NCBI RefSeq assembly: GCF_902809845.1
Contig: NZ_CADDWI010000013.1
Location: 1,210,114-1,274,113 of the forward strand
Source: Chelativorans sp. Marseille-P2723
Lineage (GTDB): Bacteria; Pseudomonadota; Alphaproteobacteria; Rhizobiales; Rhizobiaceae
Direction of reading: 5' to 3'
DNA length: 64,000 nucleotides
Shown here: piece by piece, positions 1 to 64,000 of the stretch
How positions within the stretch are numbered: the first letter of the stretch is position 1
How the letters are laid out: each line of letters opens with the position of its first letter
The notes under the pieces: generated by a model
Database searches by the model: none
What the model was told of the DNA's origin: nothing
What the model saw: only the letters and a program-made list of their open reading frames with translations
Translations under genes and position numbers: made by a program

Positions 1-156
1 CACATCCACGCCATCTTCGATATAGACCTTCAGCAGGAGGTCGTATTCGCCGCTGGTGGAGTAGAGTTCGGAAGCGACCTCACGCCTGTAGATCTCGTCG
101 GCAACCTCGTAGGTCTTACCAGGCTGGCAGCGCAACTGTATGAAAACGGGTCTCAT
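1..156 (-). CDS. Lrp/AsnC ligand-binding (RAM) domain protein, partial
   Basis: The reverse strand starts with ATG at 156 and stays open to the window edge (52 codons seen). It begins MRPVFIQLRCQPGKTYEVAD and continues with a segment reading TSGEYDLLLKVYIEDG. That G-x-YDL-hydrophobic pattern is typical of the effector-binding half of Lrp/AsnC regulators. There is no helix-turn-helix before it, so this is probably the small stand-alone RAM-domain type (about 80 aa), which oligomerises and binds small molecules but is not itself a DNA binder. It is divergent from the Fur-family gene with about 150 bp between them. The C-terminus is outside the window. Confidence 0.7.
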   Translation of the reverse strand, partial: MRPVFIQLRCQPGKTYEVADEIYRREVASELYSTSGEYDLLLKVYIEDGVDV

Positions 157-307
157 GGCGGCAATCCAAGGCTTTATCAGACTAGCTCCGAGGGTCGGTT
201 CATAACAGGTTTCTGTCAACTGCGGGAATGGCCCTTGAACGGGTGCGTCGGCTGCGGCTATGGCTGACCGACTATCAAGATAATAGGAACTGACGCATAG
301 TCCCGTA

Positions 308-736
308 ATGGCGGAAGCACGACGAGACAAGTCCGGCTACGAAGAAAGGCTGCGGAGGGCCGGTGTACGCATCACCCGGCAGCGCAGTGTGATACTGCGT
401 ATCCTGTCGGAGACGGAGAGCCATCCGGACGCAATGGAGATCTTCAAACGCGCATCGCAGGTCGATCCGAGCATTTCGCTTTCTACGGTCTATCGCACAA
501 TGAAGCTGCTGGAGGAGATGGGCGCCATCCACCGGCACGAATTTGAGGGCGGCCGTGCGCGTTTTGAGAAGGCAAGCGGCCATCACGATCATCTCATCGA
601 CATCGACACGGGCGATGTGATTGAATTTCATTCCAGCAAGATCGAGGCTTTACAGGAGGAAATCGCCCGGTCGCTAGGCTATGATATCGTTCATCACCGC
701 CTGGAGCTTTATGGCAGGAAGCGCCGCCGGCGCTGA
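308..736 (+). CDS. Fur-family metal-responsive transcriptional regulator
   Basis: A 142-aa protein with the two-part Fur layout: an N-terminal winged helix (about residues 15-85, with [18 protein letters not shown] as recognition helix) and a C-terminal dimerisation/metal domain with HHDH at residues 92-95 and DVIEF after it. The CxxC pair that follows HHDHL in E. coli Fur is replaced by IDID, as I recall for rhizobial Fur/Mur proteins, which respond to manganese. Fur or Mur is therefore possible; metal specificity cannot be read from sequence. The stop (TGA 734-736) touches an ATG at 736, but the better gnd start is 60 bp further on. Confidence 0.85.
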
Positions 737-795
737 TGCGGCGAAACGAATCGCAAGCGGCGCGCGTTGCGCGTCCAAGAAGATGGATGCCTTCC

Positions 796-2214
796 ATGAA
801 GAAAGCCGACATTGGACTGATTGGCCTTGGCGTAATGGGTGCCAATCTGGCCCTTAACATCGCCGAGAAGGGATTTCGCGTCGCCGTCTTCAATCGAACG
901 TTGGCGCGGACGCAAGAGTTCGTTGCGGAAGCAGGGCCGCTTGCGAGCAACATTGTGGCGTGTGAGACTCTTGAAGCGCTTGCGGGTGCGATCGAGCGTC
1001 CGCGGCCGGTTATCCTGATGGTGCCGGCAGGGCGGGCGGTCGACGAGCAGATTGCGGCGCTGCGCCCGCTCCTCGACAGAGACGACATTATCATCGATGC
1101 TGGAAATGCCAATTTCCGCGACACGAGGCGGCGCATGGAGACCCTGATGGGAGACGGTCCCCGCTTTCTCGGAATAGGTGTTTCGGGCGGTGAGGAGGGA
1201 GCGCGGCACGGACCCTCGATCATGATCGGGGGAGCGCAGGATGCATACCGAACTGTCGAGCCCATCCTCAACGCCATTGCCGCCCGTTATGGCGACGAGG
1301 CGTGCGCGGCGTGGCTCGGCCCCGATGGCGCCGGGCATTTCGTCAAGACCATCCATAATGGCATCGAATATGCCGACATGCAGATGATCGCAGAAGTATA
1401 TGGCGTTCTGCGCGATGGGCACGGGCTCGCCGCAGGTGACATTGCGCCCATTTTTGCGAAATGGAATGAGGGTCGGCTGAATTCCTACCTGATCGAGATC
1501 ACGGCCGAGGTGCTGGCGGCTCGCGATACATCCACGGGCAAGCCGCTTGTCGACGTGATCCTCGACAGCGCTGGCCAGAAGGGCACCGGGCGCTGGTCGG
1601 CTATTGAGGCGCAGACTCTCGGGATCCCTGCAACGGCCATCGAGGCAGCGGTCGCCGCGCGCAGCCTTTCGGCTATAAAGCACGAGCGTGAGATTGGGGA
1701 GGCAAGGTTTGGTGTGCCGGCGCCTGCGGCAGACCCTGTGGACGAGCAAAGGTTGGCAATTCTCGAACAGGCGCTGCTTGCGGGCAAGGTGGTGGCCTAT
1801 GCTCAGGGCTTCGCCGTCATGGCGGGGGCCTCGCGGGAATTCGGATGGAATCTGCCGCTTGGAACCATCGCGCGCATATGGCGGGCTGGCTGCATCATCC
1901 GCTCGCAATTCCTGGGCGAGATTGCGGCGGCATACGACGCCGCACCGGAGACCGAAGACCTGCTGCTGACGCCGGCCTTTGCCGCGCTGATGGAAACTAC
2001 GCATCCGCATCTCAGGGAGGTCGTGGCGCAGAGCGCCAGGGCAGGAATCGCGGTTCCAGCACTTTCCTCCGCGCTTGCCCATTTCGATACGTTCCGCCGC
2101 GCTCGCGGCACCGCCAACCTTATTCAGGCGCAACGCGACTACTTTGGCGCCCATGGGTTCGAGCGGATCGATCGCGCGGGGACGCATCACGGCGAATGGG
2201 TCAGGGACGTTTAG
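796..2214 (+). CDS. gnd: 6-phosphogluconate dehydrogenase, decarboxylating
   Basis: Converts 6-phosphogluconate to ribulose 5-phosphate, CO2 and NADPH in the oxidative pentose phosphate pathway (cytosol). The Rossmann motif GLGVMGAN lies near the N-terminus, NGIEYADMQ in the substrate domain, and the family signature GQKGTGRW at about residues 257-264. The open frame reaches up to 736, but starting at 796 (MKKADIGLIGLG) gives 472 aa, the normal length, and aligns with the usual N-terminus; the extra upstream 20 residues are Arg-rich and atypical. The gene follows the Fur-family gene on the same strand and pgi lies 5.5 kb downstream, so two sugar-phosphate enzymes are near each other but not in one operon. 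Confidence 0.92.
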   Translation: MKKADIGLIGLGVMGANLALNIAEKGFRVAVFNRTLARTQEFVAEAGPLASNIVACETLEALAGAIERPRPVILMVPAGRAVDEQIAALRPLLDRDDIIIDAGNANFRDTRRRMETLMGDGPRFLGIGVSGGEEGARHGPSIMIGGAQDAYRTVEPILNAIAARYGDEACAAWLGPDGAGHFVKTIHNGIEYADMQMIAEVYGVLRDGHGLAAGDIAPIFAKWNEGRLNSYLIEITAEVLAARDTSTGKPLVDVILDSAGQKGTGRWSAIEAQTLGIPATAIEAAVAARSLSAIKHEREIGEARFGVPAPAADPVDEQRLAILEQALLAGKVVAYAQGFAVMAGASREFGWNLPLGTIARIWRAGCIIRSQFLGEIAAAYDAAPETEDLLLTPAFAALMETTHPHLREVVAQSARAGIAVPALSSALAHFDTFRRARGTANLIQAQRDYFGAHGFERIDRAGTHHGEWVRDV

Positions 2215-2380
2215 GGCTCATTCGACGCTGCCATCTGCACCATTGATGGCTAGCATTCCTGCATGGGCGTGGCGCGCCGCAGCCGTTCCTGCCCAATAGG
2301 ACGCCAAGCCGCAGGGCTCAGGCTTGGTTCGTGCAGGCACCTGCATTATGTGAGAAGCGCGAAAACTCCCCGAGGCGAAA

Positions 2381-3529
2381 ATGACCGTCACCCGTCAGCA
2401 AGTCATCGACAGGCTCAGCTCCATCAAGGGGCCTGATCTAGAAGGGGACATCATCTCGCTTGGCCTCGTTTCGGAAATTTTCATTGCCGGCGGCAAGGTT
2501 TTTTTCTCTATTACGGTGCCTGCTTCGCGGGCGCAGGAACTGGAGCCGCTACGCGAGGCTGCCGAGCGGGCGGTAAAGGAACTGCCTGGCGTCAAAGGCG
2601 CGGTCGTCGCGCTCACGGCGGAGCGGCGGGGGGGGATGGGCTCGCCCCCGGCACCGCCCCAGCGCCCGCCGCAAGTTCAAGCCCGTCCGCCCGCAGTGCC
2701 ACAAGGATCCCATCCGGCAAAGGCGGGTGTGCCCGGGGTCGATGCCATCATCGCCGTGGCCAGCGGCAAGGGCGGTGTTGGCAAGTCAACGACTGCGGCA
2801 AACCTTGCGCTCGGTCTGGCAGCCCTTGGATTGAAGGTCGGCCTTCTCGACGCCGATATTTACGGTCCCTCCGTGCCACGGCTTCTTGGCATCAAGGGCA
2901 AGCCGGAGATGACGGAGGGCAAGAAACTGAAGCCTATGGAAGCGTTCGGGCTTCAGGTCATGTCCATCGGCTTTCTCGTGGAAGAGGAAACCCCGATGAT
3001 CTGGCGCGGGCCGATGGTCATGTCGGCGCTGCGTCAATTGCTCCGCGACGTGCAATGGGGACCGCTCGACGTCATGGTGGTCGACATGCCGCCGGGAACG
3101 GGCGATGCGCAGCTAACCATGGCGCAGCAGGTGCCTCTCGCGGGCGCGGTGATTGTCTCTACGCCGCAGGATCTGGCACTGATCGATGCGCGAAAGGGGC
3201 TCAACATGTTCCGCCGCGTCGAGGTGCCGGTGCTGGGGATCGTCGAGAACATGAGCTATTTCATCGCGCCCGACACAGGCAAGCGCTATGACATTTTCGG
3301 CCATGGGGGCGCGCGTGCGGAGGCAGAGCGGCTCGGCGTGCCCTTCCTGGGCGAAGTCCCGCTGACGATGGATGTGCGGGAGTCCTCTGACGCGGGCACT
3401 CCGATTGTCGTCGGGGCGCCCGAAAGCGCGCAGGCCCGAACCTACCGGCGGATCGCTTCTCAGGTGCATGAATCACTTCAGGCCAGTCGTATGACAGGCG
3501 CTGCGGGGCCCGCCATCGTGTTCGAATGA
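2381..3529 (+). CDS. mrp: Mrp/NBP35-family Fe-S cluster carrier ATPase
   Basis: A 382-aa P-loop ATPase of the ApbC/Mrp family that helps load Fe-S clusters onto target proteins. An N-terminal MIP18/DUF59 domain (residues 1-85) is followed by a Pro/Gln-rich linker (about 88-115), a deviant Walker A GKGGVGKST (about 129-137), DADIYGPSVPRLLG, and MPPGTGDAQLT (Mrp signature). The stretch after VENMSYF reads IAPDTGKRYD, so the CxxC that bridges the Fe-S cluster in E. coli Mrp is absent. This seems usual in rhizobial homologues. A 166-bp gap separates it from gnd. Confidence 0.9.
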   Translation: MTVTRQQVIDRLSSIKGPDLEGDIISLGLVSEIFIAGGKVFFSITVPASRAQELEPLREAAERAVKELPGVKGAVVALTAERRGGMGSPPAPPQRPPQVQARPPAVPQGSHPAKAGVPGVDAIIAVASGKGGVGKSTTAANLALGLAALGLKVGLLDADIYGPSVPRLLGIKGKPEMTEGKKLKPMEAFGLQVMSIGFLVEEETPMIWRGPMVMSALRQLLRDVQWGPLDVMVVDMPPGTGDAQLTMAQQVPLAGAVIVSTPQDLALIDARKGLNMFRRVEVPVLGIVENMSYFIAPDTGKRYDIFGHGGARAEAERLGVPFLGEVPLTMDVRESSDAGTPIVVGAPESAQARTYRRIASQVHESLQASRMTGAAGPAIVFE

Positions 3530-3567
3530 CTGCTAACGATGCGCGGGCAACGTCTAGCGATGCTTGT

Positions 3568-4038
3568 TCAGGCGTTCTGCTCGGCTTCTGTCCCGCTGAC
3601 ACGGGCATTAAAATCTGCGAAGAACTGCGCCGCGAGCTTCTTTGAGGTGGATTGGACGAGGCGACTTCCAAGCTGCGCAATCTTGCCGCCAACCTCGGCC
3701 TTGGCCTGATAGGCAAGAATGGTGGTTTCCCCGCCAACCGCCTTCAACGATACGTCGGCGGCTCCCTTTGCAAAGCCGGCTACGCCACCCTTGCCTTCGC
3801 CGGAAATGGTGTAGGAGTTCGGTGGATCGAGATTTGTCAGCTCCACCGTTCCGTTGAAGCGTGCCTTGATCGGCCCGATCTTGAGCGAGACTGTTGCTGC
3901 AAATTGGGTGTCGGATGTCTTTTCCAGGGCTTCGCAACCGGGAATGCAGTCCTTCAGCACTTCCGGATCGTTAAGCGCTTGCCACACCGCCTCTACTGGA
4001 GCGGGTATCCGTTCCTCACCCTCGATCATCATGGCCAT
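3568..4038 (-). CDS. CoxG-like SRPBCC-fold protein
   Basis: A 156-aa protein of the carbon monoxide dehydrogenase subunit G (CoxG) family, a START/SRPBCC hydrophobic-pocket fold. It opens with MIEGEERIPAPVEAVWQALN, followed by DPEVLKDCIPGCEALE, the family's typical N-terminal strand-helix block, and has the glycine-rich GEGKGGVAGFAKG in the middle. In CO dehydrogenase operons CoxG anchors the enzyme to the membrane, but no coxMSL genes lie nearby, so the role here is unknown. It is convergent with mrp (38 bp between stops). The start at 4038 has a second Met two codons later. Confidence 0.85.
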   Translation of the reverse strand: MAMMIEGEERIPAPVEAVWQALNDPEVLKDCIPGCEALEKTSDTQFAATVSLKIGPIKARFNGTVELTNLDPPNSYTISGEGKGGVAGFAKGAADVSLKAVGGETTILAYQAKAEVGGKIAQLGSRLVQSTSKKLAAQFFADFNARVSGTEAEQNA

Positions 4039-4156
4039 AGAGCGCCTCCCTCAAACAGTTCATGGCTAACCCAGGCAAGGGTGCATGTCCATCCATTGCC
4101 TTGCCAGCAACCGATGATGCAGTATCCGCCGAGTGGAAGAAGGAAAGGCCGGCACG

Positions 4157-5959
4157 ATGACACAGGGCGCTGGGAAGAGGCGGTTGCGTTCGCAGGAATG
4201 GTTCGACAATCCCGACAATCCGGGAATGACGGAACTCTACCTTGAGCGCTATCTCAACTATGGTCTTACGCGTGAGGAGCTGCAGTCCGGAAGGCCAGTA
4301 ATCGGGATTGCCCAAACCGGTTCGGATCTTGCGCCCTGCAACCGCCATCATGTCGAACTGGCCAAGCGGGTGAAGGCAGGCATTCGCGATGCCGGAGGTA
4401 TTCCTATCGAGTTTCCATGCCACCCCATTCAGGAGACAGGGAAGCGGCCCACGGCGGCGCTCGACCGCAATCTTACCTATCTGGCGCTTGTGGAAGTGCT
4501 CTACGGCTATCCGCTGGACGGAGTTGTCCTTACCATCGGCTGCGACAAGACCACGCCTGCGCTGCTCATGGGCGCGGCAACGCTGGACATTCCGGCTATC
4601 GCCCTTTCAGTAGGCCCCATGCTCAACGGCTGGTATGGCGGGCGGCGCGTCGGTTCCGGCACAGTGATTTGGGAAGCGCGGCGAAGGCTTGCCGCCGGCG
4701 AGATCACCGAGCAGCAATTCACCGAGATGACGGCTGCCTCCGCTCCTTCCGCGGGCTTTTGCAACACGATGGGAACGGCATCCACGATGAATTCGCTGGC
4801 TGAGGTGCTGGGAATGCAATTGCCCGGTTCGGCTGCCATTCCCGCGCCCTATCGGGAGCGTGCGCAGATGGCCTATGAGACAGGCCGGCGTATCGTGAGC
4901 ATGGTCCATGAGGATGCGAAGCCTTCGGACATCATGACGCGTAAAGCTTTCGAGAACGCTATCGCCGTCAATTCGGCGCTTGGCGGCTCGACAAATGCGC
5001 CGATCCACCTGAACGCACTGGCGCGCCATCTGGGTATTCCGCTCGACAACGATGACTGGCAGCAGATCGGCCACCATATACCGCTGCTCGTCAATCTTCA
5101 GCCGGCGGGGGAGTATCTGGGCGAGGACTTCCACCGTGCCGGAGGGGTACCTGCCGTTGTGGCGGAGCTTATGAAGGCGGATCTTCTGCCACATCCGGAC
5201 GCGATGACGGTGAACGGCCGCACCCTGAAGGAAAATTGCCAAAGCGCGGTGACAATCGATTCCGATGTGATACGCCCTGTTGCCAAGCCGCTTAAGGAAA
5301 ACGCTGGCTTTATCAACCTTAAGGGCAACCTGTTCGACAGCGCGATCATGAAGACCAGCGTGATCTCTGCGGAATTCCGTGAACGTTACCTTTCCAATCC
5401 GGACGATCCGTCCGCTTTTGAGGGAAGGGCGATCGTTTTCGACGGGCCTGAAGATTATCATGCCCGCATCGACGATCCGGCCCTTGAAGTCGATGAGAAC
5501 TGCATCCTGGTCATGCGCGGCACGGGGCCGGTCGGCTATCCGGGCTCTGCAGAGGTGGTGAACATGCGTCCGCCGGACTATGTTCTGAAAAACGGGATCG
5601 AAGCCTTGCCCTGTATCGGCGACGGCCGCCAGTCAGGAACTTCCGGGTCTCCTTCCATCCTCAATGCTTCGCCTGAGGCTGCAGTGGGCGGCAATCTTGC
5701 TCTGGTGAAAACGGGCGACCGCATTCGCGTCGATCTCAATAGCGGACGCGCCGATATGCTCGTGAGCGAGGAGGAACTGGAGGAACGGCGCGCGGAACTT
5801 GTTGCAAGGGGCGGCTATGCCTCTCCGGCGCACCAGACACCTTGGCAGGAAATCCAGCGCTCGCTGGTAGACGATCTTGCGCACGGAATGGTGCTGAAGC
5901 CCGCCGTCACCTATCGCCGGATCGCCCGCGAAAAGGGAATACCACGCGACAATCACTGA
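4157..5959 (+). CDS. IlvD/Edd-family sugar-acid dehydratase, D-xylonate dehydratase-like
   Basis: About 600 aa; removes water from a sugar acid to give a 2-keto-3-deoxy acid, using an Fe-S cluster and Mg2+. Family cysteines are in [20 protein letters not shown] and [13 protein letters not shown]. The N-terminus ([10 protein letters not shown]), the [19 protein letters not shown] block and the ending RDNH resemble, from memory, Caulobacter XylD more than IlvD or Edd, so D-xylonate or a similar pentonate is the likely substrate. Start 4157 (MTQGAG) was preferred to 4133 because of an AAGGAAAGG box before it and the match to family N-termini. It overlaps the MocR gene tail-to-tail by 7 bp. Confidence 0.85.
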
Positions 5960-7497
5960 GGCTGGCACCCCTCAGGAAGCGGCCGGGCGAGATCCGGAAA
6001 GGGACGTTCACGTGGCAGCGGAAGTTGTCCGGCCGCGGCGGCAAGCTCACGGATACCTGGCGCGATTTGCTGCAGGGGGATGGATGAGATGCCAAGGCGC
6101 ATGTAGGTGCGCGGATGGGTCGGTCCGTGGAAGAAACGCGCCCCCGGCTCCACTATGACGCCGCGCGATCGGGCTGCCCTGGCAAGTGCCGCCGTGTCCG
6201 CTCCAGAAGGATTTTCGAGCCAGACGGACGTGCCGCCGGTCATATCTGTCGCTCGCCATCCTGGCATGTACTGGTGGATTGCATCGAGCAGTTCCTTCCT
6301 TCGCTCTTCGAAAGCGGCCGACAATCTGCGCACCAGTGCATCGTGATGTCCGAGGGAAAGAAAGAGCGCAACGGCGCGCTGGTTGTTGGTGGGCGGATGG
6401 CGCAGCATGAGACGGCGCAAGGCTCTCAGTTCTGCCACCAGTTCGGCGGGCGCCACGATGTAGCCCAGCCGCAGACCAGGCGCCAGCGTCTTCGACATGG
6501 AACCGACATAGATGACACGTCCGGTATGATCGAACCCTTTAAGGGCTTCCTCCGGCGCCTCTACGTCAAGCTGACTGTCATAATCGTCCTCGATGACGAT
6601 CCAGTCATTCTCCTCTGCACGCGTAAGCAGCCTTGAGCGGCGCTCGCCGCTGAGGCGGACCATGGAAGGGCAATGATGGTTCGGCGTAGCGAAGACGAAA
6701 TCCGCATCATTAGGGATGGCTTCCACCATCATGCCTTCTTCGTCCACGGGCACAGGCAGGATCTGCGCTCCGGTAAGGCGGAAGATCGAACGTGCGTCGG
6801 GATAGCCCGGATCCTCCATGGCCACGCGGGAGCCGCGATGCACGAGCAGTGTGGAAAGCATGTAGATGGCGTGCTGGGCGCCAAGCGTGACGATGATCTC
6901 GTCCGGATTGGCAAAGATGCCGCGCCGTGGCAGGAGCCTGGCCTGAATCTGCTCGATAAGGAGAGGATCGTCCTGATCGACCATGTCCGCTGCCCAATTG
7001 CGAATTTCAAGCACTGCCAGAGCCATGCGGTTGCATTCGCGCCATTCGGCTGTGGGAAAAAGGGAAGGGTCGAACTGGCCATAGACGAACGGGTACGAGG
7101 AATGCAGCCAGTTCCTCCTGCTGGGCGCCCCCGGCATCTCGCTTGCTGTTACCTGGCGGCGCGCCTTCCAGTCGATCCTCGCCACCTGTCGCGCGTTGCG
7201 CGGCGCGCTGGGGGGCGTGGAAAGCACTTCCGGATTGACGAAATGGCCACGCCGTTCCCGCGCAATCAGGAAGCCTTGATCGACGAGTTGTTGGAAGGCG
7301 AGAACAACGGTGCCGCGCGCAACACCAAGCGTGTCCGCAAGGACGCGGCAGGAGGGCAATGGCATGGAAGGGGCAATCTGCCGGTCGAGAATTGCCGAGA
7401 CAATGGCCTGGCGAATCTGTGCCTGCAAGGTTTGCGACGAATCAGGGGAAATCTTGATGAGCCCCGTCCACAGGGCCGTGTCGTTTCTGGCAGGCAT
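5953..7497 (-). CDS. MocR-family (GntR-HTH / aminotransferase-like) regulator
   Basis: A two-domain regulator: an N-terminal GntR winged helix ([23 protein letters not shown], about residues 45-70) and a C-terminal fold-type I aminotransferase-like domain that binds PLP, with the lysine in [16 protein letters not shown]. MocR proteins usually sense PLP plus an amino compound and control one or two neighbouring genes; PdxR and GabR are the studied cases. The start at 7497 (MPARND) follows GAGAGGAA on the minus strand; the open frame continues 16 codons upstream without family similarity. The convergent partner is the dehydratase, so its target is more likely elsewhere or on its upstream side. 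Confidence 0.88.
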
Positions 7498-7699
7498 GAT
7501 TCCTCTCTCACCGGTGAGCGTACCGCTGGGGAAACTTTGCCGCAAGCCTGGACTAAGGCTTTAAGCCAACGACGGTCTGGCTGCTCGAACCTTGCGGTAC
7601 CGAGGGCGTTGAGGCATGGATCTTTCGCCCGCGTGATTTGCCGCGCGGGCGCGTCGTGCTGGTCGAAGGCGATGCCAGTATGAGCAAAGGAGCTGCATC

Positions 7700-9337
7700 A
7701 TGGGAGCTTATCGAGACGCACTGGAAGCATTGCGCAGACACCGTCGCGAGAACGAGGATTTCGACCTTAAGGCTGCATTTGCAGCCGATGCGGAGCGGTT
7801 CAGGCGCTACTCCCTCCCGTTCGACGACATGCTGCTCGACTTTTCCAAATGCGCGGTAAGCCAGCAAACACTCGACCTGCTTCTCCGCGTTGCGCGTGCC
7901 GCGGGCGTTGCAGATCGGCGCGACGCGATGTTTGCCGGAGACAGGATCAACATTACCGAGAACCGTGCCGTTCTCCATGTGGCATTGCGCGGCGGCGCGG
8001 GAGAGCAAGTGCTGCTCGACGGTAAGGATGTGATGCCGGAGGTGGAGCGTGTGCTTTCCGCCATGGCTGGCTTTTCGGCAGATGTGCGCGCCGGCCGGCT
8101 TAAGGGCGCCACCGGCAAGCCCTTTACCGATGTCGTCAATATTGGCATCGGCGGTTCCGATCTTGGCCCGGCCATGGCCACGCTCGCACTTGCGCCTTAT
8201 CATGACGGCCCAAGGTTGCACTATGTCTCGAATGTCGACGGCGCGCATATTGCGGACACGCTGAAGGGGCTTAATCCGGACACGACGCTCTTCATCATCG
8301 CTTCAAAGACCTTCACCACGGTCGAGACCATGACCAACGCGGCCACGGCGCGCGGCTGGATCATCCAGGGGCTGGGGGCGGAGGCGGTCGGAGCGCATTT
8401 TGCTGCCGTTTCGACCGCGCTCGACAAGGTAGCCGCCTTCGGCATCCCGGAGGACCGCGTCTTCGGCTTCTGGGACTGGGTGGGCGGACGATATTCGCTC
8501 TGGTCGGCGATCGGCCTTCCAGTGATGATCGCAGTTGGCGAGAAAAACTTTCGCACGCTGCTTGCCGGGGCCGCGGCCATGGACCGGCATTTCGGCCAGC
8601 AGCCTCTGGAGGCCAACATGCCCGTTCTTCTCGGACTTATCGGTTTTTGGCACCGCGTCATCTGTGGGTATCCCGCCCGCGCTGTGATCCCCTATGACCA
8701 GCGGCTTTCCCGCCTTCCTGCCTATCTGCAGCAGCTCGACATGGAATCGAACGGCAAGAGTGTGACCCTGGACGGATTCCCGGTTTCAAACCCCAGCGGG
8801 CCGCTCGTCTGGGGAGAGCCCGGCACGAACGGGCAGCATGCCTTCTTCCAGCTTCTGCACCAGGGGACGGATATCATCCCTGTTGAGTTCATCCTCGCGG
8901 CAGAAGGGCACGAGCCGGGAATGGAGCATCACCATGACCTGCTTGTCGCCAATTGCCTTGCCCAATCGGAGGCGCTGATGAAGGGGCGCACGCTGAAAGA
9001 GGCGGAGGAGCAGCTTCGCGCCAGGGGCATGTCCGAGAAGGAGGCTGCGGCCCTTGCGCCCCACAGGGTTTTCCCCGGCAACAGGCCATCCGTCACCATC
9101 ATTCACCGCCGGCTCGACCCATTCGCTCTTGGAAGGCTGATCGCGTTATACGAACACCGCGTTTTCGTGGAGGCCGCGCTGTTGGGCATCAATGCCTTCG
9201 ATCAGTGGGGTGTGGAACTGGGGAAGGAGCTTGCAACCGAGCTTCTGCCCGTGGTGGAGGGGCGGAAGAGTGCCGGAGACCGCGACAGCTCCACCGTCGG
9301 GCTTGTGGAATATGTGGCTCGATTGCGCAGCATGTAG
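7700..9337 (+). CDS. pgi: Glucose-6-phosphate isomerase
   Basis: A 545-aa enzyme that interconverts glucose 6-phosphate and fructose 6-phosphate (glycolysis/gluconeogenesis, cytosol). The full-length bacterial form is clear from [30 protein letters not shown], and [19 protein letters not shown], which contains the C-terminal family signature. The start has AAAGGAG 12 bp upstream. It stands alone between the MocR gene (200 bp, divergent) and a RidA gene (convergent). Confidence 0.96.
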
Positions 9338-9381
9338 CCACTCTGCCCGGGAGGGTCTTCCTACCCAAGCGGCGCATGTAT

Positions 9382-9409
9382 CGGTGTGCGAGCGGACCCC
9401 GCACACCGG
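9382..9409. terminator. Inverted repeat between convergent pgi and RidA gene
   Basis: CGGTGTGC (9382-9389) and GCACACCG (9401-9408) form a perfect 8-bp stem with an 11-nt loop in the 78-bp gap between the two convergent stops. There is no clear T-run on either side, so it may be a weak or bidirectional terminator rather than a classical one. Confidence 0.35.
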
Positions 9410-9415
9410 AAGCGA

Positions 9416-9745
9416 TCAGACCTCCTTGAGCGCAGTGACCTGAATCTCGACCTTCAGGCGCGGGTCGGCAAGACGCGACTCGACGCATGCACGGACCGGG
9501 GCGTGTCCTTCTGGCACCCAAGCCTCCCACACCTCGTTCATCGCGCTGAAATCACCTATGTCGGCAAGCCAGATCTGGGCGCCGAGCAGCTTTGTCTTGT
9601 CGGTGCCAGCTTCGGCAAGAAGCTCATCAATACGCGCCAGGATATCCTTCGTCTGGCCGGACACATCGAGCGCCGCATCGCGCGCAACCTGCCCGGCAAG
9701 CAAGACGATCGTGCCATTTGAGGGATATTCAACGATCTGGCTCAT
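9416..9745 (-). CDS. RidA-family protein (YjgF/YER057c/UK114)
   Basis: A 109-aa protein of the RidA family, whose characterised members hydrolyse reactive enamine/imine intermediates to protect PLP enzymes. It has the family pattern VLLAGQVARDAALDVSGQT at the N-terminus, DELLAEAGTDKTKLLGAQIWL in the middle, and a C-terminal GHAPVRACVESRLADPRLKVEI containing the binding-site Arg (RACVE in place of the usual RxxVE). Start 9745 (MSQIVEYP) was chosen over 9775. Which RidA subfamily this is cannot be told here. Confidence 0.85.
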   Translation of the reverse strand: MSQIVEYPSNGTIVLLAGQVARDAALDVSGQTKDILARIDELLAEAGTDKTKLLGAQIWLADIGDFSAMNEVWEAWVPEGHAPVRACVESRLADPRLKVEIQVTALKEV

Positions 9746-10201
9746 GCGAGCGCTGGTATGATGCCTACGTATCACGGTTTCTTCCTCTGTTTCTATGGTT
9801 GCAAGTCATTTGCCCGAAGGCCGGAAGGTTCAGATCGAAGCGTCCGGCAACGCGTCCCGCCCAGCCGTGCAGCCTTGATCGACCGGATGATCTCCATTTC
9901 CTTCTGCAGTACTGACGAAGGTCAGTGGGGAATCACGGCCAGGACGAGCCCGGTTGCACCGGACGCATTCACTGTTTGCGGCGGTGCTGTCCAGTCTGCT
10001 GTTTGCGCGAACAAGGATGTGCGATGGCGTTTGTTTCCGGGTACCGGTCGAACAGTCGCATGTTAACGGCCGCGTGATGCAAAGACGAGACTAAAGTAAC
10101 TTCCTTGACACTCTTGGAAGCGGGACGGCGATATTGAGGTTTGCCCCGCCAGCACATCCGAGCCGATAGGGCCCGTGGCGCTATTGAGACTTTGCAAACG
10201 C
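9746..10201. other. 456-bp stretch with no recognisable gene
   Basis: Lies upstream of the RidA gene and downstream of arfB. Open frames on both strands are short and lack ribosome-binding sites or family similarity. A TTGACA at 10105-10110 within a short CTTCC/GGAAG inverted repeat was seen but no good -10 box or downstream plus-strand gene accompanies it. I see nothing else. Confidence 0.4.
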
Positions 10202-10636
10202 TTACTCCGGCGTCACCTTGCCGCGCATCTTCTTGATGGCAGAGCGCCCTGCCTTCGTCTTCAGCCGGCGCTCGATCGCGCCTTTCGAAGGACGGGTTTT
10301 CTTGCGCGGCTTCGGCGGTGGTTCGGATGCACGCATCAGAAGCGCAGCGAGGCGAGCGCGAGCGTCTGCCCGATTCTGTTCCTGGGTGCGGAAGCGGGCC
10401 GCCTCGATCACGATCTCGCCTTCCTTTGTGGCCCGGTTGCCCGCCAGCTTGAGCGCCTGTACGCGCACATGTTCCGGCAGGTGCCGGGCAGCCGTCACAC
10501 GGAAGCGGAGCTGCACTGCGGTCGCAACCTTGTTGACGTTCTGCCCGCCGGGACCGGAAGCGCGGATGAACTGCTCTTCGAGTTCGTCCTCATCCACCCG
10601 GATTCCCGGTCTTATCTGAAGACCGTCTTCGCTCAT
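10202..10636 (-). CDS. arfB: Alternative ribosome-rescue factor / peptidyl-tRNA hydrolase ArfB
   Basis: A 144-aa class I release-factor-like protein that rescues ribosomes stalled on mRNA without a stop codon by hydrolysing peptidyl-tRNA. The catalytic GGQ is in IRASGPGGQNVNKVATAVQLR (about residues 24-44), and the C-terminal tail is very basic (KPRKKTRPSKGAIERRLKTK), as needed to enter the empty mRNA channel. The stop-codon recognition domain of RF1/RF2 is missing, as expected for ArfB. Start 10636 (MSEDGLQIRPG) was chosen over 10717. It follows pckA on the same strand. Confidence 0.92.
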   Translation of the reverse strand: MSEDGLQIRPGIRVDEDELEEQFIRASGPGGQNVNKVATAVQLRFRVTAARHLPEHVRVQALKLAGNRATKEGEIVIEAARFRTQEQNRADARARLAALLMRASEPPPKPRKKTRPSKGAIERRLKTKAGRSAIKKMRGKVTPE

Positions 10637-10719
10637 GGGTTGCCTTCGTTCGGAGGGCGAGCGCGCGCTCACCCTTGCTTCACGAAGAGAATGAACCGGC
10701 CCGGTGCTGCCGTGCAAGC

Positions 10720-12330
10720 CTATTCGGCAGCTTGTCGTATCTGCGGCGAGGCATCGAGAACATCGGCTTCGACATGTGCTTCGAATATCTCGAAGTTGCT
10801 CGCAAACATGCCAACCAGCTTCTCTGCCTGCGCGTCATAGGCTGCTTTGTCAGCCCAGGTGGCGCGCGGGTCGAGGATCGTACGGTCTATGCCGGGAACG
10901 GCGACGGGCACAGCGAAACCGAAATGCGGATCGGTGCGGAACTCGGTTTCACGAAGCGAGCCGTCGAGTGCAGCGGTAAGCAGAGCCCGGGTAACGCTGA
11001 TAGGTATGCGGTGGCCGGTGCCATAGGCGCCGCCGGTCCAGCCTGTATTGACCAGCCAGCAATCAACCTGGTGCCGGGCGATGAGGTCGCGCAGCAGATT
11101 GCCGTAGACCGATGGATGGCGCGGCATGAAGGGAGCGCCAAAGCATGTGGAGAAGGTGGCTTCCGGCTCGGTCACGCCTCGTTCGGTGCCCGCGACCTTG
11201 GCGGTGTAGCCGGAAAGGAAGTGGTACATTGCCTGAGCTGGCGTCAACCTGGCAATGGGCGGCATAACGCCGAAAGCGTCCGCCGTGAGCATGATGATGT
11301 TTCGCGGATGGCTCGCCTGCCCCGTCTTGCTGGCATTCGATATGTAGGGGAGCGGATAGGCGGCGCGGGTGTTCTCCGTCAGGCTTCCATCGTCGAAGTC
11401 CGGGACTCTTTGCTCATCCAGCACGACATTTTCAAGAACGGTGCCGAAGCGGCGCGTGGTGGAGAAGATCTCCGGTTCCGCGTCCGGGCAGAGGCGGATC
11501 GTCTTGGCATAGCATCCGCCCTCGAAGTTGAAGATGCCATCCGGACCCCAACCGTGCTCGTCGTCGCCGATGAGCGTGCGCGTCGGATCGGCCGAAAGGG
11601 TGGTCTTTCCGGTGCCGGACAGGCCGAAGAAAATGGCCACGTCATCCTCTGGCCCTACATTTGCCGAGCAGTGCATAGGCATGACGCCGCGTGTGGGCAG
11701 AATATGGTTGAGCGCCGTAAAAACCGACTTCTTCATTTCGCCCGCATAGGCCGTTCCGCCTATGAGCACGATCATGCGCGTAAGATCGATGGCGATCACC
11801 GTTTCGCTGCGGCATCCATGACGCGCAGGGTCTGCCCGGAAGGACGGCAAGTCGATCACCGTCATGGCAGGAACGAAGCTCGCAAGACTCTGGCGCGAGG
11901 GACGGATGAGCAGATTCCGAATGAAGAGTGAATGCCAAGCATATTCTGTGACAACGCGAACCGGTAGCGCATTGTCCGGATCGGCCCCGCCGATCAGATC
12001 CTGTACGAAAAGATCCAGATTTTCCGCATGGCGCTTGAAGTCTTCAAAGAGCACATCGAACTGCTCACGCGTGATGCCCTTGTTGTTGTCCCACCAGATA
12101 GCGTCCTCGGTGTCGGAGTCGCGGACAATGAATTTATCTTTGGGTGAGCGCCCCGTGTGCTGGCCAGTCTCCGCCACGAGCGCGCCATGCGCCGTCAGCC
12201 GCGCCTCTCCGCGTCGCGTTGCCTCCTCGTAGAGATAAGGCGGGGTGAGATTGAAATGAATTGTCCCTTTCGGGTTCAATCCGCTCTTTTCGATACCATA
12301 TGCGGGGTTACGGACGCCGGTTTCTTTCAT
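10720..12330 (-). CDS. pckA: Phosphoenolpyruvate carboxykinase (ATP)
   Basis: A 536-aa enzyme turning oxaloacetate plus ATP into phosphoenolpyruvate, the entry to gluconeogenesis. Visible motifs: [10 protein letters not shown], the oxaloacetate/metal-binding [21 protein letters not shown] region with P-loop GLSGTGKT (about residues 237-244), and LIGDDEHGW (kinase-2 region). Length and motifs are those of the ATP-dependent class. It is divergent from chvI across 346 bp, as I recall for several rhizobia where ChvI and pckA are linked. Confidence 0.97.
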
Positions 12331-12440
12331 AGGTCACTACCAGATCGCGTTAATGAAGGGCCGGCACAAACCCGGCTAGGCTGAACATATAGGGTGCTCA
12401 AGTCTGAAGCAGAAAAACCGAGCATTTTCAAATCATTAAT

Positions 12441-12480
12441 CGATTTAGATGTTTTTAGAACAGTTTAAATCGGTTATAAT
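12441..12480. promoter_or_regulatory. Inverted repeat and possible -10 box between pckA and chvI
   Basis: In an AT-rich part of the 346-bp pckA-chvI gap, CGATTTA (12441-12447) and TAAATCG (12466-12472) are inverted 18 bp apart. A TATAAT follows immediately at 12475-12480 on the plus strand, with only a weak -35 (TTTTTA, 12452-12457). If used, it would give chvI a leader of about 190 nt. A regulator site or hairpin are both possible; activity is inferred from layout only. Confidence 0.35.
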
Positions 12481-12676
12481 CATCGCCGCTCCTTTGCCTG
12501 TCGGAACAATGCGCGGGGAAATGTTCGCCTTGGATAAGCTTTGCCTTGCGTGAAACCGTCGCACTGCCGGTGACACCCGAAGCCATGTGTGCCACATTTT
12601 GTACCCAATTTGTCCTGCAACTGCCGCCGGCAGACGCAGTTTAAAGGGACGCACCACGATGAGGGAGCCAGTGGAA

Positions 12677-13378
12677 ATGGCAACAATCGCGCTCGTTGAT
12701 GACGACCGGAACATCCTCACATCCGTCTCGATTGCGCTGGAATCAGAAGGCTACCGCGTCGAAACCTACACGGACGGCGCATCGGCGCTGGAGGGGCTCA
12801 GCGCCCGGCCGCCGTCTCTTGCCATTCTTGATATCAAGATGCCACGCATGGACGGAATGGAGCTTCTACGCCGTCTTCGCCAGAAGAGCGACATGCCGGT
12901 TATCTTCCTGACGTCAAAGGATGACGAGATCGACGAGTTGTTCGGGCTGAAGATGGGCGCTGACGATTTCGTCCGCAAGCCATTTTCACAGCGGCTTCTC
13001 GTTGAGCGGGTCCGGGCGGTCTTGCGGCGGGCGAGTGCGCGCGAAGGGGTTGCGAAGGCGTCTGACAAGCAGTCGCGCTCGCTTGAGCGCGGTCATCTCG
13101 TCATGGATCAGGAACGCCACACCTGTACGTGGAAGGGAGAAGCGGTTACTCTTACAGTGACCGAATTCCTTATTCTGCATGCCTTGGCCCAGCGCCCGGG
13201 TGTTGTGAAAAGCCGTGATGCGCTCATGGATTCGGCTTATGACGAACAAGTCTATGTTGACGACCGGACGATTGATAGCCACATCAAGCGCCTTCGAAAG
13301 AAGTTCAAGGCGGTCGATAGTGAATTCGACATGATTGAGACGCTCTACGGGGTTGGATACCGATTCCGAGAGGCATGA
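12677..13378 (+). CDS. chvI: Two-component response regulator ChvI
   Basis: A 233-aa OmpR/PhoB-type regulator. The receiver domain (residues 1-120) has DDD near the start, phosphoacceptor Asp in [14 protein letters not shown], and conserved [26 protein letters not shown]; the C-terminal winged helix ends [17 protein letters not shown] and YGVGYRF. The start at 12677 ([14 protein letters not shown]) fits the family; an in-frame ATG at 12659 is also possible. In Agrobacterium and Sinorhizobium, ChvI with ChvG controls acid, envelope and host-interaction genes, and the tight chvI-chvG arrangement here supports the same role. Confidence 0.95.
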
Positions 13379-13396
13379 CGGGACATTTTGCGCTGC

Positions 13397-15196
13397 ATGG
13401 CCATTGAGGCTGGAGAAACCGTCGAGGCAAGCAAGGAGCGTTCCTTCGTTCCGCAGGAAAGGACGGGTCATGGCGGCCGCGCCTGGCCACTGAGGCGCCT
13501 ATCGCTGTCAGTACGGCGCGTGCTGGGGCACTTCATGTTCTCCAGCCTGACCCGCCGAATCCTCATCCTCAACTTCGCCGCCATTGGCGTGCTGGTCGTA
13601 GGGATCCTCTACATCAACCAGTTTCGGGATGCGCTGATCGACGCGCAGATCGAAAGCCTGCGGACTCAGGGCGGCATCATTGCCGGTGCCATCGCCTCAT
13701 CGGCGACGGTTGAAACCGATTCCATCATGATCGATCCGGAGAAGCTGCTTGAACTGCAGGCGGGTGACAGCCTGCCGCCTCACAGCGACCAGCTCGAAAG
13801 CCTGCGTTTTCCCATCAATCCGGAAATTGTTGCGCCGCTCCTGCAGCGGTTGATCACGCCGGGCAAGACGCGCGCACGCATCTATGACCGGGACGCAAAC
13901 CTGCTGATCGATTCACGCGGGCTCTATTCGCGCAGCCAGATTCTGCGATACGGGCTGCCAGCGGTCGACGGCGAGGAAAAGGGCGTGCTTGATTGGCTGC
14001 ACAAACGCGTGACGACCTTTTTCCAGCGCAACGACCTGCCGATCGACAAGGAGCAGCCGGGCGGAAGCGGTGTTGCCTACGAGGAGGTGATGGCCGCACT
14101 CACCGGGGGAACAACGGAAGTGGCCCGCCGGCGTAGTGAGCAGGGCGAGTACATCATCTCCGTTGCCGTTCCCATCCAGCGGTTTCGCGCCGTCCTCGGC
14201 GTTCTGCAGCTTTCCACCCAGGGCGACATCGACCGTATCATCGCCGAGGAGCGTCAAGCTATCCTACGGGTGTTCGGCGTGGCGGCCATAGTGACAGCAA
14301 TTCTGTCGCTGCTGCTTGCCTCCACCATTGCGAACCCGTTGCGCCGGCTTGCGGCCGCGGCGATTCGCGTAAGGCGCGGCGTGCGCAGCCGGGAGGAGAT
14401 TCCCGACTTCTCGCATCGTCAGGATGAAATTGGCAATCTGTCCGTAGCACTGAGGGATATGACCAAGGCGCTCTACGCCCGCATCGATGCCATCGAAAGC
14501 TTTGCAGCCGACGTCGCGCACGAGTTGAAGAATCCGCTCACCTCGCTGGGGAGTGCTGTGGAGACGCTGCCGTTGGTAAAGGATCAGAAGTCGCGGGACC
14601 GGCTGATGGAAATCATCCAGCACGACGTGCGACGGCTTGACCGTCTGATTACCGACATTTCCGACGCTTCTCGCCTCGATGCCGAGTTCGTGCGGGAGGA
14701 GGCCGAACCTATAGATTTCGAACGGCTGGTCGGCGACCTTGTGTCGGCCGCCCGTGATGTGGGCAGCAGGAAAAAGAAGGTGGAGATAGACTTCAGGGTC
14801 GAGGGAAAGCCCGACCAGAGTTTTGTGGTGCCAGGCCACGATTTGCGCCTCGGGCAGGTGATTGCCAACCTGATAGAGAATGCGCGTTCCTTCGTTCCCG
14901 ACGAGGGCGGGCGGATAAAGCTTGAACTGTCGCGCAGCGCAAGGCGCATCATTCTGACCGTGGATGATAACGGGCCGGGCATTCGCGCAGACGATATCGA
15001 GCGGATCTTCGAGCGATTTTACACGGACCGTCCTTCCGGGGAGGCGTTCGGGCAGAACTCCGGACTTGGCCTCTCCATTAGTAGGCAGATTATTGAAGCC
15101 CATGGCGGCACTCTGATGGCGAAGAATATCCCCGGGATGAAGCCGGGTGAGGTGCGGGGCGCACGCTTCGTGATCTCGCTGCCGGCCGAGGATTGA
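13397..15196 (+). CDS. chvG: Sensor histidine kinase ChvG
   Basis: About 599 aa (ATG 13397; TTG 13388 is an alternative), 18 bp after chvI. Two membrane spans (ILILNFAAIGVLVVGILYI; VAAIVTAILSLLLASTIA) flank a periplasmic sensor domain of about 220 aa. HAMP follows, then the H-box VAHELKNPLTSLGSAVETLP and the ATPase boxes NLIENARSF, DDNGPGI and GLGLSIS. It is the inner-membrane partner that phosphorylates ChvI. In the family the periplasmic repressor ExoR holds it inactive; no exoR is seen in the window. Confidence 0.94.
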   Translation: MAIEAGETVEASKERSFVPQERTGHGGRAWPLRRLSLSVRRVLGHFMFSSLTRRILILNFAAIGVLVVGILYINQFRDALIDAQIESLRTQGGIIAGAIASSATVETDSIMIDPEKLLELQAGDSLPPHSDQLESLRFPINPEIVAPLLQRLITPGKTRARIYDRDANLLIDSRGLYSRSQILRYGLPAVDGEEKGVLDWLHKRVTTFFQRNDLPIDKEQPGGSGVAYEEVMAALTGGTTEVARRRSEQGEYIISVAVPIQRFRAVLGVLQLSTQGDIDRIIAEERQAILRVFGVAAIVTAILSLLLASTIANPLRRLAAAAIRVRRGVRSREEIPDFSHRQDEIGNLSVALRDMTKALYARIDAIESFAADVAHELKNPLTSLGSAVETLPLVKDQKSRDRLMEIIQHDVRRLDRLITDISDASRLDAEFVREEAEPIDFERLVGDLVSAARDVGSRKKKVEIDFRVEGKPDQSFVVPGHDLRLGQVIANLIENARSFVPDEGGRIKLELSRSARRIILTVDDNGPGIRADDIERIFERFYTDRPSGEAFGQNSGLGLSISRQIIEAHGGTLMAKNIPGMKPGEVRGARFVISLPAED

Positions 15197-15200
15197 AGCC

Positions 15201-15644
15201 TTGTCATCCAACCATCACGGGAGCCTGGTGCTTGCAGGAGAGCAGGGCGTGTTCATCACCGGCGCCTCCGGTTCGGGCAAGACGACGCTTGCGCTTGCGT
15301 TGCTTGGCCATTGCGCCCTGCACGGGATTTTTGGGCGCCTGGTTTCCGACGATCAGGTGCTTTTGAAAACGGCGGCCGGGCGGCTCATGGGCAGTACCCC
15401 GCAGGCGATCGCGGGGCTTGTCGAAGCCCATGGTTTAGGACCTGCACAAATTGTGCATGAGCCGGCGACTCTGATCGATCTGATGGTCCGGCTGGTGCCG
15501 GAGGAACAGGCACCACGTGTCGAGGATGGAGAGGAGGCCAAGCTCGAAGGCGTTGTCGTGCCATGCCTTCTCTTGCCCGCGCGAAATGCTGCGGCATCAT
15601 CCATGGCCATTGCGGCAAGACTCCGGCTAGCACCCTTTGGGTGA
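15201..15644 (+). CDS. hprK: HPr kinase/phosphorylase, short alphaproteobacterial form
   Basis: A 147-aa protein with TTG start 5 bp after chvG. It keeps the P-loop GASGSGKT (about residues 20-27), VSDDQV after it (the capping Asp pair of HPrK) and the GLVEAHG loop, but lacks the N-terminal domain of the roughly 310-aa Firmicutes enzymes. That is normal in alphaproteobacteria. It would phosphorylate and dephosphorylate a serine of HPr, whose gene is 600 bp downstream, linking the PTS to ChvG/ChvI. Confidence 0.88.
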   Translation: MSSNHHGSLVLAGEQGVFITGASGSGKTTLALALLGHCALHGIFGRLVSDDQVLLKTAAGRLMGSTPQAIAGLVEAHGLGPAQIVHEPATLIDLMVRLVPEEQAPRVEDGEEAKLEGVVVPCLLLPARNAAASSMAIAARLRLAPFG

Positions 15645-15734
15645 AAAATTGTCGCGCTATTGTCAAAAAGGATAAAGAAAACCCAGTTTCAGCTTGTCAT
15701 TAGGCACTACGTCGACAAGATTGCGCTCCTGGCG

Positions 15735-15763
15735 AATGCCTGGTGCAGCAATGCCCAGGCATT
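15735..15763. repeat. Hairpin in the hprK-EIIA gap
   Basis: AATGCCTGG (15735-15743) and CCAGGCATT (15755-15763) are a perfect 9-bp inverted repeat with an 11-nt loop in the 228-bp gap between hprK and the EIIA gene. No T-run follows. It may be an attenuator or processing site inside the operon. Confidence 0.4.
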
Positions 15764-15872
15764 TCTACGGACTACACAGCCGCTGGAACGGGAGTGATGG
15801 CGTGACAGCCTCGCAAGTCGGAAATGGGAAAGCGCGGCAAAACTTGTCTGGAAGCGTGCGGGCTTGGGTGTA

Positions 15873-16274
15873 ATGATCGGGGTCGTTCTGGTGACGCATG
15901 GGCGCCTAGCGGAGGAATTCAGGCATGCTCTGGAGCATGTTGTGGGGCCGCAGGAAAATTTCGAAACCGTTTCCATCGGTGCTGACGATGACATGGAACA
16001 GCGCAGACGAGATATTGTCGACGCGGTCAGGCGGGCCGATACAGGGTCGGGTGTGATCATCCTGACCGACATGTTCGGCGGTACGCCATCCAACCTGGCA
16101 ATTTCGGTAATGGATCCTAGTCGGGTTGAAGTCGTAGCGGGCGTGAACCTGCCCATGCTCATCAAGCTGTCCAGTGTACGAGCGGAAAACGACATGGAAC
16201 TGGCGCTCACCCAGGCTCAGGCGGCCGGCCGTAAATATATCAACGTGGCAAGCCAGGTACTCAACGCCAAATGA
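15873..16274 (+). CDS. PTS EIIA component, mannose-family (regulatory PTS)
   Basis: A 133-aa EIIA-Man-type protein. It opens MIGVVLVTHGRLAEEF with the phosphorylatable His in THG (residue 9), and has LTDMFGGTPSNLA, typical of the family. In alphaproteobacteria this protein works with HPr, HprK and EI in a regulatory phosphorelay without sugar permeases; no EIIB/EIIC genes are near. It overlaps ptsH by 4 bp (ATGA), so the two are translationally coupled. A TTG at 15864 is an alternative start. Confidence 0.92.
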   Translation: MIGVVLVTHGRLAEEFRHALEHVVGPQENFETVSIGADDDMEQRRRDIVDAVRRADTGSGVIILTDMFGGTPSNLAISVMDPSRVEVVAGVNLPMLIKLSSVRAENDMELALTQAQAAGRKYINVASQVLNAK

Positions 16275-16579
16275 ACGGTGCCTCGTCCGATAATCACGAT
16301 GAGGGCGCGGTGGTTGTCCGGGATTTCGACATCATAAATCAGCGCGGCCTACACGCTCGCGCATCCGCGAAGTTCGTTCAGCTCGTTGCCGGTTATAACG
16401 CCAAGGTTACCGTGGAGAAGGACGGCATCCGTGTAGGGGGCACCTCCATTATGGGATTGATGATGCTCGCTGCCAGCTCCGGCTGCTGTATTCGCGTAAC
16501 CGCGCAGGGCGCCCAGGCACAGGAAGTTATCGACGCGCTCGACGAACTGATCAAACAGCGTTTCGGCGAAGAATGCTGA
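16271..16579 (+). CDS. ptsH: PTS phosphocarrier protein HPr
   Basis: A 102-aa HPr with the catalytic His in NQRGLHARASAKFV and the regulatory helix IMGLMMLAASSG, in which the serine before the IMGLMML block is the expected HprK target (here within GGTSIMGLM). The N-terminal extension of about 15 residues is longer than in enteric HPr. It closes the hprK-EIIA-ptsH cluster; ptsP (EI) is not in the window. Confidence 0.93.
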   Translation: MNGASSDNHDEGAVVVRDFDIINQRGLHARASAKFVQLVAGYNAKVTVEKDGIRVGGTSIMGLMMLAASSGCCIRVTAQGAQAQEVIDALDELIKQRFGEEC

Positions 16580-16723
16580 TCGGTCGGCGGTAGCTGCTTG
16601 CAGCATATGTACAGATAAAGATTTCCTTATGCGTCCGATTGTCGGCTGCAATCCGATCTGCTAACCAGTCCACACATTCGCGCTACTCTACGCGCAATCG
16701 ATGTTCAAGCTGGAGCTGAACCA

Positions 16724-18121
16724 ATGGCCGCCGAAGACTTTGTCATTGCCGATATTTCCCTTGCCCCCTGGGGCCGGAAGGAGATCGAGATCGCCGAGAC
16801 CGAGATGCCCGGCCTGATGGCGTGTCGGCAAGAGTTCGGCGAGACGAAACCTTTGACCGGTGCGCGCATCTCCGGTTCACTGCATATGACCATTCAAACG
16901 GCAGTCTTGATTGAGACACTCAAGGTCCTCGGGGCCGAGGTTCGCTGGGCTTCCTGTAACATCTTCTCCACCCAGGACCATGCCGCTGCCGCTATCGCCG
17001 AGACGGGCACGCCCGTCTTTGCGGTGAAGGGCGAAACGCTTGAAGAATATTGGGATTACACGGACCGTATATTCCAGTGGCCGGATGGTGGGCGTTCCAA
17101 CATGATTTTGGACGATGGAGGCGACGCTACCATGTACATCCTGCTCGGCGCGCGCGCGGAGGCGGGCGAGGATGTGCTTTCCGATCCAGGTAGCGAGGAG
17201 GAGGAAGTTCTTTTCGCACAGATCAGGAAGCGCATGGCGGCAACGCCCGGCTTTTTCACGCGCCAGCGCGACGCCATCCGCGGAGTGACGGAGGAGACCA
17301 CGACCGGTGTCAACCGCCTTTATCAACTTCAGAAACAGGGATTTTTGCCTTTCCCGGCCATCAATGTGAACGATTCCGTCACCAAGTCGAAATTCGACAA
17401 CAAATACGGGTGCAAGGAATCGCTGGTGGACGGCATTCGCCGCGCCACAGACGTGATGATGGCGGGCAAGGTAGCCATCGTCTGCGGCTATGGTGACGTG
17501 GGCAAGGGATGTGCACAATCCCTCGTGGGGGCGGGTGCGCGCGTCAAGGTGACCGAGGCGGACCCTATCTGTGCCTTGCAGGCGGCGATGGACGGCTTCG
17601 AGGTGGTGACACTGGACGAGGCCGTTTCGACCGCCGACATCGTGATCACGGCCACCGGCAACAAGGATGTTGTTGCCGTCGATCACATGCGCAAGATGAA
17701 GGACATGGCTATTGTCGGCAATATCGGCCATTTCGACAATGAGATTCAGGTGGCCGCCCTGCGCAATTACAAATGGACGAACATTAAGCCGCAGGTGGAC
17801 ATGATCCAGTTCCCTGACGGTAAGCGCATTATCCTGCTTTCGGAAGGCCGCCTGCTCAATTTGGGCAACGCAACGGGGCACCCCAGCTTTGTAATGTCCG
17901 CCTCTTTTACCAACCAGGTTCTGGCGCAGATCGAGCTGTGGTCGCGGGCGGGCCAGTACGAGAATAGCGTTCACGTCCTGCCGAAGCATCTCGACGAGAA
18001 GGTGGCGCGGCTTCATTTGAGCAAGCTGGGCGTAAAGCTCACCGAGCTTACGCCGGAGCAAGCAGCGTATATCGGCGTCAGCCCACAGGGACCCTTCAAG
18101 CCAGATCATTACCGGTACTGA
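16724..18121 (+). CDS. ahcY: Adenosylhomocysteinase
   Basis: A 465-aa NAD-dependent enzyme that splits S-adenosylhomocysteine into adenosine and homocysteine, clearing the product of methyl transfer. Signature stretches: [36 protein letters not shown], Rossmann [10 protein letters not shown], and the C-terminal HYRY ending that contacts the neighbouring subunit's NAD. It lies 144 bp after ptsH. I looked for an SAH riboswitch in that gap and did not recognise one. Confidence 0.97.
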
Positions 18122-18314
18122 CCGCTTTCGCCCGCGATAATCGGCTTTGGAGCGAATAACAGCCTGACCCGATCGATAGTCCGGCTTCAAATTTGTCTCG
18201 CGACCTCCTTCACGCCGATTCCCTCAACGGTTACAGTGCACTGATTCGAGGGAACGCCGATCCAGCGGCGTTTACGGGGCAATAGGATATTGATGCGGCG
18301 GAGAGGAACAAGGC

Positions 18315-20885
18315 ATGCCGTGGCTGGACCCGCTGTGGAGCGGGGCTGCGGGGTCTCAGGACCCAAAAGCCAGTGACGGGCTTCGGACGGGGCTTCGACC
18401 CGCGTTCGGTGCCGGCAAGACAAAGAGCTGGAAAGCTTTGAGCCGGGGCCTGGCCTCGCTGCCGCTTCTTATCTGCTCCTTGTTGCCCGAAACTGCCCAA
18501 GCAGCGCAGCAGGCCGCCAGCTTGCCGCGAAGCAGCATTTCCGTAAATGCGGTGATTCAGTTTGCGGTTTTTGCCGGCGTGATGGGAGCGGCAATCCTCT
18601 CCGCGATATGGCTCATCCGCGAGCGCGCCCGCACCGCAGCGGAAAATGCCGAACTCAAGGCCCGTGTAGCGGATCTTTCGGCGGGATTGTCCCGTTCAGA
18701 GGCGCTGTTGAACCTTAAAGACCAGCGCATCGTCGCCTGGCAACGGAGCCTGCGCCCGGCTGTCCTCGGCGAACTGCCGATAGAAAGTGGCGCGCCCCAG
18801 GAAAGGAGTGCATTCCTCGCTTTTGGCCGGTGGCTGATGCCCAAATCCGCATATGCTCTGGAAAGAGCCGCCGCAGTCTTGAGAGAGCAAGGGACCGCCT
18901 TCGACCTCGTTATCGAGACTCAGAAGGGAGGTCTTCTGGAGGTGCAGGGCCGCCGGTCCGGGATTTATTCGGTCGTCCGTTTCGTCTCACTGACCGCCTC
19001 TCAGGCCGAGAATGCGCGCGTGAAGCTGGAGTATCAGCGCCTTCTCGCCGATCAGGAGAATGTCCGAAAGCTCCTTGACTCCCTCGAAATGCCTTTTTGG
19101 CTGCGGGACGCGGGGGGAAGGTTGAAGTGGGTCAACACCGCCTATGCGCGTGCTGTCGAGGCAGAGGACGCGCAATCGGCAATACGCGACGGCCGCGAAC
19201 TCCTGACGTCGGCCGCACGGGCAGTGCTGCAGGAGCACCACCTGCGCGATCCCATCTATCACGATGCGGTTTCGACCGTCGTCAAGGGTGAACGGCGTGT
19301 CTTTGTCATCACGAATTACGCCGGCAATGACGGCGCTGCCGGGCTTGCGGTCGATACGAGCGAAATCGACGCGCTGAGGCGTGAATATGAAAGTACCTTG
19401 CGCAGCCATTCCGACACGCTTGACCAACTCACGACTGCTGTCGCAATCTTCGATGCCAGCCAGGAGCTGAAGTTCTACAATCAGGCCTTCCAGAAACTGT
19501 GGAGCCTTGATCCCCGTTTTCTGGACAGCAGGCCAGAGAATGCGCTGTTGCTCGACAGGTTGCGCAGCGAGGGCAAGCTCGCAGAGCAGCCGGAATGGCG
19601 GCGCTGGAAGGAGCAGCTTCTTTCCGCCTATCGCTCGGTCGAGCCGCAGGAGCATTGGTGGCACCTTCCCGACGGCCGCACGATCCGCGTCGTTGCTACT
19701 CCGCAGCCCAAGGGCGGCGTGACCTGGGTCTTCGAGAACCTGACGGAGAAGATTGATCTGGAGAGCCGCTACAATGCAATAGTCCAGGTGCAGAGCGAGA
19801 CTCTAGACAACCTCGCCGAGGGTGTCGCTGTGTTCGGGCCTGACGGCCGCCTGCGTCTTTCCAATCCTGCCTTCCGCACGCTTTGGGGCATTCCCGAAAG
19901 GCTTGTGCACACCGATACACATATTTCAGTGCTTAAGGCAGCGTGCGACCCAGCCGCGACAAGCAGTCCGTGGGGCGCCTTCGTTGCTGCGGTGACCGGT
20001 TTCGATGATGAACGGCGCGATAGCAACGGACGCGCCGAACTCGTGGACGGTACCATCCTCCACTATGCCATTGTCCATTTGCCCAACGGCCAGGTAATGC
20101 TGACCTTTGTCGATGTGACGGACAGCGTGAACGTCGAGCGGGCGCTGAAGGAGAAGAACGAGGCGCTGGAGCGAGCAGACAAGCTCAAGGACGATTTCGT
20201 GCAGCATGTCTCCTATGAGCTGCGGTCGCCATTGACAAACATTATCGGCTTTACGGAATTGCTTGCGCTGGAGACGACGGGGCCGCTTACCGTCCGGCAG
20301 CGCGAATATGTTGACCATATAGGTTCCTCCTCCTCGCTTCTCCTTACGGTGGTGAACGACATTCTCGATCTTGCAACGGTCGATGCTGGCATCATGGAAT
20401 TGGAAATCAGCGAGGTCGAGCTGAGGCCGTTGCTGGAGGGCGCGGCCGAACTCGTTTCGGACCGACTGCGCGAACATGACATCACGCTCAAGGTGGAGGC
20501 AGAGGAGGCGCCCAAGCGCTTTCATGCCGATGGCCACCGTGTGCGCCAGATCCTCTACAATCTTCTTGCCAATGCGGCCAATTACGCGCCAGAGAAAAGC
20601 ACGATCACCCTTTCGGCTCACAGCAGCGTGAACAGCGTTGAATTTCGCGTACACGATGACGGCCCCGGTGTCTCTCCGGATGTGCTTGCGGCCATCTTCA
20701 AGCGTTTTGAAACGCGTCCCAATGGCGGGCGTCGGCGGGGGGCCGGGCTTGGCCTTTCTATCGTCAAGAGCTTCGTCGAACTGCATGGAGGCCATGTGGA
20801 TATTGAAACGGGTGCGGGCAGGGGGACCACTGTCATCTGCCGGTTCCCGCTGGCCCCGACAGGCGTGAGGGCGGCGGCGGAATAG
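18315..20885 (+). CDS. Membrane-anchored PAS sensor histidine kinase
   Basis: An 856-aa kinase. An N-terminal hydrophobic stretch (SLPLLICSLLPETAQAA) resembles a signal peptide and is followed by a clear membrane span (VIQFAVFAGVMGAAILSAIWLI, about residues 78-99) and a coiled coil. Two or three PAS-like segments follow (LEMPFWLRDAGGRLKWVNTAY; TTAVAIFDASQELKFYNQAF; LAEGVAVFGPDGRLRLSNPAF). The H-box is FVQHVSYELRSPLTNIIGFT and ATPase boxes are NLLANAANYAP and GLGLSIVKSF. No response regulator is next to it; it overlaps the tsaE fusion region closely (1 bp gap). The signal it senses is unknown. Confidence 0.88.
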   Translation: MPWLDPLWSGAAGSQDPKASDGLRTGLRPAFGAGKTKSWKALSRGLASLPLLICSLLPETAQAAQQAASLPRSSISVNAVIQFAVFAGVMGAAILSAIWLIRERARTAAENAELKARVADLSAGLSRSEALLNLKDQRIVAWQRSLRPAVLGELPIESGAPQERSAFLAFGRWLMPKSAYALERAAAVLREQGTAFDLVIETQKGGLLEVQGRRSGIYSVVRFVSLTASQAENARVKLEYQRLLADQENVRKLLDSLEMPFWLRDAGGRLKWVNTAYARAVEAEDAQSAIRDGRELLTSAARAVLQEHHLRDPIYHDAVSTVVKGERRVFVITNYAGNDGAAGLAVDTSEIDALRREYESTLRSHSDTLDQLTTAVAIFDASQELKFYNQAFQKLWSLDPRFLDSRPENALLLDRLRSEGKLAEQPEWRRWKEQLLSAYRSVEPQEHWWHLPDGRTIRVVATPQPKGGVTWVFENLTEKIDLESRYNAIVQVQSETLDNLAEGVAVFGPDGRLRLSNPAFRTLWGIPERLVHTDTHISVLKAACDPAATSSPWGAFVAAVTGFDDERRDSNGRAELVDGTILHYAIVHLPNGQVMLTFVDVTDSVNVERALKEKNEALERADKLKDDFVQHVSYELRSPLTNIIGFTELLALETTGPLTVRQREYVDHIGSSSSLLLTVVNDILDLATVDAGIMELEISEVELRPLLEGAAELVSDRLREHDITLKVEAEEAPKRFHADGHRVRQILYNLLANAANYAPEKSTITLSAHSSVNSVEFRVHDDGPGVSPDVLAAIFKRFETRPNGGRRRGAGLGLSIVKSFVELHGGHVDIETGAGRGTTVICRFPLAPTGVRAAAE

Positions 20886-20886
20886 C

Positions 20887-22386
20887 ATGGGCCGGTCCTT
20901 TCAACGCCTTCTTCCGGACGAGACTGCGACGGAGCGCCTTGGCGATGATATCGCGGCCGCGCTCAAGCCAGGCGATATAGTTGCCCTTGAAGGGGATCTC
21001 GGCGTTGGCAAAACTGCACTCGCCCGCGCCATCATCAGGGCGATGGCCGAAGACCCTCAGCTTGAGGTTCCCAGCCCGACCTTCACGTTGGTGCAAAGCT
21101 ATGACCTGCGCATTCCCGTCCACCATTTCGATCTGTATCGCCTGACCGGTGTGGACGAGCTTGAGGAACTGGGCCTGGCGGAAGCGCTCATCGATGGTGT
21201 GGCCTTGGTCGAATGGCCAGAGCGTGCTCCAGGCCTTGTCACCCGCGCTATTCACGTAAGGCTTTCTGAACAGGATGGGGGGCGTAGCGCCGACATTGCC
21301 GCACCCGAGGCAGAAGCCGAGCGACTGGCCCGGTCGTTTGCCATCCGGAATTTTCTGGATGCGGCAGGGCATGCAGGTGCAAAACGGGCCCACCTTATAG
21401 GTGATGCCTCGACACGTGCTTACGAGGCCGTGTTGTCAGCGAAAGGAGAGCAATTCATCCTCATGGATGCGCCGGAGCGGCGCGATGAGCCGATCCTGCG
21501 CGACGGCATGCCTTACAGCCGCATTGCGCGCCTCGCCCGCTCAGTTGCTGCCTTTGTGGCCGTCGCAAACGGCCTGCGCGACGCGGGGTTTTCCGCGCCG
21601 CGCATTTTCGAACAGGATCTTGAGCGGGGACTGCTTCTGATCGAGCATTTGGGAACGCAGACGCTTGTGGATGGAAAGGGCGTGCCGGTGCCGGAGCGTT
21701 ATCTGGCTGCCGCGCGCCTTCTTGCAGCAATGCACGAACATCCATGGCCTCACCAATTCCCAGTATCCAACGCTGCAAGCCATGCGCTCCCCCCTTACGA
21801 TTGGGGGGCTCTCGGGATCGAAACCGAGCTGATGCTCGACTGGTATCTCCCGGAAATGAAAGGCAGGGAGGCGACCGATCCGGAGCGCCAGGAATTCGGC
21901 CGCCTGTGGCTCAAGCTCGTCGAGCGGCTCGACGTAAGCGAGCAAAGCATTGTCCTGCGCGATTATCACTCGCCGAACATCATCTGGCGTGGGGAAAGGA
22001 CGGGCTTTGACCGACTCGGCCTGATCGACTTTCAGGATGCCGTCATTGGCCCTGCCGCTTATGATGTGGCATCACTGGCACTCGATGCCCGCGTGACCAT
22101 AACGGAAGCCTTCGAAAAGGCGGTGAGGGATGCTTATTGCGATGCCAGGACCGGGTCTTCCTTCGATCGTACCGCTTTCGAGGAGGCATTTGCGATCACC
22201 GCCGCCCAGCGCAATACGAAGGTTCTCGGCATATTCGTCCGCCTTGCGCGACGTGACGGCAAGCCGGCCTACCTGCGTCACCTTCCCCGCATCCGCAGCT
22301 ATCTGGAGCGGGTCTTTGCGCATCCTGCCTTGGAGGAAATAGCAGAGTTCTACAGGGATATCGGCATTTTCGAGGTAGAGGAGTGA
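20887..22386 (+). CDS. tsaE: TsaE (t6A ATPase) fused to an AmgK-like sugar kinase
   Basis: A 499-aa fusion. Residues 1-150 are TsaE, the ATPase of the tRNA threonylcarbamoyl-adenosine (t6A37) complex, with P-loop EGDLGVGKTALAR, PSPTFTLVQ and HFDLYRL. Residues about 165-499 are an aminoglycoside-phosphotransferase-like kinase with DYHSPNIIWR (catalytic loop) and GLIDFQDAVIGPAAYD (metal-binding loop), like AmgK, which phosphorylates the anomeric carbon of N-acetylmuramate/N-acetylglucosamine. The next gene is MurU-like, the following enzyme in that recycling route. The fusion is frequent in Rhizobiales. Both stop/start pairs overlap, so expression is coupled. Confidence 0.9.
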   Translation: MGRSFQRLLPDETATERLGDDIAAALKPGDIVALEGDLGVGKTALARAIIRAMAEDPQLEVPSPTFTLVQSYDLRIPVHHFDLYRLTGVDELEELGLAEALIDGVALVEWPERAPGLVTRAIHVRLSEQDGGRSADIAAPEAEAERLARSFAIRNFLDAAGHAGAKRAHLIGDASTRAYEAVLSAKGEQFILMDAPERRDEPILRDGMPYSRIARLARSVAAFVAVANGLRDAGFSAPRIFEQDLERGLLLIEHLGTQTLVDGKGVPVPERYLAAARLLAAMHEHPWPHQFPVSNAASHALPPYDWGALGIETELMLDWYLPEMKGREATDPERQEFGRLWLKLVERLDVSEQSIVLRDYHSPNIIWRGERTGFDRLGLIDFQDAVIGPAAYDVASLALDARVTITEAFEKAVRDAYCDARTGSSFDRTAFEEAFAITAAQRNTKVLGIFVRLARRDGKPAYLRHLPRIRSYLERVFAHPALEEIAEFYRDIGIFEVEE

Positions 22387-23108
22387 GCGCGAGAATACCG
22401 AAGAAGGCGATGGTCCTTGCTGCCGGCCTCGGGCTGCGCATGCGCCCGCTCACCCAGACATGCCCGAAACCCCTCATCACGGTTGGCGGCCGTCGCCTGA
22501 TCGACTGGGGCCTTGATGCACTTGAAAGAGCAGGGGTGCAGGAAGCGGTCGTCAATGTGCATTACCTGCCGGACAAGCTGATCGACTATCTTGCATGCCG
22601 GCAGGCGCCACGCATCGCAATCTCCGACGAACGGGACAGGCTGCTGGATTCGGGCGGTGCAGTTGCGAGGGCGCTGCCATTGCTGGGGCCGGCGTCGTTT
22701 CTCCTCCTTAATGCCGATACTTTCTGGATCGATGGCTCGTCAAACAATCTCAACCGGCTTACTCTTGCATGGGACGCGGCGGAGATGGATATACTGATGC
22801 TGCTTGCCGATCCTGCATCGGCGACGGGGCATACCGGGAAAGCGGATTTCACTATGGATGCTGAGGGGCGGCTGAAGAGGGCCGGTGGAGGTGACGGGCT
22901 AATCTATGCGGGCGCCGCGATTGTCAATCCTGCCCTGCTGGAAGGTGTGCCCGCCGAGCCGCATTCGCTCAATGTCCACTTTGATCGGGCTATTGAAGCC
23001 GGCCGCCTTTACGGGCTGCCGCTTGACGGCCACTGGATCACCGTCGGTACACCGGAGGCCATACCCGCTACCGAGGCCCTGCTGCGGCATCTTGGCATTT
23101 CGCCGTGA
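22383..23108 (+). CDS. murU: MurU-like nucleotidyltransferase
   Basis: A 241-aa GT-A nucleotidyltransferase with the N-terminal signature AAGLGLRMRPLT followed by PKPLI, and NADTFW as the metal-binding site. GTG start overlapping the kinase stop by 4 bp. In Pseudomonas, AmgK and MurU convert cell-wall N-acetylmuramate to UDP-MurNAc, bypassing de novo synthesis and giving fosfomycin tolerance; the AmgK-like domain just upstream makes MurU (rather than a mannose or glucose nucleotidyltransferase) the best call. Confidence 0.82.
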   Translation: MSARIPKKAMVLAAGLGLRMRPLTQTCPKPLITVGGRRLIDWGLDALERAGVQEAVVNVHYLPDKLIDYLACRQAPRIAISDERDRLLDSGGAVARALPLLGPASFLLLNADTFWIDGSSNNLNRLTLAWDAAEMDILMLLADPASATGHTGKADFTMDAEGRLKRAGGGDGLIYAGAAIVNPALLEGVPAEPHSLNVHFDRAIEAGRLYGLPLDGHWITVGTPEAIPATEALLRHLGISP

Positions 23109-26100
23109 GAACCCCGCGCGTCTTCTCTATTCCGCCTGGCGCGCCTTTTCTTTCGTCCCTGGTTGAGGCGCTGTTCAAGGGACAGCTTGTCCCGGGATTT
23201 CGTCATGAGGGCGATCCACTCGCACTTGCCGACGTGACGATTTATCTTCCAACCCGTCGTGCTGCGCGTGAGCTGCGCAGCGTGTTGACGGAGAGGCTGG
23301 GCGGCGTGTCGGCCATCCTTCCGGTAATCCGGCCCTTGGGTGAGTTCGAGGCCGAACTGGCGGACATGCAGGCTGAAGGCGGTGCAGCGGCTCTCGACCA
23401 CGCGCCGGCGATCCCGGAGCTTGACCGCATTCTTCTGCTGAGCCCGTTGGTGCAGGCATGGAAATCGCGGGTACCGGCTCATGTCGCCGAGCTTTTCGAG
23501 GAAGGCGTGGTGGTACCGGCTTCACTCTCCGACAGCATCTGGTTTGCCCGCGACCTTGCCGCGCTGATGGACGAGGTCGAGACCGAGGAGGCGGCCTGGT
23601 CGCATCTATTAGACCTTGTTCCCGACGAACTTGCCGCCTGGTGGCAGGTGACACTCGATTTCCTCAACATCGTTACGCAGGCATGGCCTGAGATCCTTGC
23701 AGAACGTGGCCGCTCCAACCCTGCTGCACACCGCAACGCCATGCTGGCGGCCGAAGCCGCAAGGCTCGTTCATAATCCGCCCCGCGGACCGGTGATTGCC
23801 GCCGGCTCAACCGGCTCAATCCCAGCCACAGCGCGCCTGCTTGGTACCATTGCAAGGTTGGAGAAGGGTGCGGTGATCCTTCCAGGGCTCGATGCGGAAC
23901 TGGACGAGGACTCATGGCAAGCTATTGACGCCGAAGCAGACCCGTCATCCTGTGGACATCCGCAATTCGGACTGAAGAAGCTTCTTAGCGCAATAGGTGT
24001 CGGGCGCAGCGATGTCGTTCAACTCGGAATGCTCCCCAATGACCTGGCTGCCCGCAGAAGGCTTGTAAGCGAAGCGCTTCGGCCTGCCGAGACGACCGAT
24101 CTCTGGGCAGCGAACAGAAAGATTATCGAGGAGTCGGTGAATGCGGGCGCGCTTTCCGGGGTCAGCCTTCTGGAGGCAGCAAATGAGCGGGAGGAAGCGG
24201 CGGCCATCGCGGTCGCCTTGCGCCATGCGATCACGCAGGAAGGAAAAACTGCTGCGCTGGTGACGCCCGACCGAGCCTTGGCGCGGCGGGTGGCGGGAGA
24301 GCTTCGACGCTTCGGCATCCGGGCAGACGATTCGGGCGGCAGTCCGCTGGCAGACACCGTGCCGGCAGCCTTGCTGCGCCTCCTGCTGGAGGCGATCTGC
24401 CGCCCTCAGGAGCCTGTTACGATCATCGGGCTTTTAAAGCACCCCCTGCTGTGTCTGGGTCTATCTCGCGAGGTGGTGCGCAGGGCGGCGGAACTGATCG
24501 AACTCGTCGCTCTGCGGGGAGGCACGGGCCGCCCGGATGCGGCCACTCTAGCCAAACTTTTTGATGTGCGGCTAGAGGCTCTTTCGCGCGCTCCGCGAAA
24601 GCCTTTCTGGATGAGCCGTATCAAGGCTGGCAACGTGGCCGAGGCATACCAGGTGCTCACGGCGCTTGAGAGCGCTGTAGCGCCTCTCGCTGCGTTACGG
24701 CAGGCCGGTCCGGTGAGGCTTGAAGACCTTGCCCGGGCCTCCGTGGAAGCCGTCGAGGCACTGGCGCGCGATGCCCAAGGTTCGCTCAGCGGCTATTATG
24801 GCGGGGAGGCGGGGGAAGCGCTGGCCGCTTTCCTTCGGGAGCTTATAGAAACCCGCACCACCATTGCTGCACCAATCGATGAATGGCCGGATATTTTTTC
24901 CGCGCTGATAGCGGGGCGGATGGTCAAGCCAGCAGCGGGCGCAGATCATCGTATCGCCATATGGGGTACGCTAGAGGCACGGCTTCAGAATGTCGATCTG
25001 CTGGTGTTGGGGAGCCTGAACGAGGGGAGCTGGCCACAGGTGCCGGCTTCGGACCGCTTCATGTCGCGCGTCATGAAGGGCGGGCTTAACCTTGAGCCGC
25101 CGGAGCGACGCATCGGCCTTGCCGCGCACGATTTCACGATGGCGCTGGGAGTCAAGGAAGTGGTGCTTGCCCGCTCGGCCCGGGCGGAAGGCGCTCCGGC
25201 AGTCGCTTCGCGTTGGTTGCAGCGTCTCCTGGCATGCGCAGGACTGGCGGAAAGCGAAGCGATGCGCAAACGCGGCGGGCGCTACATCCAATGGGCGTAT
25301 GCACTGGAGAAGAGCAAGGAGGTTGAGTTTGCCCCTCGCCCCTGCCCGAAGCCGCCACTGGAGGCGCGGCCGAAGCGTTTCTCCGTCACGGAAATCGAGA
25401 CGTTGCGGCGCGATCCCTATGCCGTCTACGCGCGCAGGATTCTTAAACTTTTCGCCCTTGATCCTTATATCCGCGACCCGGGAGCGGCCGAAAGAGGCAC
25501 GCTGTTTCACGACATTCTTCAGGTATTCATTCAGTCGGGCGCCGATCCCTGTGCTCCCGACGCTGAGGACCGGCTGCTTGCTATTGGCAGAACCAAATTT
25601 TGCGAAGCGGGCCTGCCTCCCGACGTTGAAGCGGTCTGGTGGCCGCGCTTCGAGCGCACGGCCCGTGGCATCATCGAGTGGGAGCGGTCGCGCGGAGAGA
25701 ACGTAGCTGTCCGTCACGCCGAAATCCGCGCCTCGGCAATCGTCGTGGGGGCCACGGGAAAGCTACTTTCGGGCCGCGCCGATCGCATCGATATCCGCGC
25801 CGACGGTCAGGCCGATGTCATCGACTACAAGACTGGTTATCTGCCCTCGAAGGGGCAGGCGCACCGCCTTCTGGCTCCACAGCTTGCCCTGGAAGCCGCC
25901 CTTCTTTTGCGCGGCGCCTTTGCGGAGCTTGGCACTGTTCGCCCGGCGGAATTATGCTATGTGCGGTTGCGGGCAAATGGCTCGGTCGAGCCGGAATCGA
26001 TCCTGAAGTTCAAGGATTCGAACAAGACCGGTGCCGGGCTTGCCGACGAAGCCTGGGAGCGGCTTGAGCGGCTGCTCGCCTATTACGACCGGCCCGATAG

Positions 26101-26227
26101 CGGCTATCTTTCCCGTGCGCTACCCTTCAAGGAAGGCGATATGGAAGGCGAATACGACCACTTGGCAAGGGTGCTGGAATGGTCCGCAGGCGGCGATGAG
26201 GCTGGTGCGGGGCGAGAAGACGGATGA
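23105..26227 (+). CDS. addB: Double-strand break repair protein AddB
   Basis: A 1040-aa subunit of the AddAB helicase-nuclease, which processes DNA double-strand ends and recognises Chi-like sites. The N-terminal part has helicase-like motifs (YLPTRRAARELRS), and a RecB-type nuclease motif DVIDYKTGYLP is near residue 905. The cysteines that bind Fe-S in Bacillus AddB are not evident, as in other alphaproteobacterial AddB proteins. GTG start overlapping murU by 4 bp, and overlaps addA by 4 bp. Confidence 0.95.
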   Translation: MRTPRVFSIPPGAPFLSSLVEALFKGQLVPGFRHEGDPLALADVTIYLPTRRAARELRSVLTERLGGVSAILPVIRPLGEFEAELADMQAEGGAAALDHAPAIPELDRILLLSPLVQAWKSRVPAHVAELFEEGVVVPASLSDSIWFARDLAALMDEVETEEAAWSHLLDLVPDELAAWWQVTLDFLNIVTQAWPEILAERGRSNPAAHRNAMLAAEAARLVHNPPRGPVIAAGSTGSIPATARLLGTIARLEKGAVILPGLDAELDEDSWQAIDAEADPSSCGHPQFGLKKLLSAIGVGRSDVVQLGMLPNDLAARRRLVSEALRPAETTDLWAANRKIIEESVNAGALSGVSLLEAANEREEAAAIAVALRHAITQEGKTAALVTPDRALARRVAGELRRFGIRADDSGGSPLADTVPAALLRLLLEAICRPQEPVTIIGLLKHPLLCLGLSREVVRRAAELIELVALRGGTGRPDAATLAKLFDVRLEALSRAPRKPFWMSRIKAGNVAEAYQVLTALESAVAPLAALRQAGPVRLEDLARASVEAVEALARDAQGSLSGYYGGEAGEALAAFLRELIETRTTIAAPIDEWPDIFSALIAGRMVKPAAGADHRIAIWGTLEARLQNVDLLVLGSLNEGSWPQVPASDRFMSRVMKGGLNLEPPERRIGLAAHDFTMALGVKEVVLARSARAEGAPAVASRWLQRLLACAGLAESEAMRKRGGRYIQWAYALEKSKEVEFAPRPCPKPPLEARPKRFSVTEIETLRRDPYAVYARRILKLFALDPYIRDPGAAERGTLFHDILQVFIQSGADPCAPDAEDRLLAIGRTKFCEAGLPPDVEAVWWPRFERTARGIIEWERSRGENVAVRHAEIRASAIVVGATGKLLSGRADRIDIRADGQADVIDYKTGYLPSKGQAHRLLAPQLALEAALLLRGAFAELGTVRPAELCYVRLRANGSVEPESILKFKDSNKTGAGLADEAWERLERLLAYYDRPDSGYLSRALPFKEGDMEGEYDHLARVLEWSAGGDEAGAGREDG

Positions 26228-29200
26228 GCGGCACGCCTTTCCGCATTCCCCGTGATACGCTGGAGACGCAGGCACTTGCCTCCGATCCTGCGGTGTCGGC
26301 CTGGGTTTCTGCCAATGCCGGTTCCGGCAAGACCCATGTCCTGGCGCAAAGGGTGATCCGGCTGCTTCTTAAAGGCACTGACCCGGCGAAAATTCTTTGC
26401 CTCACCTATACGCGCGCTGCCGCCGCCAATATGGCGAACCGCGTATTCGGAAGTTTGGCCGACTGGAGCCTTCTTTCAGATGAGACGCTTGCCAAGGAAG
26501 TGGCAAAGCTTGAAGGGCGCACGCCAAGCCCGGAAAGACTACGCCGTGCGCGCCGCCTTTTCGCCCGTGCACTGGAAACGCCCGGCGGCCTTAAAATCCA
26601 GACCATCCACGCCTTCTGCGAGGCAATACTCCACCAGTTTCCGTTGGAAGCGAACATTGCCGGCCATTTTGAGCTGCTAGATGCCGGGATGGAGGATGCG
26701 CTTTTGGGCGAGGCACGGCGAGACATGCTGACGAGCATCGCGGCCGAGAAGGATGGACCGCTGGCAGAGGCTTTCGTAGAGGTGCTGCAGCGTGGTGGCG
26801 AAAGCGGGCTGCAGGCGCTCATCTCAGAGATCGTAGCGAAGCGGGACGGTCTCAGCCGCTTCATCGATGCGGTCGAGGATGATAAAAAACCGCATGCAGC
26901 GCTTCTTGCCGAATTCCGATTTGCCCCGGAGGAAACGGCGCGCGGACTTGCCGATGCGGCCTGGCCCGTGCCCGGCTTTAGCCGGGAGGAATTCGCGCGC
27001 TTTGCCGCCGCTGCGGAAGAAACCGACGCGCGCAGCGTGTTGAATCATATCCTGCCCGCAGCACAGCAGGCATTTGCCGAATCCGACCCCATTCACCGGC
27101 TCGAACTGATGGCCAAGGCCTTCCTCAAGACCAATGGGGAACCTTACGGCGTGTCGGCATTTAAGGCCGCGTTGCGGGCGCGCCTCCCGGGCATCTACGA
27201 CCGATACCTGGAGGCGGCCGCATATCTTCGGGGAGCGTGCGACAGGCTGGCGCTTTTCCGCATGCTGGAGGCGACCACGGCGGCGCTCGTCATCGCCGAG
27301 GCGCTGATTGGCAGGTATGAGCGCCTGAAGCGTGCGCGGGGCTTTCTCGATTTCAACGACCTTATCATGCGCACAATGCGCCTTCTGGCGCGGACCGATG
27401 TGGGGCCGTGGATACATTACAAGCTCGACCGCGGGATCGACCATATCTTGATCGACGAGGCGCAGGATACGAGCCCCGAACAATGGCAAATCGTGAGGCT
27501 TCTGACGCAGGAGTTCTTCGCCGGCCATGGTGCGCGGGAGGGTGTGAACCGTACCATCTTTGCCGTGGGGGACGAAAAGCAGTCGATCTACTCCTTTCAA
27601 GGGGCGGAGCCAGAAGCGTTCGCGGAAAACGGGGCGGTCTTTGCCCGCAGCGTCCCCGAGGCGGGCGGTCGTTTCGAAAAAGTGCGGCTCCTGCGTTCCT
27701 TCCGTTCTACGGAGGATGTGCTCAGGGCAGTCGATCATGTCTTTTCCCGCGATGAAGCCCGCAAGGGACTGACGCGCGGCCGGGAGCCTATCGAGCACAA
27801 GGCCATTCGCGACCGCGCGCCAGGTTATGTCGAGATATGGTCGCCGCTTTCCCCCCAGGTGGTGGACGAGCCCGATGACTGGACGCGCGCGATCGACCAT
27901 ACATCGGCACCAGCGGCAAGACTGGCTGAAGTCATCGCGGCCAGGATCGCCCAGTGGCTCGAAAATGGAGAGATGCTGGAAGGCAAGGGGAGGCGCCTTG
28001 CCCCCGGCGACATCATGGTTCTCGTACGGAAGCGAGACCGCTTCGTCCACGCGCTCTCGCGCAGCCTGAAGAACCGGCAGATCCCGATCGCCGGCGCAGA
28101 CCGCCTGCGTCTGACGGCCCATATCGCCATCAAGGATCTGATCGCGCTTGGCCGCTTCCTCCTCCAGCCGCATGACGACCTGTCGCTTGCGGCCATCCTC
28201 AGAAGCCCCCTGTTCGGGTTGGAAGAGGAGGCGCTCTTTCATCTGGCCTGGCCACGCACGGAAGGCACATCCTTGTTTTCCGCCGTGCGGGAGAAAGCAA
28301 AAGAGGACGCAAGGCTGTCCGAAATCCTGACGACGCTGGTCAAGTGGCAGTCGGACGCCGCGTTCAAGCCGGTTTTCGAGTTCTATAATGGCGTGCTGGC
28401 AGGCACACCGGAGCGCGTGGGCGGACGCAGCCTCTTCGTCGCCCGGCTCGGGCACGAGGCGCATGACGTACTGGACGAATTTCTATCCTTCTGCCTGACT
28501 GCGGAGCGTACGGGCCTGATCGGGCTGGAAGCCGTTCTTGCCACGCTGGAAAGCGCCGCTCCCGAGATCAAGCGTGAGATGGACCAGTCACGCGATGAAA
28601 TCCGCATCATGACGGTCCATGCGGCAAAGGGGCTGGAGGCACCTGTTGTCTTCCTTGTGGATCCGGGCAGCGCGCCGGTTTCCAGCAACCACATACCCGG
28701 GTTGTTACCGTTCACGATGAGAAATGACGGCGATCCGCTTAACGGCTTTCTTTGGCGCCAAGGTGCTGACCTTGCCAATTCGACCGCCAGCCGTTTCGAG
28801 GCGGAGGTACGTCAGAAGGCCGAGGAAGAATACCGGCGGCTGCTTTATGTAGGGATGACGCGCGCTGAGGACCGGCTGATCGTCTGCGGCTATCACGGCG
28901 TGCGGCCGGCGGCCTCCACATGGCATTCACTCGTGCGCGAAGCCTTCGCAGACGTGGAAGGTACACAGGAACTGCAGGAGCCGGTGGAATGCGCACCCGC
29001 GTTGCGTTTCCGTGTCACGCCGGTCGAGGAAACCGTTGAACTGGAAGCGCCAGCCCCCTCGCAAGAGCCGCCTGCCTCGCTGCCGCGCGAATTGATGAAG
29101 GCGCTTCCGCCGCTTCCGGAACTTCCACGGCCACTTTCGCCCTCAGGGGCAGCGGCACTCATCGAGGATGGCTACGAGGTCACTATCTTTCAGCGATCCC

Positions 29201-29748
29201 CCGTCTTTGACGTTGTTGCACCTGGTTTCGCGCTTGAGCGAGGAAATGCGATACACCGCCTGCTGCAGGTGCTTCCCGATCTGCCGGTGGCCGAGCGGGA
29301 GCCTGCCGCCCGCCGCTATCTGGCGAGGGTGGCCTCGGGCTGGCCGGAAGGGGAGGCGGAGGGCGCCTGCCGGTCCGTCCTGCAGATCTTGCGGGACGAG
29401 CGTTTTGCTCCCCTGTTCGCGCCATCCTCACGGGCTGAGGTCTCCGTCCTGGGAGAAGTCAAGCTTGGCGGGAAGAAGCGCGCCGTCTCCGGCAAGATCG
29501 ACCGGCTCGCAGTTACGCCACATGACATCCTAATCGTAGATTACAAGACCAACCGGCCTGCGCCGCAAACACTGGACGAAGTTCCGCAGGCATATATTGC
29601 CCAGCTAGCGCTCTACGCCGAGCTGTTGAAACCGCTTTACCCCGGAAAAAGCGTTTCCGCCTCGCTCCTTTTTACCGAAGCACCACGCCTCATTCCCGTC
29701 CCGCCGGACGACATGGCCGCTGCCCTTGCCCGACTCACGAGAGCGTGA
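26224..29748 (+). CDS. addA: Double-strand break repair helicase AddA
   Basis: A 1174-aa UvrD/RecB-type helicase with C-terminal nuclease. Walker A is NAGSGKT (about residues 33-39), Walker B IDEAQDTSPEQW, helicase motif VHAAKGLEAPVVFLV, and the nuclease motif LIVDYKTNRPAP near residue 1105. It translocates 3' to 5' and cuts the 3' strand until Chi. Translationally coupled to addB; thioredoxin follows after 72 bp. Confidence 0.96.
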   Translation: MSGTPFRIPRDTLETQALASDPAVSAWVSANAGSGKTHVLAQRVIRLLLKGTDPAKILCLTYTRAAAANMANRVFGSLADWSLLSDETLAKEVAKLEGRTPSPERLRRARRLFARALETPGGLKIQTIHAFCEAILHQFPLEANIAGHFELLDAGMEDALLGEARRDMLTSIAAEKDGPLAEAFVEVLQRGGESGLQALISEIVAKRDGLSRFIDAVEDDKKPHAALLAEFRFAPEETARGLADAAWPVPGFSREEFARFAAAAEETDARSVLNHILPAAQQAFAESDPIHRLELMAKAFLKTNGEPYGVSAFKAALRARLPGIYDRYLEAAAYLRGACDRLALFRMLEATTAALVIAEALIGRYERLKRARGFLDFNDLIMRTMRLLARTDVGPWIHYKLDRGIDHILIDEAQDTSPEQWQIVRLLTQEFFAGHGAREGVNRTIFAVGDEKQSIYSFQGAEPEAFAENGAVFARSVPEAGGRFEKVRLLRSFRSTEDVLRAVDHVFSRDEARKGLTRGREPIEHKAIRDRAPGYVEIWSPLSPQVVDEPDDWTRAIDHTSAPAARLAEVIAARIAQWLENGEMLEGKGRRLAPGDIMVLVRKRDRFVHALSRSLKNRQIPIAGADRLRLTAHIAIKDLIALGRFLLQPHDDLSLAAILRSPLFGLEEEALFHLAWPRTEGTSLFSAVREKAKEDARLSEILTTLVKWQSDAAFKPVFEFYNGVLAGTPERVGGRSLFVARLGHEAHDVLDEFLSFCLTAERTGLIGLEAVLATLESAAPEIKREMDQSRDEIRIMTVHAAKGLEAPVVFLVDPGSAPVSSNHIPGLLPFTMRNDGDPLNGFLWRQGADLANSTASRFEAEVRQKAEEEYRRLLYVGMTRAEDRLIVCGYHGVRPAASTWHSLVREAFADVEGTQELQEPVECAPALRFRVTPVEETVELEAPAPSQEPPASLPRELMKALPPLPELPRPLSPSGAAALIEDGYEVTIFQRSPVFDVVAPGFALERGNAIHRLLQVLPDLPVAEREPAARRYLARVASGWPEGEAEGACRSVLQILRDERFAPLFAPSSRAEVSVLGEVKLGGKKRAVSGKIDRLAVTPHDILIVDYKTNRPAPQTLDEVPQAYIAQLALYAELLKPLYPGKSVSASLLFTEAPRLIPVPPDDMAAALARLTRA

Positions 29749-29820
29749 GAGAACAGCGCTTGAACTCTTCGCCGCCAACTCCCACATGGCAATTGACCCT
29801 TTCGATATAAGGAGAGGCTT

Positions 29821-30144
29821 ATGGCCACCGTCACTGTAGACAAGAACAATTTCCAGGCCGACGTGCTCGACGCAACGGAGCCTGTGGTCGTGGATTTCTG
29901 GGCGGAGTGGTGCGGCCCCTGCAAGATGATTGCTCCAGCGCTGGAGGAAATTTCGACCGAGCTGGCTGGCAAGGTCAAGGTCGCCAAAGTGAATATCGAT
30001 GAGAATCCGGAACTGGCCGCTCAATACGGCGTTCGTTCGATTCCTACGCTGATCATGTTCAAGAATGGCGAAGTCGCTGATATGAAGGTAGGTGCCGCTC
30101 CCAAGACGGCGCTGTCCGCCTGGATCGGAAACGCTGTCGCCTGA
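29821..30144 (+). CDS. trxA: Thioredoxin 1
   Basis: A 107-aa thioredoxin with active site WAEWCGPCK (residues 29-37), cis-proline in RSIPTLI, and the usual length. AAGGAGAGG precedes the ATG. It reduces disulfides in cytosolic proteins such as ribonucleotide reductase and Msr; msrA is 4 kb downstream. Confidence 0.97.
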
Positions 30145-30181
30145 AGCGGGATAGACCACGCTCTTGCTTTTCTGGATGATG

Positions 30182-30211
30182 AAAGCCCGGTTTTGACCGG
30201 GCTTTTCTTTT
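30182..30211 (+). terminator. Rho-independent terminator after trxA
   Basis: AAAGCCCGG (30182-30190), loop TTTTGA, CCGGGCTTT (30197-30205), followed by TCTTTT. Perfect 9-bp stem and U-rich tail 38 bp after the trxA stop. It also lies downstream of the convergent rnd gene and the A-tract on the left makes it plausibly bidirectional. Confidence 0.85.
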
Positions 30212-30270
30212 GCTGGCATGCGCCGGCTCTAGCTAGGCAAGCGCCAAGGCCACAAGAAAGAGAAGGGCTG

Positions 30271-30888
30271 TTAGCTATGGGCGAAGATGTCCTCCTCGTC
30301 CCAGCCCATCAGATCCAGCTTGGCCCGAGTGGGCAGGAATTTGAAGCATGCCTCCGCCTCCTCACGGCGCCCGTCACGCTCAAGCCGCCCTTGCAGGACC
30401 TCGCGCAGGCGGTGGAGATAAAGAACATCGGAAGCCGCGTATTCAAGCTGTTCGGGGGAGAGCGTCTCCGCCGCCCAGTCGGACGATTGCTGGGCCTTGG
30501 ATAGATTTACGCCCAGAAGCTCCGAGCAAATATCCTTCAGACCGTGTCTGTCAGTATATGTGCGGGTAAGACGCGAGGCGATCTTGGTGCAGAACACCGG
30601 CTCCGGCATCACACCGAAAGTGTAGTAGAGCACGGCGAGGTCGAAGCGAGCGTAATGGAAAAGCTTGGTTATGTGCGGATTGGACAGCAGCGCGACGAGA
30701 TTTGGAGCCTGTTTTTGTCCTGAGCTTATCTGCACCACATCGGCTGTACCGTCGCCTGAAGAAAGCTGTACCACGCAAAGCCGGTCGCGATGGGGCTTGA
30801 GGCCCAGCGTTTCGGTATCGATGGCGACCGCCTCCACGTCATAGCGCGCAAGGTCGGGAAGATCGTTCTGATGGAATCTGATGGTCAT
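30271..30888 (-). CDS. rnd: Ribonuclease D (short form)
   Basis: A 205-aa DEDD 3'-5' exoribonuclease. Motifs: DTETLGL (first D and E), HYARFDLAVL (second D) and YAASDVLYLHRL (the DEDDy Tyr and last Asp). It is only the catalytic domain: the HRDC domains of E. coli RNase D are absent, the usual alphaproteobacterial form. It trims tRNA and other stable RNA precursors. Start 30888 (MTIRFHQNDL) was chosen over 30981. Confidence 0.9.
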   Translation of the reverse strand: MTIRFHQNDLPDLARYDVEAVAIDTETLGLKPHRDRLCVVQLSSGDGTADVVQISSGQKQAPNLVALLSNPHITKLFHYARFDLAVLYYTFGVMPEPVFCTKIASRLTRTYTDRHGLKDICSELLGVNLSKAQQSSDWAAETLSPEQLEYAASDVLYLHRLREVLQGRLERDGRREEAEACFKFLPTRAKLDLMGWDEEDIFAHS

Positions 30889-31051
30889 TGGCCTGTTCGC
30901 AAAAAGAGTCGTGCCGCGTCTAGTTTCGATTAGCCCGGCGTCGGGGCGGTTCAAACCGCTTAGTGCATTTCGGGCATTCATGGAAATGCTGCCATGATCC
31001 AGGTTCTTGTTCTTTCACAATTCCGGACGGAAAACCTGCGCGCCGCCTTGC

Positions 31052-32458
31052 CTAGTCCGGCTTTTCTACCCTTTCCGAAGCGAGCGCCGCCAGGATACGC
31101 GCCCAGGAGCGCTGCCCCTTATGAAAGGAGATGAGCTCATATTTCTCGTTGGGCGAGTGAATGCGGTCGTCCAGCAGTCCGAACCCTACAAGGAGAGACG
31201 GCATGCCCAGAAGATGCTGAAAATCGCCCACTATGGGTATCGAGCCGCCCATGGCGATGGCGACGGCAGGCTTCTGCCATTCCTCGGTCAAAGCACACTG
31301 CGCCGTCGCTACCAGCGGTGAATCGTAAGGAAGCTGGATGGCAGGCGAGCCACCGTGCGGCGTGAACTCTACGGAACAGTCTGCAGGTATGCGCTGCCTG
31401 ACGAATTCGCGGAAAGAATCGCGAATGGCCTGCGGGTCTTGCCGATGTACCAGCCGGAAGGACACTTTGGCAGATGCTTCCGCCGGAATGACTGTCTTGA
31501 ATCCTTCGCCCGTATAGCCGCCGGTAATTCCGTTGAATTCCGCAGTAGGGCGCGCCCAGACCAGTTCGAGCCCCAAGCGGCCTTTTTCCCCCGCGGGTTC
31601 AGACAGGCCCACCGCTTCGAGAAGGCTCTCGCTTTCCCGTTCGAGCGTCTTCCAACTCGCCAGAACCTCAGGTGGAGTGTCTTCAACTCCATTGTAAAAG
31701 CCCGGTATGGTCACCCGGCCATTCTCGTCATGCAGATCAGCGAGCACCCGGCTCAGAATACGGATGGGATTGGCGGCCAGCCCACCGTAAAAGCCGGAAT
31801 GAAGGTCGCGATCGGCAGCCTTGACCGTCACCTCCTCGCCTACAAGTCCCCTTAGCCCGACACAGATGGCTGGCGTTTCCCGATCCCACATGGTGGTATC
31901 GCAGACGAGCGCGAGATCGGCCTTGAGTTCGTTTGCATTGGCTTCCAGGAAAGGCTTGAGCGATGGCGAGCCTGATTCTTCCTCACCCTCGAAAAGGATA
32001 GTCACCCGGCAGGGCAGCTTGCCGTGCACCTTCTTGTACGCACGACAAGCTTCCACAAATGTCATGAGCTGGCCTTTGTCATCCGATGTGCCGCGTCCGG
32101 TGATCACCTTGCGCCCGGGCTCGATCTCCTTCACGGCAGGCGCAAAGGGATCATTCTCCCACAGCGCCAGCGGGTCCACCGGCTGGACGTCGTAGTGGCC
32201 ATAGAAGAGGACGTGCGGGCCTTCGCCCTCGTGATGGGCCACGACCATGGGATGGCCGCCGGTCTCTCGCACGTTCGCAGTGAAACCGATGGACTGGAGG
32301 TCTGCCACAAGCCATTCGGCCGCCCTCCGGCACTCAGCAGCGTAGACGGGGTCGGTGGAAATGGATGGAATGGCAAGCAGCCCGAACAGCCGCTCCAGGC
32401 TTTCGTCTACGGAACGATCGATCTGATCGAGAACGGGGGCGAGTTCGGGCATGGCCAT
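31052..32458 (-). CDS. M20-family metallopeptidase (dipeptidase-like)
   Basis: A 468-aa zinc peptidase of the M20 clan. Metal ligands are visible in FYGHYDVQPVDP (His), GRGTSDDKGQ (bridging Asp), and FEGEEESGSPSL (catalytic Glu and metal Glu). A dimerisation lid lies between. The size and motifs fit the M20/M25/M40 dipeptidase group; the exact substrate is unknown. AAGGAG precedes the ATG at 32458; a longer open frame upstream is not family-like. It is downstream of a BMP-type binding protein on the same strand (100 bp). Confidence 0.88.
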   Translation of the reverse strand: MAMPELAPVLDQIDRSVDESLERLFGLLAIPSISTDPVYAAECRRAAEWLVADLQSIGFTANVRETGGHPMVVAHHEGEGPHVLFYGHYDVQPVDPLALWENDPFAPAVKEIEPGRKVITGRGTSDDKGQLMTFVEACRAYKKVHGKLPCRVTILFEGEEESGSPSLKPFLEANANELKADLALVCDTTMWDRETPAICVGLRGLVGEEVTVKAADRDLHSGFYGGLAANPIRILSRVLADLHDENGRVTIPGFYNGVEDTPPEVLASWKTLERESESLLEAVGLSEPAGEKGRLGLELVWARPTAEFNGITGGYTGEGFKTVIPAEASAKVSFRLVHRQDPQAIRDSFREFVRQRIPADCSVEFTPHGGSPAIQLPYDSPLVATAQCALTEEWQKPAVAIAMGGSIPIVGDFQHLLGMPSLLVGFGLLDDRIHSPNEKYELISFHKGQRSWARILAALASERVEKPD

Positions 32459-32558
32459 GGCTCTCCTTCTATTGCGAGGAAGACTCTTGGTGTGCCTGCT
32501 TTGGCAATCGCGCAACGGGCCGCGGAGGGCGGCCCCTTTTGCTTGTCTGGCTGTTCCC

Positions 32559-33557
32559 TTACCAATAGGGGCAGGAATTGTCTTCCAGGTAATTGTGGAC
32601 TGTGATCTGACCGTCGATGATCTGCTGCCTGGCCTCATCCACGGCGGTCTTCATCTCGTCGGTGATGAGGTCTTCATTGAACTCATCGAGCGTATAGCCC
32701 ACCGCATCCTCGGCGAGCCCGACATCCTGGACGCCATAGGTGAACTCGCCATTCTGGGCGTCCTTGAATGAGTTGTAGACCGCCAGGTCAACGCGTTTGA
32801 CCATGGAGGTGAGCACATGGCCGGGGTGGAGATGGTTCTGGTTGGCATCAACGCCTATGCCGAGCTTGCCGGCATCGGCGGCCGCCTGCAGGACGCCCAC
32901 GCCCGTTCCGCCGGCCGCATGGTAGATGACGTCGGCACCCTGATCTATCTGTGTGCGCGCAATCTCGCCGCCCTTGGTCGGATCGTTCCAGGCCGCCGGC
33001 GTGTCACCCGTATAGTTGCGGATAACGCGCGCTTCGGAGTCAGCAGCCTGCACACCACCCACATAGCCACATTCAAACTTGCCGATGAGAGGAACCTGCA
33101 TGCCTCCCACAAAGCCGACTGTGCCCGTCTCGGACGCCATGGCGGCCAGGATGCCCACCAGATACGAGCCTTCGTACTCCTTGAAGGTTACAGAGCGAAC
33201 ATTCGGCTGCTCCACCTTATCGTCGATGATGGTGAAGCTTACATCGGGGTAGTCCGGCGCCACCTTGTTGAGGAACTCGACCCAGGAAAACCCTACCATG
33301 ACGACGGGGTTATGCCCGCGCTCGGCAAACCGGCGGATGGCCTGCTCCCGCTGGGCGTCATTGGATATCTCGAACTCGACATATTCAATGCCGGTTTCCT
33401 CCTTGAACTGTTCCGCTCCCATATAAGCCATTTCATTGAATGACTTGTCGAACTTGCCCCCGAAATCATAAAGGATAGCGGGAGAGAAACCTTCCTGAGC
33501 CGTTGCCATGCCGGCCATTCCAATCGCGGCAAAGAGGCTGATCAACAAACGCTTCAT
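32559..33557 (-). CDS. BMP-family ABC transporter substrate-binding protein
   Basis: A 332-aa periplasmic protein. The N-terminus MKRLLISLFAAIGMAGMATAQ is a signal peptide with no lipobox cysteine. The mature part has DFGGKFDKSFNEMAYMG (BMP signature), GFVGGMQVPLI and GVDANQNHLHPGHVLTSMVK. BMP proteins bind nucleosides or similar compounds. No permease or ATPase genes adjoin it; the neighbours are a peptidase and msrA, so the rest of the transporter must be elsewhere. Confidence 0.92.
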   Translation of the reverse strand: MKRLLISLFAAIGMAGMATAQEGFSPAILYDFGGKFDKSFNEMAYMGAEQFKEETGIEYVEFEISNDAQREQAIRRFAERGHNPVVMVGFSWVEFLNKVAPDYPDVSFTIIDDKVEQPNVRSVTFKEYEGSYLVGILAAMASETGTVGFVGGMQVPLIGKFECGYVGGVQAADSEARVIRNYTGDTPAAWNDPTKGGEIARTQIDQGADVIYHAAGGTGVGVLQAAADAGKLGIGVDANQNHLHPGHVLTSMVKRVDLAVYNSFKDAQNGEFTYGVQDVGLAEDAVGYTLDEFNEDLITDEMKTAVDEARQQIIDGQITVHNYLEDNSCPYW

Positions 33558-33744
33558 CTGTTCCACCCTGTCGGTTCTATCAGGCACGGATGGCTGGCGT
33601 TGGTGAGACGCTTTGCACACCGCATGCGCCGCAGGATTTCCTCCTGCATGACGCGCAGTCTTGCATGGCGACTGCCAAAACTCACGTGAAAATTTGGGCC
33701 TGGGCTAATCTCGAATCCGTAGCTGCGGATAGTTTTGCCGGCCT

Positions 33745-34404
<660 letters not shown>

Positions 34405-34436
34405 GGCTTTTCTCCTTCAGCCTTGGTGCAAGAGCG

Positions 34437-34760
34437 TCAATACCTTGCGGCAAAGAGGTCGTCCGGCCGCCGTTTGGGCTGGCCGAGGATGTAGAAAATG
34501 AGTGCCAGAGCCGCAAATAGCAGCCAGCTGGGAAGGGAGAGCACTGCGGTCAGGCCAGGGTCCCACAAGGCCGCAAAGGTTCGGTCTTCCACCGTCTTTC
34601 GGAACGCCTCAAATGTTCCGGGCGAGCTTGCCTGCCAGCTTTCGATGAAGGGCGTGAGGGTAATGGAAGCCGTCGCGATGGAACGTGTCGCGTCGATTAC
34701 CGCGGTGACAACCGCACCGGCTAGAGCGAAAAGTGAAAGCAGGCGGGACAGGAAACGCAT
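34437..34760 (-). CDS. Small membrane protein, function unknown
   Basis: A 107-aa protein with two hydrophobic stretches: an N-terminal FLSRLLSLFALAGAVVTAVIDA and a C-terminal LPSWLLFAALALIFYILG, with a polar loop between. The end (KRRPDDLFAARY) is basic then acidic. The start at 34760 (MRFLSRLL) was preferred because upstream codons look non-coding. It lies just downstream of the tRNA side, 32 bp after msrA stop-start spacing on the same strand. Similar two-span proteins occur in rhizobia beside msrA-like genes, but I do not recognise a named family with certainty. Confidence 0.7.
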   Translation of the reverse strand: MRFLSRLLSLFALAGAVVTAVIDATRSIATASITLTPFIESWQASSPGTFEAFRKTVEDRTFAALWDPGLTAVLSLPSWLLFAALALIFYILGQPKRRPDDLFAARY

Positions 34761-34952
34761 CGCTCGACTCACGGCAAGATACCCCTGAGATAGGTGCGCG
34801 CGGCGTGATTGGCAATTGCGGCAGAACGAATTGGTTATGGTTGGGTGCAGGAAAGACGCAAGGACATCTTGGCATCCGCATTTAATTCGACTAGATGAGC
34901 CCCGGGCAATCACATGCCCCGGCGCGCTGTACGGAAATGCGGCGCTGCCTGC

Positions 34953-35042
<90 letters not shown>

Positions 35043-35698
35043 GTCAACTTATTGGAATCATTCTCTAATTTGAAATTTTCAGCCGTAACGGCGCAGAACT
35101 GCGGGTTTTCGGTCTAAAGCTGTTGACTTCGCTCTCTGCCTGAATCGCTGATTTCGTTCTCTCTCTGCCGACATTCTCCAAACCTCCTGACTGCGCGGAT
35201 TTGGTGCGGAGTTATAAATCATTGTAAATGCATTGTTATTTGGACTGTGAAGTCCGTACATTTGTAGAGAATTTCGGTAGCAGAGCGCAACTCGGGTCGA
35301 ATTGTACGCCAGTTTCTGGCATATGCACCGGTTTGCCAAGGTTGAGTATTGGAAGATTGCGACGCGTTTCACGTTGATAACGCCCCCGCGAAGGGGGCGA
35401 CGCTGCCATTATTGCGTAGGCACAGAAGGAAGCGATTTGAGAACGGTCGTATATCTGAAGGCCACGACTTCCGAACCGGCGCGTAGTCTCGTGCTTGGGA
35501 CCGTCGGATTCGAACGCGTCCCTTCTCTTAATATGGGAAGCTGATATACGCTGGGGCCAAGATACCGGGCCTGCCTTCGCCAATATGAGCACCTCCCGGT
35601 TCCCCCAACACCGGGTAAAATAAGGGTCCGGGCTGGATTTCCTTTGCCGGATCAGGCACATACCGGTCAACAAGAAACGCGACACGAGGGGCGAAGCC
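35043..35698 (+). other. 656-bp gene-free stretch between tRNA-Ser and type III R-M genes
   Basis: AT-richer than the core (especially 35050-35350). No open frame here has a ribosome-binding site plus family similarity; no integrase is seen. It holds a perfect hairpin, CGCCCCC (35381-35387) with CGGGGGC-complement GGGGGCG (35393-35399) and loop GCGAA. The last 20 bp provide a GAGGGG box for mod. Confidence 0.5.
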
Positions 35699-37582
35699 AT
35701 GCAGAACCTGCTGGACGATCTGACAGAGCTTCTGCAGGCCGACCAAGCCTTTATCTCGGACGGGGCGATCCTGAAGAATGCGGTGATCGAGGCCGCGCTG
35801 AACATGGACCCGCGCCTGCTGGCCCTGCTGATGCAGTCGCCCACGATCAAGGCGCATTTCTTCACCGAGGTGGCGGGCGCGCTGGTTTTCGACAAGGTGA
35901 AGTTTCAGGACTTCGTGTCGAACAAGGCGTTCCTGCCCGACAGCTACACGGCCTTCAAGAACCGCATCGGCCTGACGGACGGGCGCGGCGATTACCTGAG
36001 CCAGTCGCGCGACGTGGTGCTGGCGTGGCCCTACAAGGACTGCGTGCTGGAAGGCGGCATGACCAAAGAGGATCGTGGCCGCAACGAAGTGTTCTGGAAC
36101 ACGACGCTGGCCCCGGACGACATCACGCGGCTGTTTGAACCCAAGGTGCTGACCGGCTGGGAACGCTGGGATGCCGAGGCCGTGGCAGCGGGCAAGGCCA
36201 AGCCCGTGGGAGTGGTATCAGAGGACGACAACCTGCTTATCAAGGGCAACAACCTGCTGGCGCTGCATTCGCTGAAAGCGCGCTATGCGGGGAGGGTAAA
36301 GCTAATCTATATCGATCCGCCCTATAACACCGGCAATGACGGGTTTCGGTATAACGACCGCTTCAACCATTCGGCATGGCTGACCTTCATGCGGAACAGG
36401 CTGGAAGTGGCGAAGGAATTGCTGAGCCGGGATGGGGCAATCTTCGTCAATCTAGATGACGGCGAGGCGCACTATTGCAAGGTGCTGATGGATGAGGTGT
36501 TCGGGCGAGAAAACTTTGTGGCGAACGTGGTTTGGCAGAAAAACTATACCGTGAAGAACTCGGCTAAATATCTTTCCGACATGCACGACCACATTCTAAT
36601 TTTTGCCAAAGATCGAGAAACCTGGCGACCAAACTTAGTCGCACGAAAAGCGGATACCACGGACAGCTATACGAACCCGGATGGTGACCCACGTGGACCC
36701 TGGACAACTAATGCGGTTCAGGCGAGGAATTATTATAGTGAAGGCTCATACGAAATAGTTGGACCAAACGGTCGGTCCCATCTCCCACCTACTGGTACAT
36801 ATTGGCGGGTGTCGAAAAGCACTTTTGAGAAGCTGCTTGCAGATGATCGTATCTGGTGGGGAGCGAGGGGTGATGCAATCCCAAGAATAAAGAAATTTCT
36901 TTCGGAGGTCAAAGAAGGCGTTGTATCGCCAACTTGGTGGAAGCATGATGAAACTGGGACAAACGCAGAAGCCAAAGAAGAGGCACGGACGTTGCTTCAA
37001 GATGACAATGCCCTCTTCATGACGCCGAAGCCAGAACGTCTCCTTCATCGCATTATAGAGATCGGCTCAAACGAGAACGAAATCATCCTGGATTTCTTTT
37101 CAGGATCAGGCACAACACCATCGGTTGCCCAGAAAATGGGGCGTCGCTGGCTTGCCATTGAACAAATGGATTACATTCTTGAGCTGCCTGCATCTCGCCT
37201 CAAGAAAGTCATCGAAGGCGAACAGGGCGGGATTTCCGAGGCAGTGGGGTGGCAGGGCGGCGGGTCTTTCGTCTATGCCGAGCTTGCGCAGTCCAATTCC
37301 GCCTTCGCCACACGGATCGAGGCCGCACCCGACACCGCCGCGCTGCAAGGCATCTGGGCCGACATGCAGGCCACCGGCTATCTGCGCCCGGACGTAGATA
37401 CACGCGCCTTCGATGCCGGTGTCTTCGCCGACCTGCCCGTGGAGGACGCAAAGCGCCTGCTGATGGACTGCCTCGATGCCAACCACCTGTACGTCAACTT
37501 AAATAGCTTGGGCGATGCGAATTACGATATCTCAGACGACGACATGCGCGCCACCCGGTCCTTCTACGGCATAGACCAATGA
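35699..37582 (+). CDS. Type III restriction-modification methyltransferase (Mod)
   Basis: A 627-aa beta-class N6-adenine methyltransferase: catalytic DPPYNT at residues 206-211 precedes the SAM-binding FFSGSGTT at 466-473. Between them (about residues 280-460) is the target-recognition region, whose DNA (about 36,520-37,110) is visibly AT-richer than either end, consistent with exchange of this part. It gives modification and site recognition for the Res subunit; coupled to res by an ATGA overlap. The target sequence cannot be read from this. Confidence 0.9.
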   Translation: MQNLLDDLTELLQADQAFISDGAILKNAVIEAALNMDPRLLALLMQSPTIKAHFFTEVAGALVFDKVKFQDFVSNKAFLPDSYTAFKNRIGLTDGRGDYLSQSRDVVLAWPYKDCVLEGGMTKEDRGRNEVFWNTTLAPDDITRLFEPKVLTGWERWDAEAVAAGKAKPVGVVSEDDNLLIKGNNLLALHSLKARYAGRVKLIYIDPPYNTGNDGFRYNDRFNHSAWLTFMRNRLEVAKELLSRDGAIFVNLDDGEAHYCKVLMDEVFGRENFVANVVWQKNYTVKNSAKYLSDMHDHILIFAKDRETWRPNLVARKADTTDSYTNPDGDPRGPWTTNAVQARNYYSEGSYEIVGPNGRSHLPPTGTYWRVSKSTFEKLLADDRIWWGARGDAIPRIKKFLSEVKEGVVSPTWWKHDETGTNAEAKEEARTLLQDDNALFMTPKPERLLHRIIEIGSNENEIILDFFSGSGTTPSVAQKMGRRWLAIEQMDYILELPASRLKKVIEGEQGGISEAVGWQGGGSFVYAELAQSNSAFATRIEAAPDTAALQGIWADMQATGYLRPDVDTRAFDAGVFADLPVEDAKRLLMDCLDANHLYVNLNSLGDANYDISDDDMRATRSFYGIDQ

Positions 37583-40206
37583 CCCAGACCCTGAACGACA
37601 AGCTGGGCGCGGCGGCAGACATGGGGCTGCTGAAAAAGGACATTCCCGACCATATCACCGGCAACCTGGCCCCCAAGATTGCGCTGCGCCCCTATCAGGT
37701 CACGGCGCTCGAGCGGTTCCTGTTCTTCGTGGAGGATTACCCGCAGAAGCCGTCGAACCCGCACCTGCTGTTCCACATGGCCACGGGCAGCGGCAAGACG
37801 GTGCTGATGGCGGCGCTGATGCTGGACCTCTACACGCGCGGCTATCGCAACTTCCTTTTCTTCGTGAACTCAGCCCAGATCATTGAGAAGACCAAGGAAA
37901 ACTTTCTCAACGCCGCATCGGCCAAGCACCTGTTCGCGCCCACAGTGCGCATCAATGACAAGCCGGTGGACATCCGCGCAGTGGATACCTTCGACGCGGT
38001 GTCGAAGGATGCGATCAACATTCACTTCACCACCATTCAAGGGCTGCACACCCGAATGCAGAACCCGAAAGAGAACGCCGTCACCATCGAGGACTTCCGC
38101 GATTACAAGGTAGTGATGTTCTCGGACGAAGCGCACCACCTGAACGCCGAGACCAAGAAGACGCTGACCAAGGGCGAGGCCGAAGACAAGGCCAGTTGGG
38201 AAGGCACAGTGTCCGAGATTTTCCGCCAGCATCCCGAAAACATGCTGTTGGAGTTTACCGCAACCGTGGACCTGAGCCACGAGGCGATCCGGGCCAAGTA
38301 TGCCGACAAGATACTCTACGACTATTCGCTCCGACAGTTTCGAGAAGACGGCTATTCCAAGGACATTGAGTTGCGGCAGGCCGATTTGCCGCCCGAGGCC
38401 CGTATGATGCAGGCGATGGTCTTGAGCCAATACCGCCGCAAGGTGGCCGAGGCGCACGGGCTGCATTGCAAGCCGGTTATCCTGATGAAGTCTAAGACCA
38501 TAGCAGCATCGGGCGAAAACGAAACGGACTTCGCGGCGATGGTAGCGGGTCTGACCGGCGAGCGGCTCGAAGCCCTGCGCGCAGCATCAAGCGGGGATGA
38601 GACGTTATCCCGCGCCTTCGCCTTCATCATAGACGAACGCGGCATGGCGGCAGACGACTTCGCCCACGAGTTGCAGGGCGATTTCAGCCCCGACAAGGTA
38701 GTGAACGTTAACAACCCGACGGATTTGGAAAAGAGACAGATAGAGCTGAACGCGCTTGAGGACCGCGCGAACGAGATACGGGTGATCTTCGCCGTTGATA
38801 AGCTGAACGAAGGCTGGGACGTGTTGAACCTGTTCGACATCGTGCGCCTGTACGACACCCGCGACGGAAAGGCGAACAAGGTGGGCAAGACCACCATGGC
38901 CGAGGCGCAGTTGATCGGGCGCGGAGCACGATACTTTCCATTCACTGCCCCTGATCAGCCCGATGCCGCGCAGGAGAAACGCAAATACGACAGCACAGTT
39001 GAACACCCGCTGCGCATCCTAGAAGAACTGCATTACCATTGTTCCCACAATCCGAAATACATTCAGGACATCCGCAACGCCCTGCGCCAAACCGGGATGC
39101 TGGACGACACTGCCCGCACAGTGCGGCTCCGGCTTAAGGACAGCTTCAAGCAATCGTCCCTCTATTTGTCTGAATATGTCTGGGTAAATGACAGGATCAG
39201 AAACCCGCGTGAAGGCGTGGCGGGGCTGGACGCATATAGCGTTCCCTCCAACATTATCTATCCGACGCTGATGACAGGGCGTGTGACGGAAAGCTCCGCC
39301 TTTGGCGGCGGCCAGTTGAAACTGACGCCGACCGACAAAGAGCCGATAGCGCGCGATCTCAAGCTGACAGACTTCGGCAAGGCCATTCTGGGTTTTGCGA
39401 TGGACGGCAACCACTTCTTCCACTTTGCCAATCTCAGGACGTATTTCCCGCAGCTTGCCAGCGCATCGCAGTTTCTGACATCAGCCACCTATCTGGGCGG
39501 GGTGACGGTGACTGTGCGCGGTCTGCTCGATGACTTGGACGCGCTGACCGCGCGGCAGAAACTCGACATTACGCAATATGTGCTCCACCAGATCGAAAGT
39601 GGCGTGAAGCGCGAAAGCGTGGACTTTGTCGGAACGAAGGATTTCAAGCCGTACCGGATCAGCGATCGTTTTACCGACAAGACGCTGAAACTGCGTATCG
39701 AAGGCGAAACCGGCCTGAGTTGGGTCAATGGCGAAAGCAATGTGCCGGGTCTGGATCAGATCGACCTGACGACGAAAGACTGGCACGCCTATGACGACAG
39801 CTACGGCACCGATCAGGAAAAGCACTTCATCAAGTACCTGAATGATCAGGCCGACCGGCTGCAGGAACGATATGACGACTTCCACCTGCTGCGGAACGAG
39901 AAAGCGGTAAAACTGTTTGCCTTCGCGGACGGGCAGGCATTCGAGCCAGATTTCGTGCTGTTCCTGCGCAAAAAGGGTGAGGAAACTAGCACGATCTTGC
40001 AACTATTCGTTGAACCCAAGGGCGATCACCTGAAACAGGCCGATAGCTGGAAGGAAGCGTTTCTAACGGACATAGAAGGCCAAGGGCGTATCGAAATCAT
40101 ATTTCAGGGGCGCGACTATTCAGTGTACGGCCTGCCCTTCTTCAACGATCAGGGGCAGAGCAATGCAGACTTCAAGGCGGGATTTGAACGGTTCCTCAAC
40201 GGCTAA
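37579..40206 (+). CDS. Type III restriction endonuclease subunit (Res)
   Basis: An 875-aa SF2 helicase-nuclease. Walker A ATGSGKT at residues 68-74, DEAHH at about 185-189, and the helicase C-domain motif AQLIGRGARYFPF near residues 445-460. The C-terminal nuclease shows FEPDFVLFL and LFVEPKGDH, a PD...ExK pattern. It cuts DNA when two unmodified sites are met and needs Mod for recognition. Intact and full length. Confidence 0.9.
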   Translation: MTQTLNDKLGAAADMGLLKKDIPDHITGNLAPKIALRPYQVTALERFLFFVEDYPQKPSNPHLLFHMATGSGKTVLMAALMLDLYTRGYRNFLFFVNSAQIIEKTKENFLNAASAKHLFAPTVRINDKPVDIRAVDTFDAVSKDAINIHFTTIQGLHTRMQNPKENAVTIEDFRDYKVVMFSDEAHHLNAETKKTLTKGEAEDKASWEGTVSEIFRQHPENMLLEFTATVDLSHEAIRAKYADKILYDYSLRQFREDGYSKDIELRQADLPPEARMMQAMVLSQYRRKVAEAHGLHCKPVILMKSKTIAASGENETDFAAMVAGLTGERLEALRAASSGDETLSRAFAFIIDERGMAADDFAHELQGDFSPDKVVNVNNPTDLEKRQIELNALEDRANEIRVIFAVDKLNEGWDVLNLFDIVRLYDTRDGKANKVGKTTMAEAQLIGRGARYFPFTAPDQPDAAQEKRKYDSTVEHPLRILEELHYHCSHNPKYIQDIRNALRQTGMLDDTARTVRLRLKDSFKQSSLYLSEYVWVNDRIRNPREGVAGLDAYSVPSNIIYPTLMTGRVTESSAFGGGQLKLTPTDKEPIARDLKLTDFGKAILGFAMDGNHFFHFANLRTYFPQLASASQFLTSATYLGGVTVTVRGLLDDLDALTARQKLDITQYVLHQIESGVKRESVDFVGTKDFKPYRISDRFTDKTLKLRIEGETGLSWVNGESNVPGLDQIDLTTKDWHAYDDSYGTDQEKHFIKYLNDQADRLQERYDDFHLLRNEKAVKLFAFADGQAFEPDFVLFLRKKGEETSTILQLFVEPKGDHLKQADSWKEAFLTDIEGQGRIEIIFQGRDYSVYGLPFFNDQGQSNADFKAGFERFLNG

Positions 40207-40404
40207 ATAGCCGGAGGCTGATTGCGCCCCAAGCCGACCGCACTGCATGAGTCTTGTGCTAAATTATCCGATTGCCCTGATGCCCATCTAGGTATCGTCG
40301 TCAATAACTGTAGAACTCGGCTCTGAAACGAAAAAGATCCCACCGCGGGAGGAGTTGCAGCAGGCTCTTGGAGTAACGAACTGTGAATGTGAACGAGGAG
40401 TTTT

Positions 40405-40655
40405 GCCTCGACGATTGAAGGCGAGAGCAGCGTCAGACGCAAAATCCGACTGACATAGGAGGCACTGATCTTCTCTGCGGCAGCGACCTCCTCGATGGTG
40501 GTGTGAACGCCAGTTTCCAGCAGCTCGCGCCAACGAAAGCCACGGCGATCGCCTTGACCGTGTTGTCGACACGAGCACGAGGCAGCGCACATGACGATAT
40601 GCCATCCGGCAGGATGATCTGCTTGTGCCCACCGCGCTGTGTAAAGGACAAACGC
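40405..40655 (-). pseudogene. Decayed copy of the HTH gene at 41858-42256
   Basis: On the minus strand, the DNA repeats the middle of the intact HTH gene: the phrases ETGVHTTIEEVAAAEKISASYVSRILRLTLLSPSIVEA and RGGHKQIILPDG are both present but in different frames. A 1-bp loss (CACGGCG against CACGGGCG) and a 3-bp loss nearby break the frame, and the start region is altered. It is therefore a pseudogene, about 1.5 kb from its intact relative, both on the same strand with a baeRF gene between them. Confidence 0.75.
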
Positions 40656-40742
40656 GCAAACTTCTAATCCGTTGTTTGCAATCGCACCTCCCCAGCCCTA
40701 GGTGAAAAGCATTGCTTGTCTCGAAAATACGAAGGATTCTCC

Positions 40743-41861
40743 ATGCTTTATGTCGATATCCCGACGCTTTCTGACCTACGAAAGCTCAATGAGGTACGCG
40801 CTGATGCTTGCGTGTCACTCTATGTTCCCACCACTCCGGTGACTCAGGATGTTGAGGCATCTCGCATTGAGGCAGGCAATCTCGCCAAGCAAGCATACGA
40901 ACAACTTCAAGCTGATGGCTTGGACAAGCGTCGCTTGGCGGCACTTGGAGAGCAACTGGATGATTTGCTGGACGATGACGAATTCTGGCGTTTTCAGGCA
41001 AATTCACTCGCGATCTTTGCGACGCCGGATACGATCCAGACATTCCGGCTGGCAAACCGCCTCCAGCCGATCATTGAAGTGGCGGATCGCTTCCTAACCA
41101 AGCCGCTGATGCGTGCCATCACCTTCGCCAATGATGGATTCGTACTCGCTCTGTCTGAGAACGATGTACGTTTGATCGAAATCTTCCCGGACCTTCCGCC
41201 GCAACGCGTGCAGGTGCCAAACCTGCCGAAAGATGCTGCGAGTGCAGTCAAGGTATCCTTGCTCAACAACCGTACGTCATTGCGTCGTGTGATGGGTTCC
41301 GAAGGCCAAAAGGTGCGGCTCGCACAATATGCGCGGATGGTGGATGCTGCCATTCGCCCGATACTTTCTAATCGCGACGCGCCATTGATCCTGGCAGCCA
41401 ACGAGCCTGTTGCGGCCATTTTCCGGTCGATCAACAGCTATCCGAATCTCGTTCCCGACACCCTGACGGTGACCAACGACCGATCGACCGAGGCAGAAAT
41501 TGCCGCAGCGGCACGCCCCATACTCGATGCCACCTATGCGCGGGAGATCAACGAGGTCAAAGCCCTGTTTGAACAACGCGCCAGCGACCGCCGGGCAACC
41601 ACGGACATTTCAGATGCAGCGCGTCTTGCCACATATGGTGGGATTGAAACCCTGCTGGTGAATTTCGATGAGGTCGTCCATGGCACCGTCGATGAGGATA
41701 CCGGAGCCGTCGTCTTTGGCGAGGAAGGGCCTGACACCTATGGCATCGTGGATGAGATCATGGCTCGGGCATTGGCCAGCGGCGCGCGCGTTCTTGCTGC
41801 ACGCAAGGATGATATTCCAGGCGGTGCATCGTTGGCGGCCACATTACGCTATCCACTTTAG
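40743..41861 (+). CDS. baeRF-type (archaeo-eukaryotic release-factor fold) protein
   Basis: A 372-aa soluble protein; N-terminus MLYVDIPTLSDLRKLNEVRA followed by CVSLYVPTTP, which I recognise as the bacterial eRF1-like (baeRF, probably family 11) group. Later parts, with PLILAANEPVAAIFRSIN and the C-terminal ASGARVLAARKDDIPGGASLAATLRY, fit the eRF1/Pelota-like third domain. No GGQ motif is present. Function of the family is not established; roles in ribosome rescue or biological conflict have been proposed. An AAGGATTCTCC box lies before ATG 40743. Isolated, opposite in strand to the surrounding HTH copies. Confidence 0.55.
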   Translation: MLYVDIPTLSDLRKLNEVRADACVSLYVPTTPVTQDVEASRIEAGNLAKQAYEQLQADGLDKRRLAALGEQLDDLLDDDEFWRFQANSLAIFATPDTIQTFRLANRLQPIIEVADRFLTKPLMRAITFANDGFVLALSENDVRLIEIFPDLPPQRVQVPNLPKDAASAVKVSLLNNRTSLRRVMGSEGQKVRLAQYARMVDAAIRPILSNRDAPLILAANEPVAAIFRSINSYPNLVPDTLTVTNDRSTEAEIAAAARPILDATYAREINEVKALFEQRASDRRATTDISDAARLATYGGIETLLVNFDEVVHGTVDEDTGAVVFGEEGPDTYGIVDEIMARALASGARVLAARKDDIPGGASLAATLRYPL

Positions 41862-42256
41862 GATCCGCTGGCTTTGCTGATCTGCCGATCCCACTCTAGC
41901 GGGAACGGCTTCATCAATGTGGCAAGGGTCATCTCTGGCCCTTGCCTGCCGTCGAGGATCGCGTCGACGATTGAAGGCGCCAGGAGGGTTAGACGCAAAA
42001 TCCGACTGACATAGGAGGCGCTGATCTTTTCAGCGGCGGCAATGTCCTCGATGGTGGTGTGAACGCCAGTTTCAAGCAGCTTGCGCCAGCGGAAGCCACG
42101 GGCGATCGCCTTGACCATCGTGTTATCCACACGAGCACGAGGCGGCGCCCATGACGAAGTGCCGTCGGGCAGGACAATCTGCTTGCGCCCACCGCGCTTG
42201 TTGAACGTGATCGGCACATGCACGGTAATAGTGTCGTTATCGCGCGTGACGGTCAT
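41858..42256 (-). CDS. HTH protein of a serine-recombinase module
   Basis: A 132-aa protein with helix-turn-helix IEDIAAAEKISASYVSRILRLTLLAPSIVDAILDGRQ (about residues 68-105), similar to KorB/ParB-type DNA-binding helices. Its N-terminal part (ITVHVPITFNKRGGRKQIVLPDG) is a short strand-rich segment. Starts 2 bp after the recombinase stop (TAG-CT-ATG). In other alphaproteobacterial prophages the same small gene follows the DUF2924-recombinase pair; a recombination directionality factor or repressor role is an inference. Fourth gene of the integration module. Confidence 0.75.
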   Translation of the reverse strand: MTVTRDNDTITVHVPITFNKRGGRKQIVLPDGTSSWAPPRARVDNTMVKAIARGFRWRKLLETGVHTTIEDIAAAEKISASYVSRILRLTLLAPSIVDAILDGRQGPEMTLATLMKPFPLEWDRQISKASGS

Positions 42257-42258
42257 AG

Positions 42259-43590
42259 CTACGCTGCCTTCCTACTGCCTGCGACTGTCTGATCTGGACG
42301 AACAGCCCCCAGTTCCGCAACAAGGCCGGCCAACCCTAGCGTGCGCAGGCGGATGGCAAGGCCATCAGCAGCAAGATCAACCCGCTCGACCAGAAGCTGA
42401 ACAATGCGCGCCTGCTCGGTCGGAAACAGTTCGTCCCAGATCGGATCGAGCCGCTCCAGCGCATCGCGAACCTCGGCCTCTGGCAATTCATTGATTTCCG
42501 ACCGAGCCGCACGCCATGTGCCGATGATGATTTCTGGCGCACGCAGAAGCCCACGCAGCTGATCAATAACGGCGTTCTCCACCTCTGCGGCAGGCACGCG
42601 AGCGATCGGACAGGCATTTGCGCCACGTTTCAGCACCGACTGGCTGACATAATAGCGATAAAGTTTGTCGCCCTTCCTCGTATGCGTTGGCGAGAATGCG
42701 GCCCCATCCGGACCAAAGATCAGGCCTTTCAACAGCGCCGGCGTCTGCGCCCGCGTATTGCTGGCGCGTTTGCGCGGGCTTGTCTGAAGAATGGCATGGA
42801 CCTTGTCCCATAGAGCACGATCGATGATCGCCTTGTGCTCGCCGGGATAGCTTTCGCCCTTGTGCACGGCTTCACCGATATAGACCCGGTTGTTGAGCAG
42901 TTTGTAGAGAAAGCCCTTGTCGACCAGTTTTCCCCGGCGGGTGCGCACATTTTCTGCGGTCAGAGCTTTTGCCAAGACCGTCGCCGAACCGATACTGACA
43001 AAGCGCTCGAAGATCATGCGTACCGTGGCAGCCTCGGTTTCCTCGACTACCAGCTTGCGGTTTTCCACCCGGTAGCCGAGCGGAACGACACCACCCATCC
43101 ACATGCCCTTCTTGCGGGAGGCACGGATCTTGTCGCGAATGCGTTCGGCCGTGACCTCGCGTTCGAACTGGGCAAAGGACAGCAGAATGTTGAGCGTCAG
43201 CCTGCCCATCGATGTGGTGGTGTTGAACGACTGCGTCACGGAGACGAAGGTGACGCCATTTCTGTCGAACACCTCGACCAGCTTCGAAAAATCCATCAGC
43301 GAGCGTGACAGGCGGTCGATCTTGTAGACGACCACCACATCAACCAGCCCGTCCTCGATATCAGCCAGCAGCTGTTTTAGCGCCGGCCGCTCCAGCGTAC
43401 CGCCGGAGATGCCGCCGTCATCATACTGATCACGCACCAGCACCCAGCCCTCGGAGCGCTGGCTGGCGATATAGGCTTCGCAGGCCTCGCGTTGCGCATC
43501 GAGACTGTTGAATTCCTGCTCCAGCCCTTCCTCGGAGGACTTTCTGGTGTAGATGGCGCAGCGCAGCTTACGAATGGTGGGTTTGTTCAT
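42259..43590 (-). CDS. Large serine recombinase (phage integrase type)
   Basis: A 443-aa resolvase/invertase-fold integrase. Catalytic Ser is in CAIYTRKSSEEG (about residue 18), with VYKIDRLSRS, and FAQFEREVTAERIRDKIRASRKKG joining to the recombinase domain. The recombinase/zinc-beta part has GRYVSQSV-like YRYYVSQSVLKRGANACPIARVPA, close to the family's zinc ribbon. Start 43590 (MNKPTIRKL) overlaps the DUF2924 stop by ATGA. Such enzymes integrate and excise phage or mobile DNA at attP/attB with help from a directionality factor. Confidence 0.93.
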   Translation of the reverse strand: MNKPTIRKLRCAIYTRKSSEEGLEQEFNSLDAQREACEAYIASQRSEGWVLVRDQYDDGGISGGTLERPALKQLLADIEDGLVDVVVVYKIDRLSRSLMDFSKLVEVFDRNGVTFVSVTQSFNTTTSMGRLTLNILLSFAQFEREVTAERIRDKIRASRKKGMWMGGVVPLGYRVENRKLVVEETEAATVRMIFERFVSIGSATVLAKALTAENVRTRRGKLVDKGFLYKLLNNRVYIGEAVHKGESYPGEHKAIIDRALWDKVHAILQTSPRKRASNTRAQTPALLKGLIFGPDGAAFSPTHTRKGDKLYRYYVSQSVLKRGANACPIARVPAAEVENAVIDQLRGLLRAPEIIIGTWRAARSEINELPEAEVRDALERLDPIWDELFPTEQARIVQLLVERVDLAADGLAIRLRTLGLAGLVAELGAVRPDQTVAGSRKAA

Positions 43591-44039
43591 GCCCGGCTCC
43601 GGTGATTTTTCAGGCCGAAGAAGATCCAGCCATTCCAGCGCGTGCCGGTGATGGCGCGGGCAACCGATGACAGGCTTTTGTAAGGGCGTCCCTGCCATTC
43701 AAAACCATCGGCCAGCACGGTGACGGTGTGCTCGACACCCTGCCATTCGCGGATCAGGCGGGTTCCGACAATTGGTCGATCATCGGCACGGTTGCGGCGT
43801 ACCATCAAGTTGCCGCCATCAAGCTGTTCACCCAAGACTTCCAGCCGCTCGATTGTCGAGGGCTTCAGCCCGCCAAGGCTGAGTTCCTGGATGCGATAGG
43901 CCAGCCTGCTTTCGAGATAGCGCCGGTTGAAGGCAGGCGGCTCGCTGTCGAACAGATCGCGCCACTGCTTTTTCAATTCCGGTGTTGTGGCCGTCTTCAG
44001 CGCCACCAGGCGCTTGGGGATATGATCATGCGTCGTCAT
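43587..44039 (-). CDS. DUF2924 protein of the integration module
   Basis: A 150-aa protein of the DUF2924 family: LTATTPELKKQWRDLF-type start (KTATTPELKKQWRDLFD), RLAYRIQELSLGGL, and a C-terminal GRPYKSLSSVARAITGTRWNGWIFFGL, which resembles a SAWADEE/RAMA-like compact module often found at the end of such proteins. Start 44039 (MTTHDH) overlaps the upstream 56-aa gene by ATGA. Its function is unknown but it nearly always precedes a serine recombinase, so a role in integration or site choice is inferred. Confidence 0.88.
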   Translation of the reverse strand: MTTHDHIPKRLVALKTATTPELKKQWRDLFDSEPPAFNRRYLESRLAYRIQELSLGGLKPSTIERLEVLGEQLDGGNLMVRRNRADDRPIVGTRLIREWQGVEHTVTVLADGFEWQGRPYKSLSSVARAITGTRWNGWIFFGLKNHRSRA

Positions 44040-44206
44040 GAAACTCTCCGGTGAGTTGGAGTTGCATGACGGCATCGATCTGGCGTGAAGTGAAGGCAAC
44101 TTTCTCCACTATCTTCAACAGGATGAGCGCATTTACGCTGACGCAGCCGAATGATGCCGCGTACCAGCAACTGGCACAGTTCGGCATGACGTTCTGCAGT
44201 GGACAT
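44036..44206 (-). CDS. 56-aa protein, first gene of the integration module
   Basis: A small protein from ATG 44206: MSTAERHAELCQLLVRGIIR, then LRQRKCAHPVEDSGESCLHF and PDRCRHATPTHRRVS. The tail SGES-x-L-x-F-xPD-x-x-HA is like short proteins I recall in front of DUF2924 in rhizobia. It overlaps the DUF2924 start by ATGA. A longer reading of the same frame continues upstream to 44425 but runs into the divergent 736-aa gene, so the short form is preferred. Function unknown; perhaps a DNA-binding or structural partner. Confidence 0.6.
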   Translation of the reverse strand: MSTAERHAELCQLLVRGIIRLRQRKCAHPVEDSGESCLHFTPDRCRHATPTHRRVS

Positions 44207-44334
44207 ACGATCAGGCGGGAGGGGATTAGGGCTTCGCATGTATCTCTCCTTTGTAGGAGAAAAGCCGCCCATGCTGGCCAAACAGGACATTTTGCCCTTA
44301 GACTTTGCGAGGCAAGTATTTTCGGGAGGGGAAT

Positions 44335-46545
44335 ATGGTGCGCGCACCGGCCAAAAGCTGTCCAAATTTGTCGAGATTATTCGAAGATGCTGAGCCAGAA
44401 CTTCTAGCCCAATTCCTGAATGCAACTGCCTTCCAGCGATTGGCCTGGCTTGAAGATTACCGGTTCAGTGCGGATGATCCAGAAGGTCCGTCAACTGCCC
44501 GCAACATGCTGCTTAAGGAAAAGAAGGATCGGCTGGGTCCGCTTGAGACAGAGGCAGCGCGCATCATAAACATTGCCAGCGACCGCGGTGAGTACGCCCT
44601 TGAGGGCCTGACAGGAACCAGCCTGGAAAATGACCGCGCAAGGGTGCTTCTTGGCCAACGCGATAACCTCGCGCGGAGTTTATGGACATATATCAGAGAG
44701 CACGCGCTTTTCGAAGCAGCAGAGAATAGTCTGCACCTGCGCCTGTACCGGCGATATGACAAACATTATCAGACATTCATGGCAGAACCGTCAGCTGGCG
44801 GCGGTCCGGATGCTAGCGGTGCTTTACTTGACGAGCTACTTGCCGATCTGGGCAAGCGGCTTGACCGTGGCGAGGGCTACAGCATCGACAGGTTCGACAT
44901 TCCCGAGGACGGTGACGAACCTGCAGCCGAAATGTATTTGCTGTTTCATCCTGATCCGCCGACCAGCGTTCGGGAGATTGACGATCAGGGCAATCGGTCA
45001 AGAATCTATTTTCGTCCGCCCGGGGAAGCGATGATCGTTTTTACTCCCTCAACAGGACGGGTGCACGTTCGCGCACGCAACAGAAGATTGCGCCACACCA
45101 TTGCTGAGCGCTTTATCGAAACGGCACTGCAGCAGACATACTCCAGTCAGCCTGTCGATTTTCAGGCCTACGATATTTCACAGTTCCTGAAGGGATTCGA
45201 CCTCCCACTACCAGATTTCGATGAAGACGCGGTAATCCTAAACGCACAGGTCATCCGCGCTGACATTAGTATCGGCAACCTTACCAATCGGCTTTCGCTT
45301 TCCACCACCATTGGACAGAATATCTCTGAGCTAATACAAAGTCAGCCGGGCTTATCCAGGATCTTCGAACGTGCATTGGCTATTCGATTCATTGAAATCG
45401 CGGTTCGCTATTGGCGAACCGATCGGGAAAATGAGGAAACTCTCAACTTCACGCTCACAGATCGCAATACCAGCAGCCTGCTCAGCCTCGATGATCCGTT
45501 CGAACGCGTCCTCGGACATCGCCTGCTTCGACACTGGAACATCATGCGAGAAGGTCGGGCGCCAAGCGCTGCTGAGAGCATGATGGTTATCCCCGCCCTG
45601 TTGGCCATTTGGGACATCGGGGCCGATAAGGTCGCGGGCACCTGGCTTCAGGCTCGTGGTATCGCCCCAAAGATCCTAATCGATTTGGGCTTTCTCGTGC
45701 CCGCCGGCTGGGAAGGCGATGACCTGATCGACGATGAGGACGAGGTCGGCCCGGTCACGGCCGAAGTGGTCGTCCGGATCGAGAGGGGGGATGCGGAGGA
45801 AGAAGACCGTAAAGTAGCCGACCTCAACGTCTCCGAAGGACAGGTGACGCCTGCGGACAACCCGGATCGCTACAGGATCTATCGGGTGCGCGACGGCTGG
45901 GTGGTGCAACACCTGAAGGAACGTCTCGAACAAGTGCTCGACGCGCCTGCCATCGAGAAGCTTACAGATCACCTCTTCTACCTTGGAACGCTCGGGGTCG
46001 ATGGCGGGAATGTTCCGATCTACCTTGCGCGTGGTCTAGACCGGGAGAAGGTCCGGTCGGCCGTCGATACGGAACTTCGGGCGCGCGCCAATCTCGGTGT
46101 TGGCCTGATTCTGCAGGCCGGCCACGCTTCGGGGCCATGTCTGGCAGCCAACGTTTTGACGCCGCTTGCCGATCAGATCGACGATGATCAGTCCGAAATC
46201 GCATTAGTCGCAGACAAGCTCCGGTCCGTGTTTCGGCGACACCGGATACTGGCCCGTGGTGGACAGGCGGTCGAACTCACTCGCTCCGGGGAGACCCTTG
46301 CTACTCTGTTTGTTCCAGGGAAAGGCAGCATCGACATAGAAGGTAAGAACCGCATCGCGGTCATCCAGCGACTTGTCGATGCGCACAACAATGGCCCGAT
46401 GCCAATGGCAACCCGAGATCTTGTCAAGGACATCGCCGAAGACCAATCCCTATCGAATATCTTCAAGCAGCCGCTCTGGAGCAAGTTGAAAGCTAACTTT
46501 TTGCGAAGCCTTGGCGCCAGAGGGCCCTGGGAGATCGCCATCTGA
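44335..46545 (+). CDS. 736-aa protein of unknown function next to integration module
   Basis: Starts at ATG 44335 with GGGAGGGGAAT just before it. I do not recognise a family. It opens with KSCPNLSRLFEDAEPELLAQFL, is rich in acidic residues, has no membrane segment, no Walker motif and no nuclease triad that I can see. The middle (about 310-420) is largely helical with VILNAQVIRADISIGNLTN; the end (QRLVDAHNNGPMPMATRDLV, KQPLWSKLKANFLRSLG) resembles a winged helix. It is divergent from the integration module and 95 bp before a Com-like gene. Possible phage exclusion or defence factor; no function is assigned. Confidence 0.85.
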   Translation: MVRAPAKSCPNLSRLFEDAEPELLAQFLNATAFQRLAWLEDYRFSADDPEGPSTARNMLLKEKKDRLGPLETEAARIINIASDRGEYALEGLTGTSLENDRARVLLGQRDNLARSLWTYIREHALFEAAENSLHLRLYRRYDKHYQTFMAEPSAGGGPDASGALLDELLADLGKRLDRGEGYSIDRFDIPEDGDEPAAEMYLLFHPDPPTSVREIDDQGNRSRIYFRPPGEAMIVFTPSTGRVHVRARNRRLRHTIAERFIETALQQTYSSQPVDFQAYDISQFLKGFDLPLPDFDEDAVILNAQVIRADISIGNLTNRLSLSTTIGQNISELIQSQPGLSRIFERALAIRFIEIAVRYWRTDRENEETLNFTLTDRNTSSLLSLDDPFERVLGHRLLRHWNIMREGRAPSAAESMMVIPALLAIWDIGADKVAGTWLQARGIAPKILIDLGFLVPAGWEGDDLIDDEDEVGPVTAEVVVRIERGDAEEEDRKVADLNVSEGQVTPADNPDRYRIYRVRDGWVVQHLKERLEQVLDAPAIEKLTDHLFYLGTLGVDGGNVPIYLARGLDREKVRSAVDTELRARANLGVGLILQAGHASGPCLAANVLTPLADQIDDDQSEIALVADKLRSVFRRHRILARGGQAVELTRSGETLATLFVPGKGSIDIEGKNRIAVIQRLVDAHNNGPMPMATRDLVKDIAEDQSLSNIFKQPLWSKLKANFLRSLGARGPWEIAI

Positions 46546-46550
46546 GGGCT

Positions 46551-46593
46551 GGCTCCGATCTGGCTCCGATTGGGGGGTCTGACGGGCTCCGAT
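46551..46593. repeat. Three direct GGCTCCGAT repeats
   Basis: GGCTCCGAT occurs exactly at 46551-46559, 46562-46570 and 46585-46593, i.e. start spacings of 11 and 23 bp, close to one and two helix turns. They fill the gap between the 736-aa gene and the Com-like gene. This layout fits a cluster of operator sites. Confidence 0.6.
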
Positions 46594-46605
46594 TCTTCAG
46601 GCCAT

Positions 46606-46640
46606 TGGAAGTGCTCACTCAATCTAGAGGAGCACTTCCA
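46606..46640 (+). promoter_or_regulatory. 11-bp hairpin covering the Com-like start codon
   Basis: TGGAAGTGCTC (46606-46616) and GAGCACTTCCA (46630-46640) are a perfect 11-bp inverted repeat with a 13-nt loop. The ribosome-binding box AGAGGAG (46626-46632) straddles loop and stem, and the A of the ATG (46640) is the last stem base. In RNA this would partly hide the initiation site of the zinc-finger gene; as DNA it could be a dimeric protein site. Confidence 0.65.
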
Positions 46641-46885
46641 TGCCGACTCCCTTTCCTCCGCGCCACGCAGCCTCGACGAGATGGCCCGGCGCCGCGACGA
46701 CCAAGCCCACCCCTTCGAACTCGGAATGGCGCTGCACCCGCTGTGACAAGCTGCTCGGCGTCTGCAGGGACGGCCGCATGCATCTGCGCTTTGCGCGGGG
46801 GCACGAATATCTGGTGGGCTTCCCGGTCCAAGCCACCTGCCGCAGCTGCGGCACGCTGAACCACGCGACCGCCCCCGCGCGCTAA
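46640..46885 (+). CDS. Com-like zinc-finger protein
   Basis: An 81-aa protein with a CxxC...CxxC zinc ribbon: WRCTRCDKLLGVCRDG and ATCRSCGTLNH, and a conserved HLRFARGHEYLVGFP between. This resembles phage Mu Com, an RNA-binding protein that opens a hairpin to allow translation of mom. Here it starts inside a hairpin itself (46606-46640). The N-terminal 27 residues are unstructured and Pro/Thr/Ser-rich. First gene of the rightward phage operon. Binding target here is unknown. Confidence 0.7.
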   Translation: MPTPFPPRHAASTRWPGAATTKPTPSNSEWRCTRCDKLLGVCRDGRMHLRFARGHEYLVGFPVQATCRSCGTLNHATAPAR

Positions 46886-46985
46886 GCCGCGCATTCTTCT
46901 TCCCCTTCCGAAATCTCAGAGACGCACGACGTCCTGACCTGGCCACGAGAAGGCGCCGGACGCCTGGCCGCAAGGCAGGCGTCCG

Positions 46986-47708
46986 ATGTCTATCGCGTGG
47001 CACGAGATCCGTGATCACCTTATGAAAACCTCTTCCACCCTTCAATTCCAACGCAGCTTCGATGCTTTCCGTAGCGTGCATCAGACTCTCGCATTGTTCC
47101 GAGATCCTGCAGCCCTCCTTGACTGGCTGCACAGTAAAACCAACGAACCAGACACCAAAAACCTGATCCTCTCGACGCTGGTTGAGGCGGCGCAGACTGA
47201 AGGATATGCATCCGATTGCGCGCTGACCATGCTGTTGCTGGCGCTTTGGCCCGGTCTGGACGCGATCCGGCGGCGATCCATTTGGCGCAGGATCGGCACC
47301 GCAGACGAAATCACATCCGACGTGCTGGTACGCACGACAGAGGCCGTCCGCAGACTTGACCTCGAGCACGTCAATTGGATTGCAGCCACGGTCTTACGGA
47401 ACGTCGAACGTGACATGATCCGCGCCCGCCAGCGCGATGCAGCATGCAAAAGTCTGAACAGCGACACCGAACCTGACGATGTAGTCACCGATCAGGTCCG
47501 GCAACGGCCCGAGGCTGAGGATGCGTTCATTCAGAAGGATCTGCAAACGCTGATCGGCGCGGACGCCCTGTTGGTAATCCGCGTGGCCATCGAGGGTTTT
47601 ACGCAGGCCGAGGTCGCCACTGAACTTGGCGTGTCCGAGGACGCCGCTCGCAAACGCTATCAGCGCGCCATCCGGCGTCTGCGCGATGCCCTGCAACAAA
47701 TCGTCTGA
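46986..47708 (+). CDS. Phage-encoded sigma-factor-like protein
   Basis: A 240-aa protein with a C-terminal sigma-70 region 4 helix-turn-helix, EGFTQAEVATELGVSEDAARKRYQRAIRRLRDAL (about residues 203-237), and an N-terminal helical part that includes LEHVNWIAATVLRNVERDMIRARQRD, like sigma region 2 with its linker. It has no long acidic region 1.1, so it is ECF-like. Start 46986, or 47022 (MKTSSTLQF). A middle/late transcription activator of the phage is plausible. Other choice: a decision regulator of host genes. Confidence 0.65.
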   Translation: MSIAWHEIRDHLMKTSSTLQFQRSFDAFRSVHQTLALFRDPAALLDWLHSKTNEPDTKNLILSTLVEAAQTEGYASDCALTMLLLALWPGLDAIRRRSIWRRIGTADEITSDVLVRTTEAVRRLDLEHVNWIAATVLRNVERDMIRARQRDAACKSLNSDTEPDDVVTDQVRQRPEAEDAFIQKDLQTLIGADALLVIRVAIEGFTQAEVATELGVSEDAARKRYQRAIRRLRDALQQIV

Positions 47709-47790
47709 CCTGATGTCCCGTTCCGGGCAGCGGGGTGGCTTTTCTCATTCAGAAGCCAATCCGGGCCCACTCGAACAGAAGGAGGCAAGC

Positions 47791-48015
47791 GTGATCACGA
47801 CACCCGATTATGTGCCCGAAGATCTGAAGCGCCTTCCAGGCCTCTATCGGCGCTGGGAGCTGAACGAAGTGCTGCAGCCTGATCGCAATTACCAGATCGA
47901 GGATGCCGGCACCCATGCAGATGGCACCCCGTTACTGGCGGTTTACGCCACCCCCATTGCCACCGACAGAACGCAGCAATTCCAGCGTGAGACAGATTCC
48001 GAGAGCGGTGAGTAA
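47791..48015 (+). CDS. Small phage protein, unknown
   Basis: A 74-aa protein from GTG 47791, preceded by AGGAGG. It begins VITTPDYVPEDLKRLPGLYRRWEL and has YQIEDAGTHADGTPLL. Not recognised. It is in the early cluster between the sigma-like gene and three more small genes, with tight spacing (8 bp to the next). Confidence 0.6.
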   Translation: MITTPDYVPEDLKRLPGLYRRWELNEVLQPDRNYQIEDAGTHADGTPLLAVYATPIATDRTQQFQRETDSESGE

Positions 48016-48023
48016 TAATCAAT

Positions 48024-48413
48024 ATGAACAAGATCTCTCATAAATTCACCGCCGCCCAGCTGCTGCTGACCGAGGCGCAGTTCTGCGCTTGGATCGGCCA
48101 GTCAGCACCCGGCACTACCATACAGTACAATTGCGGGTTCCTCGCAATCGACACCGTGCGCGCCAGCAGCGATCTCCTCGAGCATGAGCGCAAGGAACTG
48201 GTTCGTGTTGGTCGCCGTGCCTGGTGGGCATTTGAACACGGTCTCGTCCATCTCGTGCAGCGCCGGCTTGCTCCGGATCGGTTCGCTTATCTGGCAATCG
48301 CCCGTGCCCGCCCAAAAAAGATGCAGGCAAGCCTGCTCAGCATGCTGGCCCAGCATGAAGAAACTGGCGGGCTCGCCAATCCCAACATTTCGCTTCGCCA
48401 ATCCCGATCCTGA
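48024..48413 (+). CDS. Hypothetical phage protein
   Basis: A 129-aa protein starting MNKISHKFTAAQLLLTEAQF. No family recognised; mixed helical, neutral to basic, with RPKKMQASLLSMLAQHEE near the end. Start 48024 lacks a strong ribosome box but the coding pattern is clear. Lies in the early gene run. Confidence 0.6.
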   Translation: MNKISHKFTAAQLLLTEAQFCAWIGQSAPGTTIQYNCGFLAIDTVRASSDLLEHERKELVRVGRRAWWAFEHGLVHLVQRRLAPDRFAYLAIARARPKKMQASLLSMLAQHEETGGLANPNISLRQSRS

Positions 48414-48425
48414 AAGGAGCCTTCG

Positions 48426-48719
48426 ATGTTTGCCACCTCCAAGCTGAATACTTTGCGCAAACGCCATTACGGTCTTGATGGCTTGCCAACCTCGATTTGC
48501 GTCCTGGCTGTCGACCAGCTGGCAAGTTCTGTGCGCTCGATCGAGGTAGCGACCCTTGATGAGGTGGCCTTCGCCATCGTCAACGCCGAACAGGCTTACA
48601 ACGCCGCTGGCGATCGCCTGTTTGCCCTGCGCCGCCTCTATAATCTGGCCCGCGAGGCTGGTGGGATCGGGTCTGGTTGTGCAGTCGATGCTGCAATCGA
48701 AGCCAGGCCGGAGCGCTGA
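48426..48719 (+). CDS. Hypothetical phage protein
   Basis: A 97-aa protein starting MFATSKLNTLRKRHYGLDGL, with GAAAGGAGCC before the ATG. Mostly helical; not recognised. It sits directly before a RuvC-like gene, with 2 bp between stop and the next start, so it is probably co-translated. Confidence 0.6.
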   Translation: MFATSKLNTLRKRHYGLDGLPTSICVLAVDQLASSVRSIEVATLDEVAFAIVNAEQAYNAAGDRLFALRRLYNLAREAGGIGSGCAVDAAIEARPER

Positions 48720-48721
48720 TC

Positions 48722-49276
48722 ATGGCTATTCTTGCCATCGACCCCGGCCTCAACAACGGCATCGCTGTTCTGGATTGTGAGCGCCGTCTGCTGCTCGCAA
48801 CCGAAATCCCGATGATTGGCGAAGGTGCCAATCGGCGCCTCAACATGACGTCGTTTGCCAGCATCATCCTTCAGTTCCGGATTGAGCATGCCGTTATCGA
48901 GGATGTTGCGGCGATGCCCAAACAGGGCGTCTCGTCGATGTTCCGTTTCGGGCGAGCGGCTGGTGCCATTGAGGGCGCGCTTGCTGCGCTGAAAGTACCG
49001 ACAACCTTCATTCGACCGGCGATCTGGAAACGCGACATCGGTGCCAAGGCCAAGCAGGCCGAAGATATCCGCGCACTGGCGATCCAGACATGGCCGGATC
49101 AGGCGCACCGCTTTGCCCGCAAGCGCGACCATAACCGTGCCGAAGCCGCGCTGATCGGTCTCTGGTTCCTGCAACATTCCGGCTGGACGTCCGGCGGTGA
49201 GGACACACCGCCCACCTCTTCCTTGCTTGCAGGTTCACGGGTCTTCGTTGGCGGCGAAGGCTGGAGGACGCTCTGA
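48722..49276 (+). CDS. RuvC-like Holliday junction resolvase
   Basis: A 184-aa RNase H-fold nuclease starting MAILAIDPGLNNGIAVLD. Acidic residues fit: D7, E60 (VIEDVAAMPKQG), D136 and E141 (RDHNRAEAALIG, the classic DHxxAEA helix). Phage RuvC relatives resolve branched DNA before packaging. Start 48722 fits the motif position. Overlaps the next gene by 1 bp. Confidence 0.82.
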   Translation: MAILAIDPGLNNGIAVLDCERRLLLATEIPMIGEGANRRLNMTSFASIILQFRIEHAVIEDVAAMPKQGVSSMFRFGRAAGAIEGALAALKVPTTFIRPAIWKRDIGAKAKQAEDIRALAIQTWPDQAHRFARKRDHNRAEAALIGLWFLQHSGWTSGGEDTPPTSSLLAGSRVFVGGEGWRTL

Positions 49277-50019
49277 TGAACCCGTTCAAAGCGCACGGCC
49301 TCGACCACATCTCGGTCAGCCAGCTTAATTTGTGGGCTGCAGCTCCTGGCATCTATGTGATGGAGCGCCTGCTGGGCCATCGCACACCAGTTGGTGCCGC
49401 TGCCCATCGTGGCACGGCAGTCGAAGCTGGTGTCATCGCCGGCCTGATGGGTTCATCACTGAATGAGGCCATCGATACCGCGAACGCTGTCTTTACCGAG
49501 CGGACCGCGCTTTCATCAGATCCGCGCCGCGACAAGGAACGTGATGCCTTGGCCGGCATGGTCGAGCGCGGGATCGAGTTGCTCGGCCCATGGGGCAAGC
49601 CGGATCGCACACAGGTACGAAAAGAATGGCGCATGGATGGCATTGCCGTGCCGGTGCTCGGATTTACCGATGCCGAATATGATGCACACGGGCTGATCAT
49701 CGACCTGAAAACCAGCCACGCCCTGCCGTCAACGATCCGGACATCCCACGCCAGACAGGTCGCAAGCTATGTCGGTGCCGGTTCGAATATGAGCGGCGGT
49801 GTGGCCTACGTCACATCGAAGAAGTCGGCGCTGTACCAGCTTGAGAACGCTTCGGCCCATGTCGCGGCGCTGACCCGCATGGCGCATTCGTTGCAGAATT
49901 TCCTCGCCATCTCCACCGATCCACACGAGCTGGCGAGCCTCATCACCGTCGACACTGACAGCTTTTACCTCGCCGACCCACGGGCGCGTCAGAACGCGTT
50001 TGACGTGTTCGGCGTCTGA
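49276..50019 (+). CDS. PD-(D/E)XK nuclease, Cas4/RecB-like
   Basis: A 247-aa protein with SVSQLNLWAAAPGIYVMERLLG at the N-terminus and the core VLGFTDAEYDAHGLIIDLKTSH, a D...DxK nuclease motif. Similar phage proteins act as exonucleases in recombination-replication, making 3' ends for annealing. Followed by a probable DNA-binding protein gene and the primase, so this is the replication-recombination module. Confidence 0.78.
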   Translation: MNPFKAHGLDHISVSQLNLWAAAPGIYVMERLLGHRTPVGAAAHRGTAVEAGVIAGLMGSSLNEAIDTANAVFTERTALSSDPRRDKERDALAGMVERGIELLGPWGKPDRTQVRKEWRMDGIAVPVLGFTDAEYDAHGLIIDLKTSHALPSTIRTSHARQVASYVGAGSNMSGGVAYVTSKKSALYQLENASAHVAALTRMAHSLQNFLAISTDPHELASLITVDTDSFYLADPRARQNAFDVFGV

Positions 50020-50094
50020 GATCCCCAATCACGGGATGGGCCAGCTGGCGGCCAGATGCCGGCACAAAGCGCGCAGCGCAGAAAGATTGACATC

Positions 50095-50739
50095 ATGACT
50101 ACTGGATTTGGACTGAGCATTGGAAGCGGTAAGGATTTTCTGCCCTCCATCCGCATCAACGGCAAGGATGGCGGCGTCGAGCGATCGACATGGGATGGCA
50201 GCGAACGTGGTCTCGAAGTAGTCGATGACCTCGTTTGCCTCATGGACTGGGCCACGCTCCAGGTGGGCTGGGTCGAGTTTACAGATCGTGGCCCCGACAA
50301 GCGGCTGGTGGCGATTGGCGATCCATTGCCGGACCGCCCCTCCGAAAAGCACAAGCAGGGCGTGCAGGTAGTCGTCTATCTGCCGGGTGGTCTTGGTTGC
50401 CATGAAATCTGTTCGACCGCGATCGGCGTCGTCGGCGCGCTGGAGCGCATCTATGATGCGAGCATCGCAGCACCTGAATGGCAGCAGGGCAAGGTACCAG
50501 TGGTGCGCCTGACCGAGTTCCAGAAAGAAAAGACCAAGCATGGCAACCGCGCCGTGCCGGTGTTCGAGATTCTTGACTGGAAGGATCGCCCCGCCGAGCT
50601 CGACGAGCACAAGGCGGCGCCAAAGCCGCGCGCAGCAATTCCGGCATCCACCAGTACGAGCCGTCCGGCTGCGACCGGCTCAACCCAGATGACGCCGCCT
50701 GCGTCCGTCACCCGCGCCCCGGTGCCGGACTTCGGATGA
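50095..50739 (+). CDS. Probable phage DNA-binding protein of the replication module
   Basis: A 214-aa protein (ATG 50095) starting MTTGFGLSIGSGKDFLPSIR. The C-terminal third is low complexity (Ala/Pro/Ser/Thr, like SSB tails), ending PVPDFG, an acidic-aromatic tip. By position between an exonuclease and a primase it may be a single-strand DNA-binding protein, but I see no certain OB-fold signature. The stop overlaps the next start (ATGA). Confidence 0.5.
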   Translation: MTTGFGLSIGSGKDFLPSIRINGKDGGVERSTWDGSERGLEVVDDLVCLMDWATLQVGWVEFTDRGPDKRLVAIGDPLPDRPSEKHKQGVQVVVYLPGGLGCHEICSTAIGVVGALERIYDASIAAPEWQQGKVPVVRLTEFQKEKTKHGNRAVPVFEILDWKDRPAELDEHKAAPKPRAAIPASTSTSRPAATGSTQMTPPASVTRAPVPDFG

Positions 50740-52901
50740 GTGTCGAGGGGATCGGGAGGCGGCCACCTTCCGATCCCCGTGCACCGCACATGCAGACTGC
50801 TTGGTGGGGGAGGTCCACATGGGGTACGACAATGACGCTAGAAGTACCGGATGAATTTGCAAGCGCCTGCCAGTGGGCTGACAGCTATCGGGCGCTCGGT
50901 CTTGCGGTAATCCCTGCCGCTGGCCGGGAAAAGATCCCGGTCGGCAAATGGCGTGAGTTCCAGACCGGCATTCCGCAGACCGTCCATGATCGCTGGTACG
51001 GCGATGATGGCGAACATCGTGCCAATTACCGCATGGGCTTTTTGACCGGTGCGGCGTCACTCGGCGATGGCTGGAAGCTGCTGGTCATTGATCTTGACGA
51101 GAAAGGCACAGTATCCGGCTCCACGACTTGGGATCACTGGATTGCCGATAACGAACTTGGCTGCGATCCTGAAACCTGGCGCGCCCGCACCGGTGGCGGC
51201 GGTCAGCATATCTATTTCCGCTATCCTGATCATCTTTCCATCAGGAATACACAGGAGACAATCGCCGGTATCGATGTCCGCGCTGAGGGTGGGTTTGTCA
51301 TCGCCCCGCCGTCGCGACATCAGAATGGCAAGCAATATCTCTGGATCTTCTCGCCCTTCGACACGGAACTGGCGGAAGCGCCGCAATGGCTGCTCGACAA
51401 GGTCGGCGCCACGGAGGCACTGCTACTGGCGGCCGCGCCAGCCCAGCCATCGACACTGTCATTATCATCACCTCCGCGCGCCCAAACGGCGACGATGGCG
51501 GCCGATCATTCGTCCTCACCGCAACAGGCCACCGATGCCTGGGGGCACATCGTCGATGGCCGCGATGCCTATATGCGCGACATGGTCTGGGCGGCAATCG
51601 TCGACTGGTATCGCGAATGTCCAATCCCGCCATCTGAGCGCGAGGTCGAGCAGAAGCTGCTTGAGGTTTACGCTGTCTATGAGCGCAAGGTGCGTCCGCA
51701 GGAAGCCGGCAACACGCTCGAGGGCGAGGGACGCGGCGTTTCTGCCTTCCGGAACAAGTGGGCCTACGCCATGCGGCAGTGGGATACCAAGGTTGCCGCG
51801 GCGGCGAAGGAAAAGCCAGCGGGAAACCACAGTGTCTGGGAACAAACCTCACCCTCGATCGACCCGTCGGCCGAACTGGAATGGTTCGACGATATCAATC
51901 CGATCATCAGCACGCCCTACATCGTCAAGGGCGTCCTTGATCTCGGTGCCATGTCGGTCGTTTACGGCCCCTCGAATTCCGGCAAGACCTTCTTCGCTCT
52001 TGATATCGCCTACCATGTTGCGATCGATCATTCCTGGCGGTCACAGCGCGTCGCAGGCGGGTCCGTCCTTTATCTCGCCGCCGAGGGTGGCAACGGCATC
52101 GCCAACCGCATCGTCGGGCTCAGAAAGACCAGCGGCGTTGTCGAGGTTCCCTTGGCGCTGCGCCGTGCGGGTCTCGATCTTCTTAATCCGGACGCCGACA
52201 CCGAACGTGTCGTCAAGCTTGCCGAGGAAGTCGCAAACCGCGCGCCCCTCAAGCTGATCGTCATCGACACGCTGTCGCGCGTCATCGCTGGCGGCGACGA
52301 GAACGGCCCGGTCGACATGACGGCCTTTATCAAGAACGTCGATCGCATCCGTCATGCCACCGGCGCCCATATCATGATCGTCCACCATACCGGCAAGGAT
52401 GCGGCCAAGGGCGCACGTGGTCATTCATCGCTCCGGGCCGCCACCGATACGGAGATCGAAGTGTCGGTCGACGAGATGGAGACCCGTTTCGCCAAAGTGA
52501 CCAAGCAACGTGACCTGCCGGGTGGCGAGGAATTTGCCTTCAAGCTTGATGCCGTGGCGCTCGGGGTCGACGATGACGGCGATACCATCACTACATGCGT
52601 CGTGCTGCCGGTGGAGAAGCAGGCGCAAACGGATGACCTCCTGCCGCCGCGCGCGACCTGCAAAGCCATCCTGAAGGCCGTCGACGACGCCTGGAAGGCG
52701 AAGCATCCATTCTCGATGGCGCCCCAGTCAAAAGCGTCCGGGCGATATGCCCCGCGGGCGCTCGGCCAGCAGTTCGACCTGCCCGGCAAGGCCATCGAGA
52801 GCCTGCTGATCAGCTGGATCGATAACGCCATCATCGCCGTCGAGATGTGTGATTCCGACACCAAGAAGCGGGGTTTGAAGGTGCTCGAGTGGCTCGATTG
52901 A
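50736..52901 (+). CDS. Primase-polymerase / RepA-like helicase fusion
   Basis: Up to 721 aa (an internal ATG at 50832 gives 689; the ATGA at 50736 would couple it to the previous gene). N-terminal bifunctional primase-polymerase domain: VIPAAGREKIPVGKW, VIDLDEKG, RTGGGGQHIYFRYP. Then an AAA/RecA-type helicase: Walker A GPSNSGKT (about residues 379-386 from 50832), Walker B LIVIDTLSRV and HHTGKDAAKGARGHSSLRAA. Replication protein of the phage; an iteron-like repeat cluster follows its stop. Confidence 0.88.
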   Translation: MSVEGIGRRPPSDPRAPHMQTAWWGRSTWGTTMTLEVPDEFASACQWADSYRALGLAVIPAAGREKIPVGKWREFQTGIPQTVHDRWYGDDGEHRANYRMGFLTGAASLGDGWKLLVIDLDEKGTVSGSTTWDHWIADNELGCDPETWRARTGGGGQHIYFRYPDHLSIRNTQETIAGIDVRAEGGFVIAPPSRHQNGKQYLWIFSPFDTELAEAPQWLLDKVGATEALLLAAAPAQPSTLSLSSPPRAQTATMAADHSSSPQQATDAWGHIVDGRDAYMRDMVWAAIVDWYRECPIPPSEREVEQKLLEVYAVYERKVRPQEAGNTLEGEGRGVSAFRNKWAYAMRQWDTKVAAAAKEKPAGNHSVWEQTSPSIDPSAELEWFDDINPIISTPYIVKGVLDLGAMSVVYGPSNSGKTFFALDIAYHVAIDHSWRSQRVAGGSVLYLAAEGGNGIANRIVGLRKTSGVVEVPLALRRAGLDLLNPDADTERVVKLAEEVANRAPLKLIVIDTLSRVIAGGDENGPVDMTAFIKNVDRIRHATGAHIMIVHHTGKDAAKGARGHSSLRAATDTEIEVSVDEMETRFAKVTKQRDLPGGEEFAFKLDAVALGVDDDGDTITTCVVLPVEKQAQTDDLLPPRATCKAILKAVDDAWKAKHPFSMAPQSKASGRYAPRALGQQFDLPGKAIESLLISWIDNAIIAVEMCDSDTKKRGLKVLEWLD

Positions 52902-52904
52902 GAG

Positions 52905-53033
52905 TTACGGAGGTTGCACGGATGTTACGGAACTATGCCCCATAAGTCATTGAAATCATTATCCGGAAGTCACTACGGAAGTTACGGAGAAGGAGGTGCT
53001 AAGCCATTGATTTCATTTACGGAGGTTTACGGA
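52905..53033 (+). repeat. Iteron-like TTACGGA repeat cluster (possible phage origin)
   Basis: TTACGGA occurs exactly at 52905, 52925, 52982, 53017 and 53027, and CTACGGA at 52973, within 129 bp (consensus TTACGGARGT). Start spacings include 20, 9 and 10 bp. It lies right after the primase-helicase gene in a 211-bp gap without a gene. Iterons for replication initiation are the simplest explanation, but a repeat-derived leftover of coding DNA is possible. Confidence 0.6.
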
Positions 53034-53112
53034 AGTCTGACCTCTTCTAAAGAAGGCCGCTGCGCTTTGGCTTCGCGGCCTTCAACGGGGTCACGCGAGA
53101 AGGAGTTTTGTC

Positions 53113-53676
53113 ATGGCCTATGACTTTGACACCGCCCAGTTGGCGACCAAGCCCAAATCCGAGATTGTCGTCGACATGATGGCAGCGTTGCACAAGCTCG
53201 ATGCGCTGGCGCGAAACATGGAGCGAAAATGGGGTGCATGCCGCCTGCCGGCACTGGTGCCCGACGATCTGGCAAAGCGGTTTTATTCGCAGCATCGAAA
53301 GGTCTCGATGGCGCTGCGCGAAGGCCGCCATCAGGATGCGCTCCACGAGATCGAGCGCATGGTCACCGCCTGGCAGTTTCTGGATCAAGAAGCAGACAGG
53401 TTGGGTGCTGAGCCGATCCATCCAGCTGTCTGGGAGGTGGCACTTTCCGATGGCACGGTGGCGGCGATCGTTCAGGACGAGGACAGCGCCGCCGCTGTCG
53501 ACCCGCAGGACCGCGCCATGAAAATCTACATGCTGTCCGAAATTGCCCGCCTGATCGAGGCCATGCCGACGGTAATGGCGATCAAGGACGAATGGCCCGG
53601 CGCCAAGGTCGTGCCCACGCGCACCATCACTGCCGACAACTATTGGTGGGAGCATGGCGATGAACTGCCGTTTTGA
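53113..53676 (+). CDS. Hypothetical phage protein
   Basis: A 187-aa protein, AAGGAG before ATG 53113. Begins MAYDFDTAQLATKPKSEIVV, helical, with HQDALHEIERMVTAWQFLD and a C-terminal TITADNYWWEHGDELPF. No named family recognised. It overlaps the next gene by 23 bp. Confidence 0.65.
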   Translation: MAYDFDTAQLATKPKSEIVVDMMAALHKLDALARNMERKWGACRLPALVPDDLAKRFYSQHRKVSMALREGRHQDALHEIERMVTAWQFLDQEADRLGAEPIHPAVWEVALSDGTVAAIVQDEDSAAAVDPQDRAMKIYMLSEIARLIEAMPTVMAIKDEWPGAKVVPTRTITADNYWWEHGDELPF

Positions 53677-54154
53677 CCGACCCCGCAGTCGCGATGACAG
53701 CGACATGATCTGGACACCCAAGCTGGTCGAAGCACGCCTCGCTGAAGCTGCTGTCGTGCTGCAGCGATTGCCCGAGCCGCGGCAACAGGGATATTTCAAT
53801 ACGTGGCCTCGCCATAGCTACGAGTTCGGTGACCTTGTGGAGCAAGAGCCACGGCAAACATCATTGCCGCCACCATCGCCTGCTGCGATCTCTCGCATGG
53901 AGGAGGCACTGACATGGACAATCGAACTTGATCCGATCGATGGCAGGATTATCTGGCTGCGCGCTCATAACACGCCGTGGAAGGCGATTTGCTGGAAGGT
54001 GGGCCTGCAGCGCTCTGCAGCCAATGAGCGCTGGCTCTACGGGTTGTGTGTCATCGCCATGAACCTCAACCGGCAGCCAGTGCCGAGGAAGCGGTCACGG
54101 CGCTATGTCATCCATTACGTTCGGGATTTTTCTATTGAAGCGTCGACGGTATGA
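53654..54154 (+). CDS. DUF6362 protein
   Basis: About 166 aa (or 149 from ATG 53705). Core segments MIWTPKLVEARLAEAAVVLQ, LPEPRQQGYFNTWPRH and GRIIWLRAHNTPWKAICWKVG followed by SAANERW match my memory of DUF6362, a phage protein with a C-terminal helix-turn-helix that often lies before the terminase genes. It may act as a late regulator; no activity is known to me. Start uncertain because the upstream gene overlaps. Confidence 0.75.
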   Translation: MAMNCRFDRPRSRDDSDMIWTPKLVEARLAEAAVVLQRLPEPRQQGYFNTWPRHSYEFGDLVEQEPRQTSLPPPSPAAISRMEEALTWTIELDPIDGRIIWLRAHNTPWKAICWKVGLQRSAANERWLYGLCVIAMNLNRQPVPRKRSRRYVIHYVRDFSIEASTV

Positions 54155-54202
54155 TACCAACAATGGGTCAATAGGCCATCATTCGCGCGCAACAGAGTTG
54201 GA

Positions 54203-55249
54203 ATGTCTGAAGCTGAGGAGTTTCCTGCCCATAGCGACTACGTCATGGTGAAAGTCAATCGTGCTGTCGATAGCGACAATATCCGCACAAGACGGTGCTT
54301 TGTCTGCGGAGGTCAACCGTCAACAGGGGCTGGCGAACATGTGTTTCCGAAGTGGCTTCAAACAAGATTTGGGCTATTTGACGAGAGACTTACTCTGATT
54401 AATGGTACATTAATTCCCTATCGTAGCTTATCAGTCCCCTGCTGCGCCGACTGTAACACTGGATTCCTGTCTCGAATTGAGACCAAAGTGCAGGAAATAG
54501 TTGAACGCGGTTGTGTTGAATCCTGTGCAGACCGCCTTTCCGTGGCGCGCTGGATGGCTAAGATTCTTGTTGGTATTTTGGTCAAAGAAACTGCTCTCCT
54601 GCTGGATCGAAAGAACCCATCGCACGGTAGCATTGTGCCGCCTGATCTCATTGATGAGCTCTCTCATTGTCAGCTCCTACTTCAAAGCGCTCGAAAGCCC
54701 ACCCGTTTCGAAGCCCTGCATGGCCCGTTCCCTTTTACCCTGTATTGGTATCGCATTAATGGCCCAGAAGACGGCTTTGATCTCTCGACCGACATTCTCG
54801 GACAGTCGATCGCAATGCAGTTAGGTAAATTAGGACTTGTCTTCGTAAACGATGGCGGTCTGCAGATGATTCATGGTGATAAAGGACCGTATGGGTTGGA
54901 AGGGGCAACAGTGTTACCTCACCAATTCGGTGAACTTGCTGCTCGCATACACACCAAGGCATCGCTACGTGATGCTACTCATTTCTATCTCACCTCCGAG
55001 ACACCAGATCAGCTGACCATAAAGCAACAGTCCGTACGACCATTCACAGGAACAATACTTTCTGGCGGAGAGATGCAGGTGTTTCAACCCTGGGACTCCG
55101 TGAGCTTCGCCGTGCGCGCGGCTCAAATTACGCGGCTCGAAGAAAGTGTATTCTTGGACCCTGAAACCGGACATGAAATGACCATACTGACAAATCTTTT
55201 CTCAAGCGAGGAGCCCGGGGCGGACGCTTCATCAAATCCAGAAAGATAG
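54203..55249 (+). CDS. HNH-like (treble-clef) protein, AT-richer cargo gene
   Basis: A 348-aa protein with CFVCGG (C32, C35), GEHVFPKWL (H46) and VPCCADCNTGFLS (C81, C84, N85), a CxxC...H...CxxCN arrangement typical of HNH nucleases. The remaining 250 residues are not recognised. Its DNA is visibly AT-richer and has different codon use from the flanking phage genes, so it probably came in separately (a moron). Weak ribosome-binding box. An effector of phage defence is one possibility, a homing nuclease another. Confidence 0.7.
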   Translation: MSEAEEFPAHSDYVMVKVNRAVDSDNIRTRRCFVCGGQPSTGAGEHVFPKWLQTRFGLFDERLTLINGTLIPYRSLSVPCCADCNTGFLSRIETKVQEIVERGCVESCADRLSVARWMAKILVGILVKETALLLDRKNPSHGSIVPPDLIDELSHCQLLLQSARKPTRFEALHGPFPFTLYWYRINGPEDGFDLSTDILGQSIAMQLGKLGLVFVNDGGLQMIHGDKGPYGLEGATVLPHQFGELAARIHTKASLRDATHFYLTSETPDQLTIKQQSVRPFTGTILSGGEMQVFQPWDSVSFAVRAAQITRLEESVFLDPETGHEMTILTNLFSSEEPGADASSNPER

Positions 55250-55379
55250 GCTGGACGACGTGGCTCGGGCCCAACGATGACCACCGCGCAATGGGGCGTA
55301 GAATGTCCGCCGGACATACCGCAGCAGGACAAAACCAGCTGGTTTGGGGTATATTCTGGCTATGCTCAGGAGAGTAGCG

Positions 55380-55409
55380 CGCCTGCGATGGAGATGATCC
55401 TCGCAGGCG
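55380..55409. terminator. 9-bp hairpin before HNH nuclease gene
   Basis: CGCCTGCGA (55380-55388) and TCGCAGGCG (55401-55409), perfect 9-bp stem with a 12-nt loop, then TTGTCGTTT. It lies in the 205-bp gap after the AT-richer HNH-like gene. Possibly a terminator that insulates that cargo gene from late genes, although the T-run is weak. Confidence 0.45.
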
Positions 55410-55454
55410 TTGTCGTTTCCGGCATCATCGTTCCTATTCAATGAGACCAGCATC

Positions 55455-55799
55455 ATGGCCGTTCGTCCACCAATCCACCGTCCTGTCGGACGGCGCGACA
55501 AGCGTGAGCGTGACCAGGACTATGCGCGGCGACGCAATCCCGAGGCCCGCGCGCTCTACCGCTCGAAGCGCTGGCTCACTGAGCGTGCCGCCTTCCTGCA
55601 CCAGCACCCGCTTTGCGTGGAATGCGAGCGTCACGATTTGATCCGCCCGGCGGGCGTCGTCGATCATATCGATCCGCATGGCGGTGACGAGACGGTGTTC
55701 TGGGACAAGGACCGCTGGCAGGCGCTGTGCGCATCCTGCCATGGCAAGAAGACAGCGGCTCTGGATGGTGGCTTCGGCAATACGAAACGCTGCTCATAG
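55455..55799 (+). CDS. Phage HNH endonuclease
   Basis: A 114-aa HNH nuclease with RWLTERAAFLHQHPLCVECE, VVDHIDPHGGD and WQALCASCHGKKTA, the C...C...H...H...C...C layout of small phage HNH proteins that assist terminase in DNA packaging. It precedes a methyltransferase and then the terminase genes. Full length. The start at 55455 (MAVRPPIHRP) has no strong ribosome box. Confidence 0.88.
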   Translation: MAVRPPIHRPVGRRDKRERDQDYARRRNPEARALYRSKRWLTERAAFLHQHPLCVECERHDLIRPAGVVDHIDPHGGDETVFWDKDRWQALCASCHGKKTAALDGGFGNTKRCS

Positions 55800-55926
55800 G
55801 CCCCCGGGGAGGTCAAATCTCTGGAAGCTTCACGCAGAAGACCGCGCGCCACCAAAAACATATGCGTGGCCAAAATGGAGCATGGGGGGTGTGTGACTAA
55901 GATGTTAATTTCATTGGATACAGAAA

Positions 55927-57300
55927 ATGGCAATCGCCGAAACTTCGCACGTCAGCGCTGGCGACCACATGCGTCAGCTTGCGGTCGAATATCGCAAGCT
56001 TGATGATCTGGTGCCCTATGCGCGCAATGCCCGCACGCATTCAGATGCGCAGGTCGCCGAGATTGCCGGTTCGATCCGCGAGTTCGGTTTTACCAACCCG
56101 GTGCTGATTGCCGAGGATGGAACCTTGATCGCCGGCCATGGCCGGGTGCTGGCCGCCCGCAAACTCGGCATGGAAACTCTGCCAGCCATCGTGCTGTCGG
56201 GCTTGTCGGAAACACAGCGCCGGGCACTGGTGCTTGCCGACAATCGCATCGCCATGAATGCCGGTTGGGACGAGGACCTGCTGGCGCTTGAACTTTCCGA
56301 CCTGCAGGAGGCAGGCTTTGATCTTGGCCTCACCGGCTTTGACGATGACGAATTGCAGGATTTGCTTTACGGCAATCGCGATGAACAGGACGGGCTGCTT
56401 GAAGATGATGCCATTCCGGAGGTCCCAACGACGCCTGTTTCCCGGCGCGGTGATCTTTGGTTGCTGGGTGACCATCGTCTTCTCTGCGGTGACAGCACGG
56501 ATCCAGATGATGTGACGCGCTTGATGAATGGCGAGCGGGCCGCATTATTCGCCACCGACCCGCCCTATCTCGTCGATTATGATGGCACCAACCATCCGAC
56601 GAAAAAGAACGCCTCCAAACGAGCGAAGAAAATCGCCAACAAGGATTGGTCGGAAGATTATATCGAACAGCCGCACTGGGATGATTCCAGCCAAGGCCCG
56701 GAGTTTTATGAAGCCTTCTGCCAGGTGGCAATTGATCATGCCATCGACGAGAACGTCGCCTGGTATTGCTGGCATGCTTCGCGTCGCCAGCGCATGCTGG
56801 AAAATGTCTGGGACAAGTTTGATGTTCTGCATCACCAGCAGATCATCTGGGCCAAATCTCGCCCGGTGCTGACACGTTCGGTGATGCTATGGGCGCATGA
56901 GCCCTGCATGTTCGGCTGGATGCGTGGCAAGAAGCCAAGGATCAACCGCGAGGGATTTGAAAGCTGGCCGACGACAGTGTGGAATATTCCGTCGTCCGAG
57001 ATCGAAACCCGTGATCATCCGACATCGAAGCCGGTGCGCGTGTTTACGCTGCCGATGCAGCTGCACACAAGGACCGGCGATATCTGCTACGAGCCGTTCT
57101 CTGGCTCGGGCTCGCAGGTAATCGCCGGCGAAAAGACTGGCAGGAAGGTTTATGGCCTCGAACTGTCAGAGGCCTTCTGCGACGTCGTCGTAAAACGCTG
57201 GCAGGAATATACGGGCAAGCAGGCGGCGCTCGAAGGCGATGGCCGCAGCTTTGACGCGATAGCGGCCGAGCGTGTGCCGGAACAGGTTGATGCGGCATGA
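55927..57300 (+). CDS. ParB-domain / DNA methyltransferase fusion
   Basis: A 457-aa fusion. Residues about 18-105 are a ParB/sulfiredoxin-like N-terminal domain (VEYRKLDDLVPYARNARTHS, LIAGHGRVLAARKLG). Residues 185-435 are a beta-type N6/N4 methyltransferase: DPPY at 211-214 and FSGSGSQ at 391-397. No restriction enzyme is adjacent, so it is an orphan phage modifier, probably protecting phage DNA from host restriction. It overlaps the following small membrane protein gene by 4 bp. Confidence 0.85.
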   Translation: MAIAETSHVSAGDHMRQLAVEYRKLDDLVPYARNARTHSDAQVAEIAGSIREFGFTNPVLIAEDGTLIAGHGRVLAARKLGMETLPAIVLSGLSETQRRALVLADNRIAMNAGWDEDLLALELSDLQEAGFDLGLTGFDDDELQDLLYGNRDEQDGLLEDDAIPEVPTTPVSRRGDLWLLGDHRLLCGDSTDPDDVTRLMNGERAALFATDPPYLVDYDGTNHPTKKNASKRAKKIANKDWSEDYIEQPHWDDSSQGPEFYEAFCQVAIDHAIDENVAWYCWHASRRQRMLENVWDKFDVLHHQQIIWAKSRPVLTRSVMLWAHEPCMFGWMRGKKPRINREGFESWPTTVWNIPSSEIETRDHPTSKPVRVFTLPMQLHTRTGDICYEPFSGSGSQVIAGEKTGRKVYGLELSEAFCDVVVKRWQEYTGKQAALEGDGRSFDAIAAERVPEQVDAA

Positions 57301-57527
57301 AGCAGTCACGCGCCATGTCGCTGGTGGAGTCGCTCACCAATGTTGCAGTCGGTTATGGCATCGCGGTCATCACCCAGATTGTGGTGTTTCCGCTGTTCGG
57401 GCTGACGACGACGCTTTCCGAAAACATGGCGATGGGCGCCATCTTCACCGTGGTGTCGATCGCACGCTCATACATGCTGCGTCGCTTATTCGAAGCCGTG
57501 CGCTTGCAGCACTCGACGACCGGATGA
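57297..57527 (+). CDS. DUF7220-like small membrane protein
   Basis: A 76-aa protein with one or two hydrophobic stretches (VAVGYGIAVITQIVVFPLFGL; MAMGAIFTVVSIARSYMLRR), and SMLRRLFE-like basic end. I recall similar proteins listed as DUF7220 beside phage methyltransferases. Translationally coupled (ATGA) to the ParB-methyltransferase gene, so they may work together or merely be co-expressed. Function unknown. Confidence 0.7.
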   Translation: MKQSRAMSLVESLTNVAVGYGIAVITQIVVFPLFGLTTTLSENMAMGAIFTVVSIARSYMLRRLFEAVRLQHSTTG

Positions 57528-57597
57528 AAAGTTCAACGTGCAGCGTTCAATCTGCACAACCTTGTTATTCTGAGAAACAGTCGGCACAATCCTGGCC

Positions 57598-57990
57598 ATG
57601 AGCTCGACGACGATCTTTCTTGGCAAGCTGCTTGGCCTTTATTTCATCGCCGTTTCACTGGGCATGCTTGTTAGCAGGGAACGGACCTTGCTGGCCCTCG
57701 ATGAGATGGCGCGCAACGGGCCGTGGATGTTGTTTTCTGGCATGGTCGCGACAGCCGTCGGACTTTCGATCATTTTGGGGCATGGTGTCTGGTCAGGCGG
57801 CGCATTGGCTGTTGCCATCAATCTGGCTGGTTGGGGTGCTCTCATCAAGGGAATAGCGTTGCTGGCCATTCCGCATCAAAGGATGGCCGACGCATATCAG
57901 GCCATGGGCCTGGTGCGGTTTTTCTATGGGTGGATGGTCATCATCCTGGCTTTGGGGCTGTGGATGACGCTGCTGTCCTTTTCAGCCTGA
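57598..57990 (+). CDS. Four-span membrane protein, unknown
   Basis: A 130-aa very hydrophobic protein with about four spans (GKLLGLYFIAVSLGMLVS; WMLFSGMVATAVGLSIILGHG; ALAVAINLAGWGALIKGIAL; FFYGWMVIILALGLWMTLL). Start ATG 57598. No family recognised. It is in the late region before terminase; perhaps a superinfection-exclusion protein, but nothing in the sequence proves it. Confidence 0.65.
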   Translation: MSSTTIFLGKLLGLYFIAVSLGMLVSRERTLLALDEMARNGPWMLFSGMVATAVGLSIILGHGVWSGGALAVAINLAGWGALIKGIALLAIPHQRMADAYQAMGLVRFFYGWMVIILALGLWMTLLSFSA

Positions 57991-58030
57991 AAGCAACCGC
58001 TGACACCATCGGCATAAAATATACTGGACC

Positions 58031-58053
58031 CGAGCACAGCGCATCCGTGCTCG
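58031..58053. repeat. Hairpin before the terminase small-subunit gene
   Basis: CGAGCAC (58031-58037) and GTGCTCG (58047-58053), a perfect 7-bp stem with a 9-nt loop, in the 93-bp gap before the P27 terminase gene. It could be a terminase recognition or regulatory element, or chance. Confidence 0.3.
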
Positions 58054-58083
58054 AGCCATCACACTTGAACCTGGAGTTTTGAC

Positions 58084-58554
58084 ATGGCCGGCCGCAAGCC
58101 GCTGCCGACACATCTGAAACTGGTCAAAGGCACCGCCCGTCCGCACCGCATGAACAAGGCCGAGCCAAAGCCAGTGGTGGCAGTGCCCACGCTGCCGGAT
58201 CATCTTGATGAGGAGGCAAGCGCCAAGTTCAAGGAGATGGCCGAGATGCTGGCCCGCCATGGCGTCATGACCGAGCTCGATTCTGGCGCGCTGGCCCGTT
58301 ATGTCGTCATCTGGCGGCGCTGGATTGAAGCGGAACAGGAAGTCAAACGCCGCGGGCACGTGGTGAAGACGTCCAACGACAACATCATCCAGAACCCGTT
58401 TCTGGCGGTGGCCAACAAATGTCTCGCCCAGATGCACCAGATCGAAAGCGAGTTTGGTCTGACGCCATCGAGCCGTTCGCGCATCCGCATGGCAGAGCCA
58501 GCCGAGACCACCGATCCATTCGAGGACTTTTTAACCCGTGGCCGAAAAGCGTAA
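58084..58554 (+). CDS. Phage terminase small subunit, P27 family
   Basis: A 156-aa DNA-recognition subunit of the packaging motor. The N-terminus MAGRKPLPTHLKLVKGTARP is characteristic of the P27 family, and SSRSRIRMAEPAETTDPFED is the typical C-terminus. It overlaps the large subunit by 17 bp. Confidence 0.93.
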   Translation: MAGRKPLPTHLKLVKGTARPHRMNKAEPKPVVAVPTLPDHLDEEASAKFKEMAEMLARHGVMTELDSGALARYVVIWRRWIEAEQEVKRRGHVVKTSNDNIIQNPFLAVANKCLAQMHQIESEFGLTPSSRSRIRMAEPAETTDPFEDFLTRGRKA

Positions 58555-60331
58555 GCCAGGAACACCGCGCGGCAGGACGAAATCCGCATGCCCGGTCACC
58601 GCATATGCAAACGCCGTCGTCAGCGGCAAGATCGTCGCTGGCCGTCTCGTTCGGCTGGCCTGCGACCGGCATCTCGCCGACCTCAAGCTCGGCGGCAAGC
58701 GTGGCCTCGTCTGGGATGTTGATGCCGCGCGTCATGCGATCGACTTCTTTGGCCATCTGCGCCATTCCACTGGCGAATGGGCCGGTGAACCGTTCGTGCT
58801 GCAGGACTGGCAGCAGTTCGTCGTTGGCTCGCTTTATGGCTGGAAGCGCAAGACCCGTTCGGGCCAACATTACCTGCGCCGTTTTCGTACGGCCTATGTC
58901 GAGGTGGCGCGCAAGAACGGTAAATCGGTGCTGCTGGCAGGGACCGCACTTTATGCCCTGATCGCCGATGGTGAACCGGGAGCGCATGTCTATTCGGCTG
59001 CCACTACTCGGGATCAGGCGCGGATCGTCTTTGGCGAGGCCGAACGCATGGTGGCGGCAAGTGCGGCGCTGCAAGCAAGGATTACCAGGACCGTGAACAA
59101 TCTCGCCGTGCTGCCGACCTCGTCCTGGTTCCGGCCACTGTCAGCCGATGCCACCAAGATGGACGGATTGAACATTCACTTTGCCGCGGTCGATGAAGTC
59201 CATGAACATCCAGGCCCTGAGATCATCCAGAAGCTGAACACCGCCACCGGAGCACGGCGCCAGCCATTGATCTTTGAGATCACCACCGCAGGCTATGATC
59301 GCCATTCCGTCTGCCGCCAGCATCACGAATTCTCGGTCAAGGCACTGGAAGGCACGCTGCCGACGGACTCATCCGACAGCTGGTTTGCCTATATCGCCAC
59401 CATTGATGATGGCGATGACTGGACCGATCCTGCGGTCTGGGTGAAGGCGAACCCGAGCCTTGGCGTCACCGTCAAGGTGGATGATCTGAAACGCCAGATC
59501 GATGAGGCGAAGGAAATGCCGGCGCAGCAGAACGCCATCCGGCGATTGCGGCTGAACGAATGGACCGAGCAGGTCACGCGCTGGCTCGATATGGCAGTGT
59601 GGGAGGAAGGAGGCCTGCCAGCCTCAACCGACTGGCGCATCGTCAAGCACGAGCTGGAGGAGCTCGAACAAAAACTGCTTGGGCGTGAATGTTTTGGTGG
59701 GCTAGACCTTGCCCGCGTCAACGACCTCTCGGCCTTCGTGCTGGTGTTTCCGCCGACACTCGATGATGAACTCGAGGCGCTTGCCAACAAATGGATCGTC
59801 ACCTGCCGCTTCTTTATCCCCGAGGACGACATATTACGCCGCGTGCGCCGTGACCGCGTGCCCTATGATGTCTGGCGCGATCAGGGATTTTTAACAGCTA
59901 CCCCCGGCAACGCTACCGACTTTGCCTTCGTGGAAAAAGAAATCCTGGATCTTGCCTCCCGCTATGACCTGCGCGAGCTTTCCTATGATCGCACCTTTGC
60001 CGGCGAGATTGTCCAGCATCTGCAGGATGAAGGCTTGAACCTCGTCCAGTTTGGTCAGGGGTTCCTCAGTATGGCAGCACCAACAGCAGAACTGGAGCGC
60101 CTCGCAGTATCACGCGCGCTCTGGCATGGTGGCCATCCGGTGCTGCGCTGGAATGCCTCGAACGTTGCGGTACGCCATGATCCGGCCGGCAACATCAAGC
60201 CGGACAAGGAACGATCGAAGGAACGCATCGACGGCATTGTTGCGATCTGCAACGCGCTCGGGCGCGCGCTGGTGCGTGACGTCAATGCCGGCCGCTCGGT
60301 CTATGAGAACCGCGGCATCCTGATGCTGTAG
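58538..60331 (+). CDS. Phage terminase large subunit
   Basis: A 597-aa packaging ATPase-nuclease of the HK97 group, GTG start. Adenine-binding/Walker A region EVARKNGKSVLLAGTALYAL (K in the P-loop), Walker B FAAVDEVHEH, and nuclease part with FGGLDLARVNDLSAFVLVF and IDGIVAICNALGRAL. It cuts concatemers and drives DNA into proheads. Confidence 0.94.
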   Translation: MAEKRKPGTPRGRTKSACPVTAYANAVVSGKIVAGRLVRLACDRHLADLKLGGKRGLVWDVDAARHAIDFFGHLRHSTGEWAGEPFVLQDWQQFVVGSLYGWKRKTRSGQHYLRRFRTAYVEVARKNGKSVLLAGTALYALIADGEPGAHVYSAATTRDQARIVFGEAERMVAASAALQARITRTVNNLAVLPTSSWFRPLSADATKMDGLNIHFAAVDEVHEHPGPEIIQKLNTATGARRQPLIFEITTAGYDRHSVCRQHHEFSVKALEGTLPTDSSDSWFAYIATIDDGDDWTDPAVWVKANPSLGVTVKVDDLKRQIDEAKEMPAQQNAIRRLRLNEWTEQVTRWLDMAVWEEGGLPASTDWRIVKHELEELEQKLLGRECFGGLDLARVNDLSAFVLVFPPTLDDELEALANKWIVTCRFFIPEDDILRRVRRDRVPYDVWRDQGFLTATPGNATDFAFVEKEILDLASRYDLRELSYDRTFAGEIVQHLQDEGLNLVQFGQGFLSMAAPTAELERLAVSRALWHGGHPVLRWNASNVAVRHDPAGNIKPDKERSKERIDGIVAICNALGRALVRDVNAGRSVYENRGILML

Positions 60332-60358
60332 CGGCGGCTGCCTGGAAGAAGAGAACCG

Positions 60359-61669
60359 ATGGCATTCTGGTCAAACTGGTTCGCTGGCACGAAGTCGCCG
60401 GCTGCATCGCCGCGCGCCTCATTGCAGGGCGCGGGCGGCGGCCTCGTCCTTCGGACCAGTGCAGAGTTTGAGGAGGCGCTGCGCACGGGATCGCTCACGG
60501 CATCCGGAACGCGCGTTACTCCCGATACCGCGATGCGGGTGGCCGCCGTCTATGCCTCGATCCGCATCATTGCCGGTGCCGTTGCCACCTTGCCGTTGCA
60601 CATCAAGCGCCGGGTCGATGCGCGCACCCGCGAAGATGCGTCCGATACACCGATCTGGACGGTTCTGCGGAGAAAGCCGAACCGCTGGCAGACACCCTCG
60701 CAGTTCCGCCGCATGCTGCAGGCGCATCTGCTCTTGCGCGGCAATGCCTATGCAATGATCGTGCGCTCGCGTGGCAATGTACAGGAACTGATCCCGCTGC
60801 ATCCCGATCGGATCGAGGTCAAGCAACACGACGATCTGGCGCTGGAATATCTTTATACGCGCCAGGACGGCCGCAGGATCCAGTTGGCACAGGCAGAGAT
60901 GTTCCATCTCGTCGGGCTGACGCTGGATGGTGTCCATGGTGTCTCGCCAATCACCTATGCGCGCGAGACGATTGGCCTGTCGCTCGCCATGGAAGATCAT
61001 GGCGCGGCGACCTTCCGCAATGGCGCCCGCGTCAGCGGTGTCCTGAAGCACCCGAACAAACTCGGGCCGGAAGCGATCGCCAATCTGAAGGCGGGTCTGG
61101 AAGAGTTCCGCTCCGGCGGCGAGCAGGAAGGCAAGAACCTGATCCTTGAAGAAGGCATGGACTATGCCCGCATCGCCATGACGGCCGAGGATGCGCAGTG
61201 GATCGAGAGTCGAAAATTCTCGCGCTCCGACATCGCCATGTTCTTTGGCGTGCCGCCGCACATGATTGGTGACACGGAAAAGAGCACGTCATGGGGCACC
61301 GGCATCGAGCAGCAGTCGATCGGCTTTGTCGCCTATACGCTCGAAGACCATCTGACCATGTGGGAAGAGGCCATCAACCGCGACCTGATTGGTGCGGATG
61401 ACAAGCTTTATGCCCGCTTCAACCGGGCGGCCCTCGTCAAGGGCGATATCAAGGCCCGCTGGGAGGCCTACGTCAAAGGCCTGCAATGGGGCGTGTGGAG
61501 CCCGAACGAAATCCGCGCCCTTGAAGATGAAAACCCACGCGACGGCGGTGACGTTTTCTATCCGCCGCCCAACACGGCCGGTGTGCCAGCAGATGGCATG
61601 AGCCGTGAAAATACCCACGCCAGTGATGGCGACGCCAACGAACCTGATAGTGAGGATCGAACCCGATGA
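60359..61669 (+). CDS. Phage portal protein, HK97 family
   Basis: A 436-aa portal with the family's typical VYASIRIIAGAVATLPLHIK, LILEEGMDYARIAMTAEDAQ and PPHMIGDTEKSTSWGTGIEQQ. It forms the dodecameric DNA entry ring. The stop overlaps the next small gene by ATGA. Confidence 0.95.
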   Translation: MAFWSNWFAGTKSPAASPRASLQGAGGGLVLRTSAEFEEALRTGSLTASGTRVTPDTAMRVAAVYASIRIIAGAVATLPLHIKRRVDARTREDASDTPIWTVLRRKPNRWQTPSQFRRMLQAHLLLRGNAYAMIVRSRGNVQELIPLHPDRIEVKQHDDLALEYLYTRQDGRRIQLAQAEMFHLVGLTLDGVHGVSPITYARETIGLSLAMEDHGAATFRNGARVSGVLKHPNKLGPEAIANLKAGLEEFRSGGEQEGKNLILEEGMDYARIAMTAEDAQWIESRKFSRSDIAMFFGVPPHMIGDTEKSTSWGTGIEQQSIGFVAYTLEDHLTMWEEAINRDLIGADDKLYARFNRAALVKGDIKARWEAYVKGLQWGVWSPNEIRALEDENPRDGGDVFYPPPNTAGVPADGMSRENTHASDGDANEPDSEDRTR

Positions 61670-61821
61670 GTCTTTTGAACACGCTGAAGCTGACATCAGC
61701 CATGATCACCATTGCGGTGGTGGCCCTTGCCCTTGTCAGCCCCGCCTTTGACTTCGGCATTTTCATGAGCGGCTTTGTCCTTGGCTGGTTCCTGCTGCTT
61801 CTGATGGAGAGCAAGCCATGA
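61666..61821 (+). CDS. 51-aa membrane protein between portal and protease
   Basis: ATG AGT at 61666 overlaps the portal stop by 4 bp, and its TGA (61819-61821) overlaps the protease ATG (61818) by 4 bp. The protein (MSLLNTLKLTSAMITIAVVA at the start) has two hydrophobic stretches, ending LLLLMESKP. Perfect coupling on both sides supports that it is real. Small membrane proteins at this place occur in other HK97-like phages; function unknown. Confidence 0.7.
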   Translation: MSLLNTLKLTSAMITIAVVALALVSPAFDFGIFMSGFVLGWFLLLLMESKP

Positions 61822-62663
61822 GCCTGCGCAGCCTGCCCGAGGCGCGCACGCTCAAGCGCCCGCAAAACTATCAATGGGATGCACCGAGTGATGTGCTGGC
61901 CAAATGGGCGCAAATGCCGGTTGCCACCATAAAGGACAGCGACACCACCATCTCCATCCTCGACGTCATTGGTGAGTATTATTGGTCAGGCACCGGCGTC
62001 ACGGCAAACCGCATCTCGGCGGCGCTGCGTTCAATCGGTGAGCAGAACATTACCGTCCGGATCAACTCGCCGGGTGGCGACATGTTCGAGGGGATTGCGA
62101 TCTATAATCTCCTGCGGACCCATCCTGCAAAAGTCACTGTCGAGGTTCTGGGCTGGGCGGCATCTGCTGCCTCGATCATTGCCATGGCCGGCGACGAAAT
62201 CCGCATGCGGCTTGGCTCCTTCATGATGGTCCACAATGCTTGGGGGCTGGTGATCGGCAATCGCCACGACATGCGCGAGGCCGCCACCCTGTTCGAGCAG
62301 TTCGATGCGGCGCTCGCCGACATTTACGAAGCACGCACCGGCATGAAACGTGCCGATATCGAGCAGCTGATGGATGCAGAGACCTTCATGACAGCGGCCC
62401 AGGCTGTCGAATACGGCTTTGCCGATGTCGTCGACCATACCGAAATCCACCCAGAGACCAATGCGTCCGCGCAGGTCCGCCCCGAAGTCCACGCCAAGCG
62501 CCGCATCGATGCGGCGTTGGCGCAACAGGGCATCTCGCGCACGGAGCGGCGCAAGATGTTTTGCCAGATTGCCGGCACGCACGACGCTGCCGACACCGCC
62601 ACGCACGACGCTGGCTTCCATACAGTCGCCATCCAGCGGCTGATCGACACCATCAGATCATAG
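61818..62663 (+). CDS. ClpP-like prohead maturation protease
   Basis: A 281-aa S14-type serine protease. NSPGGDMFEGIAIYNLL, then the nucleophile loop VLGWAASAASIIAMAGDEI and HNAWGLVIGNRHDM (catalytic His region). It trims the capsid protein's delta domain during head maturation. The C-terminal 60 residues are a basic linker without family pattern. Confidence 0.92.
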   Translation: MSLRSLPEARTLKRPQNYQWDAPSDVLAKWAQMPVATIKDSDTTISILDVIGEYYWSGTGVTANRISAALRSIGEQNITVRINSPGGDMFEGIAIYNLLRTHPAKVTVEVLGWAASAASIIAMAGDEIRMRLGSFMMVHNAWGLVIGNRHDMREAATLFEQFDAALADIYEARTGMKRADIEQLMDAETFMTAAQAVEYGFADVVDHTEIHPETNASAQVRPEVHAKRRIDAALAQQGISRTERRKMFCQIAGTHDAADTATHDAGFHTVAIQRLIDTIRS

Positions 62664-62674
62664 GAGATCCCGTC

Positions 62675-63949
62675 ATGGGTATCGAACTCACCCCGCGTGC
62701 GCGCGGGATCCTCGCCGTTCGCGCTGATTCCGGCAGCACCACAAAGATCCTCGCCGAACTGCAGAAGACTTTTGAGGACTTCAAACTCGAGCGCGACAAG
62801 GAGCTGGCCGACATCAAGGCCGGCATGGCCGATGTGGTGCAGACCGAAAAGGTCGACCGCATCAATGCCGAGATCACCTCGCTGCAAAAGGCGCTCGACG
62901 AAACCAACGCCATGCTGGCAGCGGTGAAGGTCGGTGGTGTCGGCCGGACGACCGATCCGGACAAGGCCGAACACGCGCAAGCCTTCGACCGCTTCTTCCG
63001 CCGCGGCGTCGATGCCGGCCTGCGTGATCTCGAGGTCAAGGCCAAGCTGACCACCCAGTCCGACCCCGATGGCGGCTATCTGGTGCCAGAAGAAACCGAA
63101 GCCGGCATCGATCGTGTTCTCGGCACGGTGTCGACGATCCGCTCGCTGGCCCGCACCATCTCGATCTCGACCAATATCTACAAGAAGCTGGTCAATATGG
63201 GCGGCGCAACGTCCGGATGGGTCGGCGAGGAACAGGATCGTCCTGGCACGGCCACGCCGACGTTGCGTGAGATCGCCATCAATACCGGCGAGATCTACGC
63301 AATGCCCGGCGCCACGCAAACCTCGCTCGACGATGCCCGCCTCGATCTGGCGGCATGGCTGGCCGACGAGGTGTCGATCGAGTTCGCCGAGCAGGAAGGG
63401 GCAGCCTTTGCCCATGGCGATGGCATCAACAAGCCGCGCGGCATTCTCGCCTATGACACGGTGGCGAATGCTTCCCATGTGTGGGGCAAGCTCGGCTTTA
63501 TTGCCTCGGGCAAAGCGGATGGCTTCCTGGCTGCGACCGCTTCGGTCAGTCCGGCCGACTGCCTGATCGATCTCTATTATGCGCTCAAGTCCGGCTACCG
63601 GAACGGGGCATCGTGGCTGATGTCGGATGCGACCATGAACACGGTGCGCAAGTTCAAGGATGCAGAAGGCGCTTATATCTGGGCACCGCCGTCGGGTGCT
63701 GCGGAAGTGGCCACCATCCTCGGCAAGCCGGTTCATACCGACGACAACATGCCGGCGGCCAGCGCCAGTGAGTTCCCGATTGCCTTCGGTGACTTCGCCC
63801 GCTCCTATCTGATCGTTGACCGCATCGGCATCCGGGTGCTGCGCGATCCGTTCACCAGTAAGCCGAACGTGCTGTTCTACACGACCAAGCGCGTCGGCGG
63901 CGGCGTGGTCAACTTCGAGGCGCTCAAGCTTCTGAAGATCAGCACCTGA
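62675..63949 (+). CDS. Phage major capsid protein, HK97 fold
   Basis: A 424-aa capsid precursor from ATG 62675 (TAGGAGATCC before it). Residues about 20-95 are a coiled-coil delta/scaffold domain (LAELQKTFEDFKLERDKELA); the mature shell begins near LTTQSDPDGGYLVPEE, with GDGINKPRGILAY and AYIWAPPSGAAEVATILGKPV typical of the HK97 family. The in-frame open reading extends upstream into the protease gene but is not the gene. Confidence 0.95.
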   Translation: MGIELTPRARGILAVRADSGSTTKILAELQKTFEDFKLERDKELADIKAGMADVVQTEKVDRINAEITSLQKALDETNAMLAAVKVGGVGRTTDPDKAEHAQAFDRFFRRGVDAGLRDLEVKAKLTTQSDPDGGYLVPEETEAGIDRVLGTVSTIRSLARTISISTNIYKKLVNMGGATSGWVGEEQDRPGTATPTLREIAINTGEIYAMPGATQTSLDDARLDLAAWLADEVSIEFAEQEGAAFAHGDGINKPRGILAYDTVANASHVWGKLGFIASGKADGFLAATASVSPADCLIDLYYALKSGYRNGASWLMSDATMNTVRKFKDAEGAYIWAPPSGAAEVATILGKPVHTDDNMPAASASEFPIAFGDFARSYLIVDRIGIRVLRDPFTSKPNVLFYTTKRVGGGVVNFEALKLLKIST

Positions 63950-64000
63950 TCACCGGCGTGATCCAGCAGCGGGCGGCCATCACACGGTCGAAGGACGGTC
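63950..64000 (+). other. Right edge: start of next phage gene region
   Basis: 51 bp after the capsid stop. No start codon can be judged here. By order, head-tail connector genes would be expected next. Confidence 0.4.

Follow-up and report, generated by a model that had tools for sequence, protein, structure and literature searches.

A widespread prophage protein and its adjoining direct repeats as a candidate DNA-binding switch

Results

Organization of the P736 locus

The window analysed here (the whole stretch of 64,000 nucleotides from Chelativorans sp. Marseille-P2723) carries, between an integration module and an operon transcribed in the opposite direction, a gene for a 736-residue protein hereafter referred to as P736 [Table 1]. 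A first-pass annotation of this DNA had described a large intact ORF with a good ribosome-binding site in a slot between the integration module and the first operon. The reading frame and the GGGAGGGG motif ahead of it bear out the first point, and the orientation of the flanking genes, with recombinase and DUF2924 on the minus strand and the Com-like and sigma-like genes on the plus strand, agrees with the second. An in-frame TTG at position 44305 precedes the ATG of P736; most aligned homologues start at this ATG, with a similar M-V-R. The genes farther to the right of the sigma-like gene include a PD-(D/E)XK nuclease-like gene (E 1.4e-5). The gene at 50736-52901 looks primase/helicase-like when judged by eye.

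Table 1. Features of the P736 locus (positions within the window)
Feature	Position	Strand	Remarks
Small HTH protein, integration module	41858-42256	-	TIGR00180 (ParB-like) E 1.8e-5, under cut-off
Large serine recombinase (integrase)	42259-43698	-	Resolvase + Recombinase + Zn_ribbon_recom; PF00239 E 4e-40, PF07508 E 6e-16
DUF2924 protein, integration module	43587-44099	-	PF11149 E 1.6e-50
Ribosome-binding site of P736, GGGAGGGG	44324-44331	+	ends 3 bases 5' of ATG
P736	44335-46545	+	intact ORF, 736 aa, no internal stops
A-like half of P736	44335-45558	+	aa 1-408; encoded on its own (about 395 aa) in other prophages
B-like half of P736	45568-46542	+	aa 412-736; encoded on its own (about 315 aa) in other prophages
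Predicted winged helix, possibly OmpR/PhoB type	46264-46542	+	aa 644-736; VIA, weak PF00486 in relatives
Iteron 1, GGCTCCGAT	46551-46559	+	
Iteron 2, GGCTCCGAT	46562-46570	+	11 bp past iteron 1
TCTGAC, possible -35 element	46578-46583	+	between iterons 2 and 3
Iteron 3, GGCTCCGAT	46585-46593	+	23 bp past iteron 2
mRNA hairpin GGAAGTGCTC/GAGCACTTCC	46607-46639	+	3' arm overlapped by Com-like RBS
Com-like zinc-ribbon protein	46640-46885	+	first gene past the repeats; PF10122 E 0.006, under cut-off
ECF-sigma-like protein	46986-47708	+	TIGR02937 E 5.8e-12

Pfam, NCBIfam and PADLOC give P736 no family name, in keeping with the earlier description of an unrecognised family, and its sole PHROG match is to PHROG 37634, of unknown function (E 9.9e-17, residues 69-406, in the A half). 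The protein is more than a chance ORF, since relatives were found in 45 viral-contig loci and 50 GTDB genome loci, most of them matching over nearly its whole length.

Distribution of the family and occupancy of the slot

The 45 viral-contig loci were retrieved with the protein as query; an alignment query returned 54, largely on the same contigs. Among the 103 loci that span 6 kb or more, genes for the Com-like protein (98), the sigma-like protein (96), DUF2924 (95), the recombinase (93) and the small HTH protein encoded in the integration module (83) recur as neighbours, the misses including contig ends. The relatives form two deep lineages, one with about 55-82% identity to P736 and the other with about 26%, and both lie between similar flanks; in L116, for instance, the P736 homologue is 26% and the Com-like protein 90% identical to those of the window. 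A distant homologue, gp6 of AcaML1 (JX507079; 25% identity over residues 214-710, E 1e-22 by tblastn), is encoded on the same strand as the recombinase genes, together with an annotated excisionase.

Two surveys anchored on flanking genes revealed what fills the slot. Anchoring on the sigma-like gene placed a P736 homologue there in 38 of 45 loci, always on the plus strand and under 1 kb upstream of the sigma gene. In four of the others (L230, L239, L240 and L266) a small ORF replaces P736. By scan, the product is of the HTH_36/DnaD_N type found in replication initiators in L230, L239 and L266, with weak Phage_rep_O and RP-C matches; the unscanned ORF of L240 starts like that of L239. Of the remaining loci, L262 has the end of P736 at a contig edge, L227 begins within the Com-like gene, and L253 carries a different, unscanned ORF of 450 aa. 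Anchoring on DUF2924, for which the best 80 of 376 relatives were taken, showed that in 59 of these 80 a family member lies no more than 1.5 kb from DUF2924 and is transcribed divergently from it. A further 11 carry a short ORF of about 230 aa that resembles the C-terminal half and stands 2-3.6 kb from DUF2924 on the same strand, and 10 have no family match, bringing loci with a match anywhere to 70. The first-pass annotation had suggested looking for a defence hotspot, with different large genes in this slot of related prophages, and had named conservation of one gene in related phages as grounds for refutation. We rejected the hotspot because one family holds the slot in most of the relatives examined by either survey.

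What varies in the slot is the allele (the P736 lineages, a two-gene AB form and an A'B' form described below) together with the repeats behind the gene. L268, very close to the window by its flanks (recombinase 92%, DUF2924 95% identical), carries an A'/B' pair instead of P736. The A' gene of L268 is apparently broken across two frames.

P736 corresponds to two adjacent genes of other prophages

Profile comparison indicates that P736 unites in one chain two proteins, A and B, whose genes are adjacent in other prophages [Table 1]. By hhalign, the A family aligns with P736 at a probability of 99.5 (E 4e-23) and the B family at 98.8 (E 4.7e-17). The two genes are neighbours, mostly with an overlap of 8-35 nt, and B accompanies A in 86 of the 87 A loci examined. 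In a third pair, A'/B', of which 16 loci were aligned, A' matches A (probability 96, E 2.5e-9) and B' matches B (probability 92, E 6.5e-7); B' also matches the C-terminal alignment (probability 95) and yields no alignment with full-length P736 (probability 0.7). A was found in 31 of 398 genomes of the phylum, the window's own genome counted, and 11 further genome regions with A carry the recombinase and DUF2924 genes in nine cases and DUF2924 alone in a tenth. On one Candidatus Tenderia plasmid, A and B precede Multi_ubiq, JAB-like and ThiF genes. Multi-ubiquitin was not borne out as a general partner of A and B: Multi_ubiq was matched in none of the 27 other A-bearing genomes, in a search whose controls were silent too.

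Direct repeats behind the gene

Within the window, GGCTCCGAT occurs solely as the three copies that lie behind the P736 stop codon and ahead of the next operon, and a degenerate form of the array (11 + 21-25 bp) is likewise found, on either strand, only behind P736. A second operator in the window was sought and dropped, as the same iteron is found nowhere else in it. The three-iteron array, with spacings of 11 and 21-25 bp, directly follows the gene in 70 of 73 lineage-1 loci representing 42 distinct 60-nt regions; the others, L058, L079 and L089, retain two copies. The letters of the repeats change in concert, all three copies reading AACTGCG in four loci and AACTCCG in 11, and in a Shinella locus (L067) the same layout is made up of copies of the CGTCGATGA type. 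Lineage 2 carries a different repeat pair, 11 bp apart, in 20 of 21 loci. B and B' genes often precede repeats of their own when inspected by eye (CCTACC, four copies; TTCTCYC, three; TCCCAC, four; CACAC), as does the Candidatus Tenderia plasmid copy; not every B gene is directly followed by repeats.

Self-similarity of 43 non-redundant 3' regions, drawn from 170 loci after leaving out those with little flank or a displaced stop, peaks at lags of 11 (z 10.9), 12 (8.1), 22 (4.6) and 23 (9.6) relative to shuffles that preserve base composition only; 5' regions and coding controls have no peak at these lags. The single best lag is 11 in 17 of the 43 regions and 22-23 in nine. It is 11 in five of 12 A'B' representatives and, among the distant copies (11 genome regions), only in L363, while L366 has a 10-bp repeat.

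From the end of the 11-bp block to the next start codon the distance is 54-68 nt in 18 regions, those among the 48 that qualified for the measurement, and this spacing is an operator-like geometry. Mean GC content just behind the stop codon is 0.55-0.62 (n=48), with no deep dip, and single 40-bp windows go down to 0.28. The TCTGAC between iterons 2 and 3, which recurs as TCTGAC or TCTAAC in most of the 3' regions printed, may be a -35 element; a consensus promoter scan returned no sigma-70 site at the repeats. Several AB alleles have, by eye, a terminator-like hairpin ahead of their repeats, from which it would follow that the next operon needs a promoter of its own.

B and the repeats are exchanged as one cassette

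In the two-gene relatives, B and the repeats behind it are exchanged together as one cassette, while A stays at least 90% identical. Among pairs with A at least 95% identical, B is less than 50% identical in 24 of 79, a count that leaves out three fragments among the 80 A loci as well as L144, which lacks B there, and that includes L149, whose B call is truncated. Up to the A/B junction, L143 and L145 have 96% nucleotide identity; homology restarts 45 nt (L143) and 112 nt (L145) past the B stop codon, where the last repeat copy, beginning at +41 and +108, respectively, comes to its end. Across 55 such swap pairs (A at least 90% and B less than 50% identical, B models under 300 aa left out), many of which share members and thus represent few independent events, the right breakpoint falls 40-59 or 110-129 nt behind B in 49 and elsewhere in six, and the left breakpoint falls 20-79 nt from the B start in 45. 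The right-hand zones match the ends of the last repeats in the two alleles inspected. It is chiefly because B and the repeats move together that we think that B reads the repeats.

Predicted structure of the two halves

The model of the C-terminal half (56 sequences; pLDDT 82.7) weakly resembles the DNA-binding domains of OmpR/PhoB proteins. Of its best 25 VIA rows, 22 are of the OmpR/PhoB/ToxR type (Z 4.9-6.5), and unrelated winged helices (SelB, ScpAB, TFIIE) come within 1.5 Z of the best row. No response regulator is among the 50 Foldseek matches listed for this model, all with E above 1e-3, nor did searching PDB sequences with a profile of the B alignment return one. At E <= 10, Pfam has no PF00486 match in P736 itself. 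Two relatives do match this family at their C-terminus, below the cut-off of 26.2 bits (L268, E 5e-5, 23.7 bits; L316, E 2e-4, 21.7 bits), and response regulators make up five of the six weak matches of the L268 protein among PDB sequences (E 0.12-1.2). By eye, the secondary structure of the B model includes, besides the C-terminal one, a winged-helix-like stretch at the N-terminus. Matches to SWIB (E 0.21) and, in one relative, to Runt (0.006) were treated as chance. Across Pfam, NCBIfam, PADLOC and PDB sequences, no reliable match of P736 to a known family emerged, and Pfam found neither HTH_3 nor Peptidase_S24 in it. PhoP proteins reportedly recognise direct repeats that are either 7 bp long and separated by 4-bp spacers or 11 bp long (PMC9019756), a spacing that fits the repeats behind P736.

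For the full-length protein (model from 45 sequences; pLDDT 77, pTM 0.60), the best Foldseek rows are RdgC and inner-kinetochore chains, at E 0.006-0.05 and none below 1e-3. Inner-kinetochore chains (CENP-L, CENP-N and Iml3, named by title or chain letter; Z 6.4-7.9) occupy VIA rows 1-14, followed by RdgC in rows 19-20 (Z 5.7) and RnlA (Z 5.2), every Z being below 8. These comparisons are suggestive of a faint resemblance of about residues 145-408 to the RexA/RdgC/CENP-L/N fold; RexA, RdgC, IML3 and CHL4 are described as one fold in PMC11077077. The RdgC family itself has no match in P736 in Pfam (E <= 10) or NCBIfam (E <= 0.01).

Discussion

P736 is a widespread candidate DNA-binding switch protein whose likely target adjoins its own gene, and for which we infer the direction of control. 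Operator-like sites lie next to the gene and co-vary with it, and may act as its operator. That P736 binds these repeats appears very probable, and control of transcription at them is likely. Whether such control would be negative is an even call, and we give the same even weight to the reading as a whole, in which P736 is a sequence-specific regulator of the adjacent operon and probably the lysogeny repressor. The predicted C-terminal winged helix, possibly of OmpR/PhoB type, would read the direct repeats, one unit per helical turn, at the putative start of a rightward early operon comprising the Com-like, the sigma-like and recombination/replication-looking genes. The N-terminal half probably adds dimerisation and non-specific contact with DNA, holding the complex on the operator. 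Specificity would be carried by the B part and its repeats, and in the lysogen P736 would most likely shut the early operon, making it the immunity repressor.

The case for a lysogeny repressor stems from the lack of a recognisable CI-type repressor in the window and in P736 records: neither the window nor the 68 kb to the right of it contains a match to HTH_3 or Peptidase_S24, and among 13 P736 records HTH_3 is present in two and S24 in one. All five A'B' records are without HTH_3; of eight records without the family, four have it, one under the cut-off. Two observations weaken this case. An HTH_3 protein is found in 18 of 18 AB records searched, encoded just upstream of A on the opposite strand in the records whose coordinates were compared, and a classical repressor may accordingly coexist with AB, leaving AB on the lytic side. 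In addition, like alleles co-occur within single genomes: in a rough test, in which hosts are related, sets were gathered by similarity and L271 and L117, without C-domain, were omitted, the allele was common (more than 50% identical) to four of 12 same-genome pairs versus 1.23 expected by shuffling. Four of the eight pairs scored as different involve the short C-terminal-half type. Heteroimmunity is not supported by co-residence, like alleles giving no sign of mutual exclusion. In genome 2889564546, one copy is 100% identical to P736 and the second prophage has a homologue of 22% identity with other repeats.

The same arrangement would also suit an early lytic activator, P736 or AB being the first rightward product, which would turn on the next operon by binding the repeats near a -35 element. 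Direct repeats overlapping a -35 element are sites from which OmpR-type domains often activate transcription. The rightward transcription of AB, away from the integrase, the HTH_3 gene present throughout the AB records and the need of the next operon of several AB alleles for its own promoter at the repeats all point in this direction. We nevertheless hold an activator to be rather unlikely, and similarly unlikely the arrangement that it entails, with repression in the lysogen falling to another protein (in AB phages, the XRE protein): P736 and A'B' records are mostly without HTH_3 or S24, P736 is the only repressor candidate found there, and the frequent exchange of a specificity cassette would be harder to explain. 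A replication initiator that binds the repeats as iterons of an origin, in the manner of lambda O or a plasmid Rep protein, is also improbable on balance. In its favour, the iterons adjoin the gene, the B model has its second winged-helix-like stretch, an HTH_36/DnaD_N protein takes the place of P736 in three loci, and same-allele prophages can coexist. Against it stand the lack, on average, of an AT-rich unwinding tract (though single 40-bp windows are AT-rich), the short distance from the repeats to the next start codon where measured, the absence of Pfam or NCBIfam matches of P736 to replication families, and the link to the integrase module across Proteobacteria.

That same link might instead denote an accessory of the serine integrase, either a directionality factor or a regulator of integration and excision, given the constancy of the recombinase and DUF2924 genes as neighbours and the strand and excisionase of AcaML1 gp6. 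Yet P736 is transcribed away from the integrase in most loci read and the repeats lie on its far side, at the early operon, which makes this role quite improbable. More improbable still is the superinfection exclusion or defence protein put forward by the first-pass annotation: the position in the lysogeny region and the faint, predicted RexA-like fold of the N-terminal half are in its favour, but PADLOC returned no family at E <= 10, Pfam found no enzyme domain, and the slot is constant in kind, its gene changing in concert with operator-like repeats.

Viewed as a switch regulator, P736 shares features with several known systems. According to PMC11077077, lambda RexA is a DNA-binding protein of the lysogeny region that shifts the phage switch, much as proposed here for P736. 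The likeness to RexA, RdgC, Iml3 and Chl4 lies in the predicted alpha/beta fold of about residues 145-408 (VIA Z 5.7-7.9); passages of that paper describe DNA binding by RexA and RdgC as non-specific, unlike our reading of P736, and report in these proteins no winged helix of the P736 kind. With OmpR/PhoB proteins (PF00486), the C-terminus shares the predicted order of strands, then helices, then a hairpin, and the repeats are 11 bp apart; P736 differs in that Pfam does not recognise it, no receiver domain is apparent, and it is phage-encoded, the gene being adjoined by the likely target. CI-type repressors, of lambda and others, likewise have a gene between the integration module and the early operon, adjacent sites, and alleles that change together with operator-like sites. 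P736 is distinct from them in its size (736 aa, or two genes), in having neither HTH_3 nor the S24 protease, in its direct repeats rather than palindromes, and in the presence of same alleles within one genome. Immunity function split over two overlapping genes, like the AB pair, is described for an alphaproteobacterial phage. Homology to that system was not seen, as tblastn of 50,697 phage records matched P736 to AcaML1 alone and one A protein to nothing. Its proteins also differ in size. AcaML1 gp6 and PHROG 37634, homologues by sequence, are of unknown function, and among the titles and abstract starts listed by full-text searches of the open-licence PMC library none describes the P736 family or an OmpR-type prophage repressor.

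We tentatively raise the possibility, which we regard as less likely than not, that P736 belongs to a class of phage switches that the literature searched does not describe, spread across Proteobacteria together with a serine-integrase module, that would couple a kinetochore/RexA-like fold to an OmpR-type reader, with reader and operator forming one cassette; fold and reader would be fused in P736 and encoded by two genes in AB. The cassette exchange amounts to a natural experiment, in which phages with flanking DNA up to 96% identical have exchanged B plus repeats at sharply defined positions. If the proposal is true, one recombination event would alter the regulatory identity of a phage while leaving the rest of the regulator unchanged, and regulatory or immunity groups would be readable from the repeat letters and the B allele. 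It would also provide a candidate switch protein and operator for many proteobacterial prophages, many of them without a recognisable CI-type repressor, and the RexA/RdgC/CENP-L/N fold would gain a sequence-directed role in prokaryotes.

Leader hairpin of the Com-like gene

The first gene after the repeats behind P736, the 736-aa candidate DNA-binding regulator of this prophage, is a Com-like gene whose ribosome-binding site is overlapped by a leader hairpin (Table). Across 13 chosen leaders out of 31 distinct ones, five core pairs are unchanged and three outer pairs are variable, two of the three with changes on both sides and three broken each. Translational control of the Com-like gene through this hairpin is possible.

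Features and loci
Feature	Location	Position
10-bp hairpin, GGAAGTGCTC/GAGCACTTCC	window	46607-46639 (Com-like gene leader)
Small integration-module HTH protein, second copy (partial-looking)	window	40203-40592
baeRF/ribosome-hibernation-factor-like gene	window	40716-41861
ResIII helicase-type protein, 875 aa, restriction-like	window	37579-40206 (close to the integration module but not part of it)
A+B and its TTCACACC-type repeats	L142, CP013100.1 (Candidatus Tenderia plasmid)	7989-12670
ORF of ~230 aa resembling the C-terminal half	L280, L283, L287, L288, L295, L298, L299, L307, L325, L335, L340	

Variants of the slot and its surroundings

In 11 loci, an ORF of ~230 aa resembling the C-terminal half of P736 alone lies 2-3.6 kb from DUF2924, with GGGGAT-like repeats, ~11 bp apart by eye, behind it in some. 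A small ORF takes the place of P736 in L239, L240, L266 and L230, and was HTH_36/DnaD_N-like in all three of those scanned. The baeRF-like gene separates the two copies of the small HTH protein (window 40203-42256); the partial-looking copy is possibly a leftover of an earlier integration. A weak match to A, the counterpart of the N-terminal half of P736, occurs at a second place in the same genome (G000:C13:276473-276925; E 2.9e-4), perhaps a second prophage of the related A'B' type.

Neighbors of the A and B genes

Where the two halves are separate genes (A and B), a small HTH_3 (XRE) gene lies a short way upstream of A and is divergent from it in the records with compared coordinates, for example those of L153, L154 and L218; HTH_3 was present in 18/18 AB records searched. 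Multi_ubiq, JAB-like and ThiF genes stand directly behind A+B and the repeats on the Candidatus Tenderia plasmid, and this ubiquitin-like operon may be under the control of the putative A+B regulator pair.
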